Assembly (NCBI RefSeq): GCF_009650215.1
Contig: NZ_CP045851.1
Span: 2,631,001 to 2,695,000 of the forward strand
DNA: 64,000 nucleotides
Source: Actinomarinicola tropica
GTDB lineage: Bacteria; Actinomycetota; Acidimicrobiia; Acidimicrobiales; SKKL01
Direction of reading: 5' to 3'
Part shown: in pieces, positions 1 through 64,000 of the stretch
Layout: each line of letters begins with the position of its first letter
Numbering within the stretch: position 1 is the stretch's first letter
The notes under the pieces: generated by a model
The model's database searches: none
Told to the model about the DNA's origin: nothing
The model's input: the letters and a program-made list of their open reading frames with translations, nothing else
Translations under genes and position numbers: made by a program

Positions 1-186
1 GTTGCCGGTGAGCCGGGCCATCAGCTCCTGTCGCTCGGCCGCGGTCGCACCTTCGGCGTCGGCCAGGAACCCGGCCGCTCTCCGTCCGCGCAGCACCGTC
101 GCCACGCGTCCGTGGTGCTCGATGACGACGTCCCCGTCCTTGCGGACCGCGTAGCTGAACCCCTCCGGCGCCGGCACCGCCCCCAT
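1..186 (-). CDS. Short conserved hypothetical protein, C-terminus beyond the window
   Basis: A minus-strand frame starts at ATG 184-186 and stays open for 62 codons to the first base of the window, so the C-terminus is missing. The product begins MGAVPAPEGFSYAVRKDGD and continues with a basic HHGRVATVLRGRRAAGFL stretch. This resembles a very short actinobacterial protein type with a beta-strand pair followed by a helix; I know no function for it. No signal peptide or membrane segment is visible. It diverges from the winged-helix gene at 376, with 189 bp between them in which I see no strong motif. Confidence 0.65.
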   Translation of the reverse strand, partial: MGAVPAPEGFSYAVRKDGDVVIEHHGRVATVLRGRRAAGFLADAEGATAAERQELMARLTGN

Positions 187-375
187 CGTGCCCGATGCCG
201 CCGGTCGGGGGGCCGCAGTCTCCCTCCACCGCAGCGGCGCTGTTTCGCCTCTGTGCGACAACCGGCCCTGTCGATCGAAGGGCACCACCCAGCTGTCGCA
301 CCGAGGTGGAACCGTGCGCTCGACGAGGTGCGCGGGTGCCCCCTCGGTGTCACTGCAGCTCGGGATCATGGACGC

Positions 376-681
376 ATGGAGGCCACCACACCAGCCCGCA
401 CCGTCACGCACTGGGAGCTGCGGGCCCTCTTGACGCTCCACATCCACGCGGCGGGCCCGACGACCGTTGCCGAGCTCGTCACCGCAGTGGAGCGGGAGGG
501 CTGGCGCCTGCGAGGGCGCACCAGCAAGGTCGTGTCCGACGCTCTGCGAGCCGAGGTCTCGAAGGGCTGGGTGCGCCGCGTCGCCCGGGGCGTGTACGCG
601 CCCGGCCGCCTGCCTCGGTCCTCGAAGAGCCGACTGCGCGGGCGCGTCCGACGCGCCCGGGACCGGCTCGGACCCGCCTAG
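376..681 (+). CDS. Small winged-helix-like protein (101 aa), function unknown
   Basis: The start chosen is ATG 376 (METTPARTVTHWELR-like beginning); the frame is open further upstream but that part is arginine-rich shadow sequence. Residues about 10-75 look like a compact helix-turn-helix or winged-helix fold: a helix with LRALLTLHIHAAGPTTVAELV, then a helix with GRTSKVVSDALRAEVSKGWV, then a basic wing ending RRVARGVYAPG. The last 20 residues are rich in Arg and Ser. Such folds occur in small DNA-binding proteins and in AbiEi-type antitoxin N-termini, but no partner toxin lies nearby. Its stop codon overlaps the stop of the convergent gene at 678 by 3 bp. Function is unassigned. Confidence 0.6.
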   Translation: MEATTPARTVTHWELRALLTLHIHAAGPTTVAELVTAVEREGWRLRGRTSKVVSDALRAEVSKGWVRRVARGVYAPGRLPRSSKSRLRGRVRRARDRLGPA

Positions 682-1478
682 AGCTCCTTGAACAGCTCCG
701 GGGCCACGGGGCAGTCGGTGCGCCGGAGGGCGTCGGCCACGGGCTCGGGACCGTGGGCCCCGACGATCCGGTCGACGAGGTCGAGCGGGACCACCTCGTC
801 GTCGGCGTCCCAGGGCTCGTCGACGTCGAGCCGGGCGACGAGCCCCTCCCACACACGGGCCGGCATCAACCGGCCGGCACCGCCGACGAGCCAGACCGGC
901 ACCCCGCAGCTCCGCGCCGTCGCCGCCGCGGCACGGGAGCCCGCGATCGACAGGAACGCCTCCGGCCCGATCGCCGACGCCTCCAGCAGCACGAGATCGC
1001 TCTCGGCCACCGCGGCCCCGAGCCCGGCCACCGGCACGTCGACCGCCTCGGCGTCGTCGTCGGCGAACGTCAGCCGCCGCACGAGGCCCGACCCCTCTCC
1101 CAGCACGTCCACCACGAGCGCCGCCAGGTCGCCCCGGCGCACGAGCGCCGACGCCACCAGCTCGGGCCAGCCGAGCACCGTCACCGTCAGATCCGGCTCG
1201 ATGGCGTGGGCCAGCTCGCGGACGGTCGTGTCGTTCTCGAACTCCTCGACCGCGTCCCACGCCTCGCGCATCGGGTCGGGCGCGGTCAGCACCCGGGAGG
1301 TGAGCCACCAGATCGGACCGGACGTCGGCTGGCGAGCGACGACCCGCCGGCAGGCGGTCACCATGCCGGCGGGATCGTCGATGAAGGTCGCCAGCGCGGA
1401 CGCCGTCTCCCGGACGAGCACGTCGTGGCCCGCGCCGGAGGCCCGGGCCACGTAGCGGAGCCGCTCGATCGGGTGCAC
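678..1478 (-). CDS. eIF-2B-like (IF2B family) protein, 266 aa
   Basis: Start ATG at 1478 (MHPIERLRYVARA). The C-terminal half has the Rossmann-like pattern of the eIF-2B alpha/beta/delta family: a VLLEASAIGPEAFLSIAGSR segment where family members carry a GADAI...NKIGT motif, followed by ATARSCGVPVWLVGG. The N-terminus is helical. In this superfamily some members are sugar-phosphate isomerases (methylthioribose-1-phosphate, ribose-1,5-bisphosphate). The short length and the change of the GADAI aspartate to serine argue against a standard isomerase. It is a single gene, convergent with the winged-helix gene and followed upstream by a membrane protein gene. A biochemical role cannot be given from sequence alone. 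Confidence 0.65.
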   Translation of the reverse strand: MHPIERLRYVARASGAGHDVLVRETASALATFIDDPAGMVTACRRVVARQPTSGPIWWLTSRVLTAPDPMREAWDAVEEFENDTTVRELAHAIEPDLTVTVLGWPELVASALVRRGDLAALVVDVLGEGSGLVRRLTFADDDAEAVDVPVAGLGAAVAESDLVLLEASAIGPEAFLSIAGSRAAAATARSCGVPVWLVGGAGRLMPARVWEGLVARLDVDEPWDADDEVVPLDLVDRIVGAHGPEPVADALRRTDCPVAPELFKEL

Positions 1479-1497
1479 CGGCCTCAGGCCCCTCTGC

Positions 1498-1950
1498 TCA
1501 GAGGCCCGGCTTCCAGATCATGTCGATGAGCATGAGCAGGAACAGCAGGTGGATGATGCCGGTGAACATCGCCGTCTTCTTGCCGGCGTCGGCATCGCCG
1601 CCCGCGGCCGCGACCTGCGCGGGCCGGAGCAGGAACCACATCACGCCGAGCATCGCGAACCACAGCACGAAGGCGATCGAGATCCAGCTCTGGCTCATCT
1701 CGTAGCCGTCCGAGAGGACGATGAGGAGGATCCCGAACAGACCGGCCAGCGCGAGGGCCGGCACGTGCATCTTGGTCGTGAGGTCGGCGAGCACCCGGCC
1801 GATCGACCCCGCGGCCCCTGCGTCGGCACGTCCGGCGGCCTGGAGTCGGGCACCGACCATCGCCCCCGAGAACGCGGCGACGATCGTGGCGATGTGCAGG
1901 AGGTAGACGATGCGGTAGCCGGCGTCGTCCTGGACGAGGGCGAGGACCAT
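1498..1950 (-). CDS. Four-helix integral membrane protein, 150 aa
   Basis: Start ATG at 1950. Four hydrophobic segments are clear at residues about 13-33, 63-81, 89-108 and 127-146, joined by short polar loops, with a Gly/Ala/Asp-rich cytoplasmic-type loop at 110-125. The layout (His in helix 1, His at 62, His in helix 4) resembles small DUF2269-like or copper/haem-type membrane proteins, but the histidine spacing is not enough to name a cofactor. It lies 15 bp downstream of the CoA-lyase pair and 19 bp upstream of the eIF-2B-like gene's start, so co-transcription with the lyases is likely. No enzymatic motif is visible. Confidence 0.75.
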   Translation of the reverse strand: MVLALVQDDAGYRIVYLLHIATIVAAFSGAMVGARLQAAGRADAGAAGSIGRVLADLTTKMHVPALALAGLFGILLIVLSDGYEMSQSWISIAFVLWFAMLGVMWFLLRPAQVAAAGGDADAGKKTAMFTGIIHLLFLLMLIDMIWKPGL

Positions 1951-1965
1951 CGGTGGATCTTCCTT

Positions 1966-2844
1966 TCAGCCGAGCGCGGCGATCGCGTCAGCGGTGGCGA
2001 GCGTACGCCGGGCGTTGTCGACGTGGAGGTTCTCGATCATGCGCCCGTCGACGGTGACGACGCCGCGGCCCTTGGCCTCGGCCTCCTCGAACGCGGCGAT
2101 CACCTTCCGGGCGTGCTCGACCTGCTCCTCCGACGGAGCCCAGATCCGGTTCGCCGGCTCGACCTGGTCGGGGTGGACGAGCGTCTTGCCGTCGAAGCCC
2201 ATCTCGAAGCCCTGGCGAGCCTCGACCTCGAAGCCCTCCGGGTCGCGGACGTCGTTGTAGACGCCGTCGAGGATCACCTTGTCGGCCTCGCGGGCCGCGA
2301 GCAGGGCGGTGGCGAGGTGCGGGTACAGCGGGGCACGGCCCGGGACCAGCTCGGCCCGCAGCTCCTTCGCCAGGTCGTTCGTGCCCATCACCAGCACGCT
2401 CACCCGCTCGAAGCCGGCGATGTCCCGGGCGGCGAAGATCGCCTGCGGGGTCTCGACCATGGCCCAGATCGTCGTGTGATCCGGGGCGCCGGCGGCCTCG
2501 AGGCGATCGGCCACCGCCCCGAGCGCGTCGAGCCCGGACACCTTCGGGATGACGATGGCCGATGGGCCAGCGGCCGCAGCGGCGGCGATGTCCGCCTCGC
2601 CCCACGGCGTGTCGAGCCCGTTGCAGCGGATGGTGACCTCCCGCTGGCCGTACTCGCCCGAGGCGGCGGCCGCAGCGGCCTGCTCCCGGGCGGTGTCCTT
2701 GGCGTCGGGGGCGACCGCGTCCTCGAGGTCGAAGATCAGCGCGTCGGCGGGGATCGACTTGGCCTTCTCCAGCGCCCGGGCGTTGGCCGCGGGCATGTAG
2801 AGGACCGACCGGCGGGGTCGGAGGGCGTCGTGGGAGGTCGTCAC
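1966..2844 (-). CDS. CitE-family CoA ester lyase (HpcH/HpaI aldolase fold), 292 aa
   Basis: A TIM-barrel CoA ester lyase or thioesterase of the CitE type. Visible family elements are [18 protein letters not shown] at the N-terminus, DLEDAVAP, the [11 protein letters not shown] arginine strand, IVIPKVSG, the metal-binding glutamate in MVETPQAI, the aspartate in GTNDLAKEL, and [13 protein letters not shown] near the C-terminus. The GTG start at 2844 overlaps the stop of the upstream lyase gene as GTGA. An upstream in-frame extension would lie wholly inside that gene, so I rejected it. With its neighbour it forms a two-lyase operon. Citramalyl-CoA lyase or (3S)-malyl-CoA thioesterase (Mcl2-like) are the most likely activities; sequence reading cannot choose between them. 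Confidence 0.88.
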
Positions 2845-3905
2845 GATGCGGCCCCCTCGAAGCCGTAGAGCTCGGCGAGCTCGGGGTCGCGGGCCGACAG
2901 CTCCTGCGCCAGGTCGACGATGACGCGGCACTGCTTCACCGACGCGTCGTCCTCCATCTTCCCGTCGAGCATCACCGCGCCCGTGCCGTCGCCCATGGCC
3001 TCGATCACGCGCTGGGCGTGGGCCACGTCGGCGGGATCGGGGCTGAACACCTTCTTGGCGATCGGGATCTGCGCGGGGTGCAGGCTCCAGGCGCCGACGC
3101 AGCCGAGCAGGTAGGCGTTGCGGAACTGGTCCTCGCAGGCCGTGGTGTCGGCGATGTCGCCGAAGGGCCCGTAGTACGGGAGGATCCCGTGCATCACGCA
3201 GGCGTCGACCATGCGGCTGATCGTGTAGTGCCACAGGTCTTGCTGGAACGTGGCCCGAGGCGCCTCGGCGTCATCGGCGTCCGGGTCCTCGCGGACGAGG
3301 TAGCCGGGGTGGCCGCCGCCGACGCGGGTGGTCTTCATGCGCCGGTTCGCCGCCAGGTCGGCGGGTCCGAGCGAGAGGCCCTGCATGCGGGGCGAGGCGC
3401 CGCAGATCTCCTCCACCCGGGCGACGCCCTGGGCGGTCTCGAGGATGGCGTGGACCATCAGCGGCTTCTCGAGCCCCGCACGCGCCTCGAGCTGGGCGAG
3501 CAGCCGGTCGACGTAGTGGATGTCCTCGGGGCCCTCGACCTTCGGGATCATGATGACGTCGAGCTTGTCGCCGATCTCGGTGACCGCGGCGGTGAGGTCG
3601 TCGAGCGCCCACGGCGAGTCGAGCGAGTTCACGCGCGTCCACAGCTGGGTGTCGGTGGCGCTCCACGCCTTGCCGACCTCGACGAGACCGTCACGGGCGG
3701 CCTCCTTGTCGCTGGCCGGCACGCCGTCCTCGAGGTTGGCGAGCAGCACGTCCACCTGCGCCGCCATGTCCGGGACCTTCGACCGCATCTTCTCGTTGGC
3801 CGCAGGGAAGAAGTGGATCATCCGCGACGGCCGCACCGTGATCTCGCGGAGCGGCTGCGGTGCACCCGCGGCAAGTGGTCGGAAGAAGTCCTTGGCGCTG
3901 CGCAT
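2841..3905 (-). CDS. mcl: L-malyl-CoA/beta-methylmalyl-CoA lyase type CoA lyase, 354 aa
   Basis: Cleaves or forms malyl-CoA-type thioesters to give acetyl- or propionyl-CoA plus glyoxylate, as in the ethylmalonyl-CoA pathway and 3-hydroxypropionate bicycle. The protein is longer than CitE and has the features of the Mcl group: [100 protein letters not shown], and a C-terminal lid with [17 protein letters not shown]. From memory it looks strikingly like the Chloroflexus enzyme over its whole length. Start ATG 3905. It is first in an operon with the CitE paralogue (4-bp overlap). Two fumarases within 5 kb fit a C4-acid role. Confidence 0.88.
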
Positions 3906-4031
3906 GGGGCTCCCCTGCTCGGTGGACGGTCGCTCCGAACGATAGGAGTCCGTCCGATCGCGGGACCACTCGGCGGTCCGCCGAGGCGAGGATTCCGGTC
4001 CCGACAGGGGCCCCGGCTATCTTCGTGGCCC

Positions 4032-4532
4032 GTGAGCACCAAGGTCCCCCTCGATCTGACCCTGACGGCCCTCGACGACGAGGAGCGGACCCTCGACGAC
4101 TGGCTCACCACGTTCCAGATCGCCGCCGTCGTGGTCGACCCGTACACCCACGAGAGCGCCTGGATCCTCGACACCGCCCGGCGCATCCTCGGGCACTACC
4201 GCGGCGCCGACTGCCGGGTGTGCTTCGTCGTCGCCGGCACCACCGAGGAGGCCACGCAGTTCCTCGGACCGATCACCAAGGAGTTCATGACCCTGGCGGA
4301 TCCGGGCCGCAAGGTGACCGAGGCCCTCGGGCTCGAGGTCCTGCCGGCCTTCGTGCACCTGGGCCAGGACGGCACGGTCCTCGGCGCCGCCGGCGGGTGG
4401 GACCCGCAGGCCTGGCGCACGGTGGCCAAGGGCCTGGCGGCCCGCATGAGCTGGACGGCGCCGCCGATCCCCGCCGCCGGCGATCCCGTCGCCTACCCGG
4501 GCAGCCCCGCCCTGGAGGCCGGCGCCGCCTGA
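4032..4532 (+). CDS. Thioredoxin-fold protein without redox cysteines, 166 aa
   Basis: Start GTG 4032 (VSTKVPLDLTL). The order of elements follows a peroxiredoxin/TlpA-type fold: N-terminal strand, a segment where CxxC should lie reading VVVDPYTHESAWILDTARR, a helix, the strand VCFVVAGTTEEATQF, and a conserved cis-proline loop LEVLPAFVHLGQDG. The active-site cysteines are replaced by THES, so disulfide chemistry is not expected. It may be a structural or binding variant of the fold. There is no signal peptide or membrane anchor, so it should act in the cytoplasm. Its gene is convergent with fumC (21 bp between stops), and a short GCCGC-CTGA-GCGGC stem spans its stop codon. Confidence 0.65.
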   Translation: MSTKVPLDLTLTALDDEERTLDDWLTTFQIAAVVVDPYTHESAWILDTARRILGHYRGADCRVCFVVAGTTEEATQFLGPITKEFMTLADPGRKVTEALGLEVLPAFVHLGQDGTVLGAAGGWDPQAWRTVAKGLAARMSWTAPPIPAAGDPVAYPGSPALEAGAA

Positions 4533-4553
4533 GCGGCTGCTGCGCCTGAGCGA

Positions 4554-5954
4554 CTACTTGACGATCCCGCCCTTGGTCATCGAGATGATGTCGAGGGCCC
4601 GGTCGAGCTCGTCGTCGGTCATCAGCTCCCGCTCGAGGACGATCGAGCGGATGCTCTCCCCGGTGCGGGTCGATTCCTTGATGATCTCGGCGGCCAGCTC
4701 GTAGCCGATGTAGGGGTTGAGTGCCGTGCCGATCGACGGCGACGACTCGGCGTATTCGCGGCACACCTCCTCGTTGGCCTCGATCCCGTCGATCATGCGC
4801 GAGGCGAACACCGCGGCGACGTTGGCGAGCAGCGTGCCGGACTCGAGCAGGTTGCGGGCCATCATCGGCATGTAGACGTTGAGCTCGAAGTTGCCCTGGC
4901 TGCCGCCGAACGCGACCGCCGCGTCGTTGCCCATCACCTGCGCCGCCACCTGGGTGACCGCCTCGGCGATCACGGGGTTGACCTTCCCCGGCATGATCGA
5001 CGAGCCCGGTTGCAGGTCGGGGATGCGGATCTCCGACAGGCCGGTGCGCGGGCCCGAGCCCATCCAGCGGAGGTCGTTGGCGATCTTCACCAGCGCGACC
5101 GCGGCGGCCCGGTACTGGCCCGACACCTCGACGAGCGCGTCGCGCGCGCTCTGTGCGGCGAAGGCATCGGGGGCCGGCGTGAGGGGCAGGCCGGTGCGCT
5201 CCGCGAGCTTGGCGATGACCGATCGGCCGAACGACTTCGGCGCGTTGATGCCGGTGCCGACGGCCGTGCCCCCGAGCGGGAGGCGCCCGACGCGAGGCGC
5301 GGTGTCGCGCAGGCGCTCGATCGCCTCGTCGACCTGCGCCGCGTAGCCCCCGAACTCCTGGCCGAGCGTGACCGGCGTGGCGTCCATCAGGTGGGTGCGG
5401 CCGGACTTCACCACCTTGGCGAACTGCTTCTGCTTGCGACGCAGGCTGCGGGACAGCCCCTCGAGGGCGGGGATGACCTCCTCGAGCACCGACTCGGTGA
5501 CCGCGATGTGGATGGCGCTCGGGAACACGTCGTTCGACGACTGGGACGCGTTGACGTGGTCGTTGGGGTGGACCGCGCCGTCCTCGCCGAGCTGCTCGGA
5601 CGCCAGCCGGGCGATCACCTCGTTGGCGTTCATGTTCGACGAGGTGCCGGAGCCGGTCTGGAAGACGTCGACGGGGAACTGGTCGTTCCACTCCCCCTCG
5701 GCGACCTCGTCCGCCGCGGCGGCGACGGCCTTCGCGATGCGGGCGTCGACCTTGGGGACGTCCTTCGAGCGGCCGTTGAACCGCGCCGCCTCGGACTTCA
5801 CGAGGGCGAGGGCCCGGATCAGCCGCTCGTCGATCGGTCGGCCCGAGATCGGGAAGTTCTGGACCGCCCGTTGGGTCTGGGCGCCCCACTTGGCGTCGGC
5901 CGGGACCTTGACCTCACCCATGGAGTCGTGCTCGATGCGCCACTGCTCGCTCAT
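4554..5954 (-). CDS. fumC: Class II fumarate hydratase
   Basis: Interconverts fumarate and L-malate in the TCA cycle, acting as a cytoplasmic iron-independent homotetramer. At 466 aa it has the family's usual length. The sequence shows all three conserved blocks: [16 protein letters not shown], the B-site type [14 protein letters not shown], and the fumarate lyase signature [11 protein letters not shown]. The catalytic serine is in that last loop. The N-terminus [30 protein letters not shown] is typical of actinobacterial and proteobacterial FumC. Start ATG 5954. It is transcribed alone and divergently from the MOSC gene at 6040. A second, unrelated class I fumarase lies 1.7 kb away. Confidence 0.97.
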
Positions 5955-6039
5955 GCCTGCACCCCTTCGCCGAGACCGGTGCGGTCAACCCTACGGAACC
6001 GCCACGTCCCCCGGTCGGGTGCCACGTACGGTGGCGCAG

Positions 6040-6771
6040 GTGCGCATCACGCAGATCTGGCGGTACCCGGTGAAGTCGCTGCAGGGCGAACGGCTCGAGT
6101 CGGCGGACGTCGACGCCAAGGGGCTCGTCGGCGACCGCCGCTGGGCGCTCTTCGACCGGGGCACCACCAACGGGCTGACGGCACGACGGGTCCCCGAGCT
6201 GCTGATGGCGTGCGGGGTGTGGCACGGCGACGGACAGGTGAGCGTCCGGCTGCCCGACGGCACCGAGACCGCCGACGACGACGAGCTGTCGCGTTGGCTC
6301 GGGCGGGAGGTCGAGCTGCGGTCGGCGGCGGAGATCGAGCGAGCACCGGTGTACGAGAACCCGAGCGACGCCACCGACGAGGACGGGGCGCCGTGGGTCG
6401 AGTGGCGTGGCCCCCGTGGGCGCTTCCACGACTCCACCCGCACCATGGTGTCGATCTGCTCCGAGGCATCGCTCGCGTCGGTCGGCGTGCCGCTCGGCGA
6501 GGTGCGCCGCTTCCGCTTCAACCTCGTCGTCGACGGCGAGGGAGAGGATGCGCTCGTCGGGCGCCACCTGTCGATCGGCGACGTCGAGCTCGAGGCGATG
6601 AAGCGCATCGACCGCTGCGTCATGGTCACGCGGCCGCAGCCCGACGGCATCGGGCGGGACCTCGACGTGCTGAAGCGCATCAACGCCGCCCGCGACGGCC
6701 ACCTCGGCATCGGCACGCTCGTGCGCTCCCCTGGCCGGGTCAGGGTCGGTGACGAGCTCGTTCCGCTCTGA
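6040..6771 (+). CDS. MOSC domain-containing protein, 243 aa
   Basis: MOSC proteins bind molybdenum-cofactor sulfur or act as molybdo-oxidoreductases of the mARC/YcbX type. Here an N-terminal beta-barrel domain starts VRITQIWRYPVKSLQGERL and contains GLVGDRRWALFD. The C-terminal MOSC part has RRFRFNLVVDGE, LVGRHLSIGDVELEAMKRIDRCVMVT and GHLGIGTLVRSPGRVRVGDEL. The expected MOSC cysteine is the Cys of DRCVM. Two in-frame GTG starts exist (6031 and 6040); I chose 6040 because VRITQIWRYPVKS is the usual family beginning. No clear Shine-Dalgarno precedes either. It is followed by a large hairpin and is convergent with a HAD gene. A molybdo-enzyme maturation operon lies at 40-45.6 kb. Confidence 0.88.
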   Translation: MRITQIWRYPVKSLQGERLESADVDAKGLVGDRRWALFDRGTTNGLTARRVPELLMACGVWHGDGQVSVRLPDGTETADDDELSRWLGREVELRSAAEIERAPVYENPSDATDEDGAPWVEWRGPRGRFHDSTRTMVSICSEASLASVGVPLGEVRRFRFNLVVDGEGEDALVGRHLSIGDVELEAMKRIDRCVMVTRPQPDGIGRDLDVLKRINAARDGHLGIGTLVRSPGRVRVGDELVPL

Positions 6772-6780
6772 CCGCGCCCC

Positions 6781-6827
6781 GTCTCGTGTCACTTCGGTCC
6801 GGTGACCGGACCGTCGTGACACGAGAC
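6781..6827. terminator. Large perfect hairpin between convergent genes
   Basis: Arms GTCTCGTGTCAC (6781-6792) and GTGACACGAGAC (6816-6827) are exact reverse complements. Inside them GGTCCGGT and ACCGGACC also pair, so the whole 47 bp is nearly one palindrome. It begins 9 bp after the MOSC stop and has no T-tract. A bidirectional terminator for the two convergent genes is the simplest reading. Confidence 0.6.
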
Positions 6828-6839
6828 GACATCACCAGC

Positions 6840-6888
6840 AGACATTCCCGAGTTCCGGGCGCGCACCGCCCCGAACTCGCGAATGTCT
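6840..6888. terminator. Second, tandem hairpin between convergent genes
   Basis: Arms AGACATTC (6840-6847) and GAATGTCT (6881-6888) pair exactly; after a C-C mismatch the stem continues with CGAGTTC against GAACTCG, leaving a GC-rich loop. It starts 12 bp after the previous palindrome and 15 bp before the HAD gene's stop. Its sequence is unrelated to the first hairpin, so this is probably a tandem terminator for the opposite strand. Confidence 0.55.
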
Positions 6889-6902
6889 CGGGGCGACGAT
6901 GG

Positions 6903-7610
6903 TCAGGAGCCGAGCCGAGCTTCGAGGTCGAGGACGGAGTCCAGGCGGCGCTGGGATGGCACCGGGTGCCGGCCGGCGGGGTCGATCAGGAAGGCGCGGA
7001 TCCCGGCGTCGGTCGGACCGAGGTGGTCGGCCTCGTAGGAGTCGCCGACGAACACAGCCTCGGCGGGGTCGACGCCGAAGTGGTCGAGCGCAGCCGCGTA
7101 GATCGACGGATGGGGCTTGCGCCAGCCGTGTTGCACCGAGAGCAGGACGTGCTCGAACGACGACGCCATACCGAGCCGGTCCAGGAGGCGTCCGACCATG
7201 TGGAGGTCGTGCGTGTTCGACACGACCCCCAGTCGATGCCGCCCTCCGAGACGCGCGAGCATCTCGGCCGCACCGGCCACGGCTCGAACGGGCATCGCCC
7301 ACTCGTCGAGGAACACCTCGACCAGCCCGTCGCAGCGGGCCTCGTCGAGGTCGAGTCCGACGCAGGCAGCGAAGGCGAGTGCGGCATCGGTCATCGTCGT
7401 CTCGATGTGGTCGTCGCCGGACGCCGTCTCCACCTCCGTCGACGCCTCGTCCCACACGGTCACGAACTCGTCGTGGGTCAGGGTGCAACCCCAGCTGAGG
7501 AGCAACTCGTGCGTACGGTCATAGCGCAGCACCGTGCGGTCGTCTTCGTAGGTCACGAGCGTGCCGAAGAAGTCGAACAGCAGCACGGCCATGTCGGAGC
7601 GGTCCGCCAT
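6903..7610 (-). CDS. HAD-superfamily hydrolase, 235 aa
   Basis: A cytoplasmic phosphatase-type HAD protein. Motif I is LFDFFGTLV with the nucleophile Asp in the first position; the usual second Asp is Phe, as in haloacid-dehalogenase-like and some phosphatase branches. Motif II is the SNTHD loop (VVSNTHD), motif III the lysine of [11 protein letters not shown], and motif [21 protein letters not shown] helical cap occupies residues about 20-100. Start ATG 7610 ([16 protein letters not shown]); the internal Met at residue 7 is a possible alternative. It diverges from the class I fumarase gene with 59 bp between starts and ends at a double hairpin. Substrate is unknown. Confidence 0.85.
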
Positions 7611-7669
7611 CGGCCGATGGTAGGCGTCGACATGCGCCGAGACGGCACGCGTCGGTACGGTTCGACGAC

Positions 7670-9313
<1,644 letters not shown>

Positions 9314-9378
9314 CGGGAACCCATCGCGGGTGGCGCGCCGTCGTAGCAGCACGGGGCGACGACGGGTGGAGGTCACGC

Positions 9379-10728
9379 ATGATGCGACGACGGCGAGGGA
9401 CGAGGTGGCTGGCCGCGGGACTGGTGCTCGCAGTGGTGGTCGGCGCCTGCGGCGGCGACGACGGGGACGCTGAGGTGGCGGCGGCCGAGGTGGTCGAGGT
9501 CGGCTCCGACGTGCCGCGCGAGCCGCCGGCGGCCTCTGTCCGGACCGCGCCGGTCGTCGAGAGCGACACGGCCTTCGCCGTCGACCTCTACCAGGCCCTT
9601 CGCGCCGACGCCGACGGCGGCAACCTCTTCTTCTCGCCCTACAGCATCACCGTGGCTCTCGCGATGACGACGGCCGGAGCGCGAGGCGACACCTACGAGC
9701 AGCTGGCGGCGGCTCTCGGCGTGAGCGACGCCGACGAGTGGCACGCGCAGCGCAACGCGCTCGACCAGGACCTCCTCGAGGAGCGTCACATGTGGGAGGG
9801 CGCCGAGGGCCTCCAACCGCTCGAGCTGTCGATCGCCAACAGCATCTGGGGCCAGGCTGGGTACCCGTTCGATCCCGCCTACCTCGATCTCCTGGCGAGC
9901 CACTACGGCGAGGGGCTGCGCACGGTCGACTTCATCGGCGCCCCGGAGGAGTCCCGCACGGCCGTCAACGACTGGGTCGGCGAAGCCACCGAGGGACGGA
10001 TCACCGACCTCGTCCCCGAGGGCGCGATCACCGACCTCACCCGGCTCGTGCTCGCCAACGCCATCCACTTCGAGGCCAACTGGATCAACCGGTTCGACCC
10101 TTCGACCACGCGTGACGGAACGTTCACGACCCTGTCGGGCGACGATGTGACCGTCCCGACGATGGCGCAGGAGATCCGCGCCCTCTACGGCGAGGGCGAC
10201 GGGTGGGGCGCGGTCCGACTTCCCTACGCGGGCGAGGCGTCGATGGTGCTGCTCGTGCCCGACCACGGGCGCTTCGACGACGTCGTGAGCGGGCTCGACG
10301 CCGCCACGCTGCTCGAGGTGACGAGGCGGCCCGAGCCGACCGGGTCGCCGGCCGCGATGAGCGACCACATCGTCGACCTGCAGATGCCCCGCTTCGAGGT
10401 GGCGAGCGAGATCGACCTCGTGCCCGCCCTCGAGCGGCTGGGCATCGTCGACCTGTTCCGGCCCCCGATGGGCGACGACGGTGCCGACCTCACCGGCATC
10501 ACCGCCGCCCGCGAGCTGTTCGTGTCGGGAGCGTTCCACCAGGCGAACGTGACGGTGGACGAGGAGGGCACCGAGGCGTCCGCCGCCACCGCGATGATCA
10601 TCAGCGTCACGTCCGCCCCACCGCCGGCCACGTTGCACCTCGACCGGCCCTTCGTGTTCGTGATCCAGGACGACGCCACCGGATCGATCCTCTTCATCGG
10701 TGAGGTCACCGACCCCACCGCCGGCTGA
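9379..10728 (+). CDS. Secreted serpin-family lipoprotein, 449 aa
   Basis: A serine-protease-inhibitor fold exported to the cell surface. The N-terminus has a basic region (MMRRRRGTRW), a hydrophobic core and a lipobox VVGAC, with lipidation expected at Cys24. After an Ala/Val/Glu linker the serpin core starts around residue 55 (NLFFSPYSITVALAMTTAGARGDT) and includes LVLANAIHFEANW. The reactive-centre loop hinge VDEEGTEASAATAMI carries Glu, Gly, Thr and small residues at P17-P8, the pattern of inhibitory serpins; it is followed by RPFVFVIQDDATGSILFIGEV. Start ATG 9379 has GGAGG 6 bp upstream; a second ATG follows directly. Counting from the hinge puts Thr-Ser near P1-P1', so the target protease is uncertain. 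No protease gene is adjacent. Confidence 0.92.
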   Translation: MMRRRRGTRWLAAGLVLAVVVGACGGDDGDAEVAAAEVVEVGSDVPREPPAASVRTAPVVESDTAFAVDLYQALRADADGGNLFFSPYSITVALAMTTAGARGDTYEQLAAALGVSDADEWHAQRNALDQDLLEERHMWEGAEGLQPLELSIANSIWGQAGYPFDPAYLDLLASHYGEGLRTVDFIGAPEESRTAVNDWVGEATEGRITDLVPEGAITDLTRLVLANAIHFEANWINRFDPSTTRDGTFTTLSGDDVTVPTMAQEIRALYGEGDGWGAVRLPYAGEASMVLLVPDHGRFDDVVSGLDAATLLEVTRRPEPTGSPAAMSDHIVDLQMPRFEVASEIDLVPALERLGIVDLFRPPMGDDGADLTGITAARELFVSGAFHQANVTVDEEGTEASAATAMIISVTSAPPPATLHLDRPFVFVIQDDATGSILFIGEVTDPTAG

Positions 10729-10828
10729 GCTCGACGATGCGGACCTCGTCCGGGTGCTGCCGAGATCTCGGGTCGACGGACGCGCCAGATCGCCGGGGCC
10801 GGTGCTCGTGTTCGCCCGCGGGTCAGGC

Positions 10829-11521
10829 TCAGGATGAGAGCGTCAGTCCGACGTCGGCGGCGGCACGGGCCATCGCCAGGTCGAAGAAGGCGCCGCGGTC
10901 GGCCACGACGTTCTCGTAGTGGCCGAACATCTCGAAGCTGATCGTGCCGAACAACGTCGTCCACGCGCGGATCCCGGCGGCCACGAGCGCCGGCGGGACC
11001 TCCCCGAACACCGCGTCGAGCCCCGGGTGGAGGAGGCCGACGGGCGCGTCGACGTCCGGTCGCGCCAGCTCGCCGGACGCGTGCGCGTCCTGCACGATCC
11101 TGGCGAGCACGATCCCGACCCGACCCGCGGGGTCGATGGTGTCGGGAGGCGCCTCGTAGCCCGGGACGGGTGAGCCGTAGATGAGGGCGTACTGGTGCGG
11201 GTGGTCGAGCGCCCACGAGCGGGCCGCTCGGGTCGCGGCCCGCCACCGCCCGGCCACGTCCGCCCGGTCCACGCCGGATTCGGCCGCCTCCACGGCGGCG
11301 CCGATCTCGTCGTAGGCCTCGACGATGAGGGCGGTGAGCAGCGCGTCGCGGCTCGGGAAGTACCGGTAGAGGGCCGACGAGGCCATCCCCAGCTCGCGGG
11401 AGATGGCGCGGAGCGACAGGTCCGTGGGGCCGACATCGGCCAGCTGCCGCCGGGCGGCGTCGAGGATCTCGGCGGTCAGCTCGGCCCGGGCCCGGGCTCG
11501 GGCGGTGCGGGGTGCGCTCAT
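10829..11521 (-). CDS. TetR-family transcriptional regulator, 230 aa
   Basis: The N-terminal helix-turn-helix is clear: ILDAARRQLADVGPTDLSLRAISRELGMASSALYRYFPSRDALLTALI (about residues 18-66). The C-terminal ligand domain includes WALDHPHQYALIYGSPVPGYEAP and a final AWTTLFGTISFEMFGHY segment of the WHG/TetR_C_33 kind. Start ATG 11521 was preferred over upstream extension because the extra N-terminal residues are unlike the family and would cover the operator region. It diverges from the epimerase-like gene at 11644. Two near-identical palindromes lie between them, so it probably represses both itself and that gene. Confidence 0.92.
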   Translation of the reverse strand: MSAPRTARARARAELTAEILDAARRQLADVGPTDLSLRAISRELGMASSALYRYFPSRDALLTALIVEAYDEIGAAVEAAESGVDRADVAGRWRAATRAARSWALDHPHQYALIYGSPVPGYEAPPDTIDPAGRVGIVLARIVQDAHASGELARPDVDAPVGLLHPGLDAVFGEVPPALVAAGIRAWTTLFGTISFEMFGHYENVVADRGAFFDLAMARAAADVGLTLSS

Positions 11522-11554
11522 GGGGCGGAGAGTACCAGAGCGCCGCTCACTTTC

Positions 11555-11621
11555 GAGAGCACCGCTCTTGACAACCGTCAGCGGATGGCGCACAGTGCTC
11601 TTGAACGAGAGCACCGCTCTC
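11555..11621 (+). promoter_or_regulatory. Paired TetR-type operators with overlapping promoter
   Basis: Operator 1 is GAGAGC-ACC-GCTCTT (11555-11569) and operator 2 is GAGAGC-ACC-GCTCTC (11607-11621), 52 bp apart, about five helical turns. A TTGACA -35 box (11568-11573) overlaps operator 1, and a weak CACAGT -10 (11591-11596) follows at 17 bp, reading towards the epimerase gene. Operator 2 also forms GTGCTCT-N6-AGAGCAC with its upstream flank. Occupancy by the divergent TetR protein would block this promoter. Confidence 0.7.
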
Positions 11622-11643
11622 CCTTTCATCCACAGGAGTCCCC

Positions 11644-12576
11644 ATGGACCGCCACGTCATCGTCGGAGCCGGCGCCGTCGGCACGCTCACCGCCCACCGC
11701 CTCGTCGAGCTCGGCCACGAGGTGCGCATCGTCACCCGCTCGGGCAGTGGGCCCGACCTCCCCGGCGTGGAGCGCGTCGCCGCCGACGCGAGCGATGCCG
11801 ACGCGCTCGCCCGCCTCGTCGACGGCGCCGCTGCCCTCTACAACTGCGCCAACCCCGGCGACTACAGCGCGTGGGCCGAGGTCTGGCCCCCGCTCGCCGC
11901 GTCGATCCTGACCACCGCCGAGCGCACGGGAGCGGTGCTCGTCACCACCGGCAACCTCTACCTCTACGCGCCCGGGACGAGCCCGATGACCGAGTCGACC
12001 CCGGTCGGCACGCCGACGAAGAAGGGCACGATCCGCGCCCGCATGTGGGCCGACGCCCTCGCGGCGCACGAGGCGGGCCGGGCGCGGGTGACCGAGGCCC
12101 GAGCCTCGGACTTCTTCGGACCCCACGGCGGCAACGACCACCTCGGCGCGCGCTTCATGCCGAAGGTGCTCGCCGGCAAGAAGCTGATGCACATCGCGAG
12201 CCCCGACGTCCCGCACTCGTGGACGTACCTGCCCGACGTCGCGACCACCCTCGTCGCGCTCGCCACCGACGAGAGGGCGTGGGGCCGGGCGTGGCACGTG
12301 CCGACGAACCCGCCCCGCACCTACCGCCAGATGGCCGAGCACGTGGCGACCGTCGCCGGCGCCCCGACGCCGCGCATCGGCACCTTCCCGCACGCCCTCA
12401 TGCGCGCCATGGGCGTCGCCGTCCCCGTCATGCGCGAGCTGGAGGAGATCCGCTACCAGTTCACCGACCCGTTCGTCCTCGACTCGTCGCTCACCGAGTC
12501 GACCTTCGGCCTCGCACCGACGTCGATGGACGCGGCCGTGGCGGCGACGGTCGACTGGTGGCGCCGTCAGGCCTGA
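11644..12576 (+). CDS. NAD-dependent epimerase/dehydratase-family protein, 310 aa
   Basis: An extended/atypical SDR. The dinucleotide-binding motif is VGAGAVGTLTAHRL near the N-terminus. A later NLYLYAPGTSP segment takes the place of the catalytic Tyr region, and YxxxK is not intact (no Lys four residues after a Tyr there), which suggests a redox-altered or purely binding variant. The substrate loop includes RASDFFGPHGGNDHLG and WTYLPDVATTLVALA. Start ATG 11644 has AGGAG at 11633-11637. It is controlled by the divergent TetR gene through the operators in the 122-bp spacer and is probably induced by the TetR ligand. Its 3' end overlaps the convergent methyltransferase gene by 10 bp. Confidence 0.85.
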   Translation: MDRHVIVGAGAVGTLTAHRLVELGHEVRIVTRSGSGPDLPGVERVAADASDADALARLVDGAAALYNCANPGDYSAWAEVWPPLAASILTTAERTGAVLVTTGNLYLYAPGTSPMTESTPVGTPTKKGTIRARMWADALAAHEAGRARVTEARASDFFGPHGGNDHLGARFMPKVLAGKKLMHIASPDVPHSWTYLPDVATTLVALATDERAWGRAWHVPTNPPRTYRQMAEHVATVAGAPTPRIGTFPHALMRAMGVAVPVMRELEEIRYQFTDPFVLDSSLTESTFGLAPTSMDAAVAATVDWWRRQA

Positions 12577-13943
12577 CCGAGGAGCGAGCGGGCCCGGCCG
12601 GGGCGCTCGAGCACCATCTGCACCACGCTCACCTGCCGCTCCTCGAACCCCGCCTCGCAGTAGCGCAGGTAGAAGTCCCAGAGCCGCAGGAAGGCGTCGT
12701 CGAGGCCCAACGCCTGGGCGTCGGCTCGGCGGTCGGCGAGCGTCGCGCCCCATCGGCGGAGCGTCTCCGCGTAGTCCATCCCGAAGTCCGCGAGGTCGAC
12801 GAGCGACAGGTCGGTGCGGGCCGTGGCGGCGTCGAGGATCGACGGCACCGACGGCAGGTTGCCGCCCGGGAACACGTGGCTCTTGATGAAGTCCTCGGTG
12901 ACCCGGGCACGGCTCCACCGGGCAGGGGCGGCGACGATCGCCTGGTAGGCGACGGCGCCGTCGGGGCCGACGAGTCGGGCGCAGTGCTCGACGAAGTCGC
13001 CGAGCTCCCGCCAGTCGACGGCCTCGATCATCTCGACGGCGACGAGGGCGTCGAAGCGTCCGTGGAGGTCGCGGTAGTGGTCGAGGCGCACCTCGATGCG
13101 GTCCTCGAGCCCGGCTGCACGCACCCGGGCGGTGGCGACGGCGTGCTGCTCGGCCGACAGCGTGGTGGTGACGACCTCGACCCCGTGGTGGCGAGCGGCG
13201 TGGATGGCGAAGGCCCCCCACCCCGTGCCGATCTCGACGACCCGCTGGCCCGGCTGTAGGTCGAGGGCCTGGCACAGCCGCTCGATCTTGGCGATCGACG
13301 CCTCGGCCAACGACGCGTCGGGCCGCTCGAAGATGCCGGCGCTGTAGGTGAGCGTCGGGTCGAGGAACAGCTCGAAGAAGTCGTTGCCGAGGTCGTAGTG
13401 GGCGGCGATGTTGTCGCGGTCGCGCTGCGGGTCGGGGCGACGGCGTCGACGGATCGGCTCCGCAACGGGTCGGGCGAGCCGGTGGGCGCGCTGGCGGATC
13501 GGCTCGACGCGACGCATGGCGCGGGCGAGGAGCCGGAGCAGCGCGGTGAGGTCGTCGACGTCGAACCAGCCCTGGCGGTAGGCCTCACCGAGACCCGACG
13601 ACCCGCCCCGGACGACCGCGGCGTAGAAGCGGGGGTCGTGCACGGTGACGACGGCCCGCAGGTGCGCCCGCCCGTAGCGGTCGTCGGATGTCGAGCTGAC
13701 CGTGCGGCGGTCGTCGCCGTCGACGACCACGACCTCGCCGCCCTCGACGAGGTGCAGGAGCCGCAGCACGGCGGCCCGAGCGGCGGCGGCACCGATCCGG
13801 GGCACCACGCTGTGCCGCCGGGCGTGTGCGAGCAACCGCTCGGGCGCGACCCGTCCCCGACCTGTCGGCTGCTCCGGGATGATGCTGAGCGGCGGATCCG
13901 GCTCGGGCAGCGCACCGTCCGTCGGGATCTCGAGCGCGGTCAT
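12567..13943 (-). CDS. ufaA1: Cyclopropane-fatty-acyl-phospholipid-synthase-like methyltransferase, 458 aa
   Basis: A SAM-dependent enzyme that modifies unsaturated acyl chains in membrane phospholipids. After about 110 N-terminal residues typical of the long CFA-synthase branch come NIAAHYDLGNDFFELFLDPTLTYSAGIFE, the SAM motif VVEIGTGWGAFAIHAARHHGVEV and the EMIEAV segment; the C-terminus has FIKSHVFPGGNLPS. Start ATG 13943 overlaps the stop of the DUF1365 gene as ATGA. It ends a tightly coupled six-gene operon. In mycobacteria UfaA1 sits in the same DUF1365/FAD-oxidoreductase context next to sigK; in Rhodobacter similar genes make branched or furan fatty acids under singlet-oxygen control. 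Product (cyclopropane, methyl branch or furan precursor) is undecided. Confidence 0.9.
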   Translation of the reverse strand: MTALEIPTDGALPEPDPPLSIIPEQPTGRGRVAPERLLAHARRHSVVPRIGAAAARAAVLRLLHLVEGGEVVVVDGDDRRTVSSTSDDRYGRAHLRAVVTVHDPRFYAAVVRGGSSGLGEAYRQGWFDVDDLTALLRLLARAMRRVEPIRQRAHRLARPVAEPIRRRRRPDPQRDRDNIAAHYDLGNDFFELFLDPTLTYSAGIFERPDASLAEASIAKIERLCQALDLQPGQRVVEIGTGWGAFAIHAARHHGVEVVTTTLSAEQHAVATARVRAAGLEDRIEVRLDHYRDLHGRFDALVAVEMIEAVDWRELGDFVEHCARLVGPDGAVAYQAIVAAPARWSRARVTEDFIKSHVFPGGNLPSVPSILDAATARTDLSLVDLADFGMDYAETLRRWGATLADRRADAQALGLDDAFLRLWDFYLRYCEAGFEERQVSVVQMVLERPGRARSLLGQA

Positions 13944-14695
13944 GCGGACCTCCGGGAGGTGAGGGCGACCTCGGGCGCGGCGCGCCCGGGGTGGCGGTGG
14001 AACGTGGCGCCCTTGCGGCGCAGCGCGACGGCGTGGGCGTAGATGCCGGCCGAGACGCGAAGCGTCTGCAACGCCGACCGCACGCGGTCGCGCCAGCTCG
14101 ACGGCGCGTCGAGCCGTCGACCGACCACACCGGCGTCGAAGACCCGCTCGCCGGAGGCGGTCGTGACGAGCTGGAGGTGGAGGGACAGGCGCTCGTCGGG
14201 CACGGTCGTCCGGCACCGGTAGGCGAGGTCCATGGGCATGAAGGGCGACACGTGCATCTCCTTGGCGAACGTGTCACCGCCCCGCTGGACCCGGTCGCCG
14301 CCGAGGACGTACCAGTGCCGCTCGTGCCAGGGCGTGTTGGACACCTCGAGCACCACGGCGTCGAGCGACGAGCCGTCGTCGGACAGGCACCACATCACGG
14401 TGAGGGGGTTGAAGAGCCACCCGAGCGACCGTGGCTGGGTCATCACGAGCACGGGACCCGAGGGGCGGCGGCCGAGCCGCTCGTCGACGAGGTCGCGCAC
14501 GGCGGCGTCGAGCGGCGCGTCCGTCCCGTCGAACACGTCCCGCCGGCGCAGGCGCGCTCCCGGCCACCCCGGCACCCGCCGGGAGCCGACGACGTCGGAC
14601 GCCTCGGCGACGACGTAGCGCGCCCGCACCGCGAACCGGTGGTCGGGGCGCCCCCGGTGGTGCCGCACCGTGCTGTCGTAGATCTGGATCGTCAC
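13940..14695 (-). CDS. DUF1365 family protein, 251 aa
   Basis: The family is characteristically found beside an FAD oxidoreductase and a CFA-synthase-like methyltransferase, and its role in lipid modification is inferred from that partnership. Visible family features are IYDSTVRHHRGRPDHRFAVRARYVV at the N-terminus, the conserved RSLGWLFNPLTVMWCLSDDG, EVSNTPWHERHWYVL, and KEMHVSPFMPMDLAYR. No membrane segment or cofactor motif stands out. The GTG start at 14695 overlaps the FAD gene's stop (GTGA), and its own stop overlaps the methyltransferase start, so the three are translationally coupled. Order FAD-DUF1365-CFA is the same as Rv0449c-Rv0448c-Rv0447c in M. tuberculosis (from memory). Confidence 0.9.
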   Translation of the reverse strand: MTIQIYDSTVRHHRGRPDHRFAVRARYVVAEASDVVGSRRVPGWPGARLRRRDVFDGTDAPLDAAVRDLVDERLGRRPSGPVLVMTQPRSLGWLFNPLTVMWCLSDDGSSLDAVVLEVSNTPWHERHWYVLGGDRVQRGGDTFAKEMHVSPFMPMDLAYRCRTTVPDERLSLHLQLVTTASGERVFDAGVVGRRLDAPSSWRDRVRSALQTLRVSAGIYAHAVALRRKGATFHRHPGRAAPEVALTSRRSA

Positions 14696-15945
14696 ACCCG
14701 CCCCTCGATCGCACGGACGACGTCGAGCCCGGACCGCACGCCGTCCTCGTGGAACCCGTAGCTCCAGTAGGCCCCGGCGTAGTAGGTGCCGTCCACCCCC
14801 TGGATCTCGTCCCGGCGCGCCTGGGCCCGGATGGCGGGCGCGTCGTAGACCGGGTGGTCGTACTCGGTCTCGTAGAGGACGGTCTCGGGGCTGATCTCGT
14901 CGGAGCGGTTGAGGGTGACGAGCAGCGGCGTCTCGGTGGGGAGCGACTGGAGGAGGTTCATCCAGTAGGTCAGGGTGGCCCGCTCTCCCCCGCCGTCGGC
15001 GACGTGGAAGTTCCACGACGCTCGGGCCCGGTGGTTGCGGGGCAGCATCCGGGCGTCGGTGTGCAGGGTGGCGACGTTCGGCTGGTAGCGGATCGCCCCG
15101 AGGATCTCCTGCTCGCGCTCGCTCGGGTCGCCGAGGAGGCGCAGCGCCTGGTCGCTGTGGGTGGCGACGACGACCCGGTCGAAGCGCTCGGCTCCCGCGT
15201 CGGTGACGACCTCGACCTCCCCCGCCACCCGGTCGCGCACCAGCTTGTGCACCGGCGTGGAGGTGCGGATGCGGTCGGAGAACGGTGCGGTCAGCGCGCG
15301 CACGTAGGTGCTCGACCCGCCCACGACGGTGCGCCACGTCGGGCGGCCGACCAGGTCGAGGAGGCCGTGGTTCGACATGAACCGGGCGTAGGTGGCGGTC
15401 GGGAACTCGAGGAAGGTCGTCGGGTCGGCCGACCAGATCGACGCGCCGAACGGGACGAGGAACCGTTCGACGAACTGCGAGGAGTAGCGCCCCGACGCCA
15501 GGTGGTCGGCAAGCGACTCGTCGGGGTCGAGGCGCCCGGCGTCGAGGTCCCGGCGCAGACCGCGGTTGAAGCGGAGGATGTCGACGACCATCCGCTGGAA
15601 GCCGGGGCGCAGCAGGTTCCGACGCTGGGCGAACACGCTGTTGACGTTGGTCGCCCGGTACTCGATCCCCGACCTCTCGTCGCTCACCGAGAAGCTCATG
15701 TCGCTCGGCTGGGTGGCCACACCGAGCTCGTCGAGCAGGGCGAGGAAGTGCGGATAGGTGCGCTCGTTGCAGACGATGAAGCCGGTGTCGACGCTGAACC
15801 GCCCGTCGGCGATCTCGACGTCGACGGTGTTGGTGTGCCCGCCGATGCGATCGGCAGCCTCGAAGACGGTGATGTCGTGGCGCCGGCGGAGGTGGTGGGC
15901 GGCGACGAGGCCGGAGATGCCGGTGCCGACGATGGCGATCCTCAC
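14692..15945 (-). CDS. FAD-dependent amine-oxidase-like oxidoreductase, 417 aa
   Basis: The N-terminal dinucleotide-binding motif VRIAIVGTGISGLVAAHHL is followed by the FAD-adenine acid VFEAADRIGGHTNTVDV. Family features continue with GFIVCNERTYPHF, the LVPFGASIWSADP segment, RTVVGGSSTYVRAL, and the C-terminal YYAGAYWSYGFHEDGVRSGLDV that closes over FAD. It fits the NAD(P)-binding FAD protein class that accompanies DUF1365 and CFA-type genes; the presumed substrate is an acyl chain in phospholipid. The GTG start at 15945 overlaps the SDR stop (GTGA); an upstream extension would lie inside that gene. Third-from-last gene of the sigma-factor-linked operon. Confidence 0.92.
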   Translation of the reverse strand: MRIAIVGTGISGLVAAHHLRRRHDITVFEAADRIGGHTNTVDVEIADGRFSVDTGFIVCNERTYPHFLALLDELGVATQPSDMSFSVSDERSGIEYRATNVNSVFAQRRNLLRPGFQRMVVDILRFNRGLRRDLDAGRLDPDESLADHLASGRYSSQFVERFLVPFGASIWSADPTTFLEFPTATYARFMSNHGLLDLVGRPTWRTVVGGSSTYVRALTAPFSDRIRTSTPVHKLVRDRVAGEVEVVTDAGAERFDRVVVATHSDQALRLLGDPSEREQEILGAIRYQPNVATLHTDARMLPRNHRARASWNFHVADGGGERATLTYWMNLLQSLPTETPLLVTLNRSDEISPETVLYETEYDHPVYDAPAIRAQARRDEIQGVDGTYYAGAYWSYGFHEDGVRSGLDVVRAIEGRV

Positions 15946-16919
15946 GACGTCCTCCCCGCCAGGTCCTCGACGGTGAACCACAGCCGGTCGACCTCGCGGC
16001 CGTCGGCCCGCGTCCACGGGAGCACCACGGTGTGGCGCCGGCGACGGTCGAGCCAGAAGTCGCCACCGGGGGCCGGCGCGTCCGGCGTCCACGCCAGCCA
16101 CAGCGCGGTGTCAGCTCCGGACGCGGGGGTGCGCAGCGCCGGCCGGAGGACCCGGGCGAAGCCGGGGAGCCCCGAGGTGAGACCGGGGGTGTCGACCCAG
16201 CCGGGGTGCATGGCGTGGAACGCGACGCCGGCCTCGGGGTGGCGACGGGCCCACTCGGCGTTGAGCACCACCTGCGCGCGCTTGGCCCGGGCGTAGGCGC
16301 GGGTCCCGTCGAAGGGCTGGGGCGGATCGACCAGGGCGTCGACGTCGAGCGGCTGCGTGTACATCCCGCCCGAGGACATGGTGACGACCCGGCCGCCGCC
16401 CGCGGTGAGGCGCGGCAGGAGCGCCGAGGTCAGCAGGTGCGGGGCGACGACGTGGACCTGGAAGGTCAGCTCGATGTCGTCGTCGGTGCGCTGGAGGTCG
16501 TGGACGAGGGCCCCGGCGACGTGGGCCAGGACGGCGATCCGGTCGGTGGCCCGGTCGAGCCGTTCGGCCAACGCCCGCACGTCGTCGAGCCGACCGAGGT
16601 CGGCGTGCTGCTCGACCACATCGGCGCCGGGCACCTCGTCCCGGATGCGCCGGGCGACGCTCTCGAGCTTGGCGGCGTCGCGGCCGACGGCGTGCACGGT
16701 GGCGCCGGCACGGGCGAGGCCGGAGGCCAGCGCTTCGCCGATGCCCGACGTCGCGCCGGTGACGACCGCGACGGCGTCGTCCAGCGCACCGGGCGGCGGG
16801 TCGTCCCAGTCGAAGAGCCGGGAGCGCACCGCCGGACCGAGTCGGGTGAAGCTGGGGACCACGGCACCCTCGAGCACGGCGTCGAGGACGCGAGCGACCG
16901 GGGTGGGGCCGCTCGTCAC
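15942..16919 (-). CDS. Short-chain dehydrogenase/reductase, 325 aa
   Basis: A classical SDR with an N-terminal extension of about 45 residues that may contact the membrane (PSFTRLGPAVRSRLFDW). The cofactor motif is VVTGATSGIGEAL; the downstream HVAGALV stands for NNAG, and the catalytic region is MSSGGM...YARAKRAQ (Ser, Tyr, Lys all present). The C-terminus includes FHAMHPGWVDTPGL. It resembles retinol-dehydrogenase-like SDRs that occur in photooxidative-stress lipid operons. The GTG start at 16919 overlaps the SRPBCC gene's stop. Likely substrate: an oxidised lipid aldehyde or ketone made by the neighbouring enzymes (inference from context). Confidence 0.9.
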   Translation of the reverse strand: MTSGPTPVARVLDAVLEGAVVPSFTRLGPAVRSRLFDWDDPPPGALDDAVAVVTGATSGIGEALASGLARAGATVHAVGRDAAKLESVARRIRDEVPGADVVEQHADLGRLDDVRALAERLDRATDRIAVLAHVAGALVHDLQRTDDDIELTFQVHVVAPHLLTSALLPRLTAGGGRVVTMSSGGMYTQPLDVDALVDPPQPFDGTRAYARAKRAQVVLNAEWARRHPEAGVAFHAMHPGWVDTPGLTSGLPGFARVLRPALRTPASGADTALWLAWTPDAPAPGGDFWLDRRRRHTVVLPWTRADGREVDRLWFTVEDLAGRTS

Positions 16920-17359
16920 GAGCGGTCCTTCCCCAGCTCCCGGCGCAAGCCGGACTCGGCCTTGCGACCGATGCCCTGGAACAGCAGGCCGAGCAGCGGG
17001 TCGAGGATCCGAGCGGGACCCGAGAGCCGCAGCTCGGCGTCGTAGGTGACGGCGCTCCCCCCGACAGAGAGCGCCGTCACCGTGACCGTGTCCTCCGACA
17101 CGATCGAGCCGCGCTCCGCCCGCAGCACCACCCGCCGAGGACGGTCGTGCTCGGTCACCCGGTACCGGAAGGGCATCTCCCGACCCAGCGAGCGGACGAC
17201 CACCTCGAACTCGGACCCCTCACCGACGGGCTCGTCGGTGACCATCTCGGCGCGCACGACGCTCGGGTCCCACTCGCTCGCGTGCGAGAAGCGGGCCATG
17301 TAGTCGAAGGCATCCTCGACGGACAGCGGGGTCTCGATGGTGCAGCGGTAGCGGGCCAT
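16916..17359 (-). CDS. SRPBCC (START-like) ligand-binding protein, 147 aa
   Basis: A single helix-grip domain for binding a hydrophobic ligand. It begins MARYRCTIETPLSVEDAFDYMARFSHASEWDPSVV, the typical first strand and helices of polyketide-cyclase-like SRPBCC proteins. Beta strands follow (EFEVVVRSLGREMPFRYRVTE, SEDTVTVTALSVGGSAVTYDAELRL), and a long C-terminal helix (GIGRKAESGLRRELG) closes the pocket. The gene starts 7 bp after the fasciclin gene's stop, so it belongs to the same transcript. In this setting it may carry or sense a modified acyl chain; no catalytic residues are assigned. Confidence 0.85.
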   Translation of the reverse strand: MARYRCTIETPLSVEDAFDYMARFSHASEWDPSVVRAEMVTDEPVGEGSEFEVVVRSLGREMPFRYRVTEHDRPRRVVLRAERGSIVSEDTVTVTALSVGGSAVTYDAELRLSGPARILDPLLGLLFQGIGRKAESGLRRELGKDRS

Positions 17360-17366
17360 GTCGAGA

Positions 17367-17993
17367 TCAGCCCGGCAGCAGCACGCCGTCGAGGACGTGG
17401 ATGACGCCGTTGCTCGTCTCGATGTCGGTCTGGACGACGTTGACGGTGTTGCCGGCGGCGTCGGTCAGGCTGACCGAGCCGTCGTCGCCGACGTTGACGG
17501 TGAACGTCGCACCGTTGACCGTGGTGACCTCCTGGCCGTCGAGCTCGACGACGTCGGCGGCGAGGACCTCGCCCTCGACCACGTGGTAGGTCAGGATGTC
17601 GGCGAGGTCACCCTCGGGATCCTCGAGGAGGGTGTCGAGCGTGCCCTCGGGGAGGGCGGCGAAGGCGTCGTCGGTCGGGGCGAAGACCGTGAACGGGCCC
17701 TCGCCGCGGAGGGTCTCCTCCAGGCCGGCGGCCTGGACGGCGGTCACGAGGGTCTCGAAGCTGCCGGCGGCGACGGCGGTGTCGACGATGTCGTCGCCCG
17801 CCATCTCGTCGTCGGACATGTCCTCGTCGGTGGACTCGGACATCTCCTCGGTGGTCTCGGTCGCCTCGGTGGACTCGGTCTGCTCGGTGGCAGGCGCGTC
17901 GGACGCGTCGTCGCCGTCGTCGTCGCCGCAGGCGGCGAGCAGCAGGGCGGCGGCGACCACGCCGGCGGAGAGGCGCATCGTGCGTCGGTTCAT
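17367..17993 (-). CDS. Fasciclin-domain surface lipoprotein, 208 aa
   Basis: A secreted lipoprotein with lipobox LLAAC (Cys22 after a [22 protein letters not shown] signal). An acidic Ser/Thr/Glu/Asp-rich linker covers residues about 23-66, and a single fasciclin (FAS1) domain fills about 67-206, with the H1 box [17 protein letters not shown] and the H2 box [16 protein letters not shown]1 domains mediate adhesion. In M. tuberculosis the FAS1 proteins MPT70/MPT83 are the main SigK targets. Start ATG 17993 has AAGGAG at 18002-18007. It is the first gene of a minus-strand operon, divergent from the ECF sigma gene, with a candidate ECF promoter at 18034-18061. Confidence 0.95.
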
Positions 17994-18033
17994 GGGTCGT
18001 GCTCCTTGGGGGGGGGTCGGTGTGTGGCTGCTG

Positions 18034-18061
18034 CTTCGGAGCGGACCCGCCGATCGGATGC
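18034..18061 (-). promoter_or_regulatory. Candidate ECF-sigma promoter of the fasciclin/lipid operon
   Basis: Read on the minus strand: GCATCC (18061-18056), 16-bp spacer, CCGAAG (18039-18034). The implied start site lies about 30-35 bp before the fasciclin ATG. The motif matches, in sequence and spacing, the oppositely directed one at 18086-18113, and it resembles the CCATCC/CCGAAT pattern I recall for mycobacterial SigK. Confidence 0.65.
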
Positions 18062-18085
18062 ACCCTCACGGAACTCTTTCGCCGC

Positions 18086-18113
18086 GCATCCGGAGGCGCC
18101 GGCTGCGACGAAG
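18086..18113 (+). promoter_or_regulatory. Candidate autoregulatory ECF-sigma promoter
   Basis: Read on the plus strand: GCATCC (18086-18091), 16-bp spacer, ACGAAG (18108-18113). Transcription would begin near 18120, giving a leader of roughly 30 bases before the sigma-factor ATG at 18152. It shares GCATCC-N16-xCGAAG with the divergent promoter, as expected if the encoded sigma factor drives its own gene. Confidence 0.65.
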
Positions 18114-18151
18114 TAGAGGGCGACCCCCCACCTGCCCCGCACGAGCCCCCC

Positions 18152-18796
18152 ATGAACGCACTCCTCACAGCCCCCGCACCCGGGGTGACCAGGCGCCCGG
18201 ACCCGAGCCACTACCGTGTCGCCGTGGTCGCCGCAGACGAGGACAGCCGCGACGCGGACGATGCCGCGATCGCCGCGGCCTGGGCGTCGGGGGACGGGAC
18301 GGCCCTGCGGCAGGCGTTCGAGCAGTTCGGCACGCTCGTCTTCACCTACTGCATGCGCTCCCTCGGCGATCGCGATGCGGCGGCCGATTGCTCCCAGGAG
18401 GTGTTCATCAGCGCGTGGCGGTCGCGGGACCGCTTCGACCCGTCGAAGGGCACGCTGGCCGGCTGGCTGATGGGCATCGCCCGCTACCGGGTGGTCGATG
18501 CCCACCGCCGTCGGTCCTCCACCCCCACCCCGGACGTCGACGTGACCGACGCCAAGGGTGACGCCGTCGAGGACGCCCACCCCGACCAGCTGGCCGACCA
18601 GCTCCTCGTGCAGCGGGCGCTCGAGACGCTCTCGCCCCGAGCGCGCCAGGTCGTCGAGCTGGCGTTCTGGTCCGATATGACCCACACCGAGATCGCGGAG
18701 CGCCTCGACCTGCCGCTCGGCACCGTCAAGAGCGACGTCCGCCGTGCCCTGCAACGACTACGCCCCCACCTGGAAGGAGGTGGAACCGATGTCTGA
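18152..18796 (+). CDS. sigK: ECF sigma-70 factor, SigK-like, 214 aa
   Basis: Directs RNA polymerase to a small stress or surface regulon. Region 2 spans about residues 50-120 (FEQFGTLVFTYCMRSLGDRDAAADCSQEVFISAWRS, then GTLAGWLMGIARYRVVDAHRRR), and region 4 about 155-205 (LSPRARQVVELAFWSDMTHTEIAERLDLPLGTVKSDVRRALQRLR). Start ATG 18152 places the gene 38 bp after the candidate promoter; a later in-frame GTG at 18224 is an alternative, since the first 25 residues are unconserved-looking. The anti-sigma gene overlaps its 3' end by 8 bp. Assignment to the SigK group rests on context (RskA partner, fasciclin and UfaA1-like genes) more than on sequence. Confidence 0.92.
   Translation: MNALLTAPAPGVTRRPDPSHYRVAVVAADEDSRDADDAAIAAAWASGDGTALRQAFEQFGTLVFTYCMRSLGDRDAAADCSQEVFISAWRSRDRFDPSKGTLAGWLMGIARYRVVDAHRRRSSTPTPDVDVTDAKGDAVEDAHPDQLADQLLVQRALETLSPRARQVVELAFWSDMTHTEIAERLDLPLGTVKSDVRRALQRLRPHLEGGGTDV
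18774..18780 (+). promoter_or_regulatory. Strong ribosome binding site for the anti-sigma gene
   Basis: AAGGAGG, 8 bp before ATG 18789, lies inside the end of the sigma-factor coding sequence. It fixes the anti-sigma start and indicates efficient coupled translation of the pair. Confidence 0.8.
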
Positions 18797-19457
18797 TCAC
18801 CACGAGATCGACGACGAGCTCGCCGAGCTGCGCGCCCTCGGGCGCCGCGCCGGCTCCGAGCCCGTCGGGTGGGAGGCGCCCCCTGCCGACCTCTGGGCCC
18901 GGATCGCCGCCGAGGCCGGCGTCGATGCTGGCGTCGACCAGCCGTCGCACGCCGACGACCGGACCGTGGAACCCGAGGACGACGACGGGCCGCTGGCCAC
19001 CGGCGGGCCGGGCACGGTCGTGCCGCTGCGTCCGGCGCGCCGCCAGCCGCTGTTCCTCGCCGCGGCCGCCGCGCTCGTGCTGCTCGCCGGTGTGGCAGCC
19101 GTCGCCCTGATGTCCGACCGGGAGCCGGAGCAGACGGTGCTCGCGAGCAGCGAGCTGGACCTGCTCCCGGGCGACGCCGAGGGCCGTGCCGAGCTCGTCG
19201 AGGTCGACGGCCGGCTCCGCCTGAAGGTCGACCTGGAGGGCGTGGACGCCGACGACGGCTTCCTCGAGGTCTGGGTCATCGACCCCGACGTCACCCAGCT
19301 CATCTCCCTCGGCCCCGTCCGCGACGACGGCACCTACGACCTCCCGGCCACCATCGACCCGGAGGCGTTCCCCATCGTCGACGTGTCGATCGAGCCCCTC
19401 GACGGGGACCCCACACACTCCGGCAACAGCGTCCTGCGGGGTCAGCTCAGCTTCTGA
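18789..19457 (+). CDS. rskA: RskA-like membrane anti-sigma factor, 222 aa
   Basis: Holds the partner sigma factor inactive at the membrane until released by regulated proteolysis. One membrane helix is at residues 86-108 (PLFLAAAAALVLLAGVAAVAL). The extracytoplasmic part (about 120-222) follows the RskA C-terminal pattern, with AEGRAELVEVDGRLRLKVDLEGV, FLEVWVIDPDVTQLISLG and a final beta segment. The N-terminus is odd: only about 40 residues precede the APPADLWARIAAEAG linker, without a zinc HxxxCxxC motif. A normal anti-sigma domain is about twice as long, so sigma binding may depend on a minimal helix pair. Start ATG 18789 with a strong Shine-Dalgarno. Confidence 0.88.
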   Translation: MSDHHEIDDELAELRALGRRAGSEPVGWEAPPADLWARIAAEAGVDAGVDQPSHADDRTVEPEDDDGPLATGGPGTVVPLRPARRQPLFLAAAAALVLLAGVAAVALMSDREPEQTVLASSELDLLPGDAEGRAELVEVDGRLRLKVDLEGVDADDGFLEVWVIDPDVTQLISLGPVRDDGTYDLPATIDPEAFPIVDVSIEPLDGDPTHSGNSVLRGQLSF

Positions 19458-19466
19458 CCCCGCTGC

Positions 19467-20246
19467 TCAGGGCCAGCGGATGGTGTCGAGCGCCTGCCGT
19501 GCGTGGCCGAGGTCGACGCTCCAGCTGCGGGCCACCGTCCAGGCCGCCAGGGCCTGGGACGCCGACCACCGGCGGCGGCGATCGAGCGGTGACGCGTCCT
19601 CGGGCAGCCCGGCGAGGTCGAGCGCAGGGTCGTCGACGCGCGCACCGGTCCAGTCGAGGAAGACCGGTCCCCTCGGGGTCATCCGGATGACGTCGGCACG
19701 CACCTCGCCGAGCACCACCGCCAGATCCCGCTCGTCGAGCCGGCCCCACGCGCCGCGGCACCTGTCGAGGATCCGGGGTGGGAGCGGCGTGGCCGTGAGG
19801 TCGTCGGAGGTGCCGCCGCGCGCCAGCTCGACGGAGGTGCGTCGGCCCGGCCGCTGGGGCCAGTCGGCGGTGATCCGGTGGAGCCAGCGCAGCGCCGAGG
19901 CGACGTCGTCCCAGTCCCTGCGGGTGGTCGGCGGTGGTCCCTCGACCTCCTCGAACACGACGAGCGGTCCCACCCGCCGGCGGCCGTCCGCTGTGCGGAT
20001 CGGCCGGGCGACGTTGACGCCGGCGGCGTGGAGCTGCTCGAGGAGGTCGAGCTCCCACTCGAGCGCGGCATCGCCGTGCGTGCCCAGTCGCGCCACGCGG
20101 CGGCGGCCGTCGAGCTCGACCAGGCGTACGTCGTGGTGGTGGTCGCCGCCGAGCTTGGCGAGGACCTGGCCCGGCCCCCACGCGACCAGCCCGTCCCACC
20201 CCCGCGTGGTGGTGCTGCCGGTGCCCGATGTCCGCCGTGACGTCAC
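19467..20246 (-). CDS. Aminoglycoside-phosphotransferase-fold protein, catalytically degenerate, 259 aa
   Basis: The APH/choline-kinase fold is visible: N-lobe LAKLGGDHHHDVRLVELDGRRRVARL, helix EWELDLLEQLHAAGV, hinge GPLVVFEEVEGPPP, and a C-lobe ending GPVFLDWTGARVDDPALDLAGLP. The catalytic loop, usually HGDxRxDN in relatives, reads LGEVRADV: His, Asp and Asn are all replaced. The metal-binding Asp (LDW) is kept. The protein is therefore probably a binding protein or pseudokinase, not a drug-modifying enzyme. The GTG start at 20246 is followed by a Ser/Thr-rich segment, and a later start is possible. It is convergent with the anti-sigma gene, with 9 bp between stops. Confidence 0.75.
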   Translation of the reverse strand: MTSRRTSGTGSTTTRGWDGLVAWGPGQVLAKLGGDHHHDVRLVELDGRRRVARLGTHGDAALEWELDLLEQLHAAGVNVARPIRTADGRRRVGPLVVFEEVEGPPPTTRRDWDDVASALRWLHRITADWPQRPGRRTSVELARGGTSDDLTATPLPPRILDRCRGAWGRLDERDLAVVLGEVRADVIRMTPRGPVFLDWTGARVDDPALDLAGLPEDASPLDRRRRWSASQALAAWTVARSWSVDLGHARQALDTIRWP

Positions 20247-20301
20247 GGCGTCACGGTAGAGGACGTGGGAGGAGGCGACGTGGACGCCGGAGCCGGGCAG
20301 A

Positions 20302-21909
<1,608 letters not shown>

Positions 21910-21961
21910 CCCGCAAGTATGGAGGGCCGCCCGCCCGGCTCCGACCGGGAATGGCCCCGGG

Positions 21962-23497
21962 TCAGTTGACCTGGCGCTCCCGGCCCTCCCAGTAGGGGGC
22001 GCGCAGCTTGAACTTCTGGAGCTTGCCGGTGGCGGTGCGGGCCAGCTCGTCACGGAACTCGACCGAGGTGGGGCACTTGTAGTGGGCGAGCCGCTCGCGG
22101 CAGTGATCGATGAGCTCCCCCTCGCCCACCTCCTGGCCGGCGGCCAGCACGACCAGGGCCTTCACCGTCTCGCCCCACTTCTCGTCGGGGACGCCGATGA
22201 CGGCCACCTCGGCCACCGCGGGATGGGAGAACAGCGCGTCCTCGACCTCGACCGACGAGACGTTCTCGCCGCCGGAGATGATGACGTCCTTCTTGCGGTC
22301 GGAGATCGTGAGGTAGCCGTCGTCGTCGAGGTAGCCGCCGTCGCCGGTGTGGAACCAGCCGTCGACGATCGCCGCGTCGGTGGCCTCCGGCTGCTCCCAG
22401 TAGCCGTCGAGGCAGTGGTTCGACCGGGCGAGCACCTCGCCCTGCGGGCTGATGCGCAGCTGCACGCCGAGCGCAGGCGCCCCGGCGCGGACGAGCTTGC
22501 CGGCGCGTCCGGCGGCGTCGAGCTCGTCCCACTCGGCACGCATCCGGTTCATCGTGAGCAGGGGTGACGTCTCGGTCAGGCCGTAGATCTGGATGAACTC
22601 CCATCCGAGCTCGCTCATCACCCGCTCGATGGTGCGCGTGGGCGGGGGCGCTCCGGCGACGACCATGCGCACCCGGTCGCGGCCGGGGACGGGCCCGTCC
22701 CACTGAGCCGCGGCGTCGAGCACCGCGGCGACCACCGCCGGCGCGCCGCAGAGGAGGGTGACGCCGTGCTCGTCGACGCGCCGGAGGATCTCGGCCCCGT
22801 CGACCTTCCGCAGGACGACCTGGGTGACGCCCATCCCGGTGGTGGCGAACGGCATGCCCCACCCGTTGACGTGGAACATCGGCAGGGTGTGGAGGTAGAC
22901 GTCGCGGTCGGAGACCCCGGCCTGCCAGCCGAACGTCGTCGCGTTCAGCCAGCTGTTGCGGTGGGTGAGCTGGACGCCCTTCGGCCGGGCCGTCGTGCCG
23001 CTCGTGTAGTTGATGAACGCCGTGGCGTCCTCGTCCGGCTCCCACGGGCGCGGGTCGCCGTCGGCACGGAAGAGCACCTCGTCGGAGGCGTCGCCGATCA
23101 CGAGTCGGTGGGCCGCGGTGACATCCGCGAGGGGCTCGTCGAGCTCGGGGTCGACGAGCAGGACCGAGGCCCCGCAGTGGCCGACGATGTAGTCGACGTC
23201 GGCCGCGCTCAGCCGGAAGTTGATGGGGACGAGCGTGCGCCCGTAGCCCGCCGCCCCGTACATCGCGGTGACGAGTCGAGCGGCGTTCTGGGACACCACG
23301 GCCACGCGCTCGCCGGTGCCGACGCCCATCTCGTCGAGCCCGGCGGCGAACCCGCGCGCCCGGCGACCGAGGTCGGCGAAGGTGAGCGACCCGAGCGACG
23401 GCGCGGGCTGGTCCGGCTCGTCGACCAGGGCGGTGCGGTCGCGGTAGACGCCCTCCCCACGGTCGAGGAAGTCCTTGATGCTCAGCGCGACCTTCAT
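21962..23497 (-). CDS. AMP-dependent acyl-CoA synthetase/ligase, 511 aa
   Basis: Activates a carboxylic acid with ATP to the acyl-adenylate and then the CoA thioester. The P-loop-like A3 motif is [21 protein letters not shown]5 is [11 protein letters not shown]7-A8 include [40 protein letters not shown], and the catalytic Lys is in [13 protein letters not shown]. These fit medium- or long-chain fatty-acid-CoA ligases. Start ATG 23497 ([24 protein letters not shown]). It is a single gene between the ABC-F and M48 genes. Chain length cannot be predicted from sequence. Confidence 0.93.
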
Positions 23498-23551
23498 CCC
23501 GTCCCCCTGGGTGGCTCGTGCGACGGCCCCGATGCCGGGGCCGCGGTCACG

Positions 23552-25759
23552 CTACCCGGCGGCGTCGGCGGGCGAGGGCGAGGTGGAGGCCGCGGCGATC
23601 AGGGTGGGGAGGAGCACGACGTCGGGTTCCCTGGCGTCGAGCCGCACGAGCTCGGTGGCGCCGTCGTAGGCCCGCTGGGAGATCACCACCGACGAGCCGT
23701 CGAAGCGGGCGCCGGCGAGGACGGACCAGGGCACGACCCGCCCCTTCACGACGACACCCCCGGTGGTGACGACCTGCTCGGCGACGGTGGTGCGGCCGCG
23801 CTCGGCCAGCTCGGCCAGGTGGGCGTCGACCAGTCGGCCCTCGACGAGGGCCTCCGTCCAGCGGACGAGCGCCTGCCAGGCGGGCACCGAGGACTCCTGG
23901 TTCCGCCCGTTGGCGGTCATGCGGATGCGGAGGTCGCCGCCCGGGGTCCAGAGGTGGACCTCGAGCACGTCGCCGGAGCTGTAGGCGATGTGGCGGACGT
24001 CGTCGGCCGCCACCGACTCGCCCTTCCACGAGACCGCGCTGCCGTCGATCACCAGGTGCTGGCGACGGCCCATGCCGACGGGGACCTCGAACTCCTGGCG
24101 GACGCGGTCGTCGCCGGCGGCCGTCGGGCGCGGCATCGTCGGTTCGGGCCGTCGGCCGCCGAGCGGCGCGAAGAGACCGGCGAACGGCACGTCCGCGGGC
24201 GACGTGGCCGTGGCAGGTGGGCCGTCGACGCTGGATGCGGTCGCGTCGTCGACGGCGGAGGGCTCGGACGGTGCGAGGGGTCCCACCGGTTCGACGGGCT
24301 CCCGGGGCAGCAGGCCGGCCTCGTCAAGGGTGGTGTACCAGAGCTGCGGCTCCGCCCGACCGTCGACGACGTCGTCGTAGGCCACGAAGAGACCGAACTG
24401 GTCGGGCGGGGTGCCGAACCACACCGGCTCGCCCGGAACCATCTCGACGCCGAGCCCCGCCGCCACGGCGACCTCGCCGATGATCGCCCGCGCCGCGTGG
24501 TGCCCGTAGGACTCCTGCTCCGGTCGGCTGAACGACCGCCCGAGGTGGCGGCCGACGTCCTCCCCCAGCTCGGCCAGCCCGTCGCGGTCGAGCGGCAGGG
24601 CGCCGAGGTGGAACGAGGGCGGCAGGTCCCCCACGAGCTCGGCGCGCTCGCGTGCCCATCCCGGCGCCAGCACCTTGCGCCCGACGTCGGCCCACGGGAT
24701 CGGCACCAGCTGGATGCCCCGGTCGACGTGGCGGCCCACCAGCTGGGACTCGACGAGGGGCAGGTTGCGCAGCAGCGCCACCGCACCCGCGTCCGGCAGC
24801 GGGCGCCCCTTGTAGTCCGCGCTGTCGACGCCGAGCGCGGCCAGCCGCTCGGGCACGGGCGGGTGTCCGTCGAAGGGCGCCCCCGCGGTCGACCCGAACG
24901 TCGCACCGGACTCGAGGCGGAGGTGCTGCTGGGCGACGTTGCTCGAGAGGAAGCGGTCGAAGCCCTCGAGAAACGGCGGCTGGTGACCGGCCTCCACGAC
25001 GGGCAGGTAGTCGCTGCGCATGTAGACGTCGAAGGCGACCGAGCCGAAGGGCAGGCGGGCGAGCGCGCCGGCGATCGCCGCGGGGCTCGTGGCCCGAGCC
25101 GCCAGGGCGTCGGCGGCGGCCTCCTGCGCGACCGCCACCGGGCGGGTGAACCGGAGGTACCACGACGCCCACCGCTCGAAGAGCAGGTGGCTGCCGCGCC
25201 GCCCGGCCAGCGTGCGGCCGATCGAGGTGCGGGTGCGGTACACGAGGGCGCCGAGCACCGCGCCGCCCCGGTGCAGGTGGCCGAGCTCGTGGGCGACCAC
25301 GGCGCCGAACTCCTCGACGTCGAGGACCCGCATCAGCGGCACGCCGAGCCCCATGATGCGCCGCCCGCCGAACCCCACGACGCCGCCCACGTCGGCGACG
25401 TAGGCGTTCATCTCGTCGAGCAGGTAGATCTCCGAGGGCACCTTGTCGTGCATGACCGTGCAGATCGTCTCGACCAGCTCCCACAGCTCGGGCTGGTCCT
25501 CCCGGTCGATGCGGGGCCCGGGCGGCACGACGGGCTCGCGCTGGGGCAGGAGCGTCCACAGCAGGCCCAGTCCGACCACGGTCGCCACGAGGAGGATCGG
25601 GTCGATCGCTTCGTCGAGCCACCATCCGACGAGCGGGGTGACGACGAGGAGCAGCGCCACGACGACGAGCAGCACGTAGGCGCCGCCGACCAGGCCGACC
25701 GCGGCGAGGGAGCGCACCGTCGTACTGCGTCCACCTGCGCCGGATCGTCGTTCGCCCAT
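23552..25759 (-). CDS. Membrane-anchored M48-type zinc metalloprotease, 735 aa
   Basis: Two membrane helices (about residues 18-45 and 52-72) anchor an HtpX/Ste24-like catalytic domain with zinc motif AVVAHELGHLHRGG (HELGH at 157-161) and a further acidic ligand in the QEAAADALAARA helix. The C-terminal half (about 370-735) is an unusual extension with a Pro/Ala/Ser-rich spacer near 500-550 and an unassigned beta-rich domain. ATG 25759 was chosen; an upstream TTG (25798) would add only a weak 13-residue leader. It diverges from the LLM oxidoreductase at 25877. It may act in membrane-protein quality control. The long tail is not part of ordinary HtpX. Confidence 0.88.
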   Translation of the reverse strand: MGERRSGAGGRSTTVRSLAAVGLVGGAYVLLVVVALLLVVTPLVGWWLDEAIDPILLVATVVGLGLLWTLLPQREPVVPPGPRIDREDQPELWELVETICTVMHDKVPSEIYLLDEMNAYVADVGGVVGFGGRRIMGLGVPLMRVLDVEEFGAVVAHELGHLHRGGAVLGALVYRTRTSIGRTLAGRRGSHLLFERWASWYLRFTRPVAVAQEAAADALAARATSPAAIAGALARLPFGSVAFDVYMRSDYLPVVEAGHQPPFLEGFDRFLSSNVAQQHLRLESGATFGSTAGAPFDGHPPVPERLAALGVDSADYKGRPLPDAGAVALLRNLPLVESQLVGRHVDRGIQLVPIPWADVGRKVLAPGWARERAELVGDLPPSFHLGALPLDRDGLAELGEDVGRHLGRSFSRPEQESYGHHAARAIIGEVAVAAGLGVEMVPGEPVWFGTPPDQFGLFVAYDDVVDGRAEPQLWYTTLDEAGLLPREPVEPVGPLAPSEPSAVDDATASSVDGPPATATSPADVPFAGLFAPLGGRRPEPTMPRPTAAGDDRVRQEFEVPVGMGRRQHLVIDGSAVSWKGESVAADDVRHIAYSSGDVLEVHLWTPGGDLRIRMTANGRNQESSVPAWQALVRWTEALVEGRLVDAHLAELAERGRTTVAEQVVTTGGVVVKGRVVPWSVLAGARFDGSSVVISQRAYDGATELVRLDAREPDVVLLPTLIAAASTSPSPADAAG

Positions 25760-25876
25760 CGTCCCCCGTGCATCGGCACGTCGGCGCCCGATCTTCAACG
25801 CCCGGGCGCGCGCCGCAGTCTACGGCGACGGGCGGGCGTGCCAGGATGCGACCGCACGCCGGCACAGGGGGACGAC

Positions 25877-26773
25877 ATGAAGATCCGCATCGGCTTCGGC
25901 CTGGGCACCCGCAGCCAGACCCACGACCGGGCACGTTTCATCGGCCTGGTCGAGCACCTGGAGGCGGCAGGCGTCGACTCGCTGTGGTTCTCCGACCGCA
26001 TCGGCGGCGAGGCGCCCGACCCGGTCGTCGCGATGGCGGTCGCCGCCGCCCGCACCGAGAAGATGAAGTTCGGGATGAGCGTGATGGTGCTCCCTGGACG
26101 GAACCCCGCGGTCGTCGCCAAGCAGCTGGCGTCGCTCGATCGCCTCTCCGGTGGGCGCCTGCTCCCCGCGTTCGGGCTCGGCGCGCGGGACGCCACCGAG
26201 CACCAGGCCTTCGGCGTCCGACGGGAGGAGCGCGCGGCGATCTTCGACGAGGCGCTCCCGCTCATCCGCCGGCTCTGGTCCGGCGAGCGGATCGACCACG
26301 AGGGCCCGCACTTCTCGCTGTCCGGCGTGCAGGTCCTCCCCCGGCCCGTCCAGGACCCGATCGACGTGTGGCTCGGCGGCATCGCGCCCTCCGAGCTCCG
26401 TCGGGTCGGTCGACTCGGCGACGGGTGGTTGCCGTCGTTCTGCACGCCCGACGAGGTGGGCGACGGCATCGTGACGATCCGCCGCGTCGCCGCCGAGCAC
26501 GAGCGCGAGATCGAGGACGAGCACTACGGGGCGCTCATCGCCTACGCCCACGACGAGGTGCCGGCGGCCATGGCCGCGTTCGTGCAGAAGAGGCGCCCCG
26601 AGCTCCACCCCACCGACGTCATCCCCGTCGGCCTCGACGCGCTCGCGGAGCGCATCGAGCGCTTCGTCGAGGTCGGGGCGTCGAAGTTCGTCGTGCTGCC
26701 GCTCGTCGAGCCCGACGACTGGCGTCCGGAGATCGACCGCCTGGCCGAGCGGGTCCTGCCCCTCCAGAACTAG
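25877..26773 (+). CDS. LLM-class (F420-dependent type) oxidoreductase, 298 aa
   Basis: A luciferase-like TIM-barrel flavin or F420 enzyme. Visible features: KIRIGFGLGTRSQTHD, LEAAGVDSLWFSDRIGGEAPDP, the non-prolyl cis-peptide region KMKFGMSVMVLPGRNPAVVAKQLASLDRLSGGRL, GLGARDATEHQAFG, and DVWLGGIAPSELRRVGRLGDGWLPS, a phosphate-binding loop. The pattern fits F420-dependent members common in actinobacteria; substrate is unknown. Start ATG 25877 has a GGGGGA Shine-Dalgarno. The gene is convergent with a TetR regulator, with 3 bp between stops. It is unrelated in sequence context to the luciferase-like domain embedded in the NRPS. Confidence 0.88.
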   Translation: MKIRIGFGLGTRSQTHDRARFIGLVEHLEAAGVDSLWFSDRIGGEAPDPVVAMAVAAARTEKMKFGMSVMVLPGRNPAVVAKQLASLDRLSGGRLLPAFGLGARDATEHQAFGVRREERAAIFDEALPLIRRLWSGERIDHEGPHFSLSGVQVLPRPVQDPIDVWLGGIAPSELRRVGRLGDGWLPSFCTPDEVGDGIVTIRRVAAEHEREIEDEHYGALIAYAHDEVPAAMAAFVQKRRPELHPTDVIPVGLDALAERIERFVEVGASKFVVLPLVEPDDWRPEIDRLAERVLPLQN

Positions 26774-26776
26774 AGG

Positions 26777-27403
26777 TCAGTCCTCACGCCAGGAGTTGAC
26801 GCTCGCCCAGAGGCCCTCGGACGCGAACTCGAGGAACACGTCGTCCTGCTCGGGCGTGCCCTCGTCGAGCCACAGCAGCACCGAGGTGACGATCTGCGAC
26901 AGCGTCTGGCGGGCGGCCCATCGGAACTTCGCGGGGTCGGCGATGCGGTCCTGGAACAGCCGCTCGGTGGAGCGGACGGAGCGCTCGCGGAAGTCCTCGG
27001 CGTAGTCGGCGAAGCGCGGCTCGCGGACGGCGTGCTCCCAGAGGAGGCGGTAGCCGTCGGGGTTCTCTCTGGCCACCGTGAGGTGCGTGGCGATGGTGAG
27101 GCCGCTCTGTCGGGACGCGAGGCGGATCTTGAACTCCTCGCCCAGCCGGGCGCTCACGTGCTCGAGCACCGCCCGGTAGAGCGCCTCCTTGGAGTCGAAG
27201 TGCCTGTAGACGATGGCGCGCGTGATCCCGGCCTCGGCGGCGACGTCGTCGATCGAGGTGGCGACGAAGCCCTCTCGCGCGAACGCGCTGGCCGCCGCCC
27301 GCTGGATCTGGCTCCGCCGCTCGTCGCGGCCGAGGAGCCGCCGAGTGCCGCCGTTGTCGCTGGTCACGGCGTCGTCGTCCGCCGCCGTCTCGATCCGACC
27401 CAT
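26777..27403 (-). CDS. TetR-family transcriptional regulator, 208 aa
   Basis: The HTH is RRSQIQRAAASAFAREGFVATSIDDVAAEAGITRAIVYRHFDSKEALYRAVL (about residues 29-80), close to the consensus. The C-terminal domain is all-helical, with ENPDGYRLLWEHAVREPRF and TLSQIVTSVLLWLDEGTPEQDD. Start ATG 27403 (MGRIETAADDDAV); a longer frame upstream is basic, unconserved-looking sequence. An imperfect palindrome at 27469-27486, 66 bp before the start, is a plausible autoregulatory operator. The target gene is uncertain: the neighbours are the convergent LLM gene and, upstream, the 3' end of a dehydrogenase gene. Confidence 0.9.
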   Translation of the reverse strand: MGRIETAADDDAVTSDNGGTRRLLGRDERRSQIQRAAASAFAREGFVATSIDDVAAEAGITRAIVYRHFDSKEALYRAVLEHVSARLGEEFKIRLASRQSGLTIATHLTVARENPDGYRLLWEHAVREPRFADYAEDFRERSVRSTERLFQDRIADPAKFRWAARQTLSQIVTSVLLWLDEGTPEQDDVFLEFASEGLWASVNSWRED

Positions 27404-27468
27404 CTGCCGCAGTCCCCCCGGTCGCGGTCGCCCGGGCCGCAGTGTTGCAGATCTGGCCCTTGTCAGGT

Positions 27469-27486
27469 GTAGACGCACGTGTGTAC
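27469..27486. promoter_or_regulatory. Candidate TetR operator
   Basis: GTAGAC-GCACGT-GTGTAC: outer half-sites match in 5 of 6 positions as inverted repeats, with a CACGTG core. It lies in the 188-bp spacer upstream of the TetR gene (start 27403), where a repressor binding its own promoter would act. The rest of this spacer shows no gene. Confidence 0.45.
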
Positions 27487-27591
27487 AGTTGGCGACATCA
27501 GGGGGGAGCGCTCCGGACCGGCCGGCTCAGGCACACGTCGGGTCGGCCGGTCGGAGCTGTCAGATCCGGGCACCGCCAGCCCCTCCCCGGC

Positions 27592-28539
27592 TCAGTAGCC
27601 GGCGTCGACGTCGACGAGGCCGAGCAGTGGCTCGCCTCGGGCGAAGCGGCGGACGTTCTCGGTCACCCTCGCCGCCAGCAGCGGGATGCCCATCTCCGGC
27701 GTGTTCGCGATGTGCGGCGTCACGATCGCGCGCGGGTGCGTCCACAGCGGATGCCCCTCGGGCAGCGGCTCGGGGTCCGTCACGTCGAGGGCCGCGCCGC
27801 CGATGCGGCCGGCGTCGAGCGCCGCGACCAGCGCGTCGGTGTCGATGTGGCGGCCGCGGCCGACGTTGACGATCCACGCGTGCGACGGGAGGACGTCGAG
27901 CTCCGCGGCGCCGATGACGCCCTCGGTCTCCGGCGTGAGCGCCAGCGCGACGACGACGAGGTCGGCGCCGTCGAGCGCATCGTGCAGATCGGCGGTGGTG
28001 ACCGTGCGGTCCGCGCCGGGCATCGGCGTCGATCGGCGGCGCACGACCGTGGTCGTCGCGCCGAACGGCGCGAGCAGCTCGAGGAGCGACGCGGTGATCT
28101 CTCCGCCGCCGAGGATCGTGACACGAGCACCGAGCAGGTTCCGACCGACCGGCGCGCTCCAGCGCTGCTCACGGGCGTAGCCGGCGACGTGGCGCAGGCC
28201 TGCCAGTGCCAGGGCGAGCGCGTGCTCGGCCACCGGTGGTGCGTACACGCCCTTCCCGCACGTCCACGTGCGCTCGTCGTCGAGGAGGTGGACGTAGTTC
28301 TCGATGCCCGCGAAGGGCAGCTGCACCCACCGCAGCTGCTGACCCCGGGCGAGCAGCCCGGGCATCAGGTCGGCACGCGCCGCATCGGCCCAGACCAGGG
28401 CGTCGGCGTCCTCGACGTCGGCGAGCACGCCGCCGCCCTCGACCACGGCGGCGCGGAGGGACTCGGCCCGGCCCGAGTTCGGCTCGACGGCGATGCGTGG
28501 CGGTGCGGACGGGTCACGAGGGGTCGGGGCGTCGGACAT
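27592..28539 (-). CDS. D-isomer-specific 2-hydroxyacid dehydrogenase, 315 aa
   Basis: An NAD(P)H-dependent 2-ketoacid/2-hydroxyacid oxidoreductase. The cofactor motif is altered to LGGGEITASLLELLAPFGATTTVV. The catalytic set is present: the Arg of VNVGRGRHIDTDAL, the Glu region of ALDVTDPEPLPEGHPLW, and the His of VTPHIANT. Start ATG 28539 (MSDAPTPRDPSAPPR) was chosen because the much longer open frame upstream runs antisense through the divergent Gfo/Idh/MocA gene. The pair is divergent with 114 bp between starts, hinting at shared control or a common substrate (inference). Confidence 0.9.
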   Translation of the reverse strand: MSDAPTPRDPSAPPRIAVEPNSGRAESLRAAVVEGGGVLADVEDADALVWADAARADLMPGLLARGQQLRWVQLPFAGIENYVHLLDDERTWTCGKGVYAPPVAEHALALALAGLRHVAGYAREQRWSAPVGRNLLGARVTILGGGEITASLLELLAPFGATTTVVRRRSTPMPGADRTVTTADLHDALDGADLVVVALALTPETEGVIGAAELDVLPSHAWIVNVGRGRHIDTDALVAALDAGRIGGAALDVTDPEPLPEGHPLWTHPRAIVTPHIANTPEMGIPLLAARVTENVRRFARGEPLLGLVDVDAGY

Positions 28540-28653
28540 CGCGCCACTCTCCCACCTGGACGCCGGCGCGTCCCCCGGTCCACGGTGGCTGTGGGACGCT
28601 ACGGGGGCGCGCGGCGATCGACAGAGGACGGCGATGGCTGGAGGAGCGACTCG

Positions 28654-29658
28654 ATGACCACCCAGACGAGCGGCGAGGCCGTGCGCATCGGCATCATCGG
28701 GTGCGGCGACATCGCCCGGCGGGTCCACGTGCCGGCGCTGAGCGCCGCGGGGGCCCGGGTCATCCGCTTCGCGAGCACGGACATCGCCGACGCCGAGGAG
28801 GCCGCCCGCCGCTCGGGGCAGCCCGACTCGATGACGAGCGACGAGTGGCGCCACGTGACCGCGTCGGTCCACATCGACGCCGTCGACATCTGCACGCCGA
28901 ACCACCTCCACGCCGACATGGCGATGGCGGCGATGGAGACCGGCAAGCACGTCCTCGTCGAGTCGCCGATGGCGCTGACGGCGGCGCAGGCCGACGCCAT
29001 GTTGAAGGTCGCGGCGCGCAAGGGGGTCACCCTCGTCCCCGCCATGAGCGTGCGGTTCATCGGGCCCTACGCCGCGATGATCGACGCCGCCCGCTCGGGC
29101 GCCGTCGGCGAGGTCCGATCGGTCGAGATCGCGTTCGGCCACCACGGCCCGGAGCGGCTCAACCCCGGGGCCACCTGGTACCTCGACAAGGAGAAGGCCG
29201 GGGGCGGGCCGCTCATGGAGCTCGGCACCTCCCAGATCGACCTGCTGCGCACCGCGCTCGAGCGCGAGGTCGTCCAGGTGAGCGCCGTGACCCTCGGACG
29301 GCGGGGCGGCGTCGAGGAGCGGGCCGAGGCTCGGCTCACGTTCGAGGGCGGCGCCAGCGCCCAGCTGCGCTGCGGTTGGACGGGGCCCGAGAACCTCTGG
29401 CGGATGGTCGGCACCGACGGCACCCTCGAGCTGGACGCGTCGACGCCGCCGCAGCTCGTGCGACCCGACGGTACGTCGGAGCGGCTCGCCATCCCCGAGG
29501 TGCCGAGCATCGAGGGCGTGTTCGTGGCCGCGGTCGCACGGGGCGAGCAGCCGCCGGTCACGGCGATGGACGGACGGGCCGCGGTGGCGGTGATCGAGGC
29601 GGCCTACGCCTCGTCGGCCGCCGGCGAGCCGGTGGAGGTCACCCGCCCCGCCTGGTGA
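28654..29658 (+). CDS. Gfo/Idh/MocA-family oxidoreductase, 334 aa
   Basis: An NAD(P)-dependent sugar or cyclitol dehydrogenase fold: Rossmann motif VRIGIIGCGDIARRVHVPAL, then DAVDICTPNHLHADMAMAAMETGKHVLVESPMALT, then a C-terminal beta-sheet domain with GGGPLMELGTSQIDLLR. The usual EKP motif reads ESP, so the conserved lysine is lost, while the distal GxxxDxGxHxxD-like segment is also altered (His to Gln). Reduced or changed catalysis is possible. Start ATG 28654 has GGAGGAG 8 bp upstream. It diverges from a hydroxyacid dehydrogenase and is convergent with the carbonic anhydrase gene, with 6 bp between stops. Confidence 0.88.
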   Translation: MTTQTSGEAVRIGIIGCGDIARRVHVPALSAAGARVIRFASTDIADAEEAARRSGQPDSMTSDEWRHVTASVHIDAVDICTPNHLHADMAMAAMETGKHVLVESPMALTAAQADAMLKVAARKGVTLVPAMSVRFIGPYAAMIDAARSGAVGEVRSVEIAFGHHGPERLNPGATWYLDKEKAGGGPLMELGTSQIDLLRTALEREVVQVSAVTLGRRGGVEERAEARLTFEGGASAQLRCGWTGPENLWRMVGTDGTLELDASTPPQLVRPDGTSERLAIPEVPSIEGVFVAAVARGEQPPVTAMDGRAAVAVIEAAYASSAAGEPVEVTRPAW

Positions 29659-29664
29659 CGGGCG

Positions 29665-30159
29665 TCAGCTGTCGGCGTCGCGCTCCCAGCGGACGGGCAT
29701 CGCGACCTCGCCGGTCTCGACGTCGAAGACGAAGCCCGCGATCTTGTCGACCTTCTGGAGGTAGGGCGTGGAGCGGACGATCTCGACGTCCTCACGCAGC
29801 GCCGCCTCGTGGTCGGCGATCGGCAGGAAGCGCATGTCGCTGCCGGTGATCGTCTGCAGCTCCTCGTCGGTCACGCCCGCCAGACCGCACTTGGTGTGCT
29901 GCATCACGACGACGGTGGTGACGCCGAGGACGTGGGTGGACAGCGCCAGGCTGCGCAACACGTCCTCGGTGACCCGTCCCCCGGCGTTGCGGATGACGTG
30001 GGCCTCCCCCAGGTGCAGCCCGAGCACCGCGAAGGTGTCGATGCGTGCGTCCATGCAGGTGACCACGGCCAGCTGCAGGGACGGTCGGGGGTCGGCGACG
30101 TTGGCGCGGGCGGCGGCGTAGCCGGCGTTGCCCGCGAGGAGCTGTTGGATCTCTGCCAT
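29665..30159 (-). CDS. Beta-class carbonic anhydrase, 164 aa
   Basis: Catalyses reversible CO2 hydration in the cytoplasm. Zinc ligands are visible: Cys in VVTCMDARID (with the catalytic Asp-Arg dyad), and His and Cys in VMQHTKCG. Other family features are HVIRNAGGRVTEDVLRSLALSTHVLGV and the C-terminal VFDVETGEV. The short length fits the compact actinobacterial type (Rv1284-like). Start ATG 30159 (MAEIQQLLAGN); an upstream Met at 30198 would add 13 residues of weak sequence. The gene lies 61 bp from the tRNA-Leu gene, both on the minus strand. Confidence 0.95.
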   Translation of the reverse strand: MAEIQQLLAGNAGYAAARANVADPRPSLQLAVVTCMDARIDTFAVLGLHLGEAHVIRNAGGRVTEDVLRSLALSTHVLGVTTVVVMQHTKCGLAGVTDEELQTITGSDMRFLPIADHEAALREDVEIVRSTPYLQKVDKIAGFVFDVETGEVAMPVRWERDADS

Positions 30160-30220
30160 CGGCGGCGAGCCTACGGGCCGCCGGGAGCCCGCGTGCACGC
30201 GAGCGGCGAGCAGGGGTTCG

Positions 30221-30307
30221 TGGTGGGCGAGGGGGGACTCGAACCCCCACGGGCCGGAGCCCTGCCGGGTTTAAGCCAGCTGCGTCTGCCAGTTCCGCCA
30301 CTCGCCC
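30221..30307 (-). tRNA. leuX: tRNA-Leu (anticodon UAA), CCA encoded
   Basis: Read on the minus strand. The acceptor stem GGGCGAG pairs exactly with CTCGCCC, followed by discriminator A and an encoded CCA (30223-30221). The D arm has GCGGAACTGGCAGACGC as in leucine tRNAs. The anticodon stem GCTGG/CCGGC encloses loop CTTAAAC (anticodon TAA). A long variable arm (class II) precedes the T arm GGGGGTTCGAGTCCCCC. It decodes UUA and UUG. TTA is very rare in such GC-rich genomes; the equivalent gene in Streptomyces is bldA. The CDSs either side are a carbonic anhydrase and a membrane protein. Confidence 0.95.
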
Positions 30308-30391
30308 CGAGCCCGGCTCACGCTAGAGCACCCTCCTGCCTCCCGCCGCGGCGGTGGGTGTCGGCCGGGGCCTCGCGGGTAGCGCCCGAGG

Positions 30392-31084
30392 GTGGTCACC
30401 TCGGTGCTGCACCTCGTCGTCGCCGTCGTCCTCGCGGGCCTCACCGCCTACGGGCTGGTCGTGTGGCGGCGGCATCGACGGAGCTACACGCTCATCGTCG
30501 TGGCGGTCGGCCTGGGCCTCGTCTACGACAACGCCGTCCTCGGCATCGGCCGCTGGCTCGGCCACGGGTCGACCTTGGAGGCGCTGTCGTACCCCCGCTT
30601 CTGGATCCACGCGCTCATCACGCCGCTGCTGATCATCGTCGGCGTCGGCGCGGCGAGGACACTCGCCGGCGGCTGGGCCCGCAGCCGCATAGGGCACGCC
30701 GCCGTCTGCCTCGTCGCAACAGGGCTCGTCGTCTGGGGCGTCGTGATCGACATCGTCGGCCTGGAGCTCGATCAGCAGAGCGAGGCCGGGCTCCTCAGCT
30801 ACGGCAACGCGGCGGCCAGCGCGCCGGTCCCTGCCATCGCCACCATCGTCATCCTGCTCGGCTTCGGCGCCTGGGTGTGGCGGGCCGCCGGCTGGCCGTG
30901 GCTGGCGGTCGCCGCCGGCGTCATGTTCATCGCCTCGGGCCTGGGCGCGATCTCCGGCCTCCTCACCAACGTCGGCGAGCTGTCCCTGATCGCTGGCCTC
31001 GTCGCCACCGAGGAGCGCGCCGGACGCCACATGGACCGCTCGTCCCGGGCGGCACGCGAGCCTGCGCTCGCAGGCCGGCGCTGA
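30392..31084 (+). CDS. Polytopic membrane protein, 230 aa, function unknown
   Basis: About six hydrophobic helices: residues 1-24, 32-52, 68-88, 103-127, 143-163 and 170-195. Polar features include YDNAVLGIGRWLGHG between helices 2 and 3 and YPRFWIHALITPLLI, and the C-terminal tail is basic and cytoplasmic-type. I recognise no enzymatic or transport signature. Start GTG 30392 (VTSVLHLVVAVVLAGL). It stands alone between the tRNA-Leu gene and the DNA methyltransferase. Confidence 0.8.
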   Translation: MVTSVLHLVVAVVLAGLTAYGLVVWRRHRRSYTLIVVAVGLGLVYDNAVLGIGRWLGHGSTLEALSYPRFWIHALITPLLIIVGVGAARTLAGGWARSRIGHAAVCLVATGLVVWGVVIDIVGLELDQQSEAGLLSYGNAAASAPVPAIATIVILLGFGAWVWRAAGWPWLAVAAGVMFIASGLGAISGLLTNVGELSLIAGLVATEERAGRHMDRSSRAAREPALAGRR

Positions 31085-31160
31085 CGCGTCGCGCGCACGT
31101 TCGATCCCGAGGCGACCCCGCCCTGTAGCGTCGTGGGCCGATCGCACAGGAGGAGGCAGG

Positions 31161-32606
31161 GTGGCCACACGGCGCACGACGTCGACGTCGAACTTCGGCG
31201 TCGGGGCCAGGGAGAGCCACGACGCCACCGCGTTCTACGAGCGCTTCCGCGCCCCTGAGCTCACCTCCGACGACACCGTCCTCCCACCGGTCCCGGTGGC
31301 CGAGCCGTTCGTCGTCGGCGACGCCCGGCGGATGGACACCCTGGCCGACGGATCGGTCGCCCTGGTCGTCACCTCGCCCCCGTACTTCGCGGGCAAGCAG
31401 TACGAGGAGGAGCTGGAGCGCGAGGGCGTGCCCGCCACCTACCTCGAGTACCTCCAGATGCTCACCGACGTGTTCGCCGAGTGCGTCCGCGTCCTCGAAC
31501 CCGGCGGCCGCATCGCGGTGAACGTCGCCAACCTCGGCCGCAAGCCCTACCGCAGCCTCTCGGCCGACGTCATCCGCATCCTCGAGCACGACTTGGGCCT
31601 GCTCCTGCGGGGCGAGATCATCTGGCAGAAGGCCGAGGGGGCCGGCGGCTCCTGCGCCTGGGGCTCCTACCGGGCGGCCACCAACCCGGTGCTGCGCGAC
31701 GTCACCGAGCGGATCGTGGTGGCCAGCAAGGGTCGCTTCGACCGGGCTCGCACGGCCAAGAAGAGGGCCGACGCCGGGCTCCCCCACGAGAGCACGATCC
31801 TCACCGAGGACTTCCTCGCCCTCACCCTCGACGTGTGGAACATCCCACCCGAGAGCGCGCGGCGGGTCGGGCACCCCGCGCCGTTCCCCGTCGAGCTGCC
31901 CGAGCAGCTCATCCGGCTCTACACCTATGCCGGCGACCTGGTGCTCGACCCGTTCATGGGCAGCGGCTCGACGCTCGTGGCCGCCGCCCGGCTCGACCGG
32001 CGCTACGTCGGCTACGACCTCGACCCCGAGTACGCCGAGATCGCCCGCCGACGCGTCGCCGAGGAGGCCGACGGAGCGGCACGCGGCGCCACCCACGCCG
32101 CCGCCGACGACGACGACGAGCCCGGCGAGGTCGCACCCGTCGGCGAGGCGGCCGCCGCCGGGATGGCCGCCAGCCGCCTCGCCGTGGAGGCGCTGCGCGC
32201 CGCCGGGTTCGAGGTGCAGGCCGAGGGACGCAAGCTGCCCCGCACCAGCACCACCGGCACGATCCTGGCCGACGACCGGCGCGGTCGGCGCTGGCACGTC
32301 CGCGTGGCCGGGCCGCACGTCGCGCACCGCGGTGGTCTGCTGCGCAACGAGGTCGTGTGGCGCACGCTCGGCGAGGCGGCGGCGATCCGGGGCCGCTACC
32401 CCGACGTGCCGGTGCTCGTGCTCACCACCGCGGTGCCCAAGCGCTCGAGCGAGGGCGCCGTGGCCCTGCGCGCCGCAGGGCCAGCCGCCGTGTTCGACGT
32501 GGTCGACGTGCGGAGCGCCGACGGCCTCGACCGCCTCGCGGCCTACGCGACCGGCGAGCAGGCCGCGCCGCTCCCGGGCTTCTGGACCGACGACGACCTG
32601 GGGTGA
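31161..32606 (+). CDS. Beta-type DNA methyltransferase with C-terminal extension, 481 aa
   Basis: A SAM-dependent N4-cytosine or N6-adenine methyltransferase. Motif IV TSPPY is at residues 71-75 and motif I DPFMGSGST at 263-271, i.e. the beta-class order, followed by RRYVGYDLDPEYAEIARRR. Between them is the target-recognition segment with WQKAEGAGGSCAWGSYR. Residues about 330-475 form a second domain (VEALRAAGFEVQAEGRKLP, RRWHVRVAGPHVAHRGGLLRNEVVWR, VPVLVLTTAVPKRSSEGAVALRAAG) that I cannot name; a degenerate restriction-nuclease-like fold is one possibility. Start GTG 31161 with AGGAGGAG upstream. No restriction endonuclease gene is adjacent, so it is an orphan methylase as far as the window shows. 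Confidence 0.9.
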   Translation: MATRRTTSTSNFGVGARESHDATAFYERFRAPELTSDDTVLPPVPVAEPFVVGDARRMDTLADGSVALVVTSPPYFAGKQYEEELEREGVPATYLEYLQMLTDVFAECVRVLEPGGRIAVNVANLGRKPYRSLSADVIRILEHDLGLLLRGEIIWQKAEGAGGSCAWGSYRAATNPVLRDVTERIVVASKGRFDRARTAKKRADAGLPHESTILTEDFLALTLDVWNIPPESARRVGHPAPFPVELPEQLIRLYTYAGDLVLDPFMGSGSTLVAAARLDRRYVGYDLDPEYAEIARRRVAEEADGAARGATHAAADDDDEPGEVAPVGEAAAAGMAASRLAVEALRAAGFEVQAEGRKLPRTSTTGTILADDRRGRRWHVRVAGPHVAHRGGLLRNEVVWRTLGEAAAIRGRYPDVPVLVLTTAVPKRSSEGAVALRAAGPAAVFDVVDVRSADGLDRLAAYATGEQAAPLPGFWTDDDLG

Positions 32607-32615
32607 CGGGCGGCG

Positions 32616-32975
32616 CTACGCGGCGTCGGCTCCCACCTCCCCGTCGACCGCCTCCCACAGGGCGGTGCGCACCCGCATGGCATCGGCCCCGGTGAGGCCG
32701 TTGGCGACGACGACCCCCTCCACCATGTCGCCGAGGACCGCCGGCCACGGCCGACCCCGCAGGCGCACCGACACCGTGGCGCCACCGTCGCGCCGGCGGC
32801 GGATGGTCCGGTCGACGTCGACGAGGCGGGGCGGGCTGCGGAACGCCGGCACCACGAGGCCACGCCCCCGTGCCGCCTCCCCCAGGGAACGGGCGGCGTG
32901 GGCGAAGCGAACCGAGCTGGCGTCGGAGTGGGCGCCGTCGGCACGGCGGGGGCGGGAGCGGGTCGTGGGGGCCAT
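32616..32975 (-). CDS. Small basic conserved hypothetical protein, 119 aa
   Basis: Start ATG 32975 (MAPTTRSRPRRADGAHSDASSVRF); an in-frame ATG 9 bp upstream is equally possible. The N-terminal 25 residues are Arg- and Ser-rich. The body contains RFAHAARSLGEAARGRGLVVPAFRSPPR and a C-terminal VVANGLTGADAMRVRTALWEAV helix. No known domain is recognised. It is divergent from the RecB-like nuclease gene (63 bp between starts) and convergent with the methyltransferase (9 bp between stops). Its link to DNA metabolism is only positional. Confidence 0.65.
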   Translation of the reverse strand: MAPTTRSRPRRADGAHSDASSVRFAHAARSLGEAARGRGLVVPAFRSPPRLVDVDRTIRRRRDGGATVSVRLRGRPWPAVLGDMVEGVVVANGLTGADAMRVRTALWEAVDGEVGADAA

Positions 32976-33038
32976 CGACGACATCTTCCCCGGGGGGTGT
33001 GACACTCCGGCCGGCCCGGCCCCGTTAGCGTCGGACCC

Positions 33039-34007
33039 GTGACGACCGAGGGCGTGGCCACCGAGGGATCCGCGGGAGCCGACCTCAACCCGGCCCAGCA
33101 GGAGGTGCTCGACCTCCTCGGCGCGCCGCGCGAGTCGCGGCCCACCTTCGACGCCGAGCTGCGCCACCAGCTGAAGGCGGAGCTCGAGTCCGCCCTCGCC
33201 CACCTCGCCGGCGACATCGACCCCGACGACCCGATCTTCATCTCCAAGCACAAGCTCGGGGCCGTCCACGGCTGCGAGGTCCGCCACCTGGCGGACGAGG
33301 CCGCAGGGTTCGAGTGGTCCGTGCCCACCGCTCGCGGCACCGTCGCCCACAAGGCCGTCGAGCTGTCCGTCCACTGGCGGGGCGAACCCACGCCGGCGGA
33401 GCTGGTCGACGAGTCGATGGCACGCCTCGCGAACGGCGGCGACGGACTGGCCGAGTTCCTCCAGCGCTGCTCCGAGGTCGAGACGATCGAGCTACGGGCC
33501 GAGGCGCTCGACCGGGTCACCAAGTTCCTCGAGATGTTCCCGCCGCTGCAGTCACGCTGGCGGCCCGTCACCGAGAGCAGGGTCCGCCTCGAGCTGGCGG
33601 AGGGCCGCATCATCCTCTCCGGGAAGGTGGACCTCTCGCTCGGACGCGCTCGGGGCACGACGGCGGGCAAGGTCCTCATCGACCTCAAGACCGGCGGCTT
33701 CTCCCCCGTCCACCTCGACGACCTGCGCTTCTACGCCCTGCTGGAGACGATCCGCCTCGGCGTGCCGCCCCGTCTCGTCACCAGCTACTACCTCGACGCC
33801 GGCGTCGCTCGGCCGGAACCGATCACCGTCCCCCTGCTGGAGGCCACCGTCGCCCGCGTGGCCGACGGCGTCGAGCGCCTCGTGGGGCTGGCCCACGGCA
33901 CGGTCGAGCCGATCCTGCGCACGGGCCCGGCGTGCCGCTGGTGCGTCCGCCTCCACGAGTGCGAGGCCGGGCTCCGGGCTCTCGACCAGGACGACGACTG
34001 GAGCTGA
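33039..34007 (+). CDS. RecB/Cas4-like PD-(D/E)XK nuclease with iron-sulfur cysteines, 322 aa
   Basis: A single-domain exonuclease of the RecB family. The catalytic core is visible as SGKVDLSLG (Asp) and KVLIDLKTGGFSP (Asp-x-Lys), followed by the QxxxY-like helix DDLRFYALLETI. One cysteine lies near the N-terminus (VHGCEVRHLAD) and three near the C-terminus in CRWCVRLHEC, the C...C-x2-C-x5-C arrangement that holds a [4Fe-4S] cluster in Cas4 and AddB. HGTVAHKAVE-like ARGTVAHKAVELSV supplies the conserved His. Start GTG 33039. No CRISPR or helicase gene is near, so a stand-alone DNA-repair or end-processing role is more likely than Cas4. Confidence 0.88.
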   Translation: MTTEGVATEGSAGADLNPAQQEVLDLLGAPRESRPTFDAELRHQLKAELESALAHLAGDIDPDDPIFISKHKLGAVHGCEVRHLADEAAGFEWSVPTARGTVAHKAVELSVHWRGEPTPAELVDESMARLANGGDGLAEFLQRCSEVETIELRAEALDRVTKFLEMFPPLQSRWRPVTESRVRLELAEGRIILSGKVDLSLGRARGTTAGKVLIDLKTGGFSPVHLDDLRFYALLETIRLGVPPRLVTSYYLDAGVARPEPITVPLLEATVARVADGVERLVGLAHGTVEPILRTGPACRWCVRLHECEAGLRALDQDDDWS

Positions 34008-34052
34008 GCGGCCGCCCGGCCGACGAACGACACCGCCGGTAGCATCCGCGGC

Positions 34053-34922
34053 ATGGCCGAGCGTCCGGAGGCACCGCCCGTGGAGACCACTACGGCGCCC
34101 CGGAGCACCGAGCTCGTGCACCTCCCCCCGGTCGCCGACGCGGGCCCGACGCCCCCGGAGCCCGACCCGGACCGCCTCGGCGACGTCGACGAGTGGGGTC
34201 GATCCGAGCGCATGCGCGCAGTGGCCCGGGCCCTGTACGACCCGATGTACCGGCACTGGTTCCGCGCCGAGTGGGAGCACCTCGACCGGATCCCCACCGA
34301 GGGCGGCGCCCTCCTCGTCGCCAACCACGCAGGGGCCGTCCCGCCCGACGCCCCGGTGATCATGCACGGCATCGAGACCGAGCTCGACCGCCCCGTCTAC
34401 GGGTTGGCCGACCACATGTTCCGCGACATCCCCGTCGTCGGCACGCTGTGGTCGCGCATGGGCGGCGTCGTCGCCCACCCCGACAACGCGTACCGGCTCC
34501 TCCACGACCAGGGGCAGCTCGTCCTCGTCTTCCCCGAAGGCATCAAGGGCCCGGGCAAGCACGTGAGCGAGCGCTACCGACTGCGGCGGTTCGGTCGGGG
34601 CGGCTTCGTCGAGATCGCCATGCGCGCCGGGGTCCCGATCGTGCCGATCGCCGTCGTCGGCGCCGAGGAGTCGATGCCCGTGCTGGCCAAGTCGACCACC
34701 GTCGCCCGGGCGATGGGCCTGCCCTACATCCCGTTCACCGTGGGGTACCTGCCGGCGAAGTTCCGCCTCCGGGTGCTCGAGCCGGTGCGCCTCGACGTCG
34801 AGCCCGGCCTGGACCGCTACTCCCGCAGCCGGATCATGGACGAGTCAGAGGCGATCCGCGGCCGCATCCAGGAGGAGCTGCACGACATGCTCCGCAGGCG
34901 CCGCTCGATCTGGTTCGGCTGA
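34053..34922 (+). CDS. PlsC-like 1-acyl-glycerol-phosphate acyltransferase family protein, 289 aa
   Basis: Transfers an acyl group to a lysophospholipid or related alcohol. The catalytic NHAGAVPPDA (His and Asp) is present, as are the acceptor-binding segment FPEGIKGPGKHVSERYRLRRFGRGGFVEIAMRAGVPIVPIAVVGAEE and a hydrophobic C-terminal part. The first 55 residues are Pro- and Thr-rich and probably disordered. There is no signal peptide; membrane association is expected through hydrophobic patches. Start ATG 34053. Its stop overlaps the next gene's start (TGATG), forming a three-gene operon with an SDR and a DHFR-like protein. Confidence 0.9.
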   Translation: MAERPEAPPVETTTAPRSTELVHLPPVADAGPTPPEPDPDRLGDVDEWGRSERMRAVARALYDPMYRHWFRAEWEHLDRIPTEGGALLVANHAGAVPPDAPVIMHGIETELDRPVYGLADHMFRDIPVVGTLWSRMGGVVAHPDNAYRLLHDQGQLVLVFPEGIKGPGKHVSERYRLRRFGRGGFVEIAMRAGVPIVPIAVVGAEESMPVLAKSTTVARAMGLPYIPFTVGYLPAKFRLRVLEPVRLDVEPGLDRYSRSRIMDESEAIRGRIQEELHDMLRRRRSIWFG

Positions 34923-35968
34923 TGGGACGCCGCGTCCTCGTCACCGGGCTCGGCACGTTCTGGGGCGGCCGCGTCGCCCAGGCCCTGGAGTCGGAGCCCG
35001 ACGTCGACGTCGTCGTCGGCATGGGCGTCGAGGAGCCGAAGGTCCCCCTCGAGCGCACCGAGTTCGTCCGGGCCGACGCCTCGTACTCGATCCTCTCCCG
35101 CCTGGTGAAGGCCACCCAGGTCGACACGATCGTCCACACCCACCTCGTCGTCGACCAGACGCAGATGCCGTCCCGGCAGGTCCACGAGACGAACGTGATC
35201 GGCACGATGAACCTGCTGGCGGCGGCGTCCGACCCCGCGAGCTCGGTGCGCGACGTCATCGTGAAGTCGTCGACGCTCGTCTACGGCTCCTCGGCCCAGG
35301 ACCCGACGTGGTTCACCGAGGAAACGCCACGGCGCAGCCGCAAGCCGACGGGGATCGAGCGGTCGCTCGAGGAGGTCGAGGGCTACGTGCGGGACTTCGC
35401 CCTCGACAACCCGCACGTGAACATCGCGCTGCTGCGCTTCTGCAAGGTCCTCGGCGAGGAGCTGGTCACGCCCATCAGCCGGGCGCTGCAGCTGCCGCTC
35501 GTCCCCTCGATCGCCGGGTTCGACCCCCGCATGCAGTTCGTCCACGAGACCGACGTCGTGGCCGCGATGGCCTTCGTCCTCCGCCGTCGGCTGAGCGGCG
35601 TCTACAACGTGGCGGGCGATGGCGTCCTGCCCTGGAGCGAGGTCGCGGCGATCTGCGGCAAGCGCACCTTCCCGATCACCCCGTACGGCACCGGCCTCGC
35701 CGGGATCGCCCTGCGCCGCCTCGGGCTCGACCTCCCCGACGAGCTCCTCACGCTGCTGCGCTACGGCCGCGGCGTCGACAACAGCCGGCTGAAGGACCTC
35801 GGCTTCGCCTACCGGTGCACGACCGCGGGGACGGTGAGGGCCTTCGCCGAGGCCACCCGGCTGCGGGCCACCGTCGGCGACCCCCACCCGACCTACACGT
35901 TCGAGCAGGACGTCGAGCAGTTCTTCCGCCACTCCCCCGCCGTCGTGCGCGATCCTGACCGACCGTGA
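34922..35968 (+). CDS. NAD-dependent epimerase/dehydratase (extended SDR), 348 aa
   Basis: The Rossmann motif is RVLVTGLGTFWGGRVAQAL. The next segments are DTIVHTHLVVDQTQMPSRQVHETNVIGTMNLLAAA and VIVKSSTLVYGSSAQDP. The Tyr of LVYG is followed not by a close Lys but by RKPTGIERSLEEVE, so the YxxxK pair is weak. The C-terminus has MQFVHETDVVAAMAFVL and GVYNVAGDGVLPWSEVAAICG. It follows the acyltransferase with a 1-bp overlap and precedes a DHFR-like gene with a 4-bp overlap. In several actinobacteria an SDR is fused or adjacent to such acyltransferases, which suggests a joint lipid-metabolism step (inference). Confidence 0.9.
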   Translation: MGRRVLVTGLGTFWGGRVAQALESEPDVDVVVGMGVEEPKVPLERTEFVRADASYSILSRLVKATQVDTIVHTHLVVDQTQMPSRQVHETNVIGTMNLLAAASDPASSVRDVIVKSSTLVYGSSAQDPTWFTEETPRRSRKPTGIERSLEEVEGYVRDFALDNPHVNIALLRFCKVLGEELVTPISRALQLPLVPSIAGFDPRMQFVHETDVVAAMAFVLRRRLSGVYNVAGDGVLPWSEVAAICGKRTFPITPYGTGLAGIALRRLGLDLPDELLTLLRYGRGVDNSRLKDLGFAYRCTTAGTVRAFAEATRLRATVGDPHPTYTFEQDVEQFFRHSPAVVRDPDRP

Positions 35969-36531
35969 GACCGCTGCGGTACTCGATCAACGTCACGCTC
36001 GACGGCTGCTGCCACCACGAGGCGGTCCAACCCGACGAGGAGCTCCACCACTACTGGGCCGCGAGCCTGGAGCGGGCCGACGCCCTGCTCTTCGGCCGGG
36101 TCACCTACGGGATGATGGAGGAGGCGTGGCGGCGGCCGGCGTCGGGCGAGTGGCCGGACTGGATCGACGCGGAGCTGATCCCCTTCGCCCGCACGATCGA
36201 CGCCGCGAGGAAGTACGTCGTGTCGAGCACGCTCGACAGCGTCGACTGGAACGCCGAGCTCGTCCGGGGCGACCTGCGCGAGGCCGTCGAGGCGCTGAAG
36301 TCGGAACCGGGGCGGGGCATCTTCGTCGGTGGCGTCACCTTGCCGCTGGCGCTCGCCGACCTCGGGCTGATCGACGAGTACGAGCTCGTCGTCCACCCCG
36401 TCGTGGCCGGACACGGGCCGACCCTGTTCGCCGGGCTGCGACAGCCGCTCGAGCTGGAGCTCGTCGACCGCCACGAGCTGGGCTCCGGTGCCGTCGCCTG
36501 CCGTTACCTGCCCAAGCGGTCGGGCACCTGA
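35965..36531 (+). CDS. Dihydrofolate-reductase-fold (RibD C-terminal) protein, 188 aa
   Basis: A NADPH-binding reductase of the RibD_C/DHFR-like type. It begins VRPLRYSINVTLDGCCHHEAVQPDEELHHYW, continues with ADALLFGRVTYGMMEEAW, KYVVSSTLDSVDWNAELV, the GxG phosphate loop GRGIFVGGVTLPLALADLGLIDEYELVVHPVVAGHGPTLF, and ends with RYLPK. These features mark stand-alone DHFR-family reductases whose substrates are generally unknown. The GTG start at 35965 overlaps the epimerase stop as GTGA. It is last in a three-gene operon and convergent with the GNAT gene (13 bp between stops). Confidence 0.9.
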   Translation: MRPLRYSINVTLDGCCHHEAVQPDEELHHYWAASLERADALLFGRVTYGMMEEAWRRPASGEWPDWIDAELIPFARTIDAARKYVVSSTLDSVDWNAELVRGDLREAVEALKSEPGRGIFVGGVTLPLALADLGLIDEYELVVHPVVAGHGPTLFAGLRQPLELELVDRHELGSGAVACRYLPKRSGT

Positions 36532-36544
36532 GCCGCCGGCGCGG

Positions 36545-37135
36545 TCAGTCGAGCCAGTCGCGAGAGAGCTGGTCCCCCCGGGTGGCCCACTCCTCGGCGG
36601 TGATGGCGAAGCGCATGTGGTCCTCCCACGCGCCGTTGATCTCGAGGTAGCGCTCGGCGATGCCCTCGAAGCGCAGGTCGAGCTTCTCGACCACGCGCCG
36701 GCTCTTGTCGTTGCGGGGGATGATCGAGATCTGGATGCGGTGCAGCCGCAGCTCCTCGAAGGCGAAGCGGCAGATGAGCACGACGGCCTCGGGGACGTAG
36801 CCCTGGCCGGCGTGGCGCTCGTCGATCCAGTAGCCGACGTAGGCGCTCTGGAACGGGCCCCGCTGGACCGACGAGATGTTGATCTCGCCCGCGAAGTCGC
36901 CGTCGACGAAGATGCCGAACCCGTAGGCCGTGCCGAGCTGGCGCTCGCGCTGGCGGGCGCTGCACCGGATGGCGAAGGCGTCGCGGTCCTCGACGGCGTC
37001 GGGGTGGCCGGGGAGGCGCTGGGGCTCCCACTTGGTGAGCCAGTCGTGGTTGCGTCGACGCACCTCGCGCCACTGCTCGAAGTCGCCGATGACGAGGGGC
37101 CGCAGGACGATGCGGCGGCCGATGAGCGCGCTCAC
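36545..37135 (-). CDS. GNAT-family N-acetyltransferase (RimJ/RimL type), 196 aa
   Basis: Transfers acetyl from acetyl-CoA to an amine, in this subgroup often a protein N-terminus. The sequence follows the RimJ pattern: LIGRRIVLRPLVIGDFEQWREVRRRNHDWLTKWEP, then FGIFVDGDFAGEINISSVQRGPFQSAYVGYWIDERHAGQGYVPEAVVLICRFAFEELRLHRIQISI, then NDKSRRVVEKLDLRFEGIAERYLEINGAWEDH. The acetyl-CoA loop is RHAGQGY. The GTG start at 37135 overlaps the aminotransferase stop (GTGA), so the two are coupled. Target unknown. Confidence 0.92.
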   Translation of the reverse strand: MSALIGRRIVLRPLVIGDFEQWREVRRRNHDWLTKWEPQRLPGHPDAVEDRDAFAIRCSARQRERQLGTAYGFGIFVDGDFAGEINISSVQRGPFQSAYVGYWIDERHAGQGYVPEAVVLICRFAFEELRLHRIQISIIPRNDKSRRVVEKLDLRFEGIAERYLEINGAWEDHMRFAITAEEWATRGDQLSRDWLD

Positions 37136-38226
37136 CGACCCAGCACCTCCCCGAGGGCGCCGAGCAGGAGCGTGACGTTGCGCTGGCGTGCGGTGTGGCC
37201 CATCAGGCCGATCCGCCAGACGCGCCCCGCGAACTCGCCGAGCCCGCCGCCGATCTCGATGCCGTAGGTGTCGAGCAGCGTGCGACGGATCGTGGCGTCG
37301 TCGAGCCCGTCGGGCAGGTCCTCGGGGACCCACACCGTGGTCAGCTCGGGCAACCGGTGGGTGTCGGCGGCGAACAGCTCCATGCCCATGGCCTCGAGAC
37401 CCTGGTGCAGGGCCATCCCGCAGGCGGCGTGGCGGGCCCACGACGCGTCGAGTCCCTCGTCGAGCAGCACGCCGAGGCCGGCGTGGAGGGCGTAGATCAT
37501 GCTGATCGGCGCGGTGTGGTGGTACGCCCGGGCGCCCTCGCCGGTGACGTAGCGGGCGATCATGTTGAGGTCGAGGTACCACGACGAGGGGCGCTCGACG
37601 ATCCGGTCGACGGCGGCATCGGAGAACGTGAGCGGGCTCAGGCCCGGGGGGACGCCGAGGCACTTCTGGGTGCCGCTGTAGGCGATGTCGACCCGCCACT
37701 CGTCGACCGTGACCGGGATGCCGCCGAGAGAGGTGACGCAGTCGACGAGCAGCAACGTGCCGTCGGGTCGGTCGGCCAGCGGGGCGACGTCGTTGCGCAC
37801 GCCCGTCGACGTCTCGGCGTGGACGACCGCGATGATCGCCGGCGACGGGTGGGCGTCGAGCAGCCGCTGCGGGTCGATCGGCTGGCCCCAGGGCGCCTCG
37901 ACCCGGATCACGTCGGCGCCGCAGCGGGCGGCGACGTCGCACATGCGCTCGCCGAACACGCCGTTGACGCCGATCACCACGGGGTCGCCGGGGCGGACGA
38001 CGTTGACGAACGCAGCCTCCATGCCCGCCGAGCCCGTGCCGCTGACCGGGAACGTCAGCCGGTTCTCCGTCCGCCACACCTGGCGGAGACGCTCGTTGGT
38101 CTCGTCGAGCAGGGCGATGAAGTCGGGATCGAGGTGCCCCAGCACGGGCCGGGAGAAGGCCTCGATGACCTCGGGGTACGGGTTCCCGGGCCCGGGGCCC
38201 ATGAGGGTTCGCTCGCGGTGCGGCAT
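37132..38226 (-). CDS. PLP-dependent class V aminotransferase (alanine-glyoxylate type), 364 aa
   Basis: Transfers an amino group, typically alanine or serine to glyoxylate. Features include LMGPGPGNPYPEVIEAFSRPVLGHLDPDF, VSGTGSAGMEAAFVNVVRPGD, the PLP-ring contact AVVHAETSTGV, LLLVDCVTSLGG with the PLP-nitrogen Asp, and the Schiff-base lysine in AYSGTQKCLGVPPGLSP. ATG 38226 is preferred; an upstream GTG at 38286 would start inside a large inverted-repeat structure. The two-lyase operon at 1.9-3.9 kb would generate glyoxylate, a plausible amino acceptor (inference). The leader upstream contains the nested inverted repeats at 38228-38321. Confidence 0.92.
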   Translation of the reverse strand: MPHRERTLMGPGPGNPYPEVIEAFSRPVLGHLDPDFIALLDETNERLRQVWRTENRLTFPVSGTGSAGMEAAFVNVVRPGDPVVIGVNGVFGERMCDVAARCGADVIRVEAPWGQPIDPQRLLDAHPSPAIIAVVHAETSTGVRNDVAPLADRPDGTLLLVDCVTSLGGIPVTVDEWRVDIAYSGTQKCLGVPPGLSPLTFSDAAVDRIVERPSSWYLDLNMIARYVTGEGARAYHHTAPISMIYALHAGLGVLLDEGLDASWARHAACGMALHQGLEAMGMELFAADTHRLPELTTVWVPEDLPDGLDDATIRRTLLDTYGIEIGGGLGEFAGRVWRIGLMGHTARQRNVTLLLGALGEVLGR

Positions 38227-38227
38227 C

Positions 38228-38321
38228 GGGCCTGACACTAGGCGCGGCGTGCTCCCCTCCGTTCTGGGTACCGATCTCCACCGCACATGTCGCGATCCGT
38301 ACCAAGAGCGGTGTCAGGCCC
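38228..38321. repeat. Nested inverted repeats in the aminotransferase leader
   Basis: Outer arms GGGCCTGACAC (38228-38238) and GTGTCAGGCCC (38311-38321) are exact inverted repeats. Inside, 38260-38276 and 38294-38310 pair in 14 of 17 positions around a 17-base loop. In the minus-strand transcript the outer stem would end 1 base before the ATG at 38226. This could be an RNA regulatory fold, a terminator or a small palindromic (MITE-like) element. Confidence 0.6.
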
Positions 38322-38343
38322 TGGCCTACCCGCTCGCGTTCCA

Positions 38344-38390
38344 TTCTCGGTACGGAACTCGACCGTGGGTGTCGCGGGCCGTACCGAGAA
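38344..38390. repeat. Adjacent inverted repeat
   Basis: Arms TTCTCGGTACGG (38344-38355) and CCGTACCGAGAA (38379-38390) are exact 12-bp inverted repeats with a 23-base loop. The core GGTAC is shared with the arms of the neighbouring structure at 38260-38310. It is 51 bp beyond the ppx stop and may serve as its terminator, although no T-tract follows. Confidence 0.6.
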
Positions 38391-38441
38391 CGGCGCCTGG
38401 GGGCGGAGCCGGCGCGATCGGCGAGGGGTCGGCGCCCGGTG

Positions 38442-39347
38442 TCAGCGGAGGGAGGCGGCGAGGCCGTCGAGGAGGTCGCGCTCGGAGACGAGGAGCGGGT
38501 CGACGTGCAGCGAGCGCATGATGGCGACGAGGATCGCCGAGCCGCCGACGATCACCTCGGCCCGGTCGGGGTGCAGGCCGGGGTTGAAGCGGCGGTCCTC
38601 GAGCGGCTCGGTCACGAGCGTGCGGAACACGTCCTCGGCCGCGTCGTGGGTGAGCTCGAAGTGGTGGGTCGCACCGGGCTCGTCGACGCCGCACCCCAGC
38701 TCGACGGCGGCGACGGTCGTGACCGTGCCGGCGACGCCGATCCACGTGCGGACGTCGGCCAGCTCGGGGAGCTCCCTCTGCACGTCGGCCAGGTGCGCCT
38801 CGGCCACCGAGAGGCAGGCGACCAGCTCCTCGGGCTCGGGCGGGTCGGACTCGACGAAGCGCTCGGTGAAGCGCACCGAGCCCATCTCGACCGAGAGCAC
38901 CCGCTCCAGCTCCGTGGTCCCGTACGCGAACTCGGTCGAGCCGCCGCCGATGTCGACGACGCAGAACGGCCCACGTGAGGGGTCGAGCCCGGCGGTGGCC
39001 CCGGCGAACGACAGCCGCCCCTCCTCGTCACCCGGCAGGATCTCGGGCCGCACGCCGAGCGTGGCCTCGGCCCGGTCGAGCAGCTCGTCCCGGTTCGTGG
39101 CGCTCCGGGCGGCGGAGGTGGCGGCGACCCGGACGGCCTCGACGCCGTGCTCGTCGAGGAGGCGGCGGTGCTCGGCCAGCTCGGCGATCGTGCGGTCGAG
39201 GGCGGCCGGGTCGAGCCGCCCCGTGCGGTCGACGCCGGCGCCGAGCCGGGTGATCGTCTGGCGGCGGACGACGTCGCCGTCGGGCCCGCTGATGAGCAGC
39301 CGGATCGTGTTGGTGCCGCAGTCGACGGCCGCGACGAGGTCAGCCAC
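38442..39347 (-). CDS. ppx: Exopolyphosphatase/guanosine pentaphosphatase (Ppx/GppA family)
   Basis: Hydrolyses polyphosphate or pppGpp. The ASKHA-fold phosphate loops are visible: AAVDCGTNTIRLLI near the N-terminus and FCVVDIGGGSTEFAYG in the middle, plus the GVAGTVTTVAAVELG and ERVGGSAIL-like RAEVIVGGSAILVAIM segments. At 301 aa it is the short actinobacterial Ppx type. The GTG start at 39347 overlaps the DUF501 stop by 8 bp. Order DUF501-ppx is the standard actinobacterial one (Rv1025-Rv1026), but here the usual upstream genes ftsB and eno lie 6 kb away beyond the cox-type operon. Confidence 0.93.
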   Translation of the reverse strand: MADLVAAVDCGTNTIRLLISGPDGDVVRRQTITRLGAGVDRTGRLDPAALDRTIAELAEHRRLLDEHGVEAVRVAATSAARSATNRDELLDRAEATLGVRPEILPGDEEGRLSFAGATAGLDPSRGPFCVVDIGGGSTEFAYGTTELERVLSVEMGSVRFTERFVESDPPEPEELVACLSVAEAHLADVQRELPELADVRTWIGVAGTVTTVAAVELGCGVDEPGATHHFELTHDAAEDVFRTLVTEPLEDRRFNPGLHPDRAEVIVGGSAILVAIMRSLHVDPLLVSERDLLDGLAASLR

Positions 39348-39825
39348 CGGCGGGTACCCCCTCGTCCGGAACGCCGGGCTCGTCGGGCTCATCGAGGTGG
39401 TCGGCGACCCATCGGCCGACGGGGTCGTCGCCACCGGCCAGGTACCAGGCGTAGTGGGCGTGCAGGCACTTGACGCCGCGCCGGGTGCCGCCGACGCCGC
39501 CGTACGGGCGGGGGCCAGCGTGGTCCGCCGGCACCTCGGCGTCGCGCTCAGCGGCGTACGCGGCGTGGGCGGCGGCGAGGGCGCCAGGATCGACGGCCTC
39601 CTCGGCCCGCTTCACGCCGCCGCGCGACTCCAACCGGCCGACGGCGACGCGCTCGGCCGCGCCGACCAGCCAGTAGCGGGTCGGCATGGGCGTGCCGTCG
39701 TCGAGCAGCGGGGCGTTGCGGATCACGACGGGCACGCCGGCATCGTCACGGACGACGACCTCGAACTCCCCGAGGGGCGCCCGGCCGAGCAGCTCGGTGA
39801 CCGCTCCGCGGTCCGCGTCGTGCAC
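39340..39825 (-). CDS. DUF501 family protein, 161 aa
   Basis: A small protein conserved next to ftsB and ppx in actinobacteria; its function is not known. The sequence has the family core: VTELLGRAPLGEFEVVVRDDAGVPVVIRNAPLLDDGTPMPTRYWLVG, then ESRGGVKRAEEAVDPGALAAAHAAYAAERD, and the conserved GGVGGTRRGVKCLHAHYAWYLAGGDDPVGRWV. The Cys-Leu-His-Ala-His motif near residue 118 hints at metal binding. Start ATG 39825. It overlaps ppx by 8 bp and starts 11 bp downstream of the coxG stop, so it may now be read from the cox promoter. Confidence 0.92.
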   Translation of the reverse strand: MHDADRGAVTELLGRAPLGEFEVVVRDDAGVPVVIRNAPLLDDGTPMPTRYWLVGAAERVAVGRLESRGGVKRAEEAVDPGALAAAHAAYAAERDAEVPADHAGPRPYGGVGGTRRGVKCLHAHYAWYLAGGDDPVGRWVADHLDEPDEPGVPDEGVPAGG

Positions 39826-39836
39826 GCCGGGAGCGG

Positions 39837-40589
39837 TCAGCTGCCCCGCCCGCGGAGCCAGCGCAGGATGAGCAGCACGATGACGATCACACCGATGGTC
39901 GGTGCCAGGCGCTTGGCGACCGGGACGCCGGCGGCGTCGAACAGGTCGACCGGCTTGGCCTCGGGCTGGTCGATGCGCCGGACGTTCGACGGCGTGGTGT
40001 CGACCGCCGGGCCGGCGTTGCTCGCGGGCGCCTCGCCGGTGGCGGTCGCCGCAGCGGCCTCGGTGGTGCCGGCGTTGCTCGCCGCAGGCTCGGCCGACGT
40101 GGACCCGGCGGCGGTTGCGGGCGGGGCCTCCTCGGCCCCCTCCTCGCCGGCGAGCACCGTGGTGTGCAGGTTCTCGACGAACTGGTCGAGCAGCTTGGCG
40201 CTCACGTCGGCCATGACGCCCCGTCCGAACTGGGCCACCTTGCCGGTGACCTGGAGGTCGGTGTGGACGCTCACCTTTGTGCCTTCGCCTGCGGCCTCGA
40301 GCCGCGCGGTGATGCGGGCGTTGGCGTTGCCCTGGCCGCGGGTGTCACGGCCGTCGGCCTTCAGCACCGCGACGTGGTTCTCGTCGTCCTTCTCCTCGAA
40401 GGTGGCCTTGCCCTTGTACTGGGCGGTGATCGGGCCGACCTTCACCTTGACGACGCCGCGGTACTCGTCGCCCTCGACCTCCTGCAGCTGGGCGCCGGGC
40501 AGGCACGGGGCGATGCGCTCGACGTCGGTGAGCACGGCCCAGGCCCGCTCGACCGGCACGGCGACCTCGAAGTCGTTCGTCAGCTCCAT
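39837..40589 (-). CDS. coxG: CoxG-like SRPBCC protein with C-terminal membrane anchor, 250 aa
   Basis: CoxG recruits CO dehydrogenase to the cytoplasmic membrane. The SRPBCC domain covers about residues 1-150: MELTNDFEVAVPVERAWAVLTDVERIAPCLPGAQL, KVKVGPITAQYKGKATFEE, GQGNANARITARL, LQVTGKVAQFGRGVMADVSAKLLDQFVENL. An Ala/Pro/Thr-rich linker follows (150-225), then a single tail helix, LAPTIGVIVIVLLILRWLRGRGS. This layout equals that of CoxG. Start ATG 40589 overlaps the mocA stop by 10 bp. It is the last gene of the cox-type operon, although no CoxL is encoded here for it to bind. Confidence 0.92.
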   Translation of the reverse strand: MELTNDFEVAVPVERAWAVLTDVERIAPCLPGAQLQEVEGDEYRGVVKVKVGPITAQYKGKATFEEKDDENHVAVLKADGRDTRGQGNANARITARLEAAGEGTKVSVHTDLQVTGKVAQFGRGVMADVSAKLLDQFVENLHTTVLAGEEGAEEAPPATAAGSTSAEPAASNAGTTEAAAATATGEAPASNAGPAVDTTPSNVRRIDQPEAKPVDLFDAAGVPVAKRLAPTIGVIVIVLLILRWLRGRGS

Positions 40590-41140
40590 CGTCGGAGATC
40601 CTCCTGCGTGTCGATGTCCACGGGCGTGCCTGGGCACGGTACCGCCTCGACGAGGTCGCTCCGTCCCCGGATGAGCGACCGGGCGCCCTCGTCGCCCTCG
40701 CTCGGGAGCAGAGGCCAGACCTCCTCGGCCAGGCGGACGGGGTTGCGCCGCTGCCCGTCGTAGGTGGCGACGGCGATGGGCGACGTGCTCGCGGCGACGG
40801 CCGCCCACGCCGCCGGCTCGATCAGGGGCTGGTCGCCGAGGCCGACGACCATCGCGTCGTGGCCCGCGGCGGCGACGGCCTGCCGGGCGACCTGGAGGGA
40901 CGTGGCCTGGCCCTCGGCCCAGCGCGGGTTGTCGACCACCGTCACCCCGGCGGGGAGCACGGCGCGCACGTCGATCGCACCCACGACGACCACGACCTCG
41001 TCGAGCCCGGCGTCCACTGCGGCCTGCACGGCCTGGGTGACGACGGTGGAGCCACGGAAGGGCGCGAGGAGCTTGTGCCCCTCCCCCTCGAACCGTCGCC
41101 CACCGCCGGCGGCGAGGACGACCGCGGCCGTCGTGCCCAT
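40580..41140 (-). CDS. mocA: Molybdenum-cofactor cytidylyltransferase-like nucleotidyltransferase, 186 aa
   Basis: Adds CMP to molybdopterin for xanthine-oxidase-family enzymes. The nucleotide-binding signature is VVLAAGGGRRFEGEGHKLLAPFRGSTVVTQAVQAA. VVVVVGAIDVRAVLPAGVTVVDNPRWAEGQATSLQVA and MVVGLGDQPLIEPAAW (the conserved GDQP) follow, and RRNPVRLAEEVW and VDIDTQEDLRRW end the protein. It is typical of MocA/CoxI-linked transferases. Start ATG 41140. It lies 4 bp downstream of the XdhC gene, supporting a cofactor-maturation role for this operon. Confidence 0.93.
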   Translation of the reverse strand: MGTTAAVVLAAGGGRRFEGEGHKLLAPFRGSTVVTQAVQAAVDAGLDEVVVVVGAIDVRAVLPAGVTVVDNPRWAEGQATSLQVARQAVAAAGHDAMVVGLGDQPLIEPAAWAAVAASTSPIAVATYDGQRRNPVRLAEEVWPLLPSEGDEGARSLIRGRSDLVEAVPCPGTPVDIDTQEDLRRWS

Positions 41141-41144
41141 CGGC

Positions 41145-41939
41145 CTAGCGGTGGATGCTGCCGGCGGTGTCGCGCAGCGACGGCGCAGGTCGGCCGGTGC
41201 GCAGGGCGATGACCTCGGCGAGGATCGAGATCGCCGTCTCCTCCGGGGTGCGGGCGCCGATGTCGAGGCCGATCGGCCCCATGATCCGGGCGAGCTGCTC
41301 CTCGGTGACGCCCTCGGCCCGCAGGCGCTCTCGGCGGTCCTCGTCGGTGCGGCGCGAGCCCATCGCCCCGAGGTAGCCGACGTCGGTGGCGAGCGCGGCG
41401 ACGATGGCCGGCACGTCGAACTTCGGGTCGTGGGTGAGCACGCACACAGCGTCGCTCGGACCGAGCTCGGCGCCCCGGGCCTCCACGAGGCGGTGGGGCC
41501 AGTCGACGACCACCTCGTCGGCCATCGGGAAGCGGCGCTCGGTGGCGAACACCGGTCGGGCGTCGCACACCGTGACCCTGTACCCCAGCACCTTGGCGAC
41601 CCGTGCCAGCGCCGCGGTGAAGTCGACGGCACCGAAGATCCACATCTGCGGCGGCGGCGCGAAGGACTCGATGAACACCGACACCGTGGTCTCGCCCGCC
41701 TGGCCGCGGGGGCCGTAGTGGCGCATCCCGGACCGACCTGCGTCGAGCTCGCCCCGCACGTCGCGACCGACGACGCGGTCGAGGTCCTCGTTGCCGAGCG
41801 AGCCGACCGGGTCCTGGCCCGGCACGACGAGCAGCTTGCTCCCGGCACCCGGCCCCTCGACGACCGTCGCCAGGGCGACGGGCTCCTCGGCGCGCAGCCG
41901 CTCGCGCAGGATCTCGTAGATCGGGGCGGGATCGGCCAC
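41145..41939 (-). CDS. coxF: XdhC/CoxF-type molybdenum-cofactor insertion protein, 264 aa
   Basis: XdhC-family chaperones bind molybdenum cofactor, promote its sulfuration and load it into the large subunit of xanthine- or CO-dehydrogenases. Here the C-terminal Rossmann half is complete: MWIFGAVDFTAALARVAKVLGYRVTVCDARPVFATERRFPMADEVVV, VCVLTHDPKFDVPAIVAALATDVGYLGAMGSRRTDEDRRERL and IGLDIGARTPEETAISILAEVIA. The N-terminal part is also present but lacks the usual CGG motif, which the separate small gene 41942-42256 carries. Start GTG 41939. The gene begins 3 bp after that partner gene ends. Confidence 0.92.
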   Translation of the reverse strand: MADPAPIYEILRERLRAEEPVALATVVEGPGAGSKLLVVPGQDPVGSLGNEDLDRVVGRDVRGELDAGRSGMRHYGPRGQAGETTVSVFIESFAPPPQMWIFGAVDFTAALARVAKVLGYRVTVCDARPVFATERRFPMADEVVVDWPHRLVEARGAELGPSDAVCVLTHDPKFDVPAIVAALATDVGYLGAMGSRRTDEDRRERLRAEGVTEEQLARIMGPIGLDIGARTPEETAISILAEVIALRTGRPAPSLRDTAGSIHR

Positions 41940-41941
41940 CG

Positions 41942-42256
41942 CTACCAGTCCAGCGGCTCGATGAAGAGGTGGACGGTGCCGCCGCAGGTGAGGCCGACGG
42001 CGAACGCCTCGTCGTCGCTGTACCCGAACGTCACGATCCGCCGCTCGGCGCCCTGGAGGATCTGGAGGGCCTCGGTGACGACGGCCCCCTCGACGCAGCC
42101 GCCCGACACCGAGCCGGCGACCTCGCCGTCCTCGTTGACGGCCATGGCCGCCCCCGGTTCTCGCGGCCCGGACCCGTCGATGTCGACGACGCGTGCCACC
42201 GCGACGCGCTTGCCGGCCGCACGCCAGCGTTCGATGTCGTCGAGGATCTCCCTCAT
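41942..42256 (-). CDS. coxI: XdhC/CoxI N-terminal domain protein, 104 aa
   Basis: A stand-alone XdhC_CoxI domain: MREILDDIERWRAAGKRVAVARVVDIDGSGPREPGAAMAV, GEVAGSVSGGCVEGAVVTEALQIL and the C-terminal FAVGLTCGGTVHLFIEPLDW. The two cysteine motifs (GGCVEG and LTCGG) are the conserved ones of the family and probably bind the molybdenum cofactor. Usually this domain is fused to the Rossmann half, so here the function is split over two genes. Start ATG 42256 overlaps the VWA gene's stop as ATGA. Confidence 0.93.
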   Translation of the reverse strand: MREILDDIERWRAAGKRVAVARVVDIDGSGPREPGAAMAVNEDGEVAGSVSGGCVEGAVVTEALQILQGAERRIVTFGYSDDEAFAVGLTCGGTVHLFIEPLDW

Positions 42257-43389
42257 GCTGCGATCTCCTCCGCGAGGTGCTCCAGCGCGGCCAGCGAGTG
42301 GCCTGCGATGAACGTATCCACGAACGGCAGCGCCGCGGCCATCCCGCGCGCCAACGGCTCGTAGCCGGGCGTGGCCTTCAGGGGGTTGACCCACACGACG
42401 CGGTGGGCCACCCGGTGCAACCGACCCATCTGCTCGGCGAGCAGGTCCGGGTCGCCCCGGTCCCAGCCGTCGGAGAGGATCACGACCACGGCGCCGCGAG
42501 CCATGCCGCGGACCCCCCACTGGTCGTTGAACGTCCGCAGCATCTCGCCGAGGCGGGTGCCGCCCGACCAGTCCTCGACGGCGTCGGCCGCCCGAGCGAC
42601 GGCGGCGTCGGGGTCCCGCGAGGCGAGCTCGCGCGTGATCCGGGTGAGCTGGGTGCCGAGCGTGAACGCCTCGACGCGGGCCCGACCGACGACGGCGGCG
42701 TGGACGAAGCGGACGAGCGAGCGGGCGTAGGGCTCCATCGAGCCGCTGATGTCGACGAGCAGGACGAGGCGCCGGGGCCGCTCCCCCGGTGCCGTCGTCG
42801 AGAGCCGGGTGGTCTCGCCGCCCCGGCGCAGGGCGTCGCGCAGGGTGCGTCCGAGGTCGATGCGGGCGCCGGCCTCGCCGACGTGGCGACGCCGACGGGA
42901 CGGGCGGCGGGCCGACACGACGCGCATGCGGTCCATCAGCCGGTGGGCCTCGGCCAGCTCCTCGTCGGTGCAGCTGGCGAAGTCGCGCTCGCGCAGCACC
43001 TCCTGGGCGCTGTAGCGCACCGACAGGACCGGCCCCTCCTCGTCGCCCGACTCGTCGGGCGCCTCGGACGGGTCGTCCTCGCCGTCGTCCAGTGCGACGG
43101 TGATGCGCTCCGGTGCCGATGCGCCGCGCAGGACCGCCGCCGCGCCGTGGTCCCAGTAGGCGCGGAACACCTCGTCGTAGACGGGGACGTCCTCGGGCCG
43201 GGTGACGAGCGTGGCCCGGCCCGCCCAGTACGCCCCGGCCCGGTCGTCGAGCCCGACCTCGCCGAGGGCCTGGACGAACAGCACGGTGCTGCCCACCGGC
43301 ACGACGAGTCCGGCACGCCGCAGCGCGGCGACGAAGCCGACCACCGCCCGGTCGACGCCGGTGGTCACCTCGACCCCGTCAGGTGGCAC
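42253..43389 (-). CDS. coxE: CoxE-like VWA-domain protein, 378 aa
   Basis: Works with the CoxD AAA+ ATPase in maturing the CO-dehydrogenase active site. The C-terminal von Willebrand A domain has the MIDAS motif LVDISGSMEPYARSLVRFVH and continues with VEAFTLGTQLTRITREL, WSGGTRLGEMLRTFN and VVVILSDGWDRGDPDLLAEQM. The N-terminal helical domain (about residues 10-170) contains an acidic stretch and YSAQEVLRERDFASCTDEELAEA. Start GTG 43389, overlapping the coxD stop by 11 bp; a GTG slightly downstream would also work. Confidence 0.92.
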   Translation of the reverse strand: MPPDGVEVTTGVDRAVVGFVAALRRAGLVVPVGSTVLFVQALGEVGLDDRAGAYWAGRATLVTRPEDVPVYDEVFRAYWDHGAAAVLRGASAPERITVALDDGEDDPSEAPDESGDEEGPVLSVRYSAQEVLRERDFASCTDEELAEAHRLMDRMRVVSARRPSRRRRHVGEAGARIDLGRTLRDALRRGGETTRLSTTAPGERPRRLVLLVDISGSMEPYARSLVRFVHAAVVGRARVEAFTLGTQLTRITRELASRDPDAAVARAADAVEDWSGGTRLGEMLRTFNDQWGVRGMARGAVVVILSDGWDRGDPDLLAEQMGRLHRVAHRVVWVNPLKATPGYEPLARGMAAALPFVDTFIAGHSLAALEHLAEEIAA

Positions 43390-44287
43390 GGCGCGCCGCG
43401 TCCTCGACGAGCGCCTGCAACCCGCGGCCGCGGACGCGCTCCTGGTCCTCCCGGTACTTGAGGACGGTGCCGAGCGTGGCGTCGATCGTGTCGACGGTGA
43501 GGTCGCGCTGGCCGAGCAGGTGGACGGCGGTGGCCCAGTCGATCGTCTCGGCCACCCCCGGCGGCTTGTAGAGGCCGAGGTCCCGGAGACCCGCGGTGGC
43601 CGCCGCGACCTGGCGGGCGAGGGACTCGGCGACGTCGGGGGCCCGCATCCGCACCACGGCGACCTCCCGCTCGAAGTCCGGGTGCTCGACCCAGTGGTAG
43701 AGGCACCGGCGCTTCAGCGCGTCGTGCAGGTCGCGGGTGCGGTTGGAGGTGACGACGACGAGCGGTGGGGTGGGCGCCCGGAAGGTGCCCAGCTCGGGGA
43801 CCGTGATCGTGAAGTCGGAGAGGATCTCGAGGAGGAAGGCCTCGAACTCGTCGTCGGCCCGGTCGAGCTCGTCGATGAGCAGCACCGGCGGGACGCCCTC
43901 GCCGTGGTCGAGCGCCCGCAGCAGCGGGCGGCGGACGAGGAACCGCTCGCTGTACAGCTCGTCCTCGAGTCGATCGGTCTCGTCCCGCGTGGCCGCCCCG
44001 GTGGCCTCCGCCGTGCGCAGGTGCAGCAGCTGGCGGGCGTGGTCCCACTCGTACGCCGCCTGGCCGAGGTCGATGCCCTCGTAGCACTGGAGCCGGATGA
44101 GCTCGCCGCCGGTCCAGCGGGCGAGCGTCTTGGCCACCTCGGTCTTGCCGACACCGGCCTCGCCCTCGAGCAGCAACGGCCGGTGCAGCCGCATCGCGAG
44201 GAAGATCGCCGTGGCGAGACCCTCGTCGGCGAGGTACTCGTGCGCGGCCAGCGCGTCACGGACGTCGTCGACCGACCCGGGCGTCAC
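43379..44287 (-). CDS. coxD: MoxR-family AAA+ ATPase, CoxD-like, 302 aa
   Basis: An AAA+ chaperone that, with CoxE, matures molybdo-hydroxylases (CoxD is needed for the sulfurated Mo-Cu site). Walker A is [16 protein letters not shown], Walker [26 protein letters not shown], sensor 1 [31 protein letters not shown]. The N-terminus [29 protein letters not shown] matches the CoxD branch. Start GTG 44287, overlapping the coxM stop by 4 bp (GTGA). In standard operons coxL would lie just upstream of coxD; here coxM does. Confidence 0.93.
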
Positions 44288-45117
44288 GTCCGTGCGCCCG
44301 CCTCCTCGAGCGCCCGCCGCACGAGCACCCGCGCCAGGTGCCGCCGGTACTCCTCCGACGCGTTGAGGTCGGCCGTGGGCTCGGTGCCCTCGTCGGCGAC
44401 CCCCGCGGCGTCGGTGAGCGACGCGCCCTGGGACAGCGCCGACTCGGCGGCCGTCGCCCGCAGCGGCGTGGAGCCCATGTTGACCAGGCCGATGCCGGTG
44501 CGTCCCGCGCCGTGCACGAGGGCCACGCCGACGATGGCCCAGTCCTGCGCCCGCCGGTTGAACTTCTGGAACGACCAGCCGACGCCCGCAGCCTTGGGGA
44601 CGCGCACCTCGGTGAGCATCTCGTCCTCGGCGAGGGCGGACTCGAAGTAGCCGGTGAAGAACTCGCCGATCGGGATCTCGCGGGTGGCGCCGCCGGCGCC
44701 GGTGGCGACCAGGGTGGCGTCGAGCGCGAGGAGCGCCGCGGGCAGATCCGATGCCGGGTCGGAGTGGGCGAGCGTGCCGCCGATGGTGCCGCGGTGGCGG
44801 ACCTGCGGGTCGCCGACGTGGGACGCGGCGTGGGCGAGCAGGGGGACCTCGGCGGCGAGGAGCGGGTCGACCTCGAGGTCGCGGTGGCGGGTGAGCGCAC
44901 CGATCGCGACGTGGTCGCCGGCGTCGCGCACGTAGCGCAGGTCCGACAGGCGTCCCACGTCGACGAGCACGCCGGGGACGGCGAGGCGCAGCTTCATCAT
45001 CGGGAGGAGCGAGTGGCCGCCGGCGAGCAGCTTGGCCTCGTCCCCGTGCCCGCCGAGGAGGGCGATGGCGTGGTCGGCGCTGTCGGCGCGGACGTACTCG
45101 AAGGCGGCGGGGATCAC
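44284..45117 (-). CDS. coxM: FAD-binding medium subunit of a CO/xanthine-dehydrogenase-type enzyme, 277 aa
   Basis: Carries FAD and passes electrons from the iron-sulfur subunit to the acceptor. FAD motifs are [28 protein letters not shown] and [27 protein letters not shown], both well conserved. [24 protein letters not shown] segment and a C-terminal [16 protein letters not shown] helix complete the family pattern. The GTG start at 45117 ([13 protein letters not shown]) overlaps the coxS stop as GTGA. A longer upstream frame runs through coxS and was rejected. Confidence 0.93.
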
Positions 45118-45629
45118 GACCGCCCTCCGGAGGTGACGTCGACCGGGGTCATCGACGGCTCCGACGACGGGTCGCCCGACGCCGCGGCCAGGACCGCCTT
45201 GACGATGTTGTGGTAGCCGGTGCAGCGGCACAGGTTGCCCTCGAGGCCCTCTCGGACCTCGCGCTCGGTCGGGTCCGGGTTCTCCTCGAGCAGCGAGGTG
45301 GCGGCCATGACCATGCCCGGCGTGCAGTAGCCGCACTGGAGGCCGTGGTGCTGGCGGAACGCCTCCTGCATCGGGTGCAGCGTGCCGTCCGCCGCGGCCA
45401 GGCCCTCGATGGTGGTGATCTCGCTGCCGTCGGCCTGCACGGCGAGCACCGTGCACGACTTCACCGATTCGCCGTCGAGGTGGACGGTGCACGCGCCGCA
45501 CGACGACGTGTCGCAGCCGATGTTCGTCCCGGTGAGACCGGCGGTCTCCCGGATGAAGTGCACGAGCAGCGTGCGCGGCTCCACGTCCGCGCGGTGCTCG
45601 GCGCCGTTGATCCTCAGCGTGATCTCCAT
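45114..45629 (-). CDS. coxS: [2Fe-2S] small subunit of a CO/xanthine-dehydrogenase-type enzyme, 171 aa
   Basis: Holds two [2Fe-2S] clusters. The ferredoxin-type cluster is in [25 protein letters not shown], the second in [12 protein letters not shown] and [18 protein letters not shown]. Length and N-terminus ([28 protein letters not shown]) are standard, with a short extra C-terminal tail ([19 protein letters not shown]). Start ATG 45629. It is the first gene of the minus-strand operon coxS-coxM-coxD-coxE-coxI-coxF-mocA-coxG. Only 48 bp separate it from the ftsB stop, so the promoter is inside that gap or further upstream. Confidence 0.95.
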
Positions 45630-45677
45630 GCATCCCCCGGCTCGTCGCTGTCGACAGTCGGGAGACTACCCCTCAGC

Positions 45678-46022
45678 TCAGGGCGCGTCGGCCGGCGGGG
45701 CAGCCGTGAAGGGCCACCCTGGGGGGATGTCGATCGGTGGCGCAGGCAGCGGGAGCAGGCTGTAGGCCTCCTCTCCCGGGCGGACCATGCCGTACTGCTC
45801 GCGGGCGAGCAGCTCGATCTCCTCCGGCGAGTCGAGCGCCGCCACGCGGGCGTCGAGCTCGGCCAGCTCGGCGTCGAGCTCCTCGAGCTCGGCCGTCGAC
45901 GCCGAGATGGCGTTGCGCTGGTCGAGCCAGGTGCGGGTCGGGAACATCGTGAGGAAGAGCGCGCCGATGACGAGGAGCGCGGCCACGACGGGCCACACGA
46001 GTCGGCGGGCGTTCGCCTCCAC
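45678..46022 (-). CDS. ftsB: FtsB/DivIC-family septum formation initiator, 114 aa
   Basis: A bitopic divisome protein. The N-terminal membrane helix is [22 protein letters not shown] (residues about 7-28), followed by a coiled coil in which [32 protein letters not shown] shows the heptad pattern. The conserved C-terminal [20 protein letters not shown] motif closes the family pattern, and a Pro-rich tail ends the protein. Start GTG 46022, 2 bp after the enolase stop, so the two genes are co-transcribed as in other actinobacteria. DUF501 and ppx, the usual next genes, are displaced. Confidence 0.93.
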
Positions 46023-46024
46023 GG

Positions 46025-47422
<1,398 letters not shown>

Positions 47423-50400
47423 TCAGAGGCCGCGCAGCGCCCGGCGGACCTCGGCGGCGAGCTGGGGGACGCGCCCGGGCGAGAACATCGAGAAGTGGTC
47501 GCCGGGCACCGATACGACGTCCAGGTCGCCGGTGATGTGGCCCGTCCAGTAGTAGTCGTGCGGCTGGATGGGCCACACCTGGTCGGCCTTCAGCAGCGTG
47601 ACGTCCACGGGGTAGCTGCCGAGGCGGTGCTGCTCGGCGACGGCGGAGAAGTGGTCGAAGAGGTTGACGTGGCTGCCGTCGAGGTCGGGATCGAGGACCG
47701 GTGGCATGCGGAAGCCGTGGCGGATGAGGGTGGTCAGATAGGGGGCGACGCCCCGGACGCGGCCCGCGGCGAGGTGCCGCAGCACGTTGCGGACGCGCTC
47801 GCGCCGGCGGGGCGAGGCGCACCCCGGCGGCACGCTGTCGAAGAGCACCACCCTGGGGACCTCGGCACCGAGGTCGCGCAGGCGGTTGGCGACCTCCAGC
47901 GCGACGAGCCCCCCACCGGAGTAGCCGCCGAGCAGGTACGGGCCGGGGAGGGTGGCCTGCAGGGCGGCGGCGTACCGGTCGGCCATGGCGTCGATGCTGG
48001 GATCGGGCTCCTCCTGCCCGTCGACGCCGACGGCCTGGATGCCGAGAACCGGACGCTCGTCGGCGAGCGCCCGTGCGAGCGACCAGAGGAAGACGACGCT
48101 CCCGCCGGCCCCGTGCACGATGACGAGCGGCGTGCCCGCACCGCCCTCGGCGATCGGCACGATCGGGCTGCGTGCCGTCGACGGCACCTTGCTGTGCGCG
48201 TCCACGAAGGCCGCCATCTCGGACAACGTGGGGGCTGCGAGCACGTCGGTGAGCGCCATGTCGACGCCGAAGGCGCGACCGAGCCGGGCCACGAGCCGGA
48301 TGGCGAGGAGCGAGTGCCCGCCGAGGTCGAAGAAGTCGTCGTGGGGGCCGGGCGCCACGCCGAGCAGCTCGGCCCACATCGCCGCCAGCCGCTCGATCGT
48401 GGGACCGCCGTCGGCGCCACCCGCCACGTCGGGGGACACGGCCGTCGCGACCGGGGCGTCCGCGGCGGCCACGAGCGCGGGGAGGTCGACGCTGGACGCG
48501 AGGAGCCGGGGGCGCCCGTCGGCGAGGACGAGCTCGACGAGGCGCACCCCCTCGTCGGGGGTGATCCCCGTCGAGGACGCCAGTCCCGCCAGCGCACCGC
48601 CCCGCGCGTCGACGTCGTCGGGCACGGCGGACGCAGCGAGCGTCCGCTCCCCCTCCAAGCGCCACAGCTCGAGGCCGTGGATGCGGACGAGCGGCTCGCG
48701 GCCGGCACCGAGCACATCGACGTCGCAGGCCGACGGCTCGCCCGCCGTGCGCCGGACCACGACCTCGACCTCGCGCGGCACCGGGCCGCGCCACTCGACC
48801 GAGCGGTAGCCGATGGGCACGAAGAGCGCGTCGTCGCCCGGCTGCCGCACCAGCTGCACGGCGAGCCCCGTGGCCGCGTCGAGCAGCGCGGGGTCGGCGA
48901 CCCAGGGTGAGCGGTCCTCCGAAACGGCGGCGACGACGCGACCGCTGAGGACGTCGGCGCCGCGCGCCACCTCGGTCGGCGGCGACCAGTGAAGCCCCAG
49001 GCCGAGGTGGTCCCGCTGGCCCTCGAGGGGGTCGACGACGCTCCGTGGCACGCCGGCCAGCGGGTCCTCGACGCGTCGCGTGTCGACCTCTGCGCCGTCG
49101 ACCACCAGCTCGGCGGTGCTGTGGAGCCGCCAGCTGGCGCCGTCGGGCGCGCTCTCGAGGCGCACCTCTCGGCGTCCCTCGCCGGGAGCGGCGACGCGCA
49201 CACGCACGATCACCTGGTCCCCGTCGGGGACGGACAGCGGCTCGTGGAGGGCGACCGTCCGGAGCTGGACCGTCGTGCTGGAGGCACCGGAGATCCGGGC
49301 GGCGCCGACCATCAGCTCCAGGTGACCCGTGCCGGGGAGCACTGGATGCCCCTCGACGCGGTGCTCGCCGAGGATCCACTGCGAGGCGGGATCGAGGTGG
49401 CCGACGACGTCGATCGCGCCGTCGCGGCCGGCGACGAGCTCCTCGAACACCGGGTGCTCGACGGGCGAACCGTCCGCGAGGCCGAGCTGCGCACGCCGTG
49501 CGAACTCGTCGGCCATGCCGGTGCCCGCCCACATGCCGGAGGCGAACGTGACCACCGACAGCGGGCCGTGCGTCCCGGCGAGGGCGTCGAGGACGGCGTT
49601 CGCCGCCACGTACGCCGTCTGGCCGGCGGGGGCGAGGACGGTGGACGTCGACGACACGAGCAGCAGGAGGGGGACCTCCCGGCGGCGCAGCTCGTCGACG
49701 AGGTGCACCGCAGCGCCGGCCTTCGGCGCGACGACGGCGGTGGCGTCGTCAGGTGTCGACGTGGCGAGGAGCCGGTCGCGCAGCACGCCCGCGGCGTGCA
49801 CCACGCCGTCGAGCGGACCCACCCGGGCCACGGCGTCGTCGAGGGCCGCCGCCACCTGCGCGGGGTCGGCGAGGTCGGCGTGGACGACCTCGACGCGCGC
49901 GCCCGTCGCCTCGAGGTCGGCGATGCGACGCAGCCGGCGACTCGTCGGTTCGGACGGGCCGTGGGTGCGCAGCCACTCCGCCCGGGCGTCGCCCGCCGGC
50001 AGGGCCCGGCTCGTGGTGAGCACCAGGATGGCGCCGTGGGCGGTGGCCAGGTGCCGGGCGAGGGTGTGGCCGATGCCGCCCAGGCCGCCGGTGACCAGGT
50101 ACGTCCCCCCGTCCCGGAGGCGCCCGTCGACCTGGCCGGTGGCAGTGGTCGAGGCGAGGCGGGGCGTCAGCGGCCGCCCGTCGCGCACTGCGACGACACG
50201 CCGGCCGACGTGGGGGGTCCGGAGCTCGTCGAGGATGGCGCGCACCGCCGCGGAGGGGTCGTCGCCGACGACCACGTCGACCAGCGCCGTGTCGACCTGC
50301 GGGTACTCGCGCGGCGCCACGCGTGCCACGCCGAGCGCCAGCGCGTCCCACGGGGCGGGCGCCGGTCCGTCCACGGCGAGCCCGCCGCGCCCGACCAGGA

Positions 50401-53400
50401 CCAGACGGTGGTCGGACGTGGCGGCGGTGCCGAGGTGGTCGGCGAGGCGCACGGCGGCGTCGAGCCAGAACGGCGCGGCGTCCGCCTCGTCGCGCCGGTC
50501 GGCCCCGACGAGGAGCACCCCGTCACCGTCGGCGAGCGGGGCGCGCAGCAGGTCGTCGACGTCGCGGTGCGTGCGCACCTCGGCGGCGACCGCGTTCAGG
50601 TCCGCGACGAGGAGGTCGGCCAGCTCGTCGGTCGGGGCCAGGACCCGCCACCGCCGTACGACGGCCTCGACCGCGGCCGGATCCGGCTCCCACGCCTCGA
50701 GCCAGAGCATGTCGGTCGGATCCTCGATCCGCGCCGGCCCCTCGGCGACCTCGGGTCCGGCGGCGGTGCGGGCGCCGATCGCGGGCACCAGCGGTGTGGC
50801 CGACGGGTCGGGCGGGTCGATCCAGTGGCGCTGCCGCTGGAACGGGTACGTGGGCAGGACGACGCGGGGCGTCGTGGCGACGAGGGCGTCGAGGTCGACC
50901 GGGAGCCCGAGCGCCCACCGCTGTCCCAGCGCCTCGAGGGCCGCCGCGGTGTCGTCACCGGCCTGACGCGGGTGCCGCATCGACGCCACGGCGAGCACGG
51001 GCGGATGGTCCGCCCGGCGGGCCGTGGCGGAGAGGGTGTGCCCCGGCCCGAGCTCGACCGTCGACGTGGGACCGTCCCCGAGCACCGTGGCCAGGCCGTC
51101 GGCGAAGCGCACGGTGCCGCGCAGGTGACGCACCCAGTGCTCCGGATCGGTGACCTCACCAGGAGCGACCCACGAGCCGGTGAGGTTCGAGACGTAGGGA
51201 CGGGTCGGCTCCGAGAAGGTGACCGTCCGGGCCACCTCTCGGAACTCGTCGAGCACGGGGTCGAGCAGGACGCTGTGCGCGGCCGCGGCGAGGGGGATGC
51301 GCGACGTCTCGACGTCCCTGCCCCGCAGCAGCTCCGCCACCGCGTCGACGGCGTCGCGCTCCCCCGCGAGGACGCACTCGGCCGGACCGTTGACGACCGC
51401 CAGGGAGACCTGCGGCCCGAGGAGGTCGGCGACGTCGTCCTCGCCGAGGGGGACCACCAGCATCGCGGCGCGGTCGCCACCGACCTGCGACATGAGGCGG
51501 GAGCGGGCGACGACCAACCGCACCGCATCGGGGAGGGTGAGCACGCCGGCGAGGTGCGCCGCGACGTACTCCCCGAGGCTGTGGCCGAGCATGGCGTCCG
51601 GCTCGACGCCGAGGTCCATCCACTGCCGAGCCATCGCGAGCGACGTGGCGAACACCAGCGGGAGGGCGACGGCGGGGTCGTCGAGGTGGGCGGGGTCGGC
51701 ATCGGGCGCCAGCCCGGCGCGCACGTCGACGTCGGTGTGGCGCGCGACCTCCGCGAGGACCTCCTCCCGCACCCGGTGGAACGTGGCGAACCGTTCGTCG
51801 AGCCCGGCCCCCATCCCCGGGTGCTGGGAGCCGCCGCCGGGGAACAGGAACACGGTGCGCGGCGGCGAGCCCTCCTGGGCGACGGTCCCCGAGGCGACGC
51901 GCCGGAGCCGGGTGACGGCGTCCGCGGCGTCGGCGACCCCGACGGCCCGCCGCACGGGGAAGGCGCAGCGACCCGCCCGCAGGGTGTGGGCGACCGCGCC
52001 GAGGTCCGCCTCCGGGTGTCCCTCGAGGTGATCGGCGAGCCGGGCGGCCGACGCGGCGAGCGCGGCGTCGTCGCGGGCGGAGAGGAGCAGCACCTCGGGC
52101 CGTGCCCGTCGCGCCGTAGCCCGTCGCTCCGGGGCCTCCTCCACCACGACGTGGGCGTTGGTGCCACCGACGCCGAGCGAGCTGACGCCCGCCCGGCGCA
52201 CGCCGTCGACCTCCCACGGCGAGGCCTCCCCGCTCAACGTGAACGGCGACCCGTCCAGGTCGACGAGCGGGCTGGGCGCCGTGTGATTCGCCATCGGCGG
52301 CAGCGTGCGGTGGCGCAGCGCCTGGACCACCTTGATGAGCGACGCCGCCCCGGCGGCCGTGTCGAGGTGGCCGACGTTGGGCTTGGTCGACGTGAGCCGG
52401 CACCAACCGCGCCGACCCCCGCCGTCGAACGCCGCCGACAGCGCGGCGACCTCGATCGGGTCACCGAGCGCGGTGCCGGTGCCGTGGGCGTCGACGAGCT
52501 GGACGTCGGTGGGCGCCAAGCCGGCGACGGCCAGCGCCTCGGTGACGACGTCGGCGTGGCCGTCGACGCTCGGCGCCAGGTAGGACACCTTCCGCGCGCC
52601 GTCGTTGTTGACCGCCGACCCCTTGATGACGGCGAGGATCGGGTCGCCGTCCTCCCACGCGTCGGTGAGGCGGCGCAGCGCGACGACGGCGGCGCCGCTC
52701 GTGAGCACCGTGCCGTCGGACGCGGCGTCGAAGGCCCGGCACCGACCGGTCGGCGAGAGGATCTCCCCCTCGTGGTAGCGGTAGCCGACGCCGTGGGGCA
52801 CCTCGATCGTGACGCCGCCGGCCAGTGCCAGGTCGCACTCCATCCCGAGCAGGCTCTGCACCGCGAGGTGCACCGCCACGAGCGACGTGGAGCACGCCGT
52901 CTGCACGTTGATCGACGGACCCCGCAGGTCGAGCTTGTAGGAGACGAGGGTCGACAGGAAGTCCTTGTCGTTGCCGGTGTGGCGCAGGAGGAACCAGCCC
53001 AGCTCGTCCACCAGCTGGGGGTTCGCGAGCAGGCAGTGCACCAGGTAGGTGTTCATGCCCGACCCGGCGAACACGCCGATCGCCCCGTCGAACCGGGACG
53101 GGTCGACCGCTGCGGACTCGAGCGCCTCCCACGCGCACTCGAGGAAGTGCCGGTGCTGGGGATCCATCACGGCGGCGTCGCGCGGCCCGATCCCGAAGAA
53201 CCCGGCGTCGAACAGGTCGACGCCGTCGAGGGCGCCGGTGCGACGCACGTAGCTCGGGTCGTCGACCGTGGCGCGCGGGATGCCGGCGGCGAGGAGCTCC
53301 TCCCTGCTGAGGTCCCGGAGGCAGTCCTCGCCTCGTCGCACCCGCTCCCAGAGGACGTCGACGTCGGGAGCACCGGGGAAGCGACCGGAGATGCCGACGA

Positions 53401-53461
53401 CGGCGACGTCGTTCTCGGAGATCTCGCGGGGCTCGACGCCGGACGGATCGGTCGTGCTCAT
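47423..53461 (-). CDS. Type I polyketide synthase, KS-AT-KR-DH-ACP-TE, 2012 aa
   Basis: A single chain-extension module with release domain. KS: residues about 18-441, Cys190 in QTACSTSL, His326 in DAHGTGT, His365 in NVGHLD. AT: about 537-830, Ser628 in GHSLGEY, C-terminal AAAHS in place of HAFH/YASH, so extender choice is uncertain. KR: about 1117-1310, TGGLGGIG, Ser1271 and Tyr1284, with an LRD motif of B type. DH: about 1366-1600, GEHRVEGHPVLPG with His1367, and Asp at the DPALLD segment. ACP: about 1690-1755, Ser1717 in GGHSLL. TE: about 1775-2005, Ser1848 in GGYSGGG, His1989. No ER or MT. The N-terminal ISENDVAVVGISGRF lacks a clear docking domain. Start ATG 53461 overlaps the NRPS stop (ATGA), so the two act as one assembly line. 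Confidence 0.93.
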   Translation of the reverse strand: MSTTDPSGVEPREISENDVAVVGISGRFPGAPDVDVLWERVRRGEDCLRDLSREELLAAGIPRATVDDPSYVRRTGALDGVDLFDAGFFGIGPRDAAVMDPQHRHFLECAWEALESAAVDPSRFDGAIGVFAGSGMNTYLVHCLLANPQLVDELGWFLLRHTGNDKDFLSTLVSYKLDLRGPSINVQTACSTSLVAVHLAVQSLLGMECDLALAGGVTIEVPHGVGYRYHEGEILSPTGRCRAFDAASDGTVLTSGAAVVALRRLTDAWEDGDPILAVIKGSAVNNDGARKVSYLAPSVDGHADVVTEALAVAGLAPTDVQLVDAHGTGTALGDPIEVAALSAAFDGGGRRGWCRLTSTKPNVGHLDTAAGAASLIKVVQALRHRTLPPMANHTAPSPLVDLDGSPFTLSGEASPWEVDGVRRAGVSSLGVGGTNAHVVVEEAPERRATARRARPEVLLLSARDDAALAASAARLADHLEGHPEADLGAVAHTLRAGRCAFPVRRAVGVADAADAVTRLRRVASGTVAQEGSPPRTVFLFPGGGSQHPGMGAGLDERFATFHRVREEVLAEVARHTDVDVRAGLAPDADPAHLDDPAVALPLVFATSLAMARQWMDLGVEPDAMLGHSLGEYVAAHLAGVLTLPDAVRLVVARSRLMSQVGGDRAAMLVVPLGEDDVADLLGPQVSLAVVNGPAECVLAGERDAVDAVAELLRGRDVETSRIPLAAAAHSVLLDPVLDEFREVARTVTFSEPTRPYVSNLTGSWVAPGEVTDPEHWVRHLRGTVRFADGLATVLGDGPTSTVELGPGHTLSATARRADHPPVLAVASMRHPRQAGDDTAAALEALGQRWALGLPVDLDALVATTPRVVLPTYPFQRQRHWIDPPDPSATPLVPAIGARTAAGPEVAEGPARIEDPTDMLWLEAWEPDPAAVEAVVRRWRVLAPTDELADLLVADLNAVAAEVRTHRDVDDLLRAPLADGDGVLLVGADRRDEADAAPFWLDAAVRLADHLGTAATSDHRLVLVGRGGLAVDGPAPAPWDALALGVARVAPREYPQVDTALVDVVVGDDPSAAVRAILDELRTPHVGRRVVAVRDGRPLTPRLASTTATGQVDGRLRDGGTYLVTGGLGGIGHTLARHLATAHGAILVLTTSRALPAGDARAEWLRTHGPSEPTSRRLRRIADLEATGARVEVVHADLADPAQVAAALDDAVARVGPLDGVVHAAGVLRDRLLATSTPDDATAVVAPKAGAAVHLVDELRRREVPLLLLVSSTSTVLAPAGQTAYVAANAVLDALAGTHGPLSVVTFASGMWAGTGMADEFARRAQLGLADGSPVEHPVFEELVAGRDGAIDVVGHLDPASQWILGEHRVEGHPVLPGTGHLELMVGAARISGASSTTVQLRTVALHEPLSVPDGDQVIVRVRVAAPGEGRREVRLESAPDGASWRLHSTAELVVDGAEVDTRRVEDPLAGVPRSVVDPLEGQRDHLGLGLHWSPPTEVARGADVLSGRVVAAVSEDRSPWVADPALLDAATGLAVQLVRQPGDDALFVPIGYRSVEWRGPVPREVEVVVRRTAGEPSACDVDVLGAGREPLVRIHGLELWRLEGERTLAASAVPDDVDARGGALAGLASSTGITPDEGVRLVELVLADGRPRLLASSVDLPALVAAADAPVATAVSPDVAGGADGGPTIERLAAMWAELLGVAPGPHDDFFDLGGHSLLAIRLVARLGRAFGVDMALTDVLAAPTLSEMAAFVDAHSKVPSTARSPIVPIAEGGAGTPLVIVHGAGGSVVFLWSLARALADERPVLGIQAVGVDGQEEPDPSIDAMADRYAAALQATLPGPYLLGGYSGGGLVALEVANRLRDLGAEVPRVVLFDSVPPGCASPRRRERVRNVLRHLAAGRVRGVAPYLTTLIRHGFRMPPVLDPDLDGSHVNLFDHFSAVAEQHRLGSYPVDVTLLKADQVWPIQPHDYYWTGHITGDLDVVSVPGDHFSMFSPGRVPQLAAEVRRALRGL

Positions 53462-56400
53462 CCGCCGCCTCGTCGACCGGCTCGCGCCTGGCGACGCCGC
53501 GCCCCGCGATCGGCTCCCGTCGGCGTCGCAGGTGCGGCGTCGTCGACGGCCGCCCCGCCCGACGCCAGGCCGTGGAGGTGCGCGCCCAGCGCGGCCACCG
53601 TGGGGTGACGGAACAGGTCGGTGAGCACGAGCGGCAGCCGCGTCGCCTCCTGCAGGTGGCGGAACACGGCGACGGCGAGCAGGGAGTTGCCACCGAGGTC
53701 GAACACGTTGACCGACCGCCCGACCGGACGGTGCAGCCGCGACGACCACGCCTCGGCGACCAGCGCCTCCATGTCGTCGACCGGCACGTCCTCCGGGGCG
53801 AGCGGCGCATCCAGATCGGCTGGCGCGTCGGGCAGCGCCGCCCGGTCGATCTTGCCGTTCGGCGTCAGCGGCATGTCGTCGACCACGCCGACGGCGTCGG
53901 GGACCATGATGGCGGGCAGCGACCGACGGGCCTCGGCGAGCAGCGCCGGGACGTCGGCCTCCTGCCCGGCCGCCGGCTTCACGAAGGCGACGAGCCGAGC
54001 GTCTGCACCCTCCCCTCGGATGACGACGATCGCCCGGTCGACCGCCGGGTGCGCGTCGAGGACCGCCTCGATCTCGCCGAGCTCGATGCGGTGACCGCGG
54101 ATCTTCACCTGGAAGTCGGCCCGACCGGCGAACCGCACGACGCCGTCGCCGTCGATGCTCGCCAGGTCCCCGGTGGCGTAGGTCCGCCCGAGGCCGCCGC
54201 GGTCGACGAACCGCTCGGCGGTCAGCTCCGGGCGTCCCAGGTAGCCGCGGGCGACGCCCTCGCCACCGATGTGCAGCTCGCCGAGCGCGCCGAGGGGCAG
54301 CGGGGTCCCGTCGGGGTCGAGGACGTGCACCGTGGTGTTGGCGATCGGGCGCCCGATGGGCACGGCGCCGTCCGACGGGCCCTCGACCTCGTGCACCAGG
54401 GACCAGATCGTGGTCTCGGTCGGTCCGTACATGTTCGTGAGGCGACCGGGCACGGTGCGACGGAGCTCGTCCGCCACCTTCTCGCTCAACGCCTCGCCGC
54501 CCACCATCAGGTGCCGGACGCGGCCCAGCGCCGCCCGGTCGTCGGGGTCGGCGAGGAGGATCTCGGCCAGCGAGGGCGTGCACTGCAGGTGGGTGACGTC
54601 GTGGCGAGCGACGAGCGCGGCGACCGACTCGTCGTCGTCGGCCTCCGCGGGGCCGACGGCACCGGCGAGCACCAGGCGTCGGGCGGCGTCGATGTGGGCC
54701 AGCGATCCGAGGACGTCGTCGGTGGCGACGCCGAAGTCGATCAGGCACGCGACCTCGTCGGCACCGGCCTCCGCGACGGCGACGGCGAGCGCTGCGGCAT
54801 CCTCGGGCGTGCCGAACATCCCGCTCGTCTCCATGTAGCGCTCGGTGGCCATCGTGAGGAGCTGGTCCATCTCCTCGGGCGAGAGCGATCGGAAGGCCTC
54901 GTCGGCGTCGGCGCCGGCGTTGGCGAAGGTGGGGAAGGCCGATGCCATGTTCTTGATGAGCCCGGTGGCGCTCGACAGGTACGCGCGCATCGGCCCCTCG
55001 GCCCGGGCGCGGGCGGCCGCCCCGTCGGGGTCGAGGTGGGTGTGCAGCATCAGGGTGACGTGGCCGTCGCCCGGGTGCCCGGCCTCGCGCCAGGCCCGCC
55101 GGTAGACGTCGACGTTGGTCGCGAGCTGCTCGATCGACTGGCCGAGCAGGTGGGTGAGCAGGTTGTGACCGGCGCGACCGGCCTGCTCGAACGTGGCCGT
55201 CGTACCGGCCGACGTCAGCCAGGTCGGAAGCTCCGACTGCACGGGCCGCGGCAGCGTGGAAACGGCGATCGGCTCCCCGTCGGGGCCGGGCAGCTCCAGG
55301 GCGTCGCCCCGCCACAGGGCCCGGACCTCGTCGATGCGGCGCGGCAGGTCGGCGCGGGCCGTGCCGTGGGACGCGGGGTTGAGGACGAAGTCGCGCGGCT
55401 GCCAGCCGGGGGCGAACGAGATGCCCACCCGCCCGTGGGACAGGTTGTCGACGAACGCCCACTCCTCGGCCACGCGGGCGCTGGCGTGGAGCGGGAGCAC
55501 CACGCTGCCGGCCCGGATGTGGACCCGCTCGGTGACGGCCGCGACGGCGGCTGCGGCAACGCTCGGGTTGGGGTACGCCCCGCCGAAGTCGTGGAAGTGC
55601 CGCTCGGGGAGCCAGACGGCCTCGAACCCGTGTGCGTCGGCGAATCGGGCGCTCTCGAGCAGCAGCCGGTAGCCCTCGGCCGCCTGCTCGTGGCCGGCGG
55701 CGAAGTAGAAGAGGCTCCAGGTGGGGACGCGCCGCGCCGTCGCCCGTCGCGCCGCACCGGCCGCTGCGGCGATCCCTTGCCGCTGGACGACGACGTGGAA
55801 CCCGCGGGTCAGCGTCCACAGCAGCTCGAGGACCGAGATGTCGAACGACAGGCTGGTGACCGCGAGCCACGTGCCCGGCGGGTCGTGGTCGATCACGTCG
55901 TCCATGCCGGCGAAGAAGTTCGTGACGTTGCGGTGCTCGAGGACGACGCCCTTCGGCCGGCCGGTGGACCCCGACGTGTAGATGACGTAGGCGACGTCGT
56001 CCGCGGTGTGGGGCGACGTCGGCGCGGGCCCGCGCGGGACGCCGCCGTCCGTGGGGTCGACGACGGGCCGGCCCTCGACGCCCAGCCGGTCGGCGGTGGT
56101 GCGTTCGGCGACGACGACGGCGAGGTCGGCGTCCTCGACCATGAAGCGCAGCCGCTCCTCCGGGTAGTCCGGGTCGAGGGGGACGTAGGCGGCCCCGGTG
56201 GCCATCGCGGCCAGCACGGCGGTGACGAGGTCGATCCCGCGCGGCACCGCGATGCCCACGAGCGACCCGGTGGACGCGCCGGCCTCGGCCAGGCGCGCCG
56301 CCAGGTGGTCGACGCGCGCCGCCAGCGCGGCGTAGGTGAGCGTCTGGTCCCCGCAGGTCACCGCCGGGGCGTCAGGGGTGGCCGCGACTCGAGCGCGGAA

Positions 56401-58038
56401 CGCACCGTCGACGGTGGCCGTGCGGTCGTGGTCCCGTGCGGTGTCGTTGAGCCGGGCCAGGACGTCCCGCTCGTCGGCGGAGAGGGAGGGGAGGTCGGCG
56501 ATGCGCCCGGCGCCGTCGTGAACGGCCCGGACGAGGGCGTGGAGCTGCCCGGCGACACGCTCCCACGCCGGCGTGAGGGTGCCGGGCACGTGGAGGACGA
56601 GGACCCCGTCGGCGACCTCGACGGTGACGCCGGGCGAGGCCGCATGCTCCTCCTCGTCGGCGACGTCGACCGCGAGGCGGAGGGGCGGCACGGGCATGCG
56701 GCCACGGAGCGTCGGCTCACGACCGACGAGGTCGGCGAGGATGCCGCCGCGACGCCGGAGGTCGTCGAGCTCCGCCCGGATCCGCCGCCGCTCGTCGGCG
56801 ATGGTCGCGTCGGGCCGGCGGTCCCAGGCCCCGACGGGATCCCGGAGCAGCGGCGCGACGTCGCCTCGGGCCGCGTCGGCGAGGGCGAAGGTGGCGTCGC
56901 CGCCGTTCACGCCGGACCACCAGTGGACGACCGCGAGCACGATCGCCTCGGCCGGGACGTCACGCGGCACCACGACCTCGGCGAACGTCCGTGTCCCGTC
57001 GGCGCCGACGGTGGCGAGGTGCGGCGGCAGGTCCGGATCGACGCGGTGCAGGCGGGCGATCCAGTGCGTCTCGTGCCGGGCGAGCTGCGGATCGGCGGCG
57101 GACAGCGCATCCCGCACGGACGTCGGCGGCGCCTCGACGGTGGTGATGTCGGCGACGATCCCGAGCGCCGCCAGCTCCTCGGGTGTGGCCGGCTCACCGT
57201 GGGGGTGCAGGAGGCTCGTGACGAGCAGGTCGCCCTCGACCGTGGCCAGGCGGACGCCGTCGGCGTCGACCGACACGACCGCCCCGGGAGCCGCGCCCGA
57301 CGACTCCAGCGCACGGGCGCCCCCGACCACGAGCGCCCCGCGTCCCGTCCACCAGCGCGCGACGCCCAGCCGGTTGCGGATGCGCGGGCCGAGGTCCAGG
57401 GCTCGGACGCGGCGAGCCAGATCCACCGCGGGCACGGCCGGGTCGATCCACACGAGCGGGCGCTCCTGGCGACCGACGAAGCGGTGCGGCGCCCCGGGAC
57501 CCGAGCGTGGGGCGGGATCCTCCCGGAGCAGGTCGAGCAGGCGGGGGAACGTGGCCAGGCCCGCCTCGTAGCACCGGGCGTTGAGCGAGAGCGCGGAGTC
57601 GTCGGCACCGATCGGGAAGCGCTCCTCGAGGAGGATCTCGCCGGCGTCGACGTCGGAGGTCATGCGGTGCCAGGTGACGGCGTGCTCCGTCCGGCCGTCG
57701 TGGATCGCCCACGTGGTGACCCCGAGGCCCGCGAGCTCCGGCAGCGGTCCGTCGTGGAAGTTCACGGCGTGGCGAGCGCCGGCGAGGACCTCGTCGGGGA
57801 GCACCCGCTCGTTGGCCACGCTGAGGAGCACGTCGACGGGACGCTCGGCCAGCGCGTCCGCGAGCGCGGACGGTTCGACGACGGTGAGGCCCGCGGCCTC
57901 CGCATCGGTGCGCAGCGCGGCGGACGCGGTGGCCACGGCGACGACGTCGTCGCCGGCGGCGCGGGCGACGAGGGCGCACTGCAGCGCGAGCGACTCGTCG
58001 CCGACCATCGCCACCGTCAACCGTCGTGTCGGCCCCAC
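53458..58038 (-). CDS. NRPS: formyltransferase - C-like remnant - A domain with embedded luciferase-like monooxygenase - PCP, 1526 aa
   Basis: Residues about 8-190 are a formyltransferase N-domain: Asn93 in NFHDGPLPELAG, His124 in VTWHRMT, Asp131 in DVDAGEIL. About 200-300 resemble the C-terminal formyltransferase barrel. About 320-535 look like the remains of a condensation domain without HHxxxDG. The adenylation domain (540-1410) has YVIYTSGSTGRPKGV, SFDISVLELL, NMYGPTETTIWS, GDLASIDGDG and PNGKIDRAAL. Residues about 753-1122, between A4 and A5, are a complete luciferase-like monooxygenase (WLPERHFHDFGGAYPNP, RAGSVVLPLHASARVAEEW) of the MupA/Atu3671 type. The PCP has Ser1452 in LGGNSLL. The eight pocket residues read by eye are D-I-L-Q-M-G-M-I, glycine-like. 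Start GTG 58038 has an excellent Shine-Dalgarno. Confidence 0.93.
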   Translation of the reverse strand: MGPTRRLTVAMVGDESLALQCALVARAAGDDVVAVATASAALRTDAEAAGLTVVEPSALADALAERPVDVLLSVANERVLPDEVLAGARHAVNFHDGPLPELAGLGVTTWAIHDGRTEHAVTWHRMTSDVDAGEILLEERFPIGADDSALSLNARCYEAGLATFPRLLDLLREDPAPRSGPGAPHRFVGRQERPLVWIDPAVPAVDLARRVRALDLGPRIRNRLGVARWWTGRGALVVGGARALESSGAAPGAVVSVDADGVRLATVEGDLLVTSLLHPHGEPATPEELAALGIVADITTVEAPPTSVRDALSAADPQLARHETHWIARLHRVDPDLPPHLATVGADGTRTFAEVVVPRDVPAEAIVLAVVHWWSGVNGGDATFALADAARGDVAPLLRDPVGAWDRRPDATIADERRRIRAELDDLRRRGGILADLVGREPTLRGRMPVPPLRLAVDVADEEEHAASPGVTVEVADGVLVLHVPGTLTPAWERVAGQLHALVRAVHDGAGRIADLPSLSADERDVLARLNDTARDHDRTATVDGAFRARVAATPDAPAVTCGDQTLTYAALAARVDHLAARLAEAGASTGSLVGIAVPRGIDLVTAVLAAMATGAAYVPLDPDYPEERLRFMVEDADLAVVVAERTTADRLGVEGRPVVDPTDGGVPRGPAPTSPHTADDVAYVIYTSGSTGRPKGVVLEHRNVTNFFAGMDDVIDHDPPGTWLAVTSLSFDISVLELLWTLTRGFHVVVQRQGIAAAAGAARRATARRVPTWSLFYFAAGHEQAAEGYRLLLESARFADAHGFEAVWLPERHFHDFGGAYPNPSVAAAAVAAVTERVHIRAGSVVLPLHASARVAEEWAFVDNLSHGRVGISFAPGWQPRDFVLNPASHGTARADLPRRIDEVRALWRGDALELPGPDGEPIAVSTLPRPVQSELPTWLTSAGTTATFEQAGRAGHNLLTHLLGQSIEQLATNVDVYRRAWREAGHPGDGHVTLMLHTHLDPDGAAARARAEGPMRAYLSSATGLIKNMASAFPTFANAGADADEAFRSLSPEEMDQLLTMATERYMETSGMFGTPEDAAALAVAVAEAGADEVACLIDFGVATDDVLGSLAHIDAARRLVLAGAVGPAEADDDESVAALVARHDVTHLQCTPSLAEILLADPDDRAALGRVRHLMVGGEALSEKVADELRRTVPGRLTNMYGPTETTIWSLVHEVEGPSDGAVPIGRPIANTTVHVLDPDGTPLPLGALGELHIGGEGVARGYLGRPELTAERFVDRGGLGRTYATGDLASIDGDGVVRFAGRADFQVKIRGHRIELGEIEAVLDAHPAVDRAIVVIRGEGADARLVAFVKPAAGQEADVPALLAEARRSLPAIMVPDAVGVVDDMPLTPNGKIDRAALPDAPADLDAPLAPEDVPVDDMEALVAEAWSSRLHRPVGRSVNVFDLGGNSLLAVAVFRHLQEATRLPLVLTDLFRHPTVAALGAHLHGLASGGAAVDDAAPATPTGADRGARRRQARAGRRGGG

Positions 58039-58044
58039 GCTGTC

Positions 58045-58050
58045 TCCTCC
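58045..58050 (-). promoter_or_regulatory. Ribosome binding site that fixes the NRPS start
   Basis: GGAGGA on the minus strand, 6 bp before GTG 58038. It excludes the longer upstream frame, which would run antisense through the glycosyltransferase gene. Confidence 0.8.
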
Positions 58051-58138
58051 TCGTCCTCGCGCTGGTGGCGGGAGCGGGACAGGCTCCCACGATCCGTCCG
58101 GCGCTGTCACCCTCCCGTCGGTCGCTAACGTGCCCGCC

Positions 58139-59398
58139 GTGAGCGACCCCTCCGCGCCGCGCGTGCGGATCGCGTACGTGATGACGCACCACCCCCGCGT
58201 GGCCACGACGTTCATCAACGACGAGATCGCCGAGGTGACCCGGCGCGGCGGGGAGGTCGTGCCGATCGCCATGAACCGTCCGGCGCCCGACGACGTCCGG
58301 GGGGCGTGGGCGGAGGACGAGGCCCGGCGGACGCTGTACCTCAAGGCAGCCGGCCCCCTCACCCTGCTCCTGGCGCTGGCCCGGGTCCTCCGAGAACACC
58401 CCCTCCCGGCGGCGCGCCTGGTGCTGTCCGCCCTCGGTTCGGCCCGCCTCGACCTCGGCATCGCCGTCCGCCGGCTGGTCCACCTGGCATACGCGGCGCG
58501 GGCCGTCGAGCACTGCCGCGACCTCGACGTACGCCACCTGCACGCCCACTTCGGGCAGGCCCCGGCCACGATCGCCTGGTTCGCGGCCGAGATCGGCAAC
58601 ATGTCCGAGGGTGACCGGTGGACCTGGAGCTTCACGATCCACGGCTTCCAGGACTTCGTGAACGAGGCCGACGCCCGCCTCGACCTCAAGGCCGCCAGCG
58701 CCTCGTTCGTCGCCTGCGTGTCGGACTTCACCCGCTCCCAGCTGTGCCGCGTGGCCGAGCCACGGCTGTGGGACCGCTTCCACGTCGTCCGGTGCGGCAT
58801 CGACCTCGACGCCTTCGCGCCGCGGGACCCCGCACCGCCCTCGCAGGCTCCGAGGGTGCTGGTGGTGGCCCGCCTGTCGGCCGAGAAGGGCCACGTCGTC
58901 CTGCTGCACGCCGTGGCGCGCCTGCGGGAGAAGGGCCTCGACGTCGGCGTCGACCTCGTGGGCGGCGGTCCCTACGAGGCGGAGATCCGGGCCGAGGAGG
59001 CGCGCCTCGGCCTCTCGGACGCGGTCGCCCACCACGGGGAGCTGCTCCCCTCCGCGGTGCGCGAGCGCCTCGTGGCCGCCGACGTCTTCTGCTTGCCCTC
59101 GTTCTCCGAGGGCCTGCCCATCTCGATCATGGAGGCCATGGCGTGCGGCGTGCCCGTCGTGGCCAGCGGGATCAGCGGCATCCCGGAGCTGGCGGTCCAC
59201 GACGAGACCGCGCTCACCGTTCCGCCGGGCAACGTCGACGCGCTCACCACGGCACTCGAGCGGATGCTCACCGAGGACGGCCTGGCCGCGACGCTGTCGG
59301 CCGCCGGCCGGGTGGCGGTCCAGGAGCGCCACGACCTGCGCCGCAACGTCGGCGAGCTGCTCGACCTCTTCGCCGGCACGGCGGCGGTCGTCCGTTGA
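58139..59398 (+). CDS. GT4-family glycosyltransferase (WcaL-like), 419 aa
   Basis: A GT-B-fold retaining transferase for surface-polysaccharide assembly. The N-terminal domain includes RIAYVMTHHPRVATTFINDEIAEVTRRGGEVVPIAM and the HLHAHFGQAPATIAWFAAEI segment typical of colanic-acid-type enzymes. FTIHGFQDF and CVSDFTRSQL follow. The C-terminal nucleotide-sugar domain has VLVVARLSAEKGHVVLLHAVARL and the E-x7-E motif FSEGLPISIMEAMACGVPVVASGISGIPELAV. The GTG start at 58139 is set by the normal N-terminus. It is divergent from the NRPS (100 bp between starts) and coupled to the next gene by a TTGA overlap. Confidence 0.93.
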   Translation: MSDPSAPRVRIAYVMTHHPRVATTFINDEIAEVTRRGGEVVPIAMNRPAPDDVRGAWAEDEARRTLYLKAAGPLTLLLALARVLREHPLPAARLVLSALGSARLDLGIAVRRLVHLAYAARAVEHCRDLDVRHLHAHFGQAPATIAWFAAEIGNMSEGDRWTWSFTIHGFQDFVNEADARLDLKAASASFVACVSDFTRSQLCRVAEPRLWDRFHVVRCGIDLDAFAPRDPAPPSQAPRVLVVARLSAEKGHVVLLHAVARLREKGLDVGVDLVGGGPYEAEIRAEEARLGLSDAVAHHGELLPSAVRERLVAADVFCLPSFSEGLPISIMEAMACGVPVVASGISGIPELAVHDETALTVPPGNVDALTTALERMLTEDGLAATLSAAGRVAVQERHDLRRNVGELLDLFAGTAAVVR

Positions 59399-60183
59399 CC
59401 CTCCTCGACCTGCCCCGGCGGCGCCTGTTCGGCCTCGACCTCGTCGACGCCGCCTCGGTGCGCCCGGTCGCCGACGCCCTGCTCGCCTGGTCGCCCGGCG
59501 ACCCCCTCCCACCGGGTGCCGCGCCGGTCGTGGTGACGCCCAACGTCGACCAGCTCGTGCACCTGGACCGAGGCACGGACCCCGTGGCCGCGTCGGTCGC
59601 CCGACGCGCCGCCGTGGTGCTGCCCGACGGCCAACCGATCGTGTGGGCGAGCCCGGCTCTCGGCGCGCCGCTCTCGGCCCGGCTGCCCGGGAGCACGCTC
59701 GTCACCGAGCTGTTCCCCCGTCTCTGCGCCGACGGCCGCAGCGTCCTCGTCGTCGCCACGTCCGAGGAGGTCGCCCGCCGGGTGGAGGCCGACGCCGGAG
59801 CGGGTGCCGCCGTCGTCGCACCTCGGCTCTCGCTCGACGACCGTGCCGGCTTCGACGCCTTCGTCGCTCAGGTGGTCGAGCTCGTGGCGTCGCGCCGCCC
59901 GGAGCACGTGTTCGTCACGCTGGGGTTCCCCAAGCAGTGCAACATCATCGACGGCGTCCTGCGGGCGACGCCGCCCGAGCGCACGCCGATGCTCCACGCC
60001 GTCGGGGCCAGCTTCGACATGCACTACGGGCTCGTGCGACGGGCACCGGAGTGGATGCAGCGCTACGGGCTCGAGTGGTTCTTCCGGTTCCTCCAGGAGC
60101 CCCGCCGGCTCTTCCGCCGCTACTTCGTCGACGACCCCGCGTTCCTCCGCATCCTGTGGCGGGAGCGCCGGGCTCACCGCTGA
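59395..60183 (+). CDS. WecB/TagA/CpsF-family (GT26) glycosyltransferase, 262 aa
   Basis: Adds an N-acetyl-mannosaminyl-type sugar to a polyprenyl-linked intermediate. Family features: RRRLFGLDLVDAASVRPV, VVVTPNVDQLVHLDRG with the catalytic-base Asp, AAVVLPDGQPIVWASPALG, LPGSTLVTELFPRLC, HVFVTLGFPKQCNIID, and a C-terminal amphipathic HYGLVRRAPEWMQRYGLEWFFRFLQEPRRLFRRYF that docks to membrane. TTG 59395 is the start, overlapping the GT4 stop as TTGA; no nearer ATG or GTG keeps RRRLFG. It overlaps the convergent GT2 gene by 10 bp. Confidence 0.92.
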   Translation: MTLLDLPRRRLFGLDLVDAASVRPVADALLAWSPGDPLPPGAAPVVVTPNVDQLVHLDRGTDPVAASVARRAAVVLPDGQPIVWASPALGAPLSARLPGSTLVTELFPRLCADGRSVLVVATSEEVARRVEADAGAGAAVVAPRLSLDDRAGFDAFVAQVVELVASRRPEHVFVTLGFPKQCNIIDGVLRATPPERTPMLHAVGASFDMHYGLVRRAPEWMQRYGLEWFFRFLQEPRRLFRRYFVDDPAFLRILWRERRAHR

Positions 60184-61253
60184 CGGGACGCGGCGTAGAA
60201 GAGCTCCTCGAAGTAGCGCTTGGCCTGCGTGGCGAGCAGCCCGAGGCTGATGAGCTGCACGGCGACGACGAAGCTGAACCCGGCGATGATGAACGTCTGC
60301 GGTCGGAGGTCCCAGGCATCGGCGAAGCCGTGGGTGAGGCGGGCGTCCAGGTTGCCGCCCTCGATGCGGGCGTTGTCCCACACGGTCACCAGGAGGGACC
60401 CAGCGGACCAGAGGGAGATCAGGAGGAGCAGCACGCCGGGCACGAGGAAGAACGCGATGGGCCGGTAGAGGAAGCTGGCGAACACCAGCAGCTTCGAGGT
60501 GGTCGACACCCGGAGCGAGACCTTCCGCTTCGCCATGCGCTCGGCCTGGTCGCTCCAGTCGAGGTGAGCCGGGATCTCGGCGACGCGGGCCCGCATGATC
60601 TGGGCCTTGTACATGATCTCGGTGTTGATCTCCGGTCCCATCGCCTTGAGGCTGAGGTTCCGGATGAACGGCCCGTTGTAGGCGCGCACCATGGCGGTGA
60701 TCGTCTTGATCGGGTACTGGCTGGTCATCGAGAGCAGGCGGTTCGCCTGCTTGCTCATGAGCTCGCGGCGCCACGGGATCGCGGAGACCTGGCCGCCCTT
60801 CATGTAGGGCGAGGCGACGACGATCGTCACCTGCTCGTCGACCATGGTGTCGATCATCCGACCGATGTGGTCGACGGAGTAGGACAGGTCGGAGTCGAAC
60901 ACGACGACGATGTCGCCTCGCGACAGCCGGAAGCCGTCGCGGAGCGCCTGGCCGAGGCGCATGTTGACGACCTGGCGGACGACGCGGACCTCGGGACGGC
61001 TGCGGGCGAAGGCCTCGGCGATGTCGCCCGTCTCGTCGGTGGAGCCGTCGTCGACGACGAGCAGCTCGAAGTCGCAGCGGTCGGCGAGCGCCTGCATGTA
61101 GGCGTAGATCTCCGTCAGCGACGACATGATCTTGAGCGCCTCGTTGTACGCGGGCACGAGGACGGTGACCAGGGGACGCTCGGGGATGCGGCTGACCGGG
61201 TCGCCCGGCTCGAGGCCGGCCTCCACCGGATCGAGGTGATCGGCGTCGGTCAC
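60174..61253 (-). CDS. GT2-family glycosyltransferase with two C-terminal membrane segments, 359 aa
   Basis: Polyprenyl-phosphate-sugar-synthase-like. The GT-A domain starts PLVTVLVPAYNEALKIMSSL and has LLVVDDGSTDETGDIAEAF, RLGQALRDGFRLSRGDIVVVFDSDLSYSVDHI (DxD-like) and PEINTEIMYKAQIMRARVAEIPAHLDW. Two hydrophobic stretches near the C-terminus (FASFLYRPIAFFLVPGVLLLLISL and TFIIAGFSFVVAVQLISLGLL) form the membrane anchor. The GTG start at 61253 overlaps the deacetylase stop (GTGA). The likely role is making a lipid-linked sugar donor for the polysaccharide locus. Confidence 0.92.
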   Translation of the reverse strand: MTDADHLDPVEAGLEPGDPVSRIPERPLVTVLVPAYNEALKIMSSLTEIYAYMQALADRCDFELLVVDDGSTDETGDIAEAFARSRPEVRVVRQVVNMRLGQALRDGFRLSRGDIVVVFDSDLSYSVDHIGRMIDTMVDEQVTIVVASPYMKGGQVSAIPWRRELMSKQANRLLSMTSQYPIKTITAMVRAYNGPFIRNLSLKAMGPEINTEIMYKAQIMRARVAEIPAHLDWSDQAERMAKRKVSLRVSTTSKLLVFASFLYRPIAFFLVPGVLLLLISLWSAGSLLVTVWDNARIEGGNLDARLTHGFADAWDLRPQTFIIAGFSFVVAVQLISLGLLATQAKRYFEELFYAASRQR

Positions 61254-62242
61254 GACGCGACCTTGATGTGGGGCCGGCTCGTCGACGCCGAGCGGACGGG
61301 CAGGCCGCCCCTGTCGAGGATGGCCTCGGCGTGCGTGCGCATGCCGACGACGCGGAACTGCCGCTGCAGCTCGTCGATGCACCGGAGCACGACCGTGCGC
61401 TTCTCGGCGCCGGTCATGCCCATGCCGGGGAAGAAGCGGAGGCTGTCGACGTCGTCGGCGCCGAGGAAGTCGAGGGGGTGCAGGAGGATCGACGGCTCGA
61501 GCTTGCGCAGCCGGCACAGGCGCATGGCGTTGGCGAAGTACTGGTGGGCGAGGGCGGGCGACACGCCGGCGAGGTAGAGCACGTAGGAGACGTGGACCGG
61601 CACCCGCGCGATCGGCATCGTCGTCACCGGGATCTCGAGGAGCCGGTCGGGCCCCATCTCCCAGAGGTAGGGGTGGAGCCGGCGCAGGCCGTCGCGGGCG
61701 CTGCCGAAGAGGTAGGACCGCTCCTCGCGCTGCTCGGCGCTCAGCTTGGCCGACCGGAAGTAGTACGCCCGGGCGAGGGGCCCGATGACGGTGGGCAGGG
61801 TGGAGCAGTCGTAGCGGTACCCGCGATCGATCAGCACCCGGATGACATCGGGGCTCAGGCTGTAGCCCGGGCCGCGGAAGCCGACCGGACGCTGACCGGT
61901 GACGTCCTCGAGCGCCTCCTCGGTGCGGGCGAACTCGGCGTGGAGCTCCTCGAGCGTGTAGCGGTGCAGCCAGGGCTGGTGCCGGAAGCTGTGGTTCCCG
62001 ATCTCGTGGCCGGCCTCCGAGATCGACGCGATGGCCCGTCGGTTCTCCTCGATCGCCGCGTCCTGGCCGACGACGAAGAACGTGATGCGCAGGTCGCGCT
62101 CGGCGAGGACCGGCAGCACCCGCTCGGCCAGGGTATCGAGGTAGGTGGGGTGGTCCTCCCAACCGGGGTCGCCGTGGGTCATCTGGTAGGCCCACAGGTT
62201 GTCGGCGTCCAGGGACAGCGAGGCGTACGGTCGTTCGGACAT
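61250..62242 (-). CDS. Polysaccharide-deacetylase (NodB/CE4-like) family protein, 330 aa
   Basis: Removes N- or O-acetyl groups from surface glycans. The NodB-type motifs are the N-terminal strand SLSLDADNLWAY (Asp base and metal Asp), the metal-binding GHEIGNHSFRHQP (His-x3-His), and GFRGPGYSLSPDVI. The C-terminal region has LHPLDFLGADD with the late conserved His. No signal peptide is visible, so it may act on cytoplasmic lipid-linked intermediates. Start ATG 62242 shares one base with the stop of the oxidoreductase gene (TGATG). It is the middle gene of the minus-strand trio 62242-60174. Confidence 0.92.
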   Translation of the reverse strand: MSERPYASLSLDADNLWAYQMTHGDPGWEDHPTYLDTLAERVLPVLAERDLRITFFVVGQDAAIEENRRAIASISEAGHEIGNHSFRHQPWLHRYTLEELHAEFARTEEALEDVTGQRPVGFRGPGYSLSPDVIRVLIDRGYRYDCSTLPTVIGPLARAYYFRSAKLSAEQREERSYLFGSARDGLRRLHPYLWEMGPDRLLEIPVTTMPIARVPVHVSYVLYLAGVSPALAHQYFANAMRLCRLRKLEPSILLHPLDFLGADDVDSLRFFPGMGMTGAEKRTVVLRCIDELQRQFRVVGMRTHAEAILDRGGLPVRSASTSRPHIKVAS

Positions 62243-63588
62243 CAGGGCTCCGTGCGGGACGTGGCGGGTGCGGCGTCGAGGTTCGCGACCTCGAGGACCT
62301 GGTCGACGAGCGAGAGGGTGTCGTCGACGTTGAGAGTGGCGAAGGGCAGGTTGGCCGAGCCGGCCAGGTAGAGGCCGGGGACCGACGTGGCGATCGACGG
62401 TTGGGTCTCCGAGTAGCGCAGCGTGGGCAGGGCGAAGACCTTCGGCACCCGCGAGACGCGCGCGGCGACGACCTGGGCGCGATCGAGGTCCGGGTACATG
62501 CGCTCGAGGTACGGGAGGAACGCGTCGAGCACCTCGTCGTCCGACGCCCTCATGAGCGGATCGTCGGCGGTGGTGTACTTCGGGAGGTAGACGAGCGCCT
62601 TGCCGTCGACCTCGGCCGGGTCGATGAACGCCGTCATCTCGACGACCGCCGTGAACGGCGTCTCGGGGTCGGTGATGTAGGTGAGGTAGTGCTCCGAGAG
62701 CGAGCGGTCGAGCAGCAGCGAGGCGCAGACGATGCCCACGTACTCGACCGATTCGAGGCGGCGACGCTCGCCCTCGAGGAGGTCGGGGCAGAGCCGGGCG
62801 GCGATCGGCGCCGCGGTGGTGACGACGACCCGGTCGACGTGGTCCGTGGCGGGGCCGTCCGGGCCGGCGGTGGTGATGTCGAGGCCGCCGCCCTCGGCGC
62901 GACGGATGGCGCCGATGGGCGTGGCGAGGCGCAGCTCGACGCCCTCCCGCTCGAACGCGGTGGCGAACGCCGCGCACACCGTGGCGTAGCCCCCGTGGAC
63001 GTAGCCGAACATCTCCTTCTTCAGCCCCGACCGCCGGGCCGCGAACAGCCGCTGGATCGTGGCCCAGATGAACGCCGCCGACGCCCGGGGGTAGGTGTCG
63101 CCGAGCTTGGCGCGCAGCAGCGGCTTCCAGAAGGCCTCGAAGGCCGACGGCCCGCTCCACCGCCGCAACCAGGACTCGACCGTGCGGCGCTCCATGCGCT
63201 CACCGGAGCGGATGCGGGAGCCGAGCACGATCGTGCCGCCCATCCTCAGCTTGTCGAGCAGCGACAGGCCGGGGAGCTTCAGGAAGTCGACCGGACCCGA
63301 GAACGGGCGGATGACCCCGTCGGGCCCGTAGTAGCCGTTCTTCGTCTCGACCCATCGGATCTCGTCGTCGAGGATGCCGGCGGCCTCGTACATGGCGCGC
63401 GTGCGGGCGTCGGAGAGGAGCGTGACGTGGTAGTGGCGGTCCCAGGTGACCTCGCCGATCCGCCAGGGGGAGGCGAGCCCTCCCAGCTCCGGGGCCGCCT
63501 CGTACAGGGTGACGTCGTGCCCGTCACGCCTCAGCCGGAGCGCCAGGGTCATCCCCAGCACGCCTCCGCCTACGACCGCACACCTCAT
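62242..63588 (-). CDS. FAD-dependent oxidoreductase (protoporphyrinogen-oxidase/amine-oxidase fold), 448 aa
   Basis: Rossmann motif [37 protein letters not shown], then DRHYHVTLLSDARTRAM, the middle substrate region KPLLRAKLGDTYPRASAAFIWATIQRLF, GYVHGGYATVCAAFATAFEREGV, and the FAD-closing VPGLYLAGSANLPFATLNVDDTLSL. Such proteins recur in exopolysaccharide loci, where they may oxidise a lipid-linked sugar or isomerise it like UDP-galactopyranose mutase. That role is inferred from context. Start ATG 63588 with GGAGCGAG upstream. It is first in the minus-strand operon and divergent from the hexapeptide acyltransferase. Confidence 0.9.
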   Translation of the reverse strand: MRCAVVGGGVLGMTLALRLRRDGHDVTLYEAAPELGGLASPWRIGEVTWDRHYHVTLLSDARTRAMYEAAGILDDEIRWVETKNGYYGPDGVIRPFSGPVDFLKLPGLSLLDKLRMGGTIVLGSRIRSGERMERRTVESWLRRWSGPSAFEAFWKPLLRAKLGDTYPRASAAFIWATIQRLFAARRSGLKKEMFGYVHGGYATVCAAFATAFEREGVELRLATPIGAIRRAEGGGLDITTAGPDGPATDHVDRVVVTTAAPIAARLCPDLLEGERRRLESVEYVGIVCASLLLDRSLSEHYLTYITDPETPFTAVVEMTAFIDPAEVDGKALVYLPKYTTADDPLMRASDDEVLDAFLPYLERMYPDLDRAQVVAARVSRVPKVFALPTLRYSETQPSIATSVPGLYLAGSANLPFATLNVDDTLSLVDQVLEVANLDAAPATSRTEP

Positions 63589-63670
63589 GTCTCGCTCCTC
63601 GGAACCGCGCGGGTCGTACGCTACTGTTCGTCGACCGGTGCCAGCGGGAGATGAGCGGAACGGCGTGGAG

Positions 63671-64000
63671 ATGACGTGGTTGGCCGATCCCTCCGCCATC
63701 GTCGAGGACGGCGCGGTCGTCGGTGACGGCACCCGGATCTGGCACCACGCCCACGTCCGCAGCGGCGCCCGCATCGGGGCCGGCTGCAGCCTCGGCAAGA
63801 ACGTCTACGTCGACGCGGGCGTGCGACTCGGCGACGGGGTGAAGGTCCAGAACAACGTCAGCATCTACCGCGGCGTCGACATCGGCGACGAGGTGTTCCT
63901 CGGCCCGTCCTGCGTCTTCACCAACGACCTCCTCCCCCGGGCGGGCAACGACGACTTCCGGGTCGTGCCCACCACGGTGCGCCGGGGCGCGTCGATCGGC
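63671..64000 (+). CDS. Left-handed beta-helix (hexapeptide) acyltransferase, C-terminus beyond the window
   Basis: The frame is open from ATG 63671 (or GTG 63665, two codons earlier) to the last base, 110 codons. The product begins MTWLADPSAIVEDGAVVGDGTRIWHHAHV and shows repeated hexapeptides (ARIGAGCSLGKNVYVD, VRLGDGVKVQNNVSIYRGVDIGDEVFLGPSC), then VFTNDLLPRAG. This is the pattern of WlbB/WbpD-type UDP-sugar N-acetyltransferases, which acetylate an amino sugar made for surface glycans. Its neighbours are glycan genes, which agrees. No clear Shine-Dalgarno is seen. Confidence 0.88.
   Translation, partial: MTWLADPSAIVEDGAVVGDGTRIWHHAHVRSGARIGAGCSLGKNVYVDAGVRLGDGVKVQNNVSIYRGVDIGDEVFLGPSCVFTNDLLPRAGNDDFRVVPTTVRRGASIG

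Follow-up and report, generated by a model that had tools for sequence, protein, structure and literature searches.

A cox operon without a catalytic subunit gene in Actinomarinicola tropica and its probable role as a chassis shared by form II CoxL proteins

A cox operon without coxL

The window, a 64,000-nucleotide stretch of Actinomarinicola tropica contig NZ_CP045851.1, contains a cox operon at positions 39837-45629 that lacks a gene for the catalytic subunit, CoxL (L). Its eight genes all lie on the minus strand, in the order coxS (S), coxM (M), coxD, coxE, a short XdhC/CoxI N-domain gene, a full XdhC-type gene, a MocA-like gene, and coxG (Table 1). The first-pass annotation described this set as overlapping; the coordinates and a Pfam scan confirmed the genes and their families, with neighbors either overlapping, as coxM does coxS, or a few bases apart. 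Three starts (the short XdhC/CoxI protein at 42256, the MocA-like gene, and coxG) are methionines of our choosing. The closest solved chains to the coxS product include small subunits of CO dehydrogenase (CODH), and the coxM product matches CutM of CODH (1.8e-66).

Table 1. Operon genes and flanking genes, with positions in the window
Feature	Coordinates	Strand	Basis
eno (enolase), upstream border	46025..47311	-	Enolase_C 3e-129 + Enolase_N; upstream of chassis in relatives
ftsB/DivIC, upstream border; 48-bp gap to coxS	45678..46013	-	DivIC 9e-13
coxS, [2Fe-2S] small subunit, 171 aa	45114..45629	-	Fer2_2 1.5e-35 + Fer2
coxM, FAD medium subunit, 277 aa	44284..45117	-	FAD_binding_5 1.2e-50 + CO_deh_flav_C
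coxD, maturation AAA ATPase	43379..44287	-	AAA_5; operon orthologues in relatives
coxE, VWA protein	42253..43389	-	VWA_CoxE 5.7e-59
Short XdhC/CoxI N-domain protein (XdhC_CoxI only)	41942..42256	-	XdhC_CoxI 8.1e-25 (scanned 41942-42277)
XdhC-type chaperone, full (CoxI + Rossmann)	41145..41939	-	XdhC_C 9.9e-45 + XdhC_CoxI
MocA-like cytidylyltransferase	40583..41140	-	NTP_transf_3 9.4e-28 (scanned 40583-41152)
coxG, hydrophobic C-terminal tail	39837..40589	-	COXG 6.4e-25 (scanned 39837-40616); tail from sequence
DUF501, downstream border; 11-bp gap from coxG	39340..39825	-	DUF501 5.4e-23
ppx/gppA, downstream border	38442..39434	-	Ppx-GppA 7.8e-55

The reported absence of CoxL from the window holds, as no genomic PF02738 match falls there. 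The same annotation placed the usual coxL site between coxM and coxD, which is incorrect: excerpts of PMC13203968 place the gene inside an M-S-L or S-L-M trio. Among the relatives' loci examined, L lies between M and D only at L105 and L114.

Catalytic subunit genes elsewhere in the genome

The genome consists of one 3.7-Mb contig, in which we found three strong CoxL genes (PF02738 above cut-off), at 1359391 (L1), 3257478 (L2), and 3552171 (L3), and one further PF02738 match, below cut-off, at 3330920. Totals above cut-off are three strong L, two M, and two S; there is also one S-type fused protein, and the Fe-S, FAD, and Mo subunits of a xanthine-oxidase-family heterotrimer are all present. 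L1 has its own S and M in the order S2-L1-M2, with S2 79% and M2 71% identical to their window counterparts. L2 and L3 are solitary: the 20 kb of sequence fetched around either gene contains neither S nor M. This bears out the first-pass proposal that CoxL is encoded elsewhere, and because L2 and L3 are solitary, only the window S/M or the S2/M2 of the L1 set can serve them. XdhC_CoxI has two matches genome-wide, both inside the window operon; since no gene with this domain was found elsewhere in the genome, L1 probably relies on the window maturation genes too.

The idea that S2-L1-M2 is a recent copy of the window S/M found no support, as M2 falls in a separate clade from the window M. In a tree from which short rows and rows below 50% identity were excluded, M2 sits in an eight-row clade (SH-aLRT 97) together with M proteins that other genomes encode in S-L1-M sets. 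L2 and L3 fall in a mostly solitary sub-clade of the L tree, not in that richest in operon-linked genes. A substrate could not be assigned from the neighborhood of L2, where the adjacent multicopper oxidase is on the other strand and has no clear link; this oxidase is kept beside L2 in three relatives (G001, G002, and G003). The neighbors of L3 were matched in G001 only.

All three L proteins carry the full domain set of their family and the form II loop, AYRGAGR, and the form I loop, AYXCSFR, is absent from each. The loop Cys of form I CO dehydrogenase has a role with copper; with AYRGAGR in place of AYXCSFR, there is no Cys at this position, and L2 is without the form I Cys in alignments with 8uem and 1ffu. 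Residues 6-750 of L2 align with CoxL (8uem_A, 1.3e-141). The KGxxE motif of the xanthine-oxidase family holds the catalytic Glu near the C terminus, and KGIGES of L2 aligns with CODH there. Across relatives, the GAGR loop pattern matches 17 of 17 L1-type and 46 of 55 L2-type rows, leaving nine L2-type rows without a match. The KGxxE pattern matches 17/17 and 52/55, respectively; the misses are L044 and L083, both cut at contig ends, and L081, which is not cut. The solved relatives of L2 are components of enzymes that have Fe-S partners and, in most cases, flavin ones. Within the taxonomic family, dN/dS values of 0.15-0.33 indicate purifying selection on S, M, and L2.

The operon and solitary L genes in relatives

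Many relatives carry a cox operon at one chromosomal address, between eno-ftsB and DUF501-ppx. One set of loci came from the best 80 of 591 relatives and is a nonrandom sample. The survey of the address covered 102 loci after removal of two duplicates (150-base test), with near relatives remaining and one or both borders missing at 78. CoxL-less operons, which the first-pass annotation suggested looking for, occur in G002, G003, and G175, among others. At the address there is no L, an L2-type L, an L1-type L, or one of each type flanking the only S and M; one locus with S and M inverted (L030) was moved by hand from the "none" to the "L2" class. The order L2-S-L1-M round one S and one M was seen at 13 of 102 loci, some with gaps of several kilobases before S. 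Because relatives have L1 and/or L2 at this same address, loss of an L at the window locus is likely; deletion, as first suggested, would thus apply to the locus and not to the genome.

Hereafter, we call the S, M, CoxG, and maturation genes the chassis. Most L2-type genes are solitary: with six edge cases excluded, 32 of 35 scored lacked any S or M closer than 1.2 kb, compared with 4 of 32 unrelated L genes, and 25 of the 35 had none in the whole fetched locus. Seven of these 32 lie 2.6-8.3 kb from a chassis S or M, and some of the seven were counted as linked in the linkage-state analysis. Among the matches listed, 15 of 150 L2-type genes lie no more than 1.2 kb from an M of the chassis type, each on the same strand as that M, and L2 directly precedes S-M-D-E at L033 (15 bp) and L024 (89 bp). 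Cultivable relatives with L2-S-M include Pseudonocardia kunmingensis and P. bannensis. For 103 of the 150 there is no M on the contig, partly reflecting fragmentation, as most relatives are drafts. L1 mostly keeps dedicated neighbors, with 44 of 57 genes among the matches listed having an M of the chassis type at a distance of 1.2 kb or less. Linked L2 genes are spread over several sub-clades, with four state changes across 22 linked and 29 solitary rows; these labels were assigned by hand, and four intermediate rows were left unlabeled. The L tree used 88 of 131 rows, after 30 named loci were not selected and 13 unlike L1-L3 were dropped; rows shorter than 600 aa were excluded.

Gene counts in relatives used E cut-offs, with at most five candidates scored per genome among the matches listed, and L1 and L2 types were separated by identity limits that we set. 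A chassis-type M was found in 123 genomes, of which 54 have one such M together with at least two L1/L2-type L among the matches listed. Two such M occur in 22 of the 123, so a rule of one S/M per genome is not universal. PF02738 matches outnumber PF00941 matches in 39 of 40 genomes with PF00941 (239 versus 123 in total, including below-cut-off matches, among them weak ones to a fused protein). Across 198 genomes, L2-type and CoxD-type genes were both present in 107 and both absent in 69, with L2 only in 15 of 122 and CoxD only in 7 of 114, at thresholds of our own. The Fisher statistics take no account of kinship between genomes.

Individual genomes illustrate the pattern. G003, a draft of the same family (91% complete), has a single M, in a CoxL-less operon, and three solitary L2-type L, one ending at a contig end. 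G002, also of the family, has a CoxL-less operon with solitary L2 and L3, and its remaining L genes adjoin less similar S/M (M 39-43%). Both retain S and M, and neither has an L1 match at E<=1e-220. Two single-contig genomes are G175, with a CoxL-less operon and L1 and one L2 both solitary, and G035, with one M and two strong L. The same-genus G001 (94% complete) keeps the window-type operon, and no S2 or M2 was seen at its syntenic L1 locus. We set aside its solitary L1 as clean evidence because of an apparent frameshift near codon 49, due to either error or decay.

A probable chassis for several catalytic subunits

We consider it probable, at roughly 75%, that several catalytic subunits of form II (AYRGAGR) depend on a single chassis for electron transfer and maturation. 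Among the options first offered, service of several unlinked L by the window S and M is the best supported, by the solitary L genes, copy number, and linkage in relatives. With helper functions as in known cox systems, CoxS and CoxM would form the electron-transfer part, with two [2Fe-2S] clusters and FAD; CoxG would hand electrons on to quinone in the membrane; and completion and insertion of the molybdenum cofactor would fall to CoxD, CoxE, the XdhC proteins, and MocA. L2 and L3, from their solitary genes, would each bind this S and M, so that several enzymes with presumably differing substrates arise, and L1 with its S2/M2 would share the maturation genes. We infer from position and copy number that the solitary L probably pair with the window S/M; in this genome, L2 and L3 could instead use S2/M2.

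The first-pass annotation held that a coxL with its own full S/M set would make the operon a relic. One of the three L has such a set, at 1.36 Mb, and it might have taken over after loss of the operonic L, with S and M persisting only beside useful maturation genes; the presence of all XdhC_CoxI-domain genes in the operon is compatible with this. However, purifying selection acts on S and M, G002 and G003 keep them despite having no L1 match at the cut-off above, and neither S2 nor M2 was seen at the G001 L1 locus. In G001-G003, moreover, the solitary L2 and L3 would be left lacking a close partner. Given the selection, the G001 locus, and the confinement of XdhC_CoxI genes to the operon, the relic conclusion does not follow, and we regard it as very unlikely.

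Relocation rather than sharing is unlikely as well: the chassis would then serve one main solitary L, such as L2, while others use S2/M2 or idle. Linked L2 genes in relatives, the closeness of S2 and M2 to S and M, and the apparent frameshift in G001 fit this explanation, but it sits poorly with the three solitary L2-type L and one M of G003, with L2-S-L1-M runs that hold two L per S/M, and with the 54 of 123 genomes described above. The solitude of 32 of 35 scored L2-type genes might also mean that their products act without CoxS/CoxM, using another electron acceptor. This is scarcely credible, given that 15 of 150 among the matches listed sit just before the chassis on the same strand, that L2-type genes co-occur with CoxD, and that solved L2 relatives belong to enzymes whose partners carry Fe-S and mostly flavin.

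The proposed shared chassis resembles putative form II CO dehydrogenase, described in excerpts of PMC13203968 with coxS-L-M order and the AYRGAGR loop, in the loop of L1, L2, and L3, in its cox-type subunit families and helpers, and in the order of the L1 set. It differs in that S directly adjoins M in the window without an L, L2 and L3 stand alone, and the L1 locus is the only one of these with S-L-M. A likeness to form I Mo-Cu CO dehydrogenase (coxMSL) is that L2 aligns with CoxL and CoxD, CoxE, CoxG, and XdhC-type helpers are present; the differences are in loop, linkage, and gene order: coxM-S-L there, S-M without L in the window, and S-L-M in the L1 set. The steroid C25 dehydrogenases of Sterolibacterium offer a precedent, by analogy, for sharing of electron-transfer subunits in another molybdenum family. 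In excerpts of PMC6016249, alpha (catalytic) genes outnumber beta/gamma genes, the authors infer a shared beta-gamma, and alpha1, alpha2, and alpha3 were each produced with beta3-gamma3. Catalytic genes likewise outnumber electron-transfer genes here; those enzymes differ in belonging to the DMSO reductase family, with other subunits, in one organism, and with no order-wide conserved address. Poribacteria and photic-zone SAR202 resemble the window operon in having coxM and coxS without a CO-oxidizing L, which excerpts of PMC8941161 and PMC11245477 explain by another enzyme or lost CO oxidation, with sharing among L absent from those excerpts. Titles and abstract openings of the open-licence papers listed in literature searches gave no description of CoxS/CoxM common to several CoxL.

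A broader version, which we hold to be evenly balanced, is that across an order, probably Acidimicrobiales, one such chassis between eno-ftsB and DUF501-ppx supports a set of solitary form II L with differing substrates, a library without fixed limit. A cell would then gain a new oxidation by acquiring a single L gene, and the chassis, fixed in a housekeeping run, would perhaps be expressed all the time. If true, this would help explain the many coxL genes, and coxS/coxM without coxL, reported in other lineages. Survey rules rely on coxL counts or require complete operons, and a form I survey attributes partial operons to incomplete genomes (excerpts of PMC13240472); if one chassis does serve many solitary L, genuine form II enzymes escape these rules. 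A shared chassis would also guide the choice of S, M, and helpers for co-expression when active form II enzymes are to be produced and their substrates found.

Operon and large-subunit genes in one genome

CoxS, CoxM and CoxL are abbreviated S, M and L, and the operon in the window is called the chassis. Its S/M pair, CoxG and maturation set are most likely common to several L subunits, a pairing that we infer from gene position and copy number. The chassis proved real, intact and densely packed, with Pfam names matching those of the first-pass annotation, and the window contains no L gene, as claimed there. The genome is one contig of 3,715,454 bases, so its complete S, M and L inventory can be read. 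The genome-wide CoxL search proposed earlier yielded three PF02738 matches above the cut-off (L1, L2 and L3) and a further one below it, within a fused protein. We found two S genes besides the fused protein, two M genes above the cut-off plus one match below, and two XdhC_CoxI matches, both in the chassis.

Each of the three L proteins contains an a/b hammerhead domain, MoCoBD_1, MoCoBD_2 and an AYRGAGR loop. L2 is 60% identical to L3, and their identities to L1 are 44% and 41%, respectively. L2 residues 6-750 align with CoxL 8uem_A and keep KGIGES, but L2 lacks the loop Cys of form I CoxL. S2 and M2, which flank L1, are 79% and 71% identical to the chassis S and M; neither S nor M occurs within the 20 kb fetched around each of L2 and L3. 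A multicopper oxidase gene divergent from L2 is kept beside it in relatives G001, G002 and G003. Besides the 532-aa Fer2 protein of L014, frames of 526-604 aa that match PF02738 weakly occur in G003, G005, G009, G015 and G043.

Coordinates of features in the window and in fetched loci
Feature	Location	Strand	Description
Chassis	window 39837-45629	-	eight genes, S-M-D-E-XdhC(N)-XdhC-MocA-CoxG
PKS and NRPS-like genes	window 47423-58800	-	upstream of eno; PKS module (KS, AT, KR, DH, PP-binding, thioesterase); NRPS-like protein (formyl transferase, AMP-binding domain containing luciferase-like monooxygenase, PP-binding)
L1	L011:8216-10633		within S2-L1-M2
L2	L012:9029-11293		754 aa, solitary
L3	L013:8053-10332		759 aa, solitary
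Multicopper oxidase	L012:6738-8168	-	with SoxE/cupredoxin part
Fer2 protein	L014:5354-6952	-	~3.33 Mb in genome; 532 aa, Fer2 + Fer2_2 + sliver of MoCoBD_1
L1 of G001	L035:3496-5894		same genus; apparent frameshift near codon 49 (draft error or decay)
Form I type CoxL, G002	L040:3563-5863		AYRCSFR; S and M neighbouring
Form I type CoxL, G058	L062:2876-5179		AYRCSFR; S and M neighbouring
Mixed cluster, G002	L043:2867-11842		three L-type genes (pieces by frame) around a single M and a single S from another subfamily

Linkage and copy number in relatives

Within the family, L2 and L3 are solitary in the draft genome G001 (L036, L037). Neither S nor M accompanies its L1 (L035), whose locus is syntenic with L011; two contig ends (L015, L016) carry its chassis S and M, and an additional L (L038) is accompanied by a less similar S and M of its own. 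The search for the L-less operon in relatives, also proposed earlier, found it in G002 (L017), where L2 and L3 are solitary and the remaining L genes adjoin less similar S/M; its mixed cluster may be another instance in which one S/M goes with several L. The draft G003 has three L2-type genes, all solitary and one of them truncated at a contig end, as well as one weak fused match; its sole M is that of its L-less operon.

Across 198 genomes of the order, the matches listed include 150 L2-type and 57 L1-type genes, types told apart by identity limits that we set. A chassis-type M lies within 1.2 kb of 15 of the 150 L2-type genes, at 1.2-10 kb from 25 and farther from 7, with none on the contig for 103; for L1-type genes, 44 of 57 are within 1.2 kb, 1 is beyond 10 kb and 12 have none on the contig. 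All 15 close L2 genes are co-oriented with M, and 13 lie 476-581 bases from it, about the size of coxS. In the fetched loci, excluding six edge cases, S and M were absent within 1.2 kb of 32/35 L2-type, 4/32 unrelated and 2/10 L1-type genes; 7 of those 32 L2-type genes lie 2.6-8.3 kb from chassis S or M.

Among 123 genomes having a chassis-type M, 54 combine a single such M with at least two listed L1/L2-type genes, and 22 have two chassis-type M. Of the single-contig genomes, G035 combines a single M with two strong L genes, G009 has three L2-type genes, all solitary, besides an L-less operon, and in G175 the L-less operon is followed by DUF501-ppx, with L1 and its one L2 each isolated in the fetched stretches. 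By presence thresholds of our choice, 107 of the 198 genomes have both an L2-type and a CoxD-type gene, 15 have L2 without CoxD, 7 have CoxD without L2 and 69 have neither (Fisher 6e-30, ignoring kinship between genomes; three other threshold pairs were similar).

Phylogeny, selection and chromosomal address

A quick tree of 88 L proteins separates L1-type (17 rows) and L2-type (57 rows) into distinct groups (SH-aLRT 100 and 99), and own L2 and L3 each cluster with family orthologues (SH-aLRT 100 each). Their sub-clade is mostly solitary and includes one gene within the chassis cluster of G016; the linked/solitary state, labelled by hand for 51 L2 rows, needs four changes. M2 groups with M from other S-L1-M sets (SH-aLRT 97), and the nearest relatives of the chassis M are those of G002 and G003. 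Values of dN and dS were 0.085 and 0.433 for S and 0.121 and 0.460 for L2 (both against G001), and 0.128 and 0.465 for M (against G002), with dN/dS of 0.15-0.33 across all within-family pairs. Judged from these sequences, S/M and L2 do not have the look of decaying genes.

The chassis is flanked by eno-ftsB and DUF501-ppx, as in many relatives. Both borders are visible at 24 of 102 distinct loci having a chassis-type M, enclosing no L (10 loci), L2 (12, with L030 assigned by hand), L1 (1) or both (1). The order L2-S-L1-M, one S and one M for two L genes, occurs in 13 of the 102, and L2 lies between M and D in L105 and L114. Titles of the 80 named loci, the best 80 of 591 relatives tallied by hand, are Acidimicrobiia-type (45), Pseudonocardiaceae (4), Rubrobacteraceae (1) and Thermoanaerobacterales (1), with 29 no finer than Actinomycetota, Actinomycetes or bacterium.

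A probably shared S/M pair

According to the available excerpts of the cited papers, the role of form II is unclear (PMC13203968, PMC13240472, PMC11771112), actinobacterial symbionts of sponges have on average 12 genes of the coxL family per genome and coxM and coxS are expressed by Poribacteria with no CO-oxidizing L (PMC8941161), and photic-zone SAR202 have coxS and coxM without coxL (PMC11245477). Shared electron-transfer subunits are in print for steroid C25 dehydrogenases (PMC6016249, in excerpt); we found no description of S/M sharing among CoxL-type enzymes in the open-licence literature searched.

In the arrangement that we propose, several L subunits would be served by a single S/M pair, a single set of maturation proteins and CoxG, cited as a quinone-binding membrane protein in the excerpted PMC13240472. 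The chassis sits within a run of housekeeping genes, separated from its neighbours by 48 and 11 bp, and this position suggests that it is steadily expressed.
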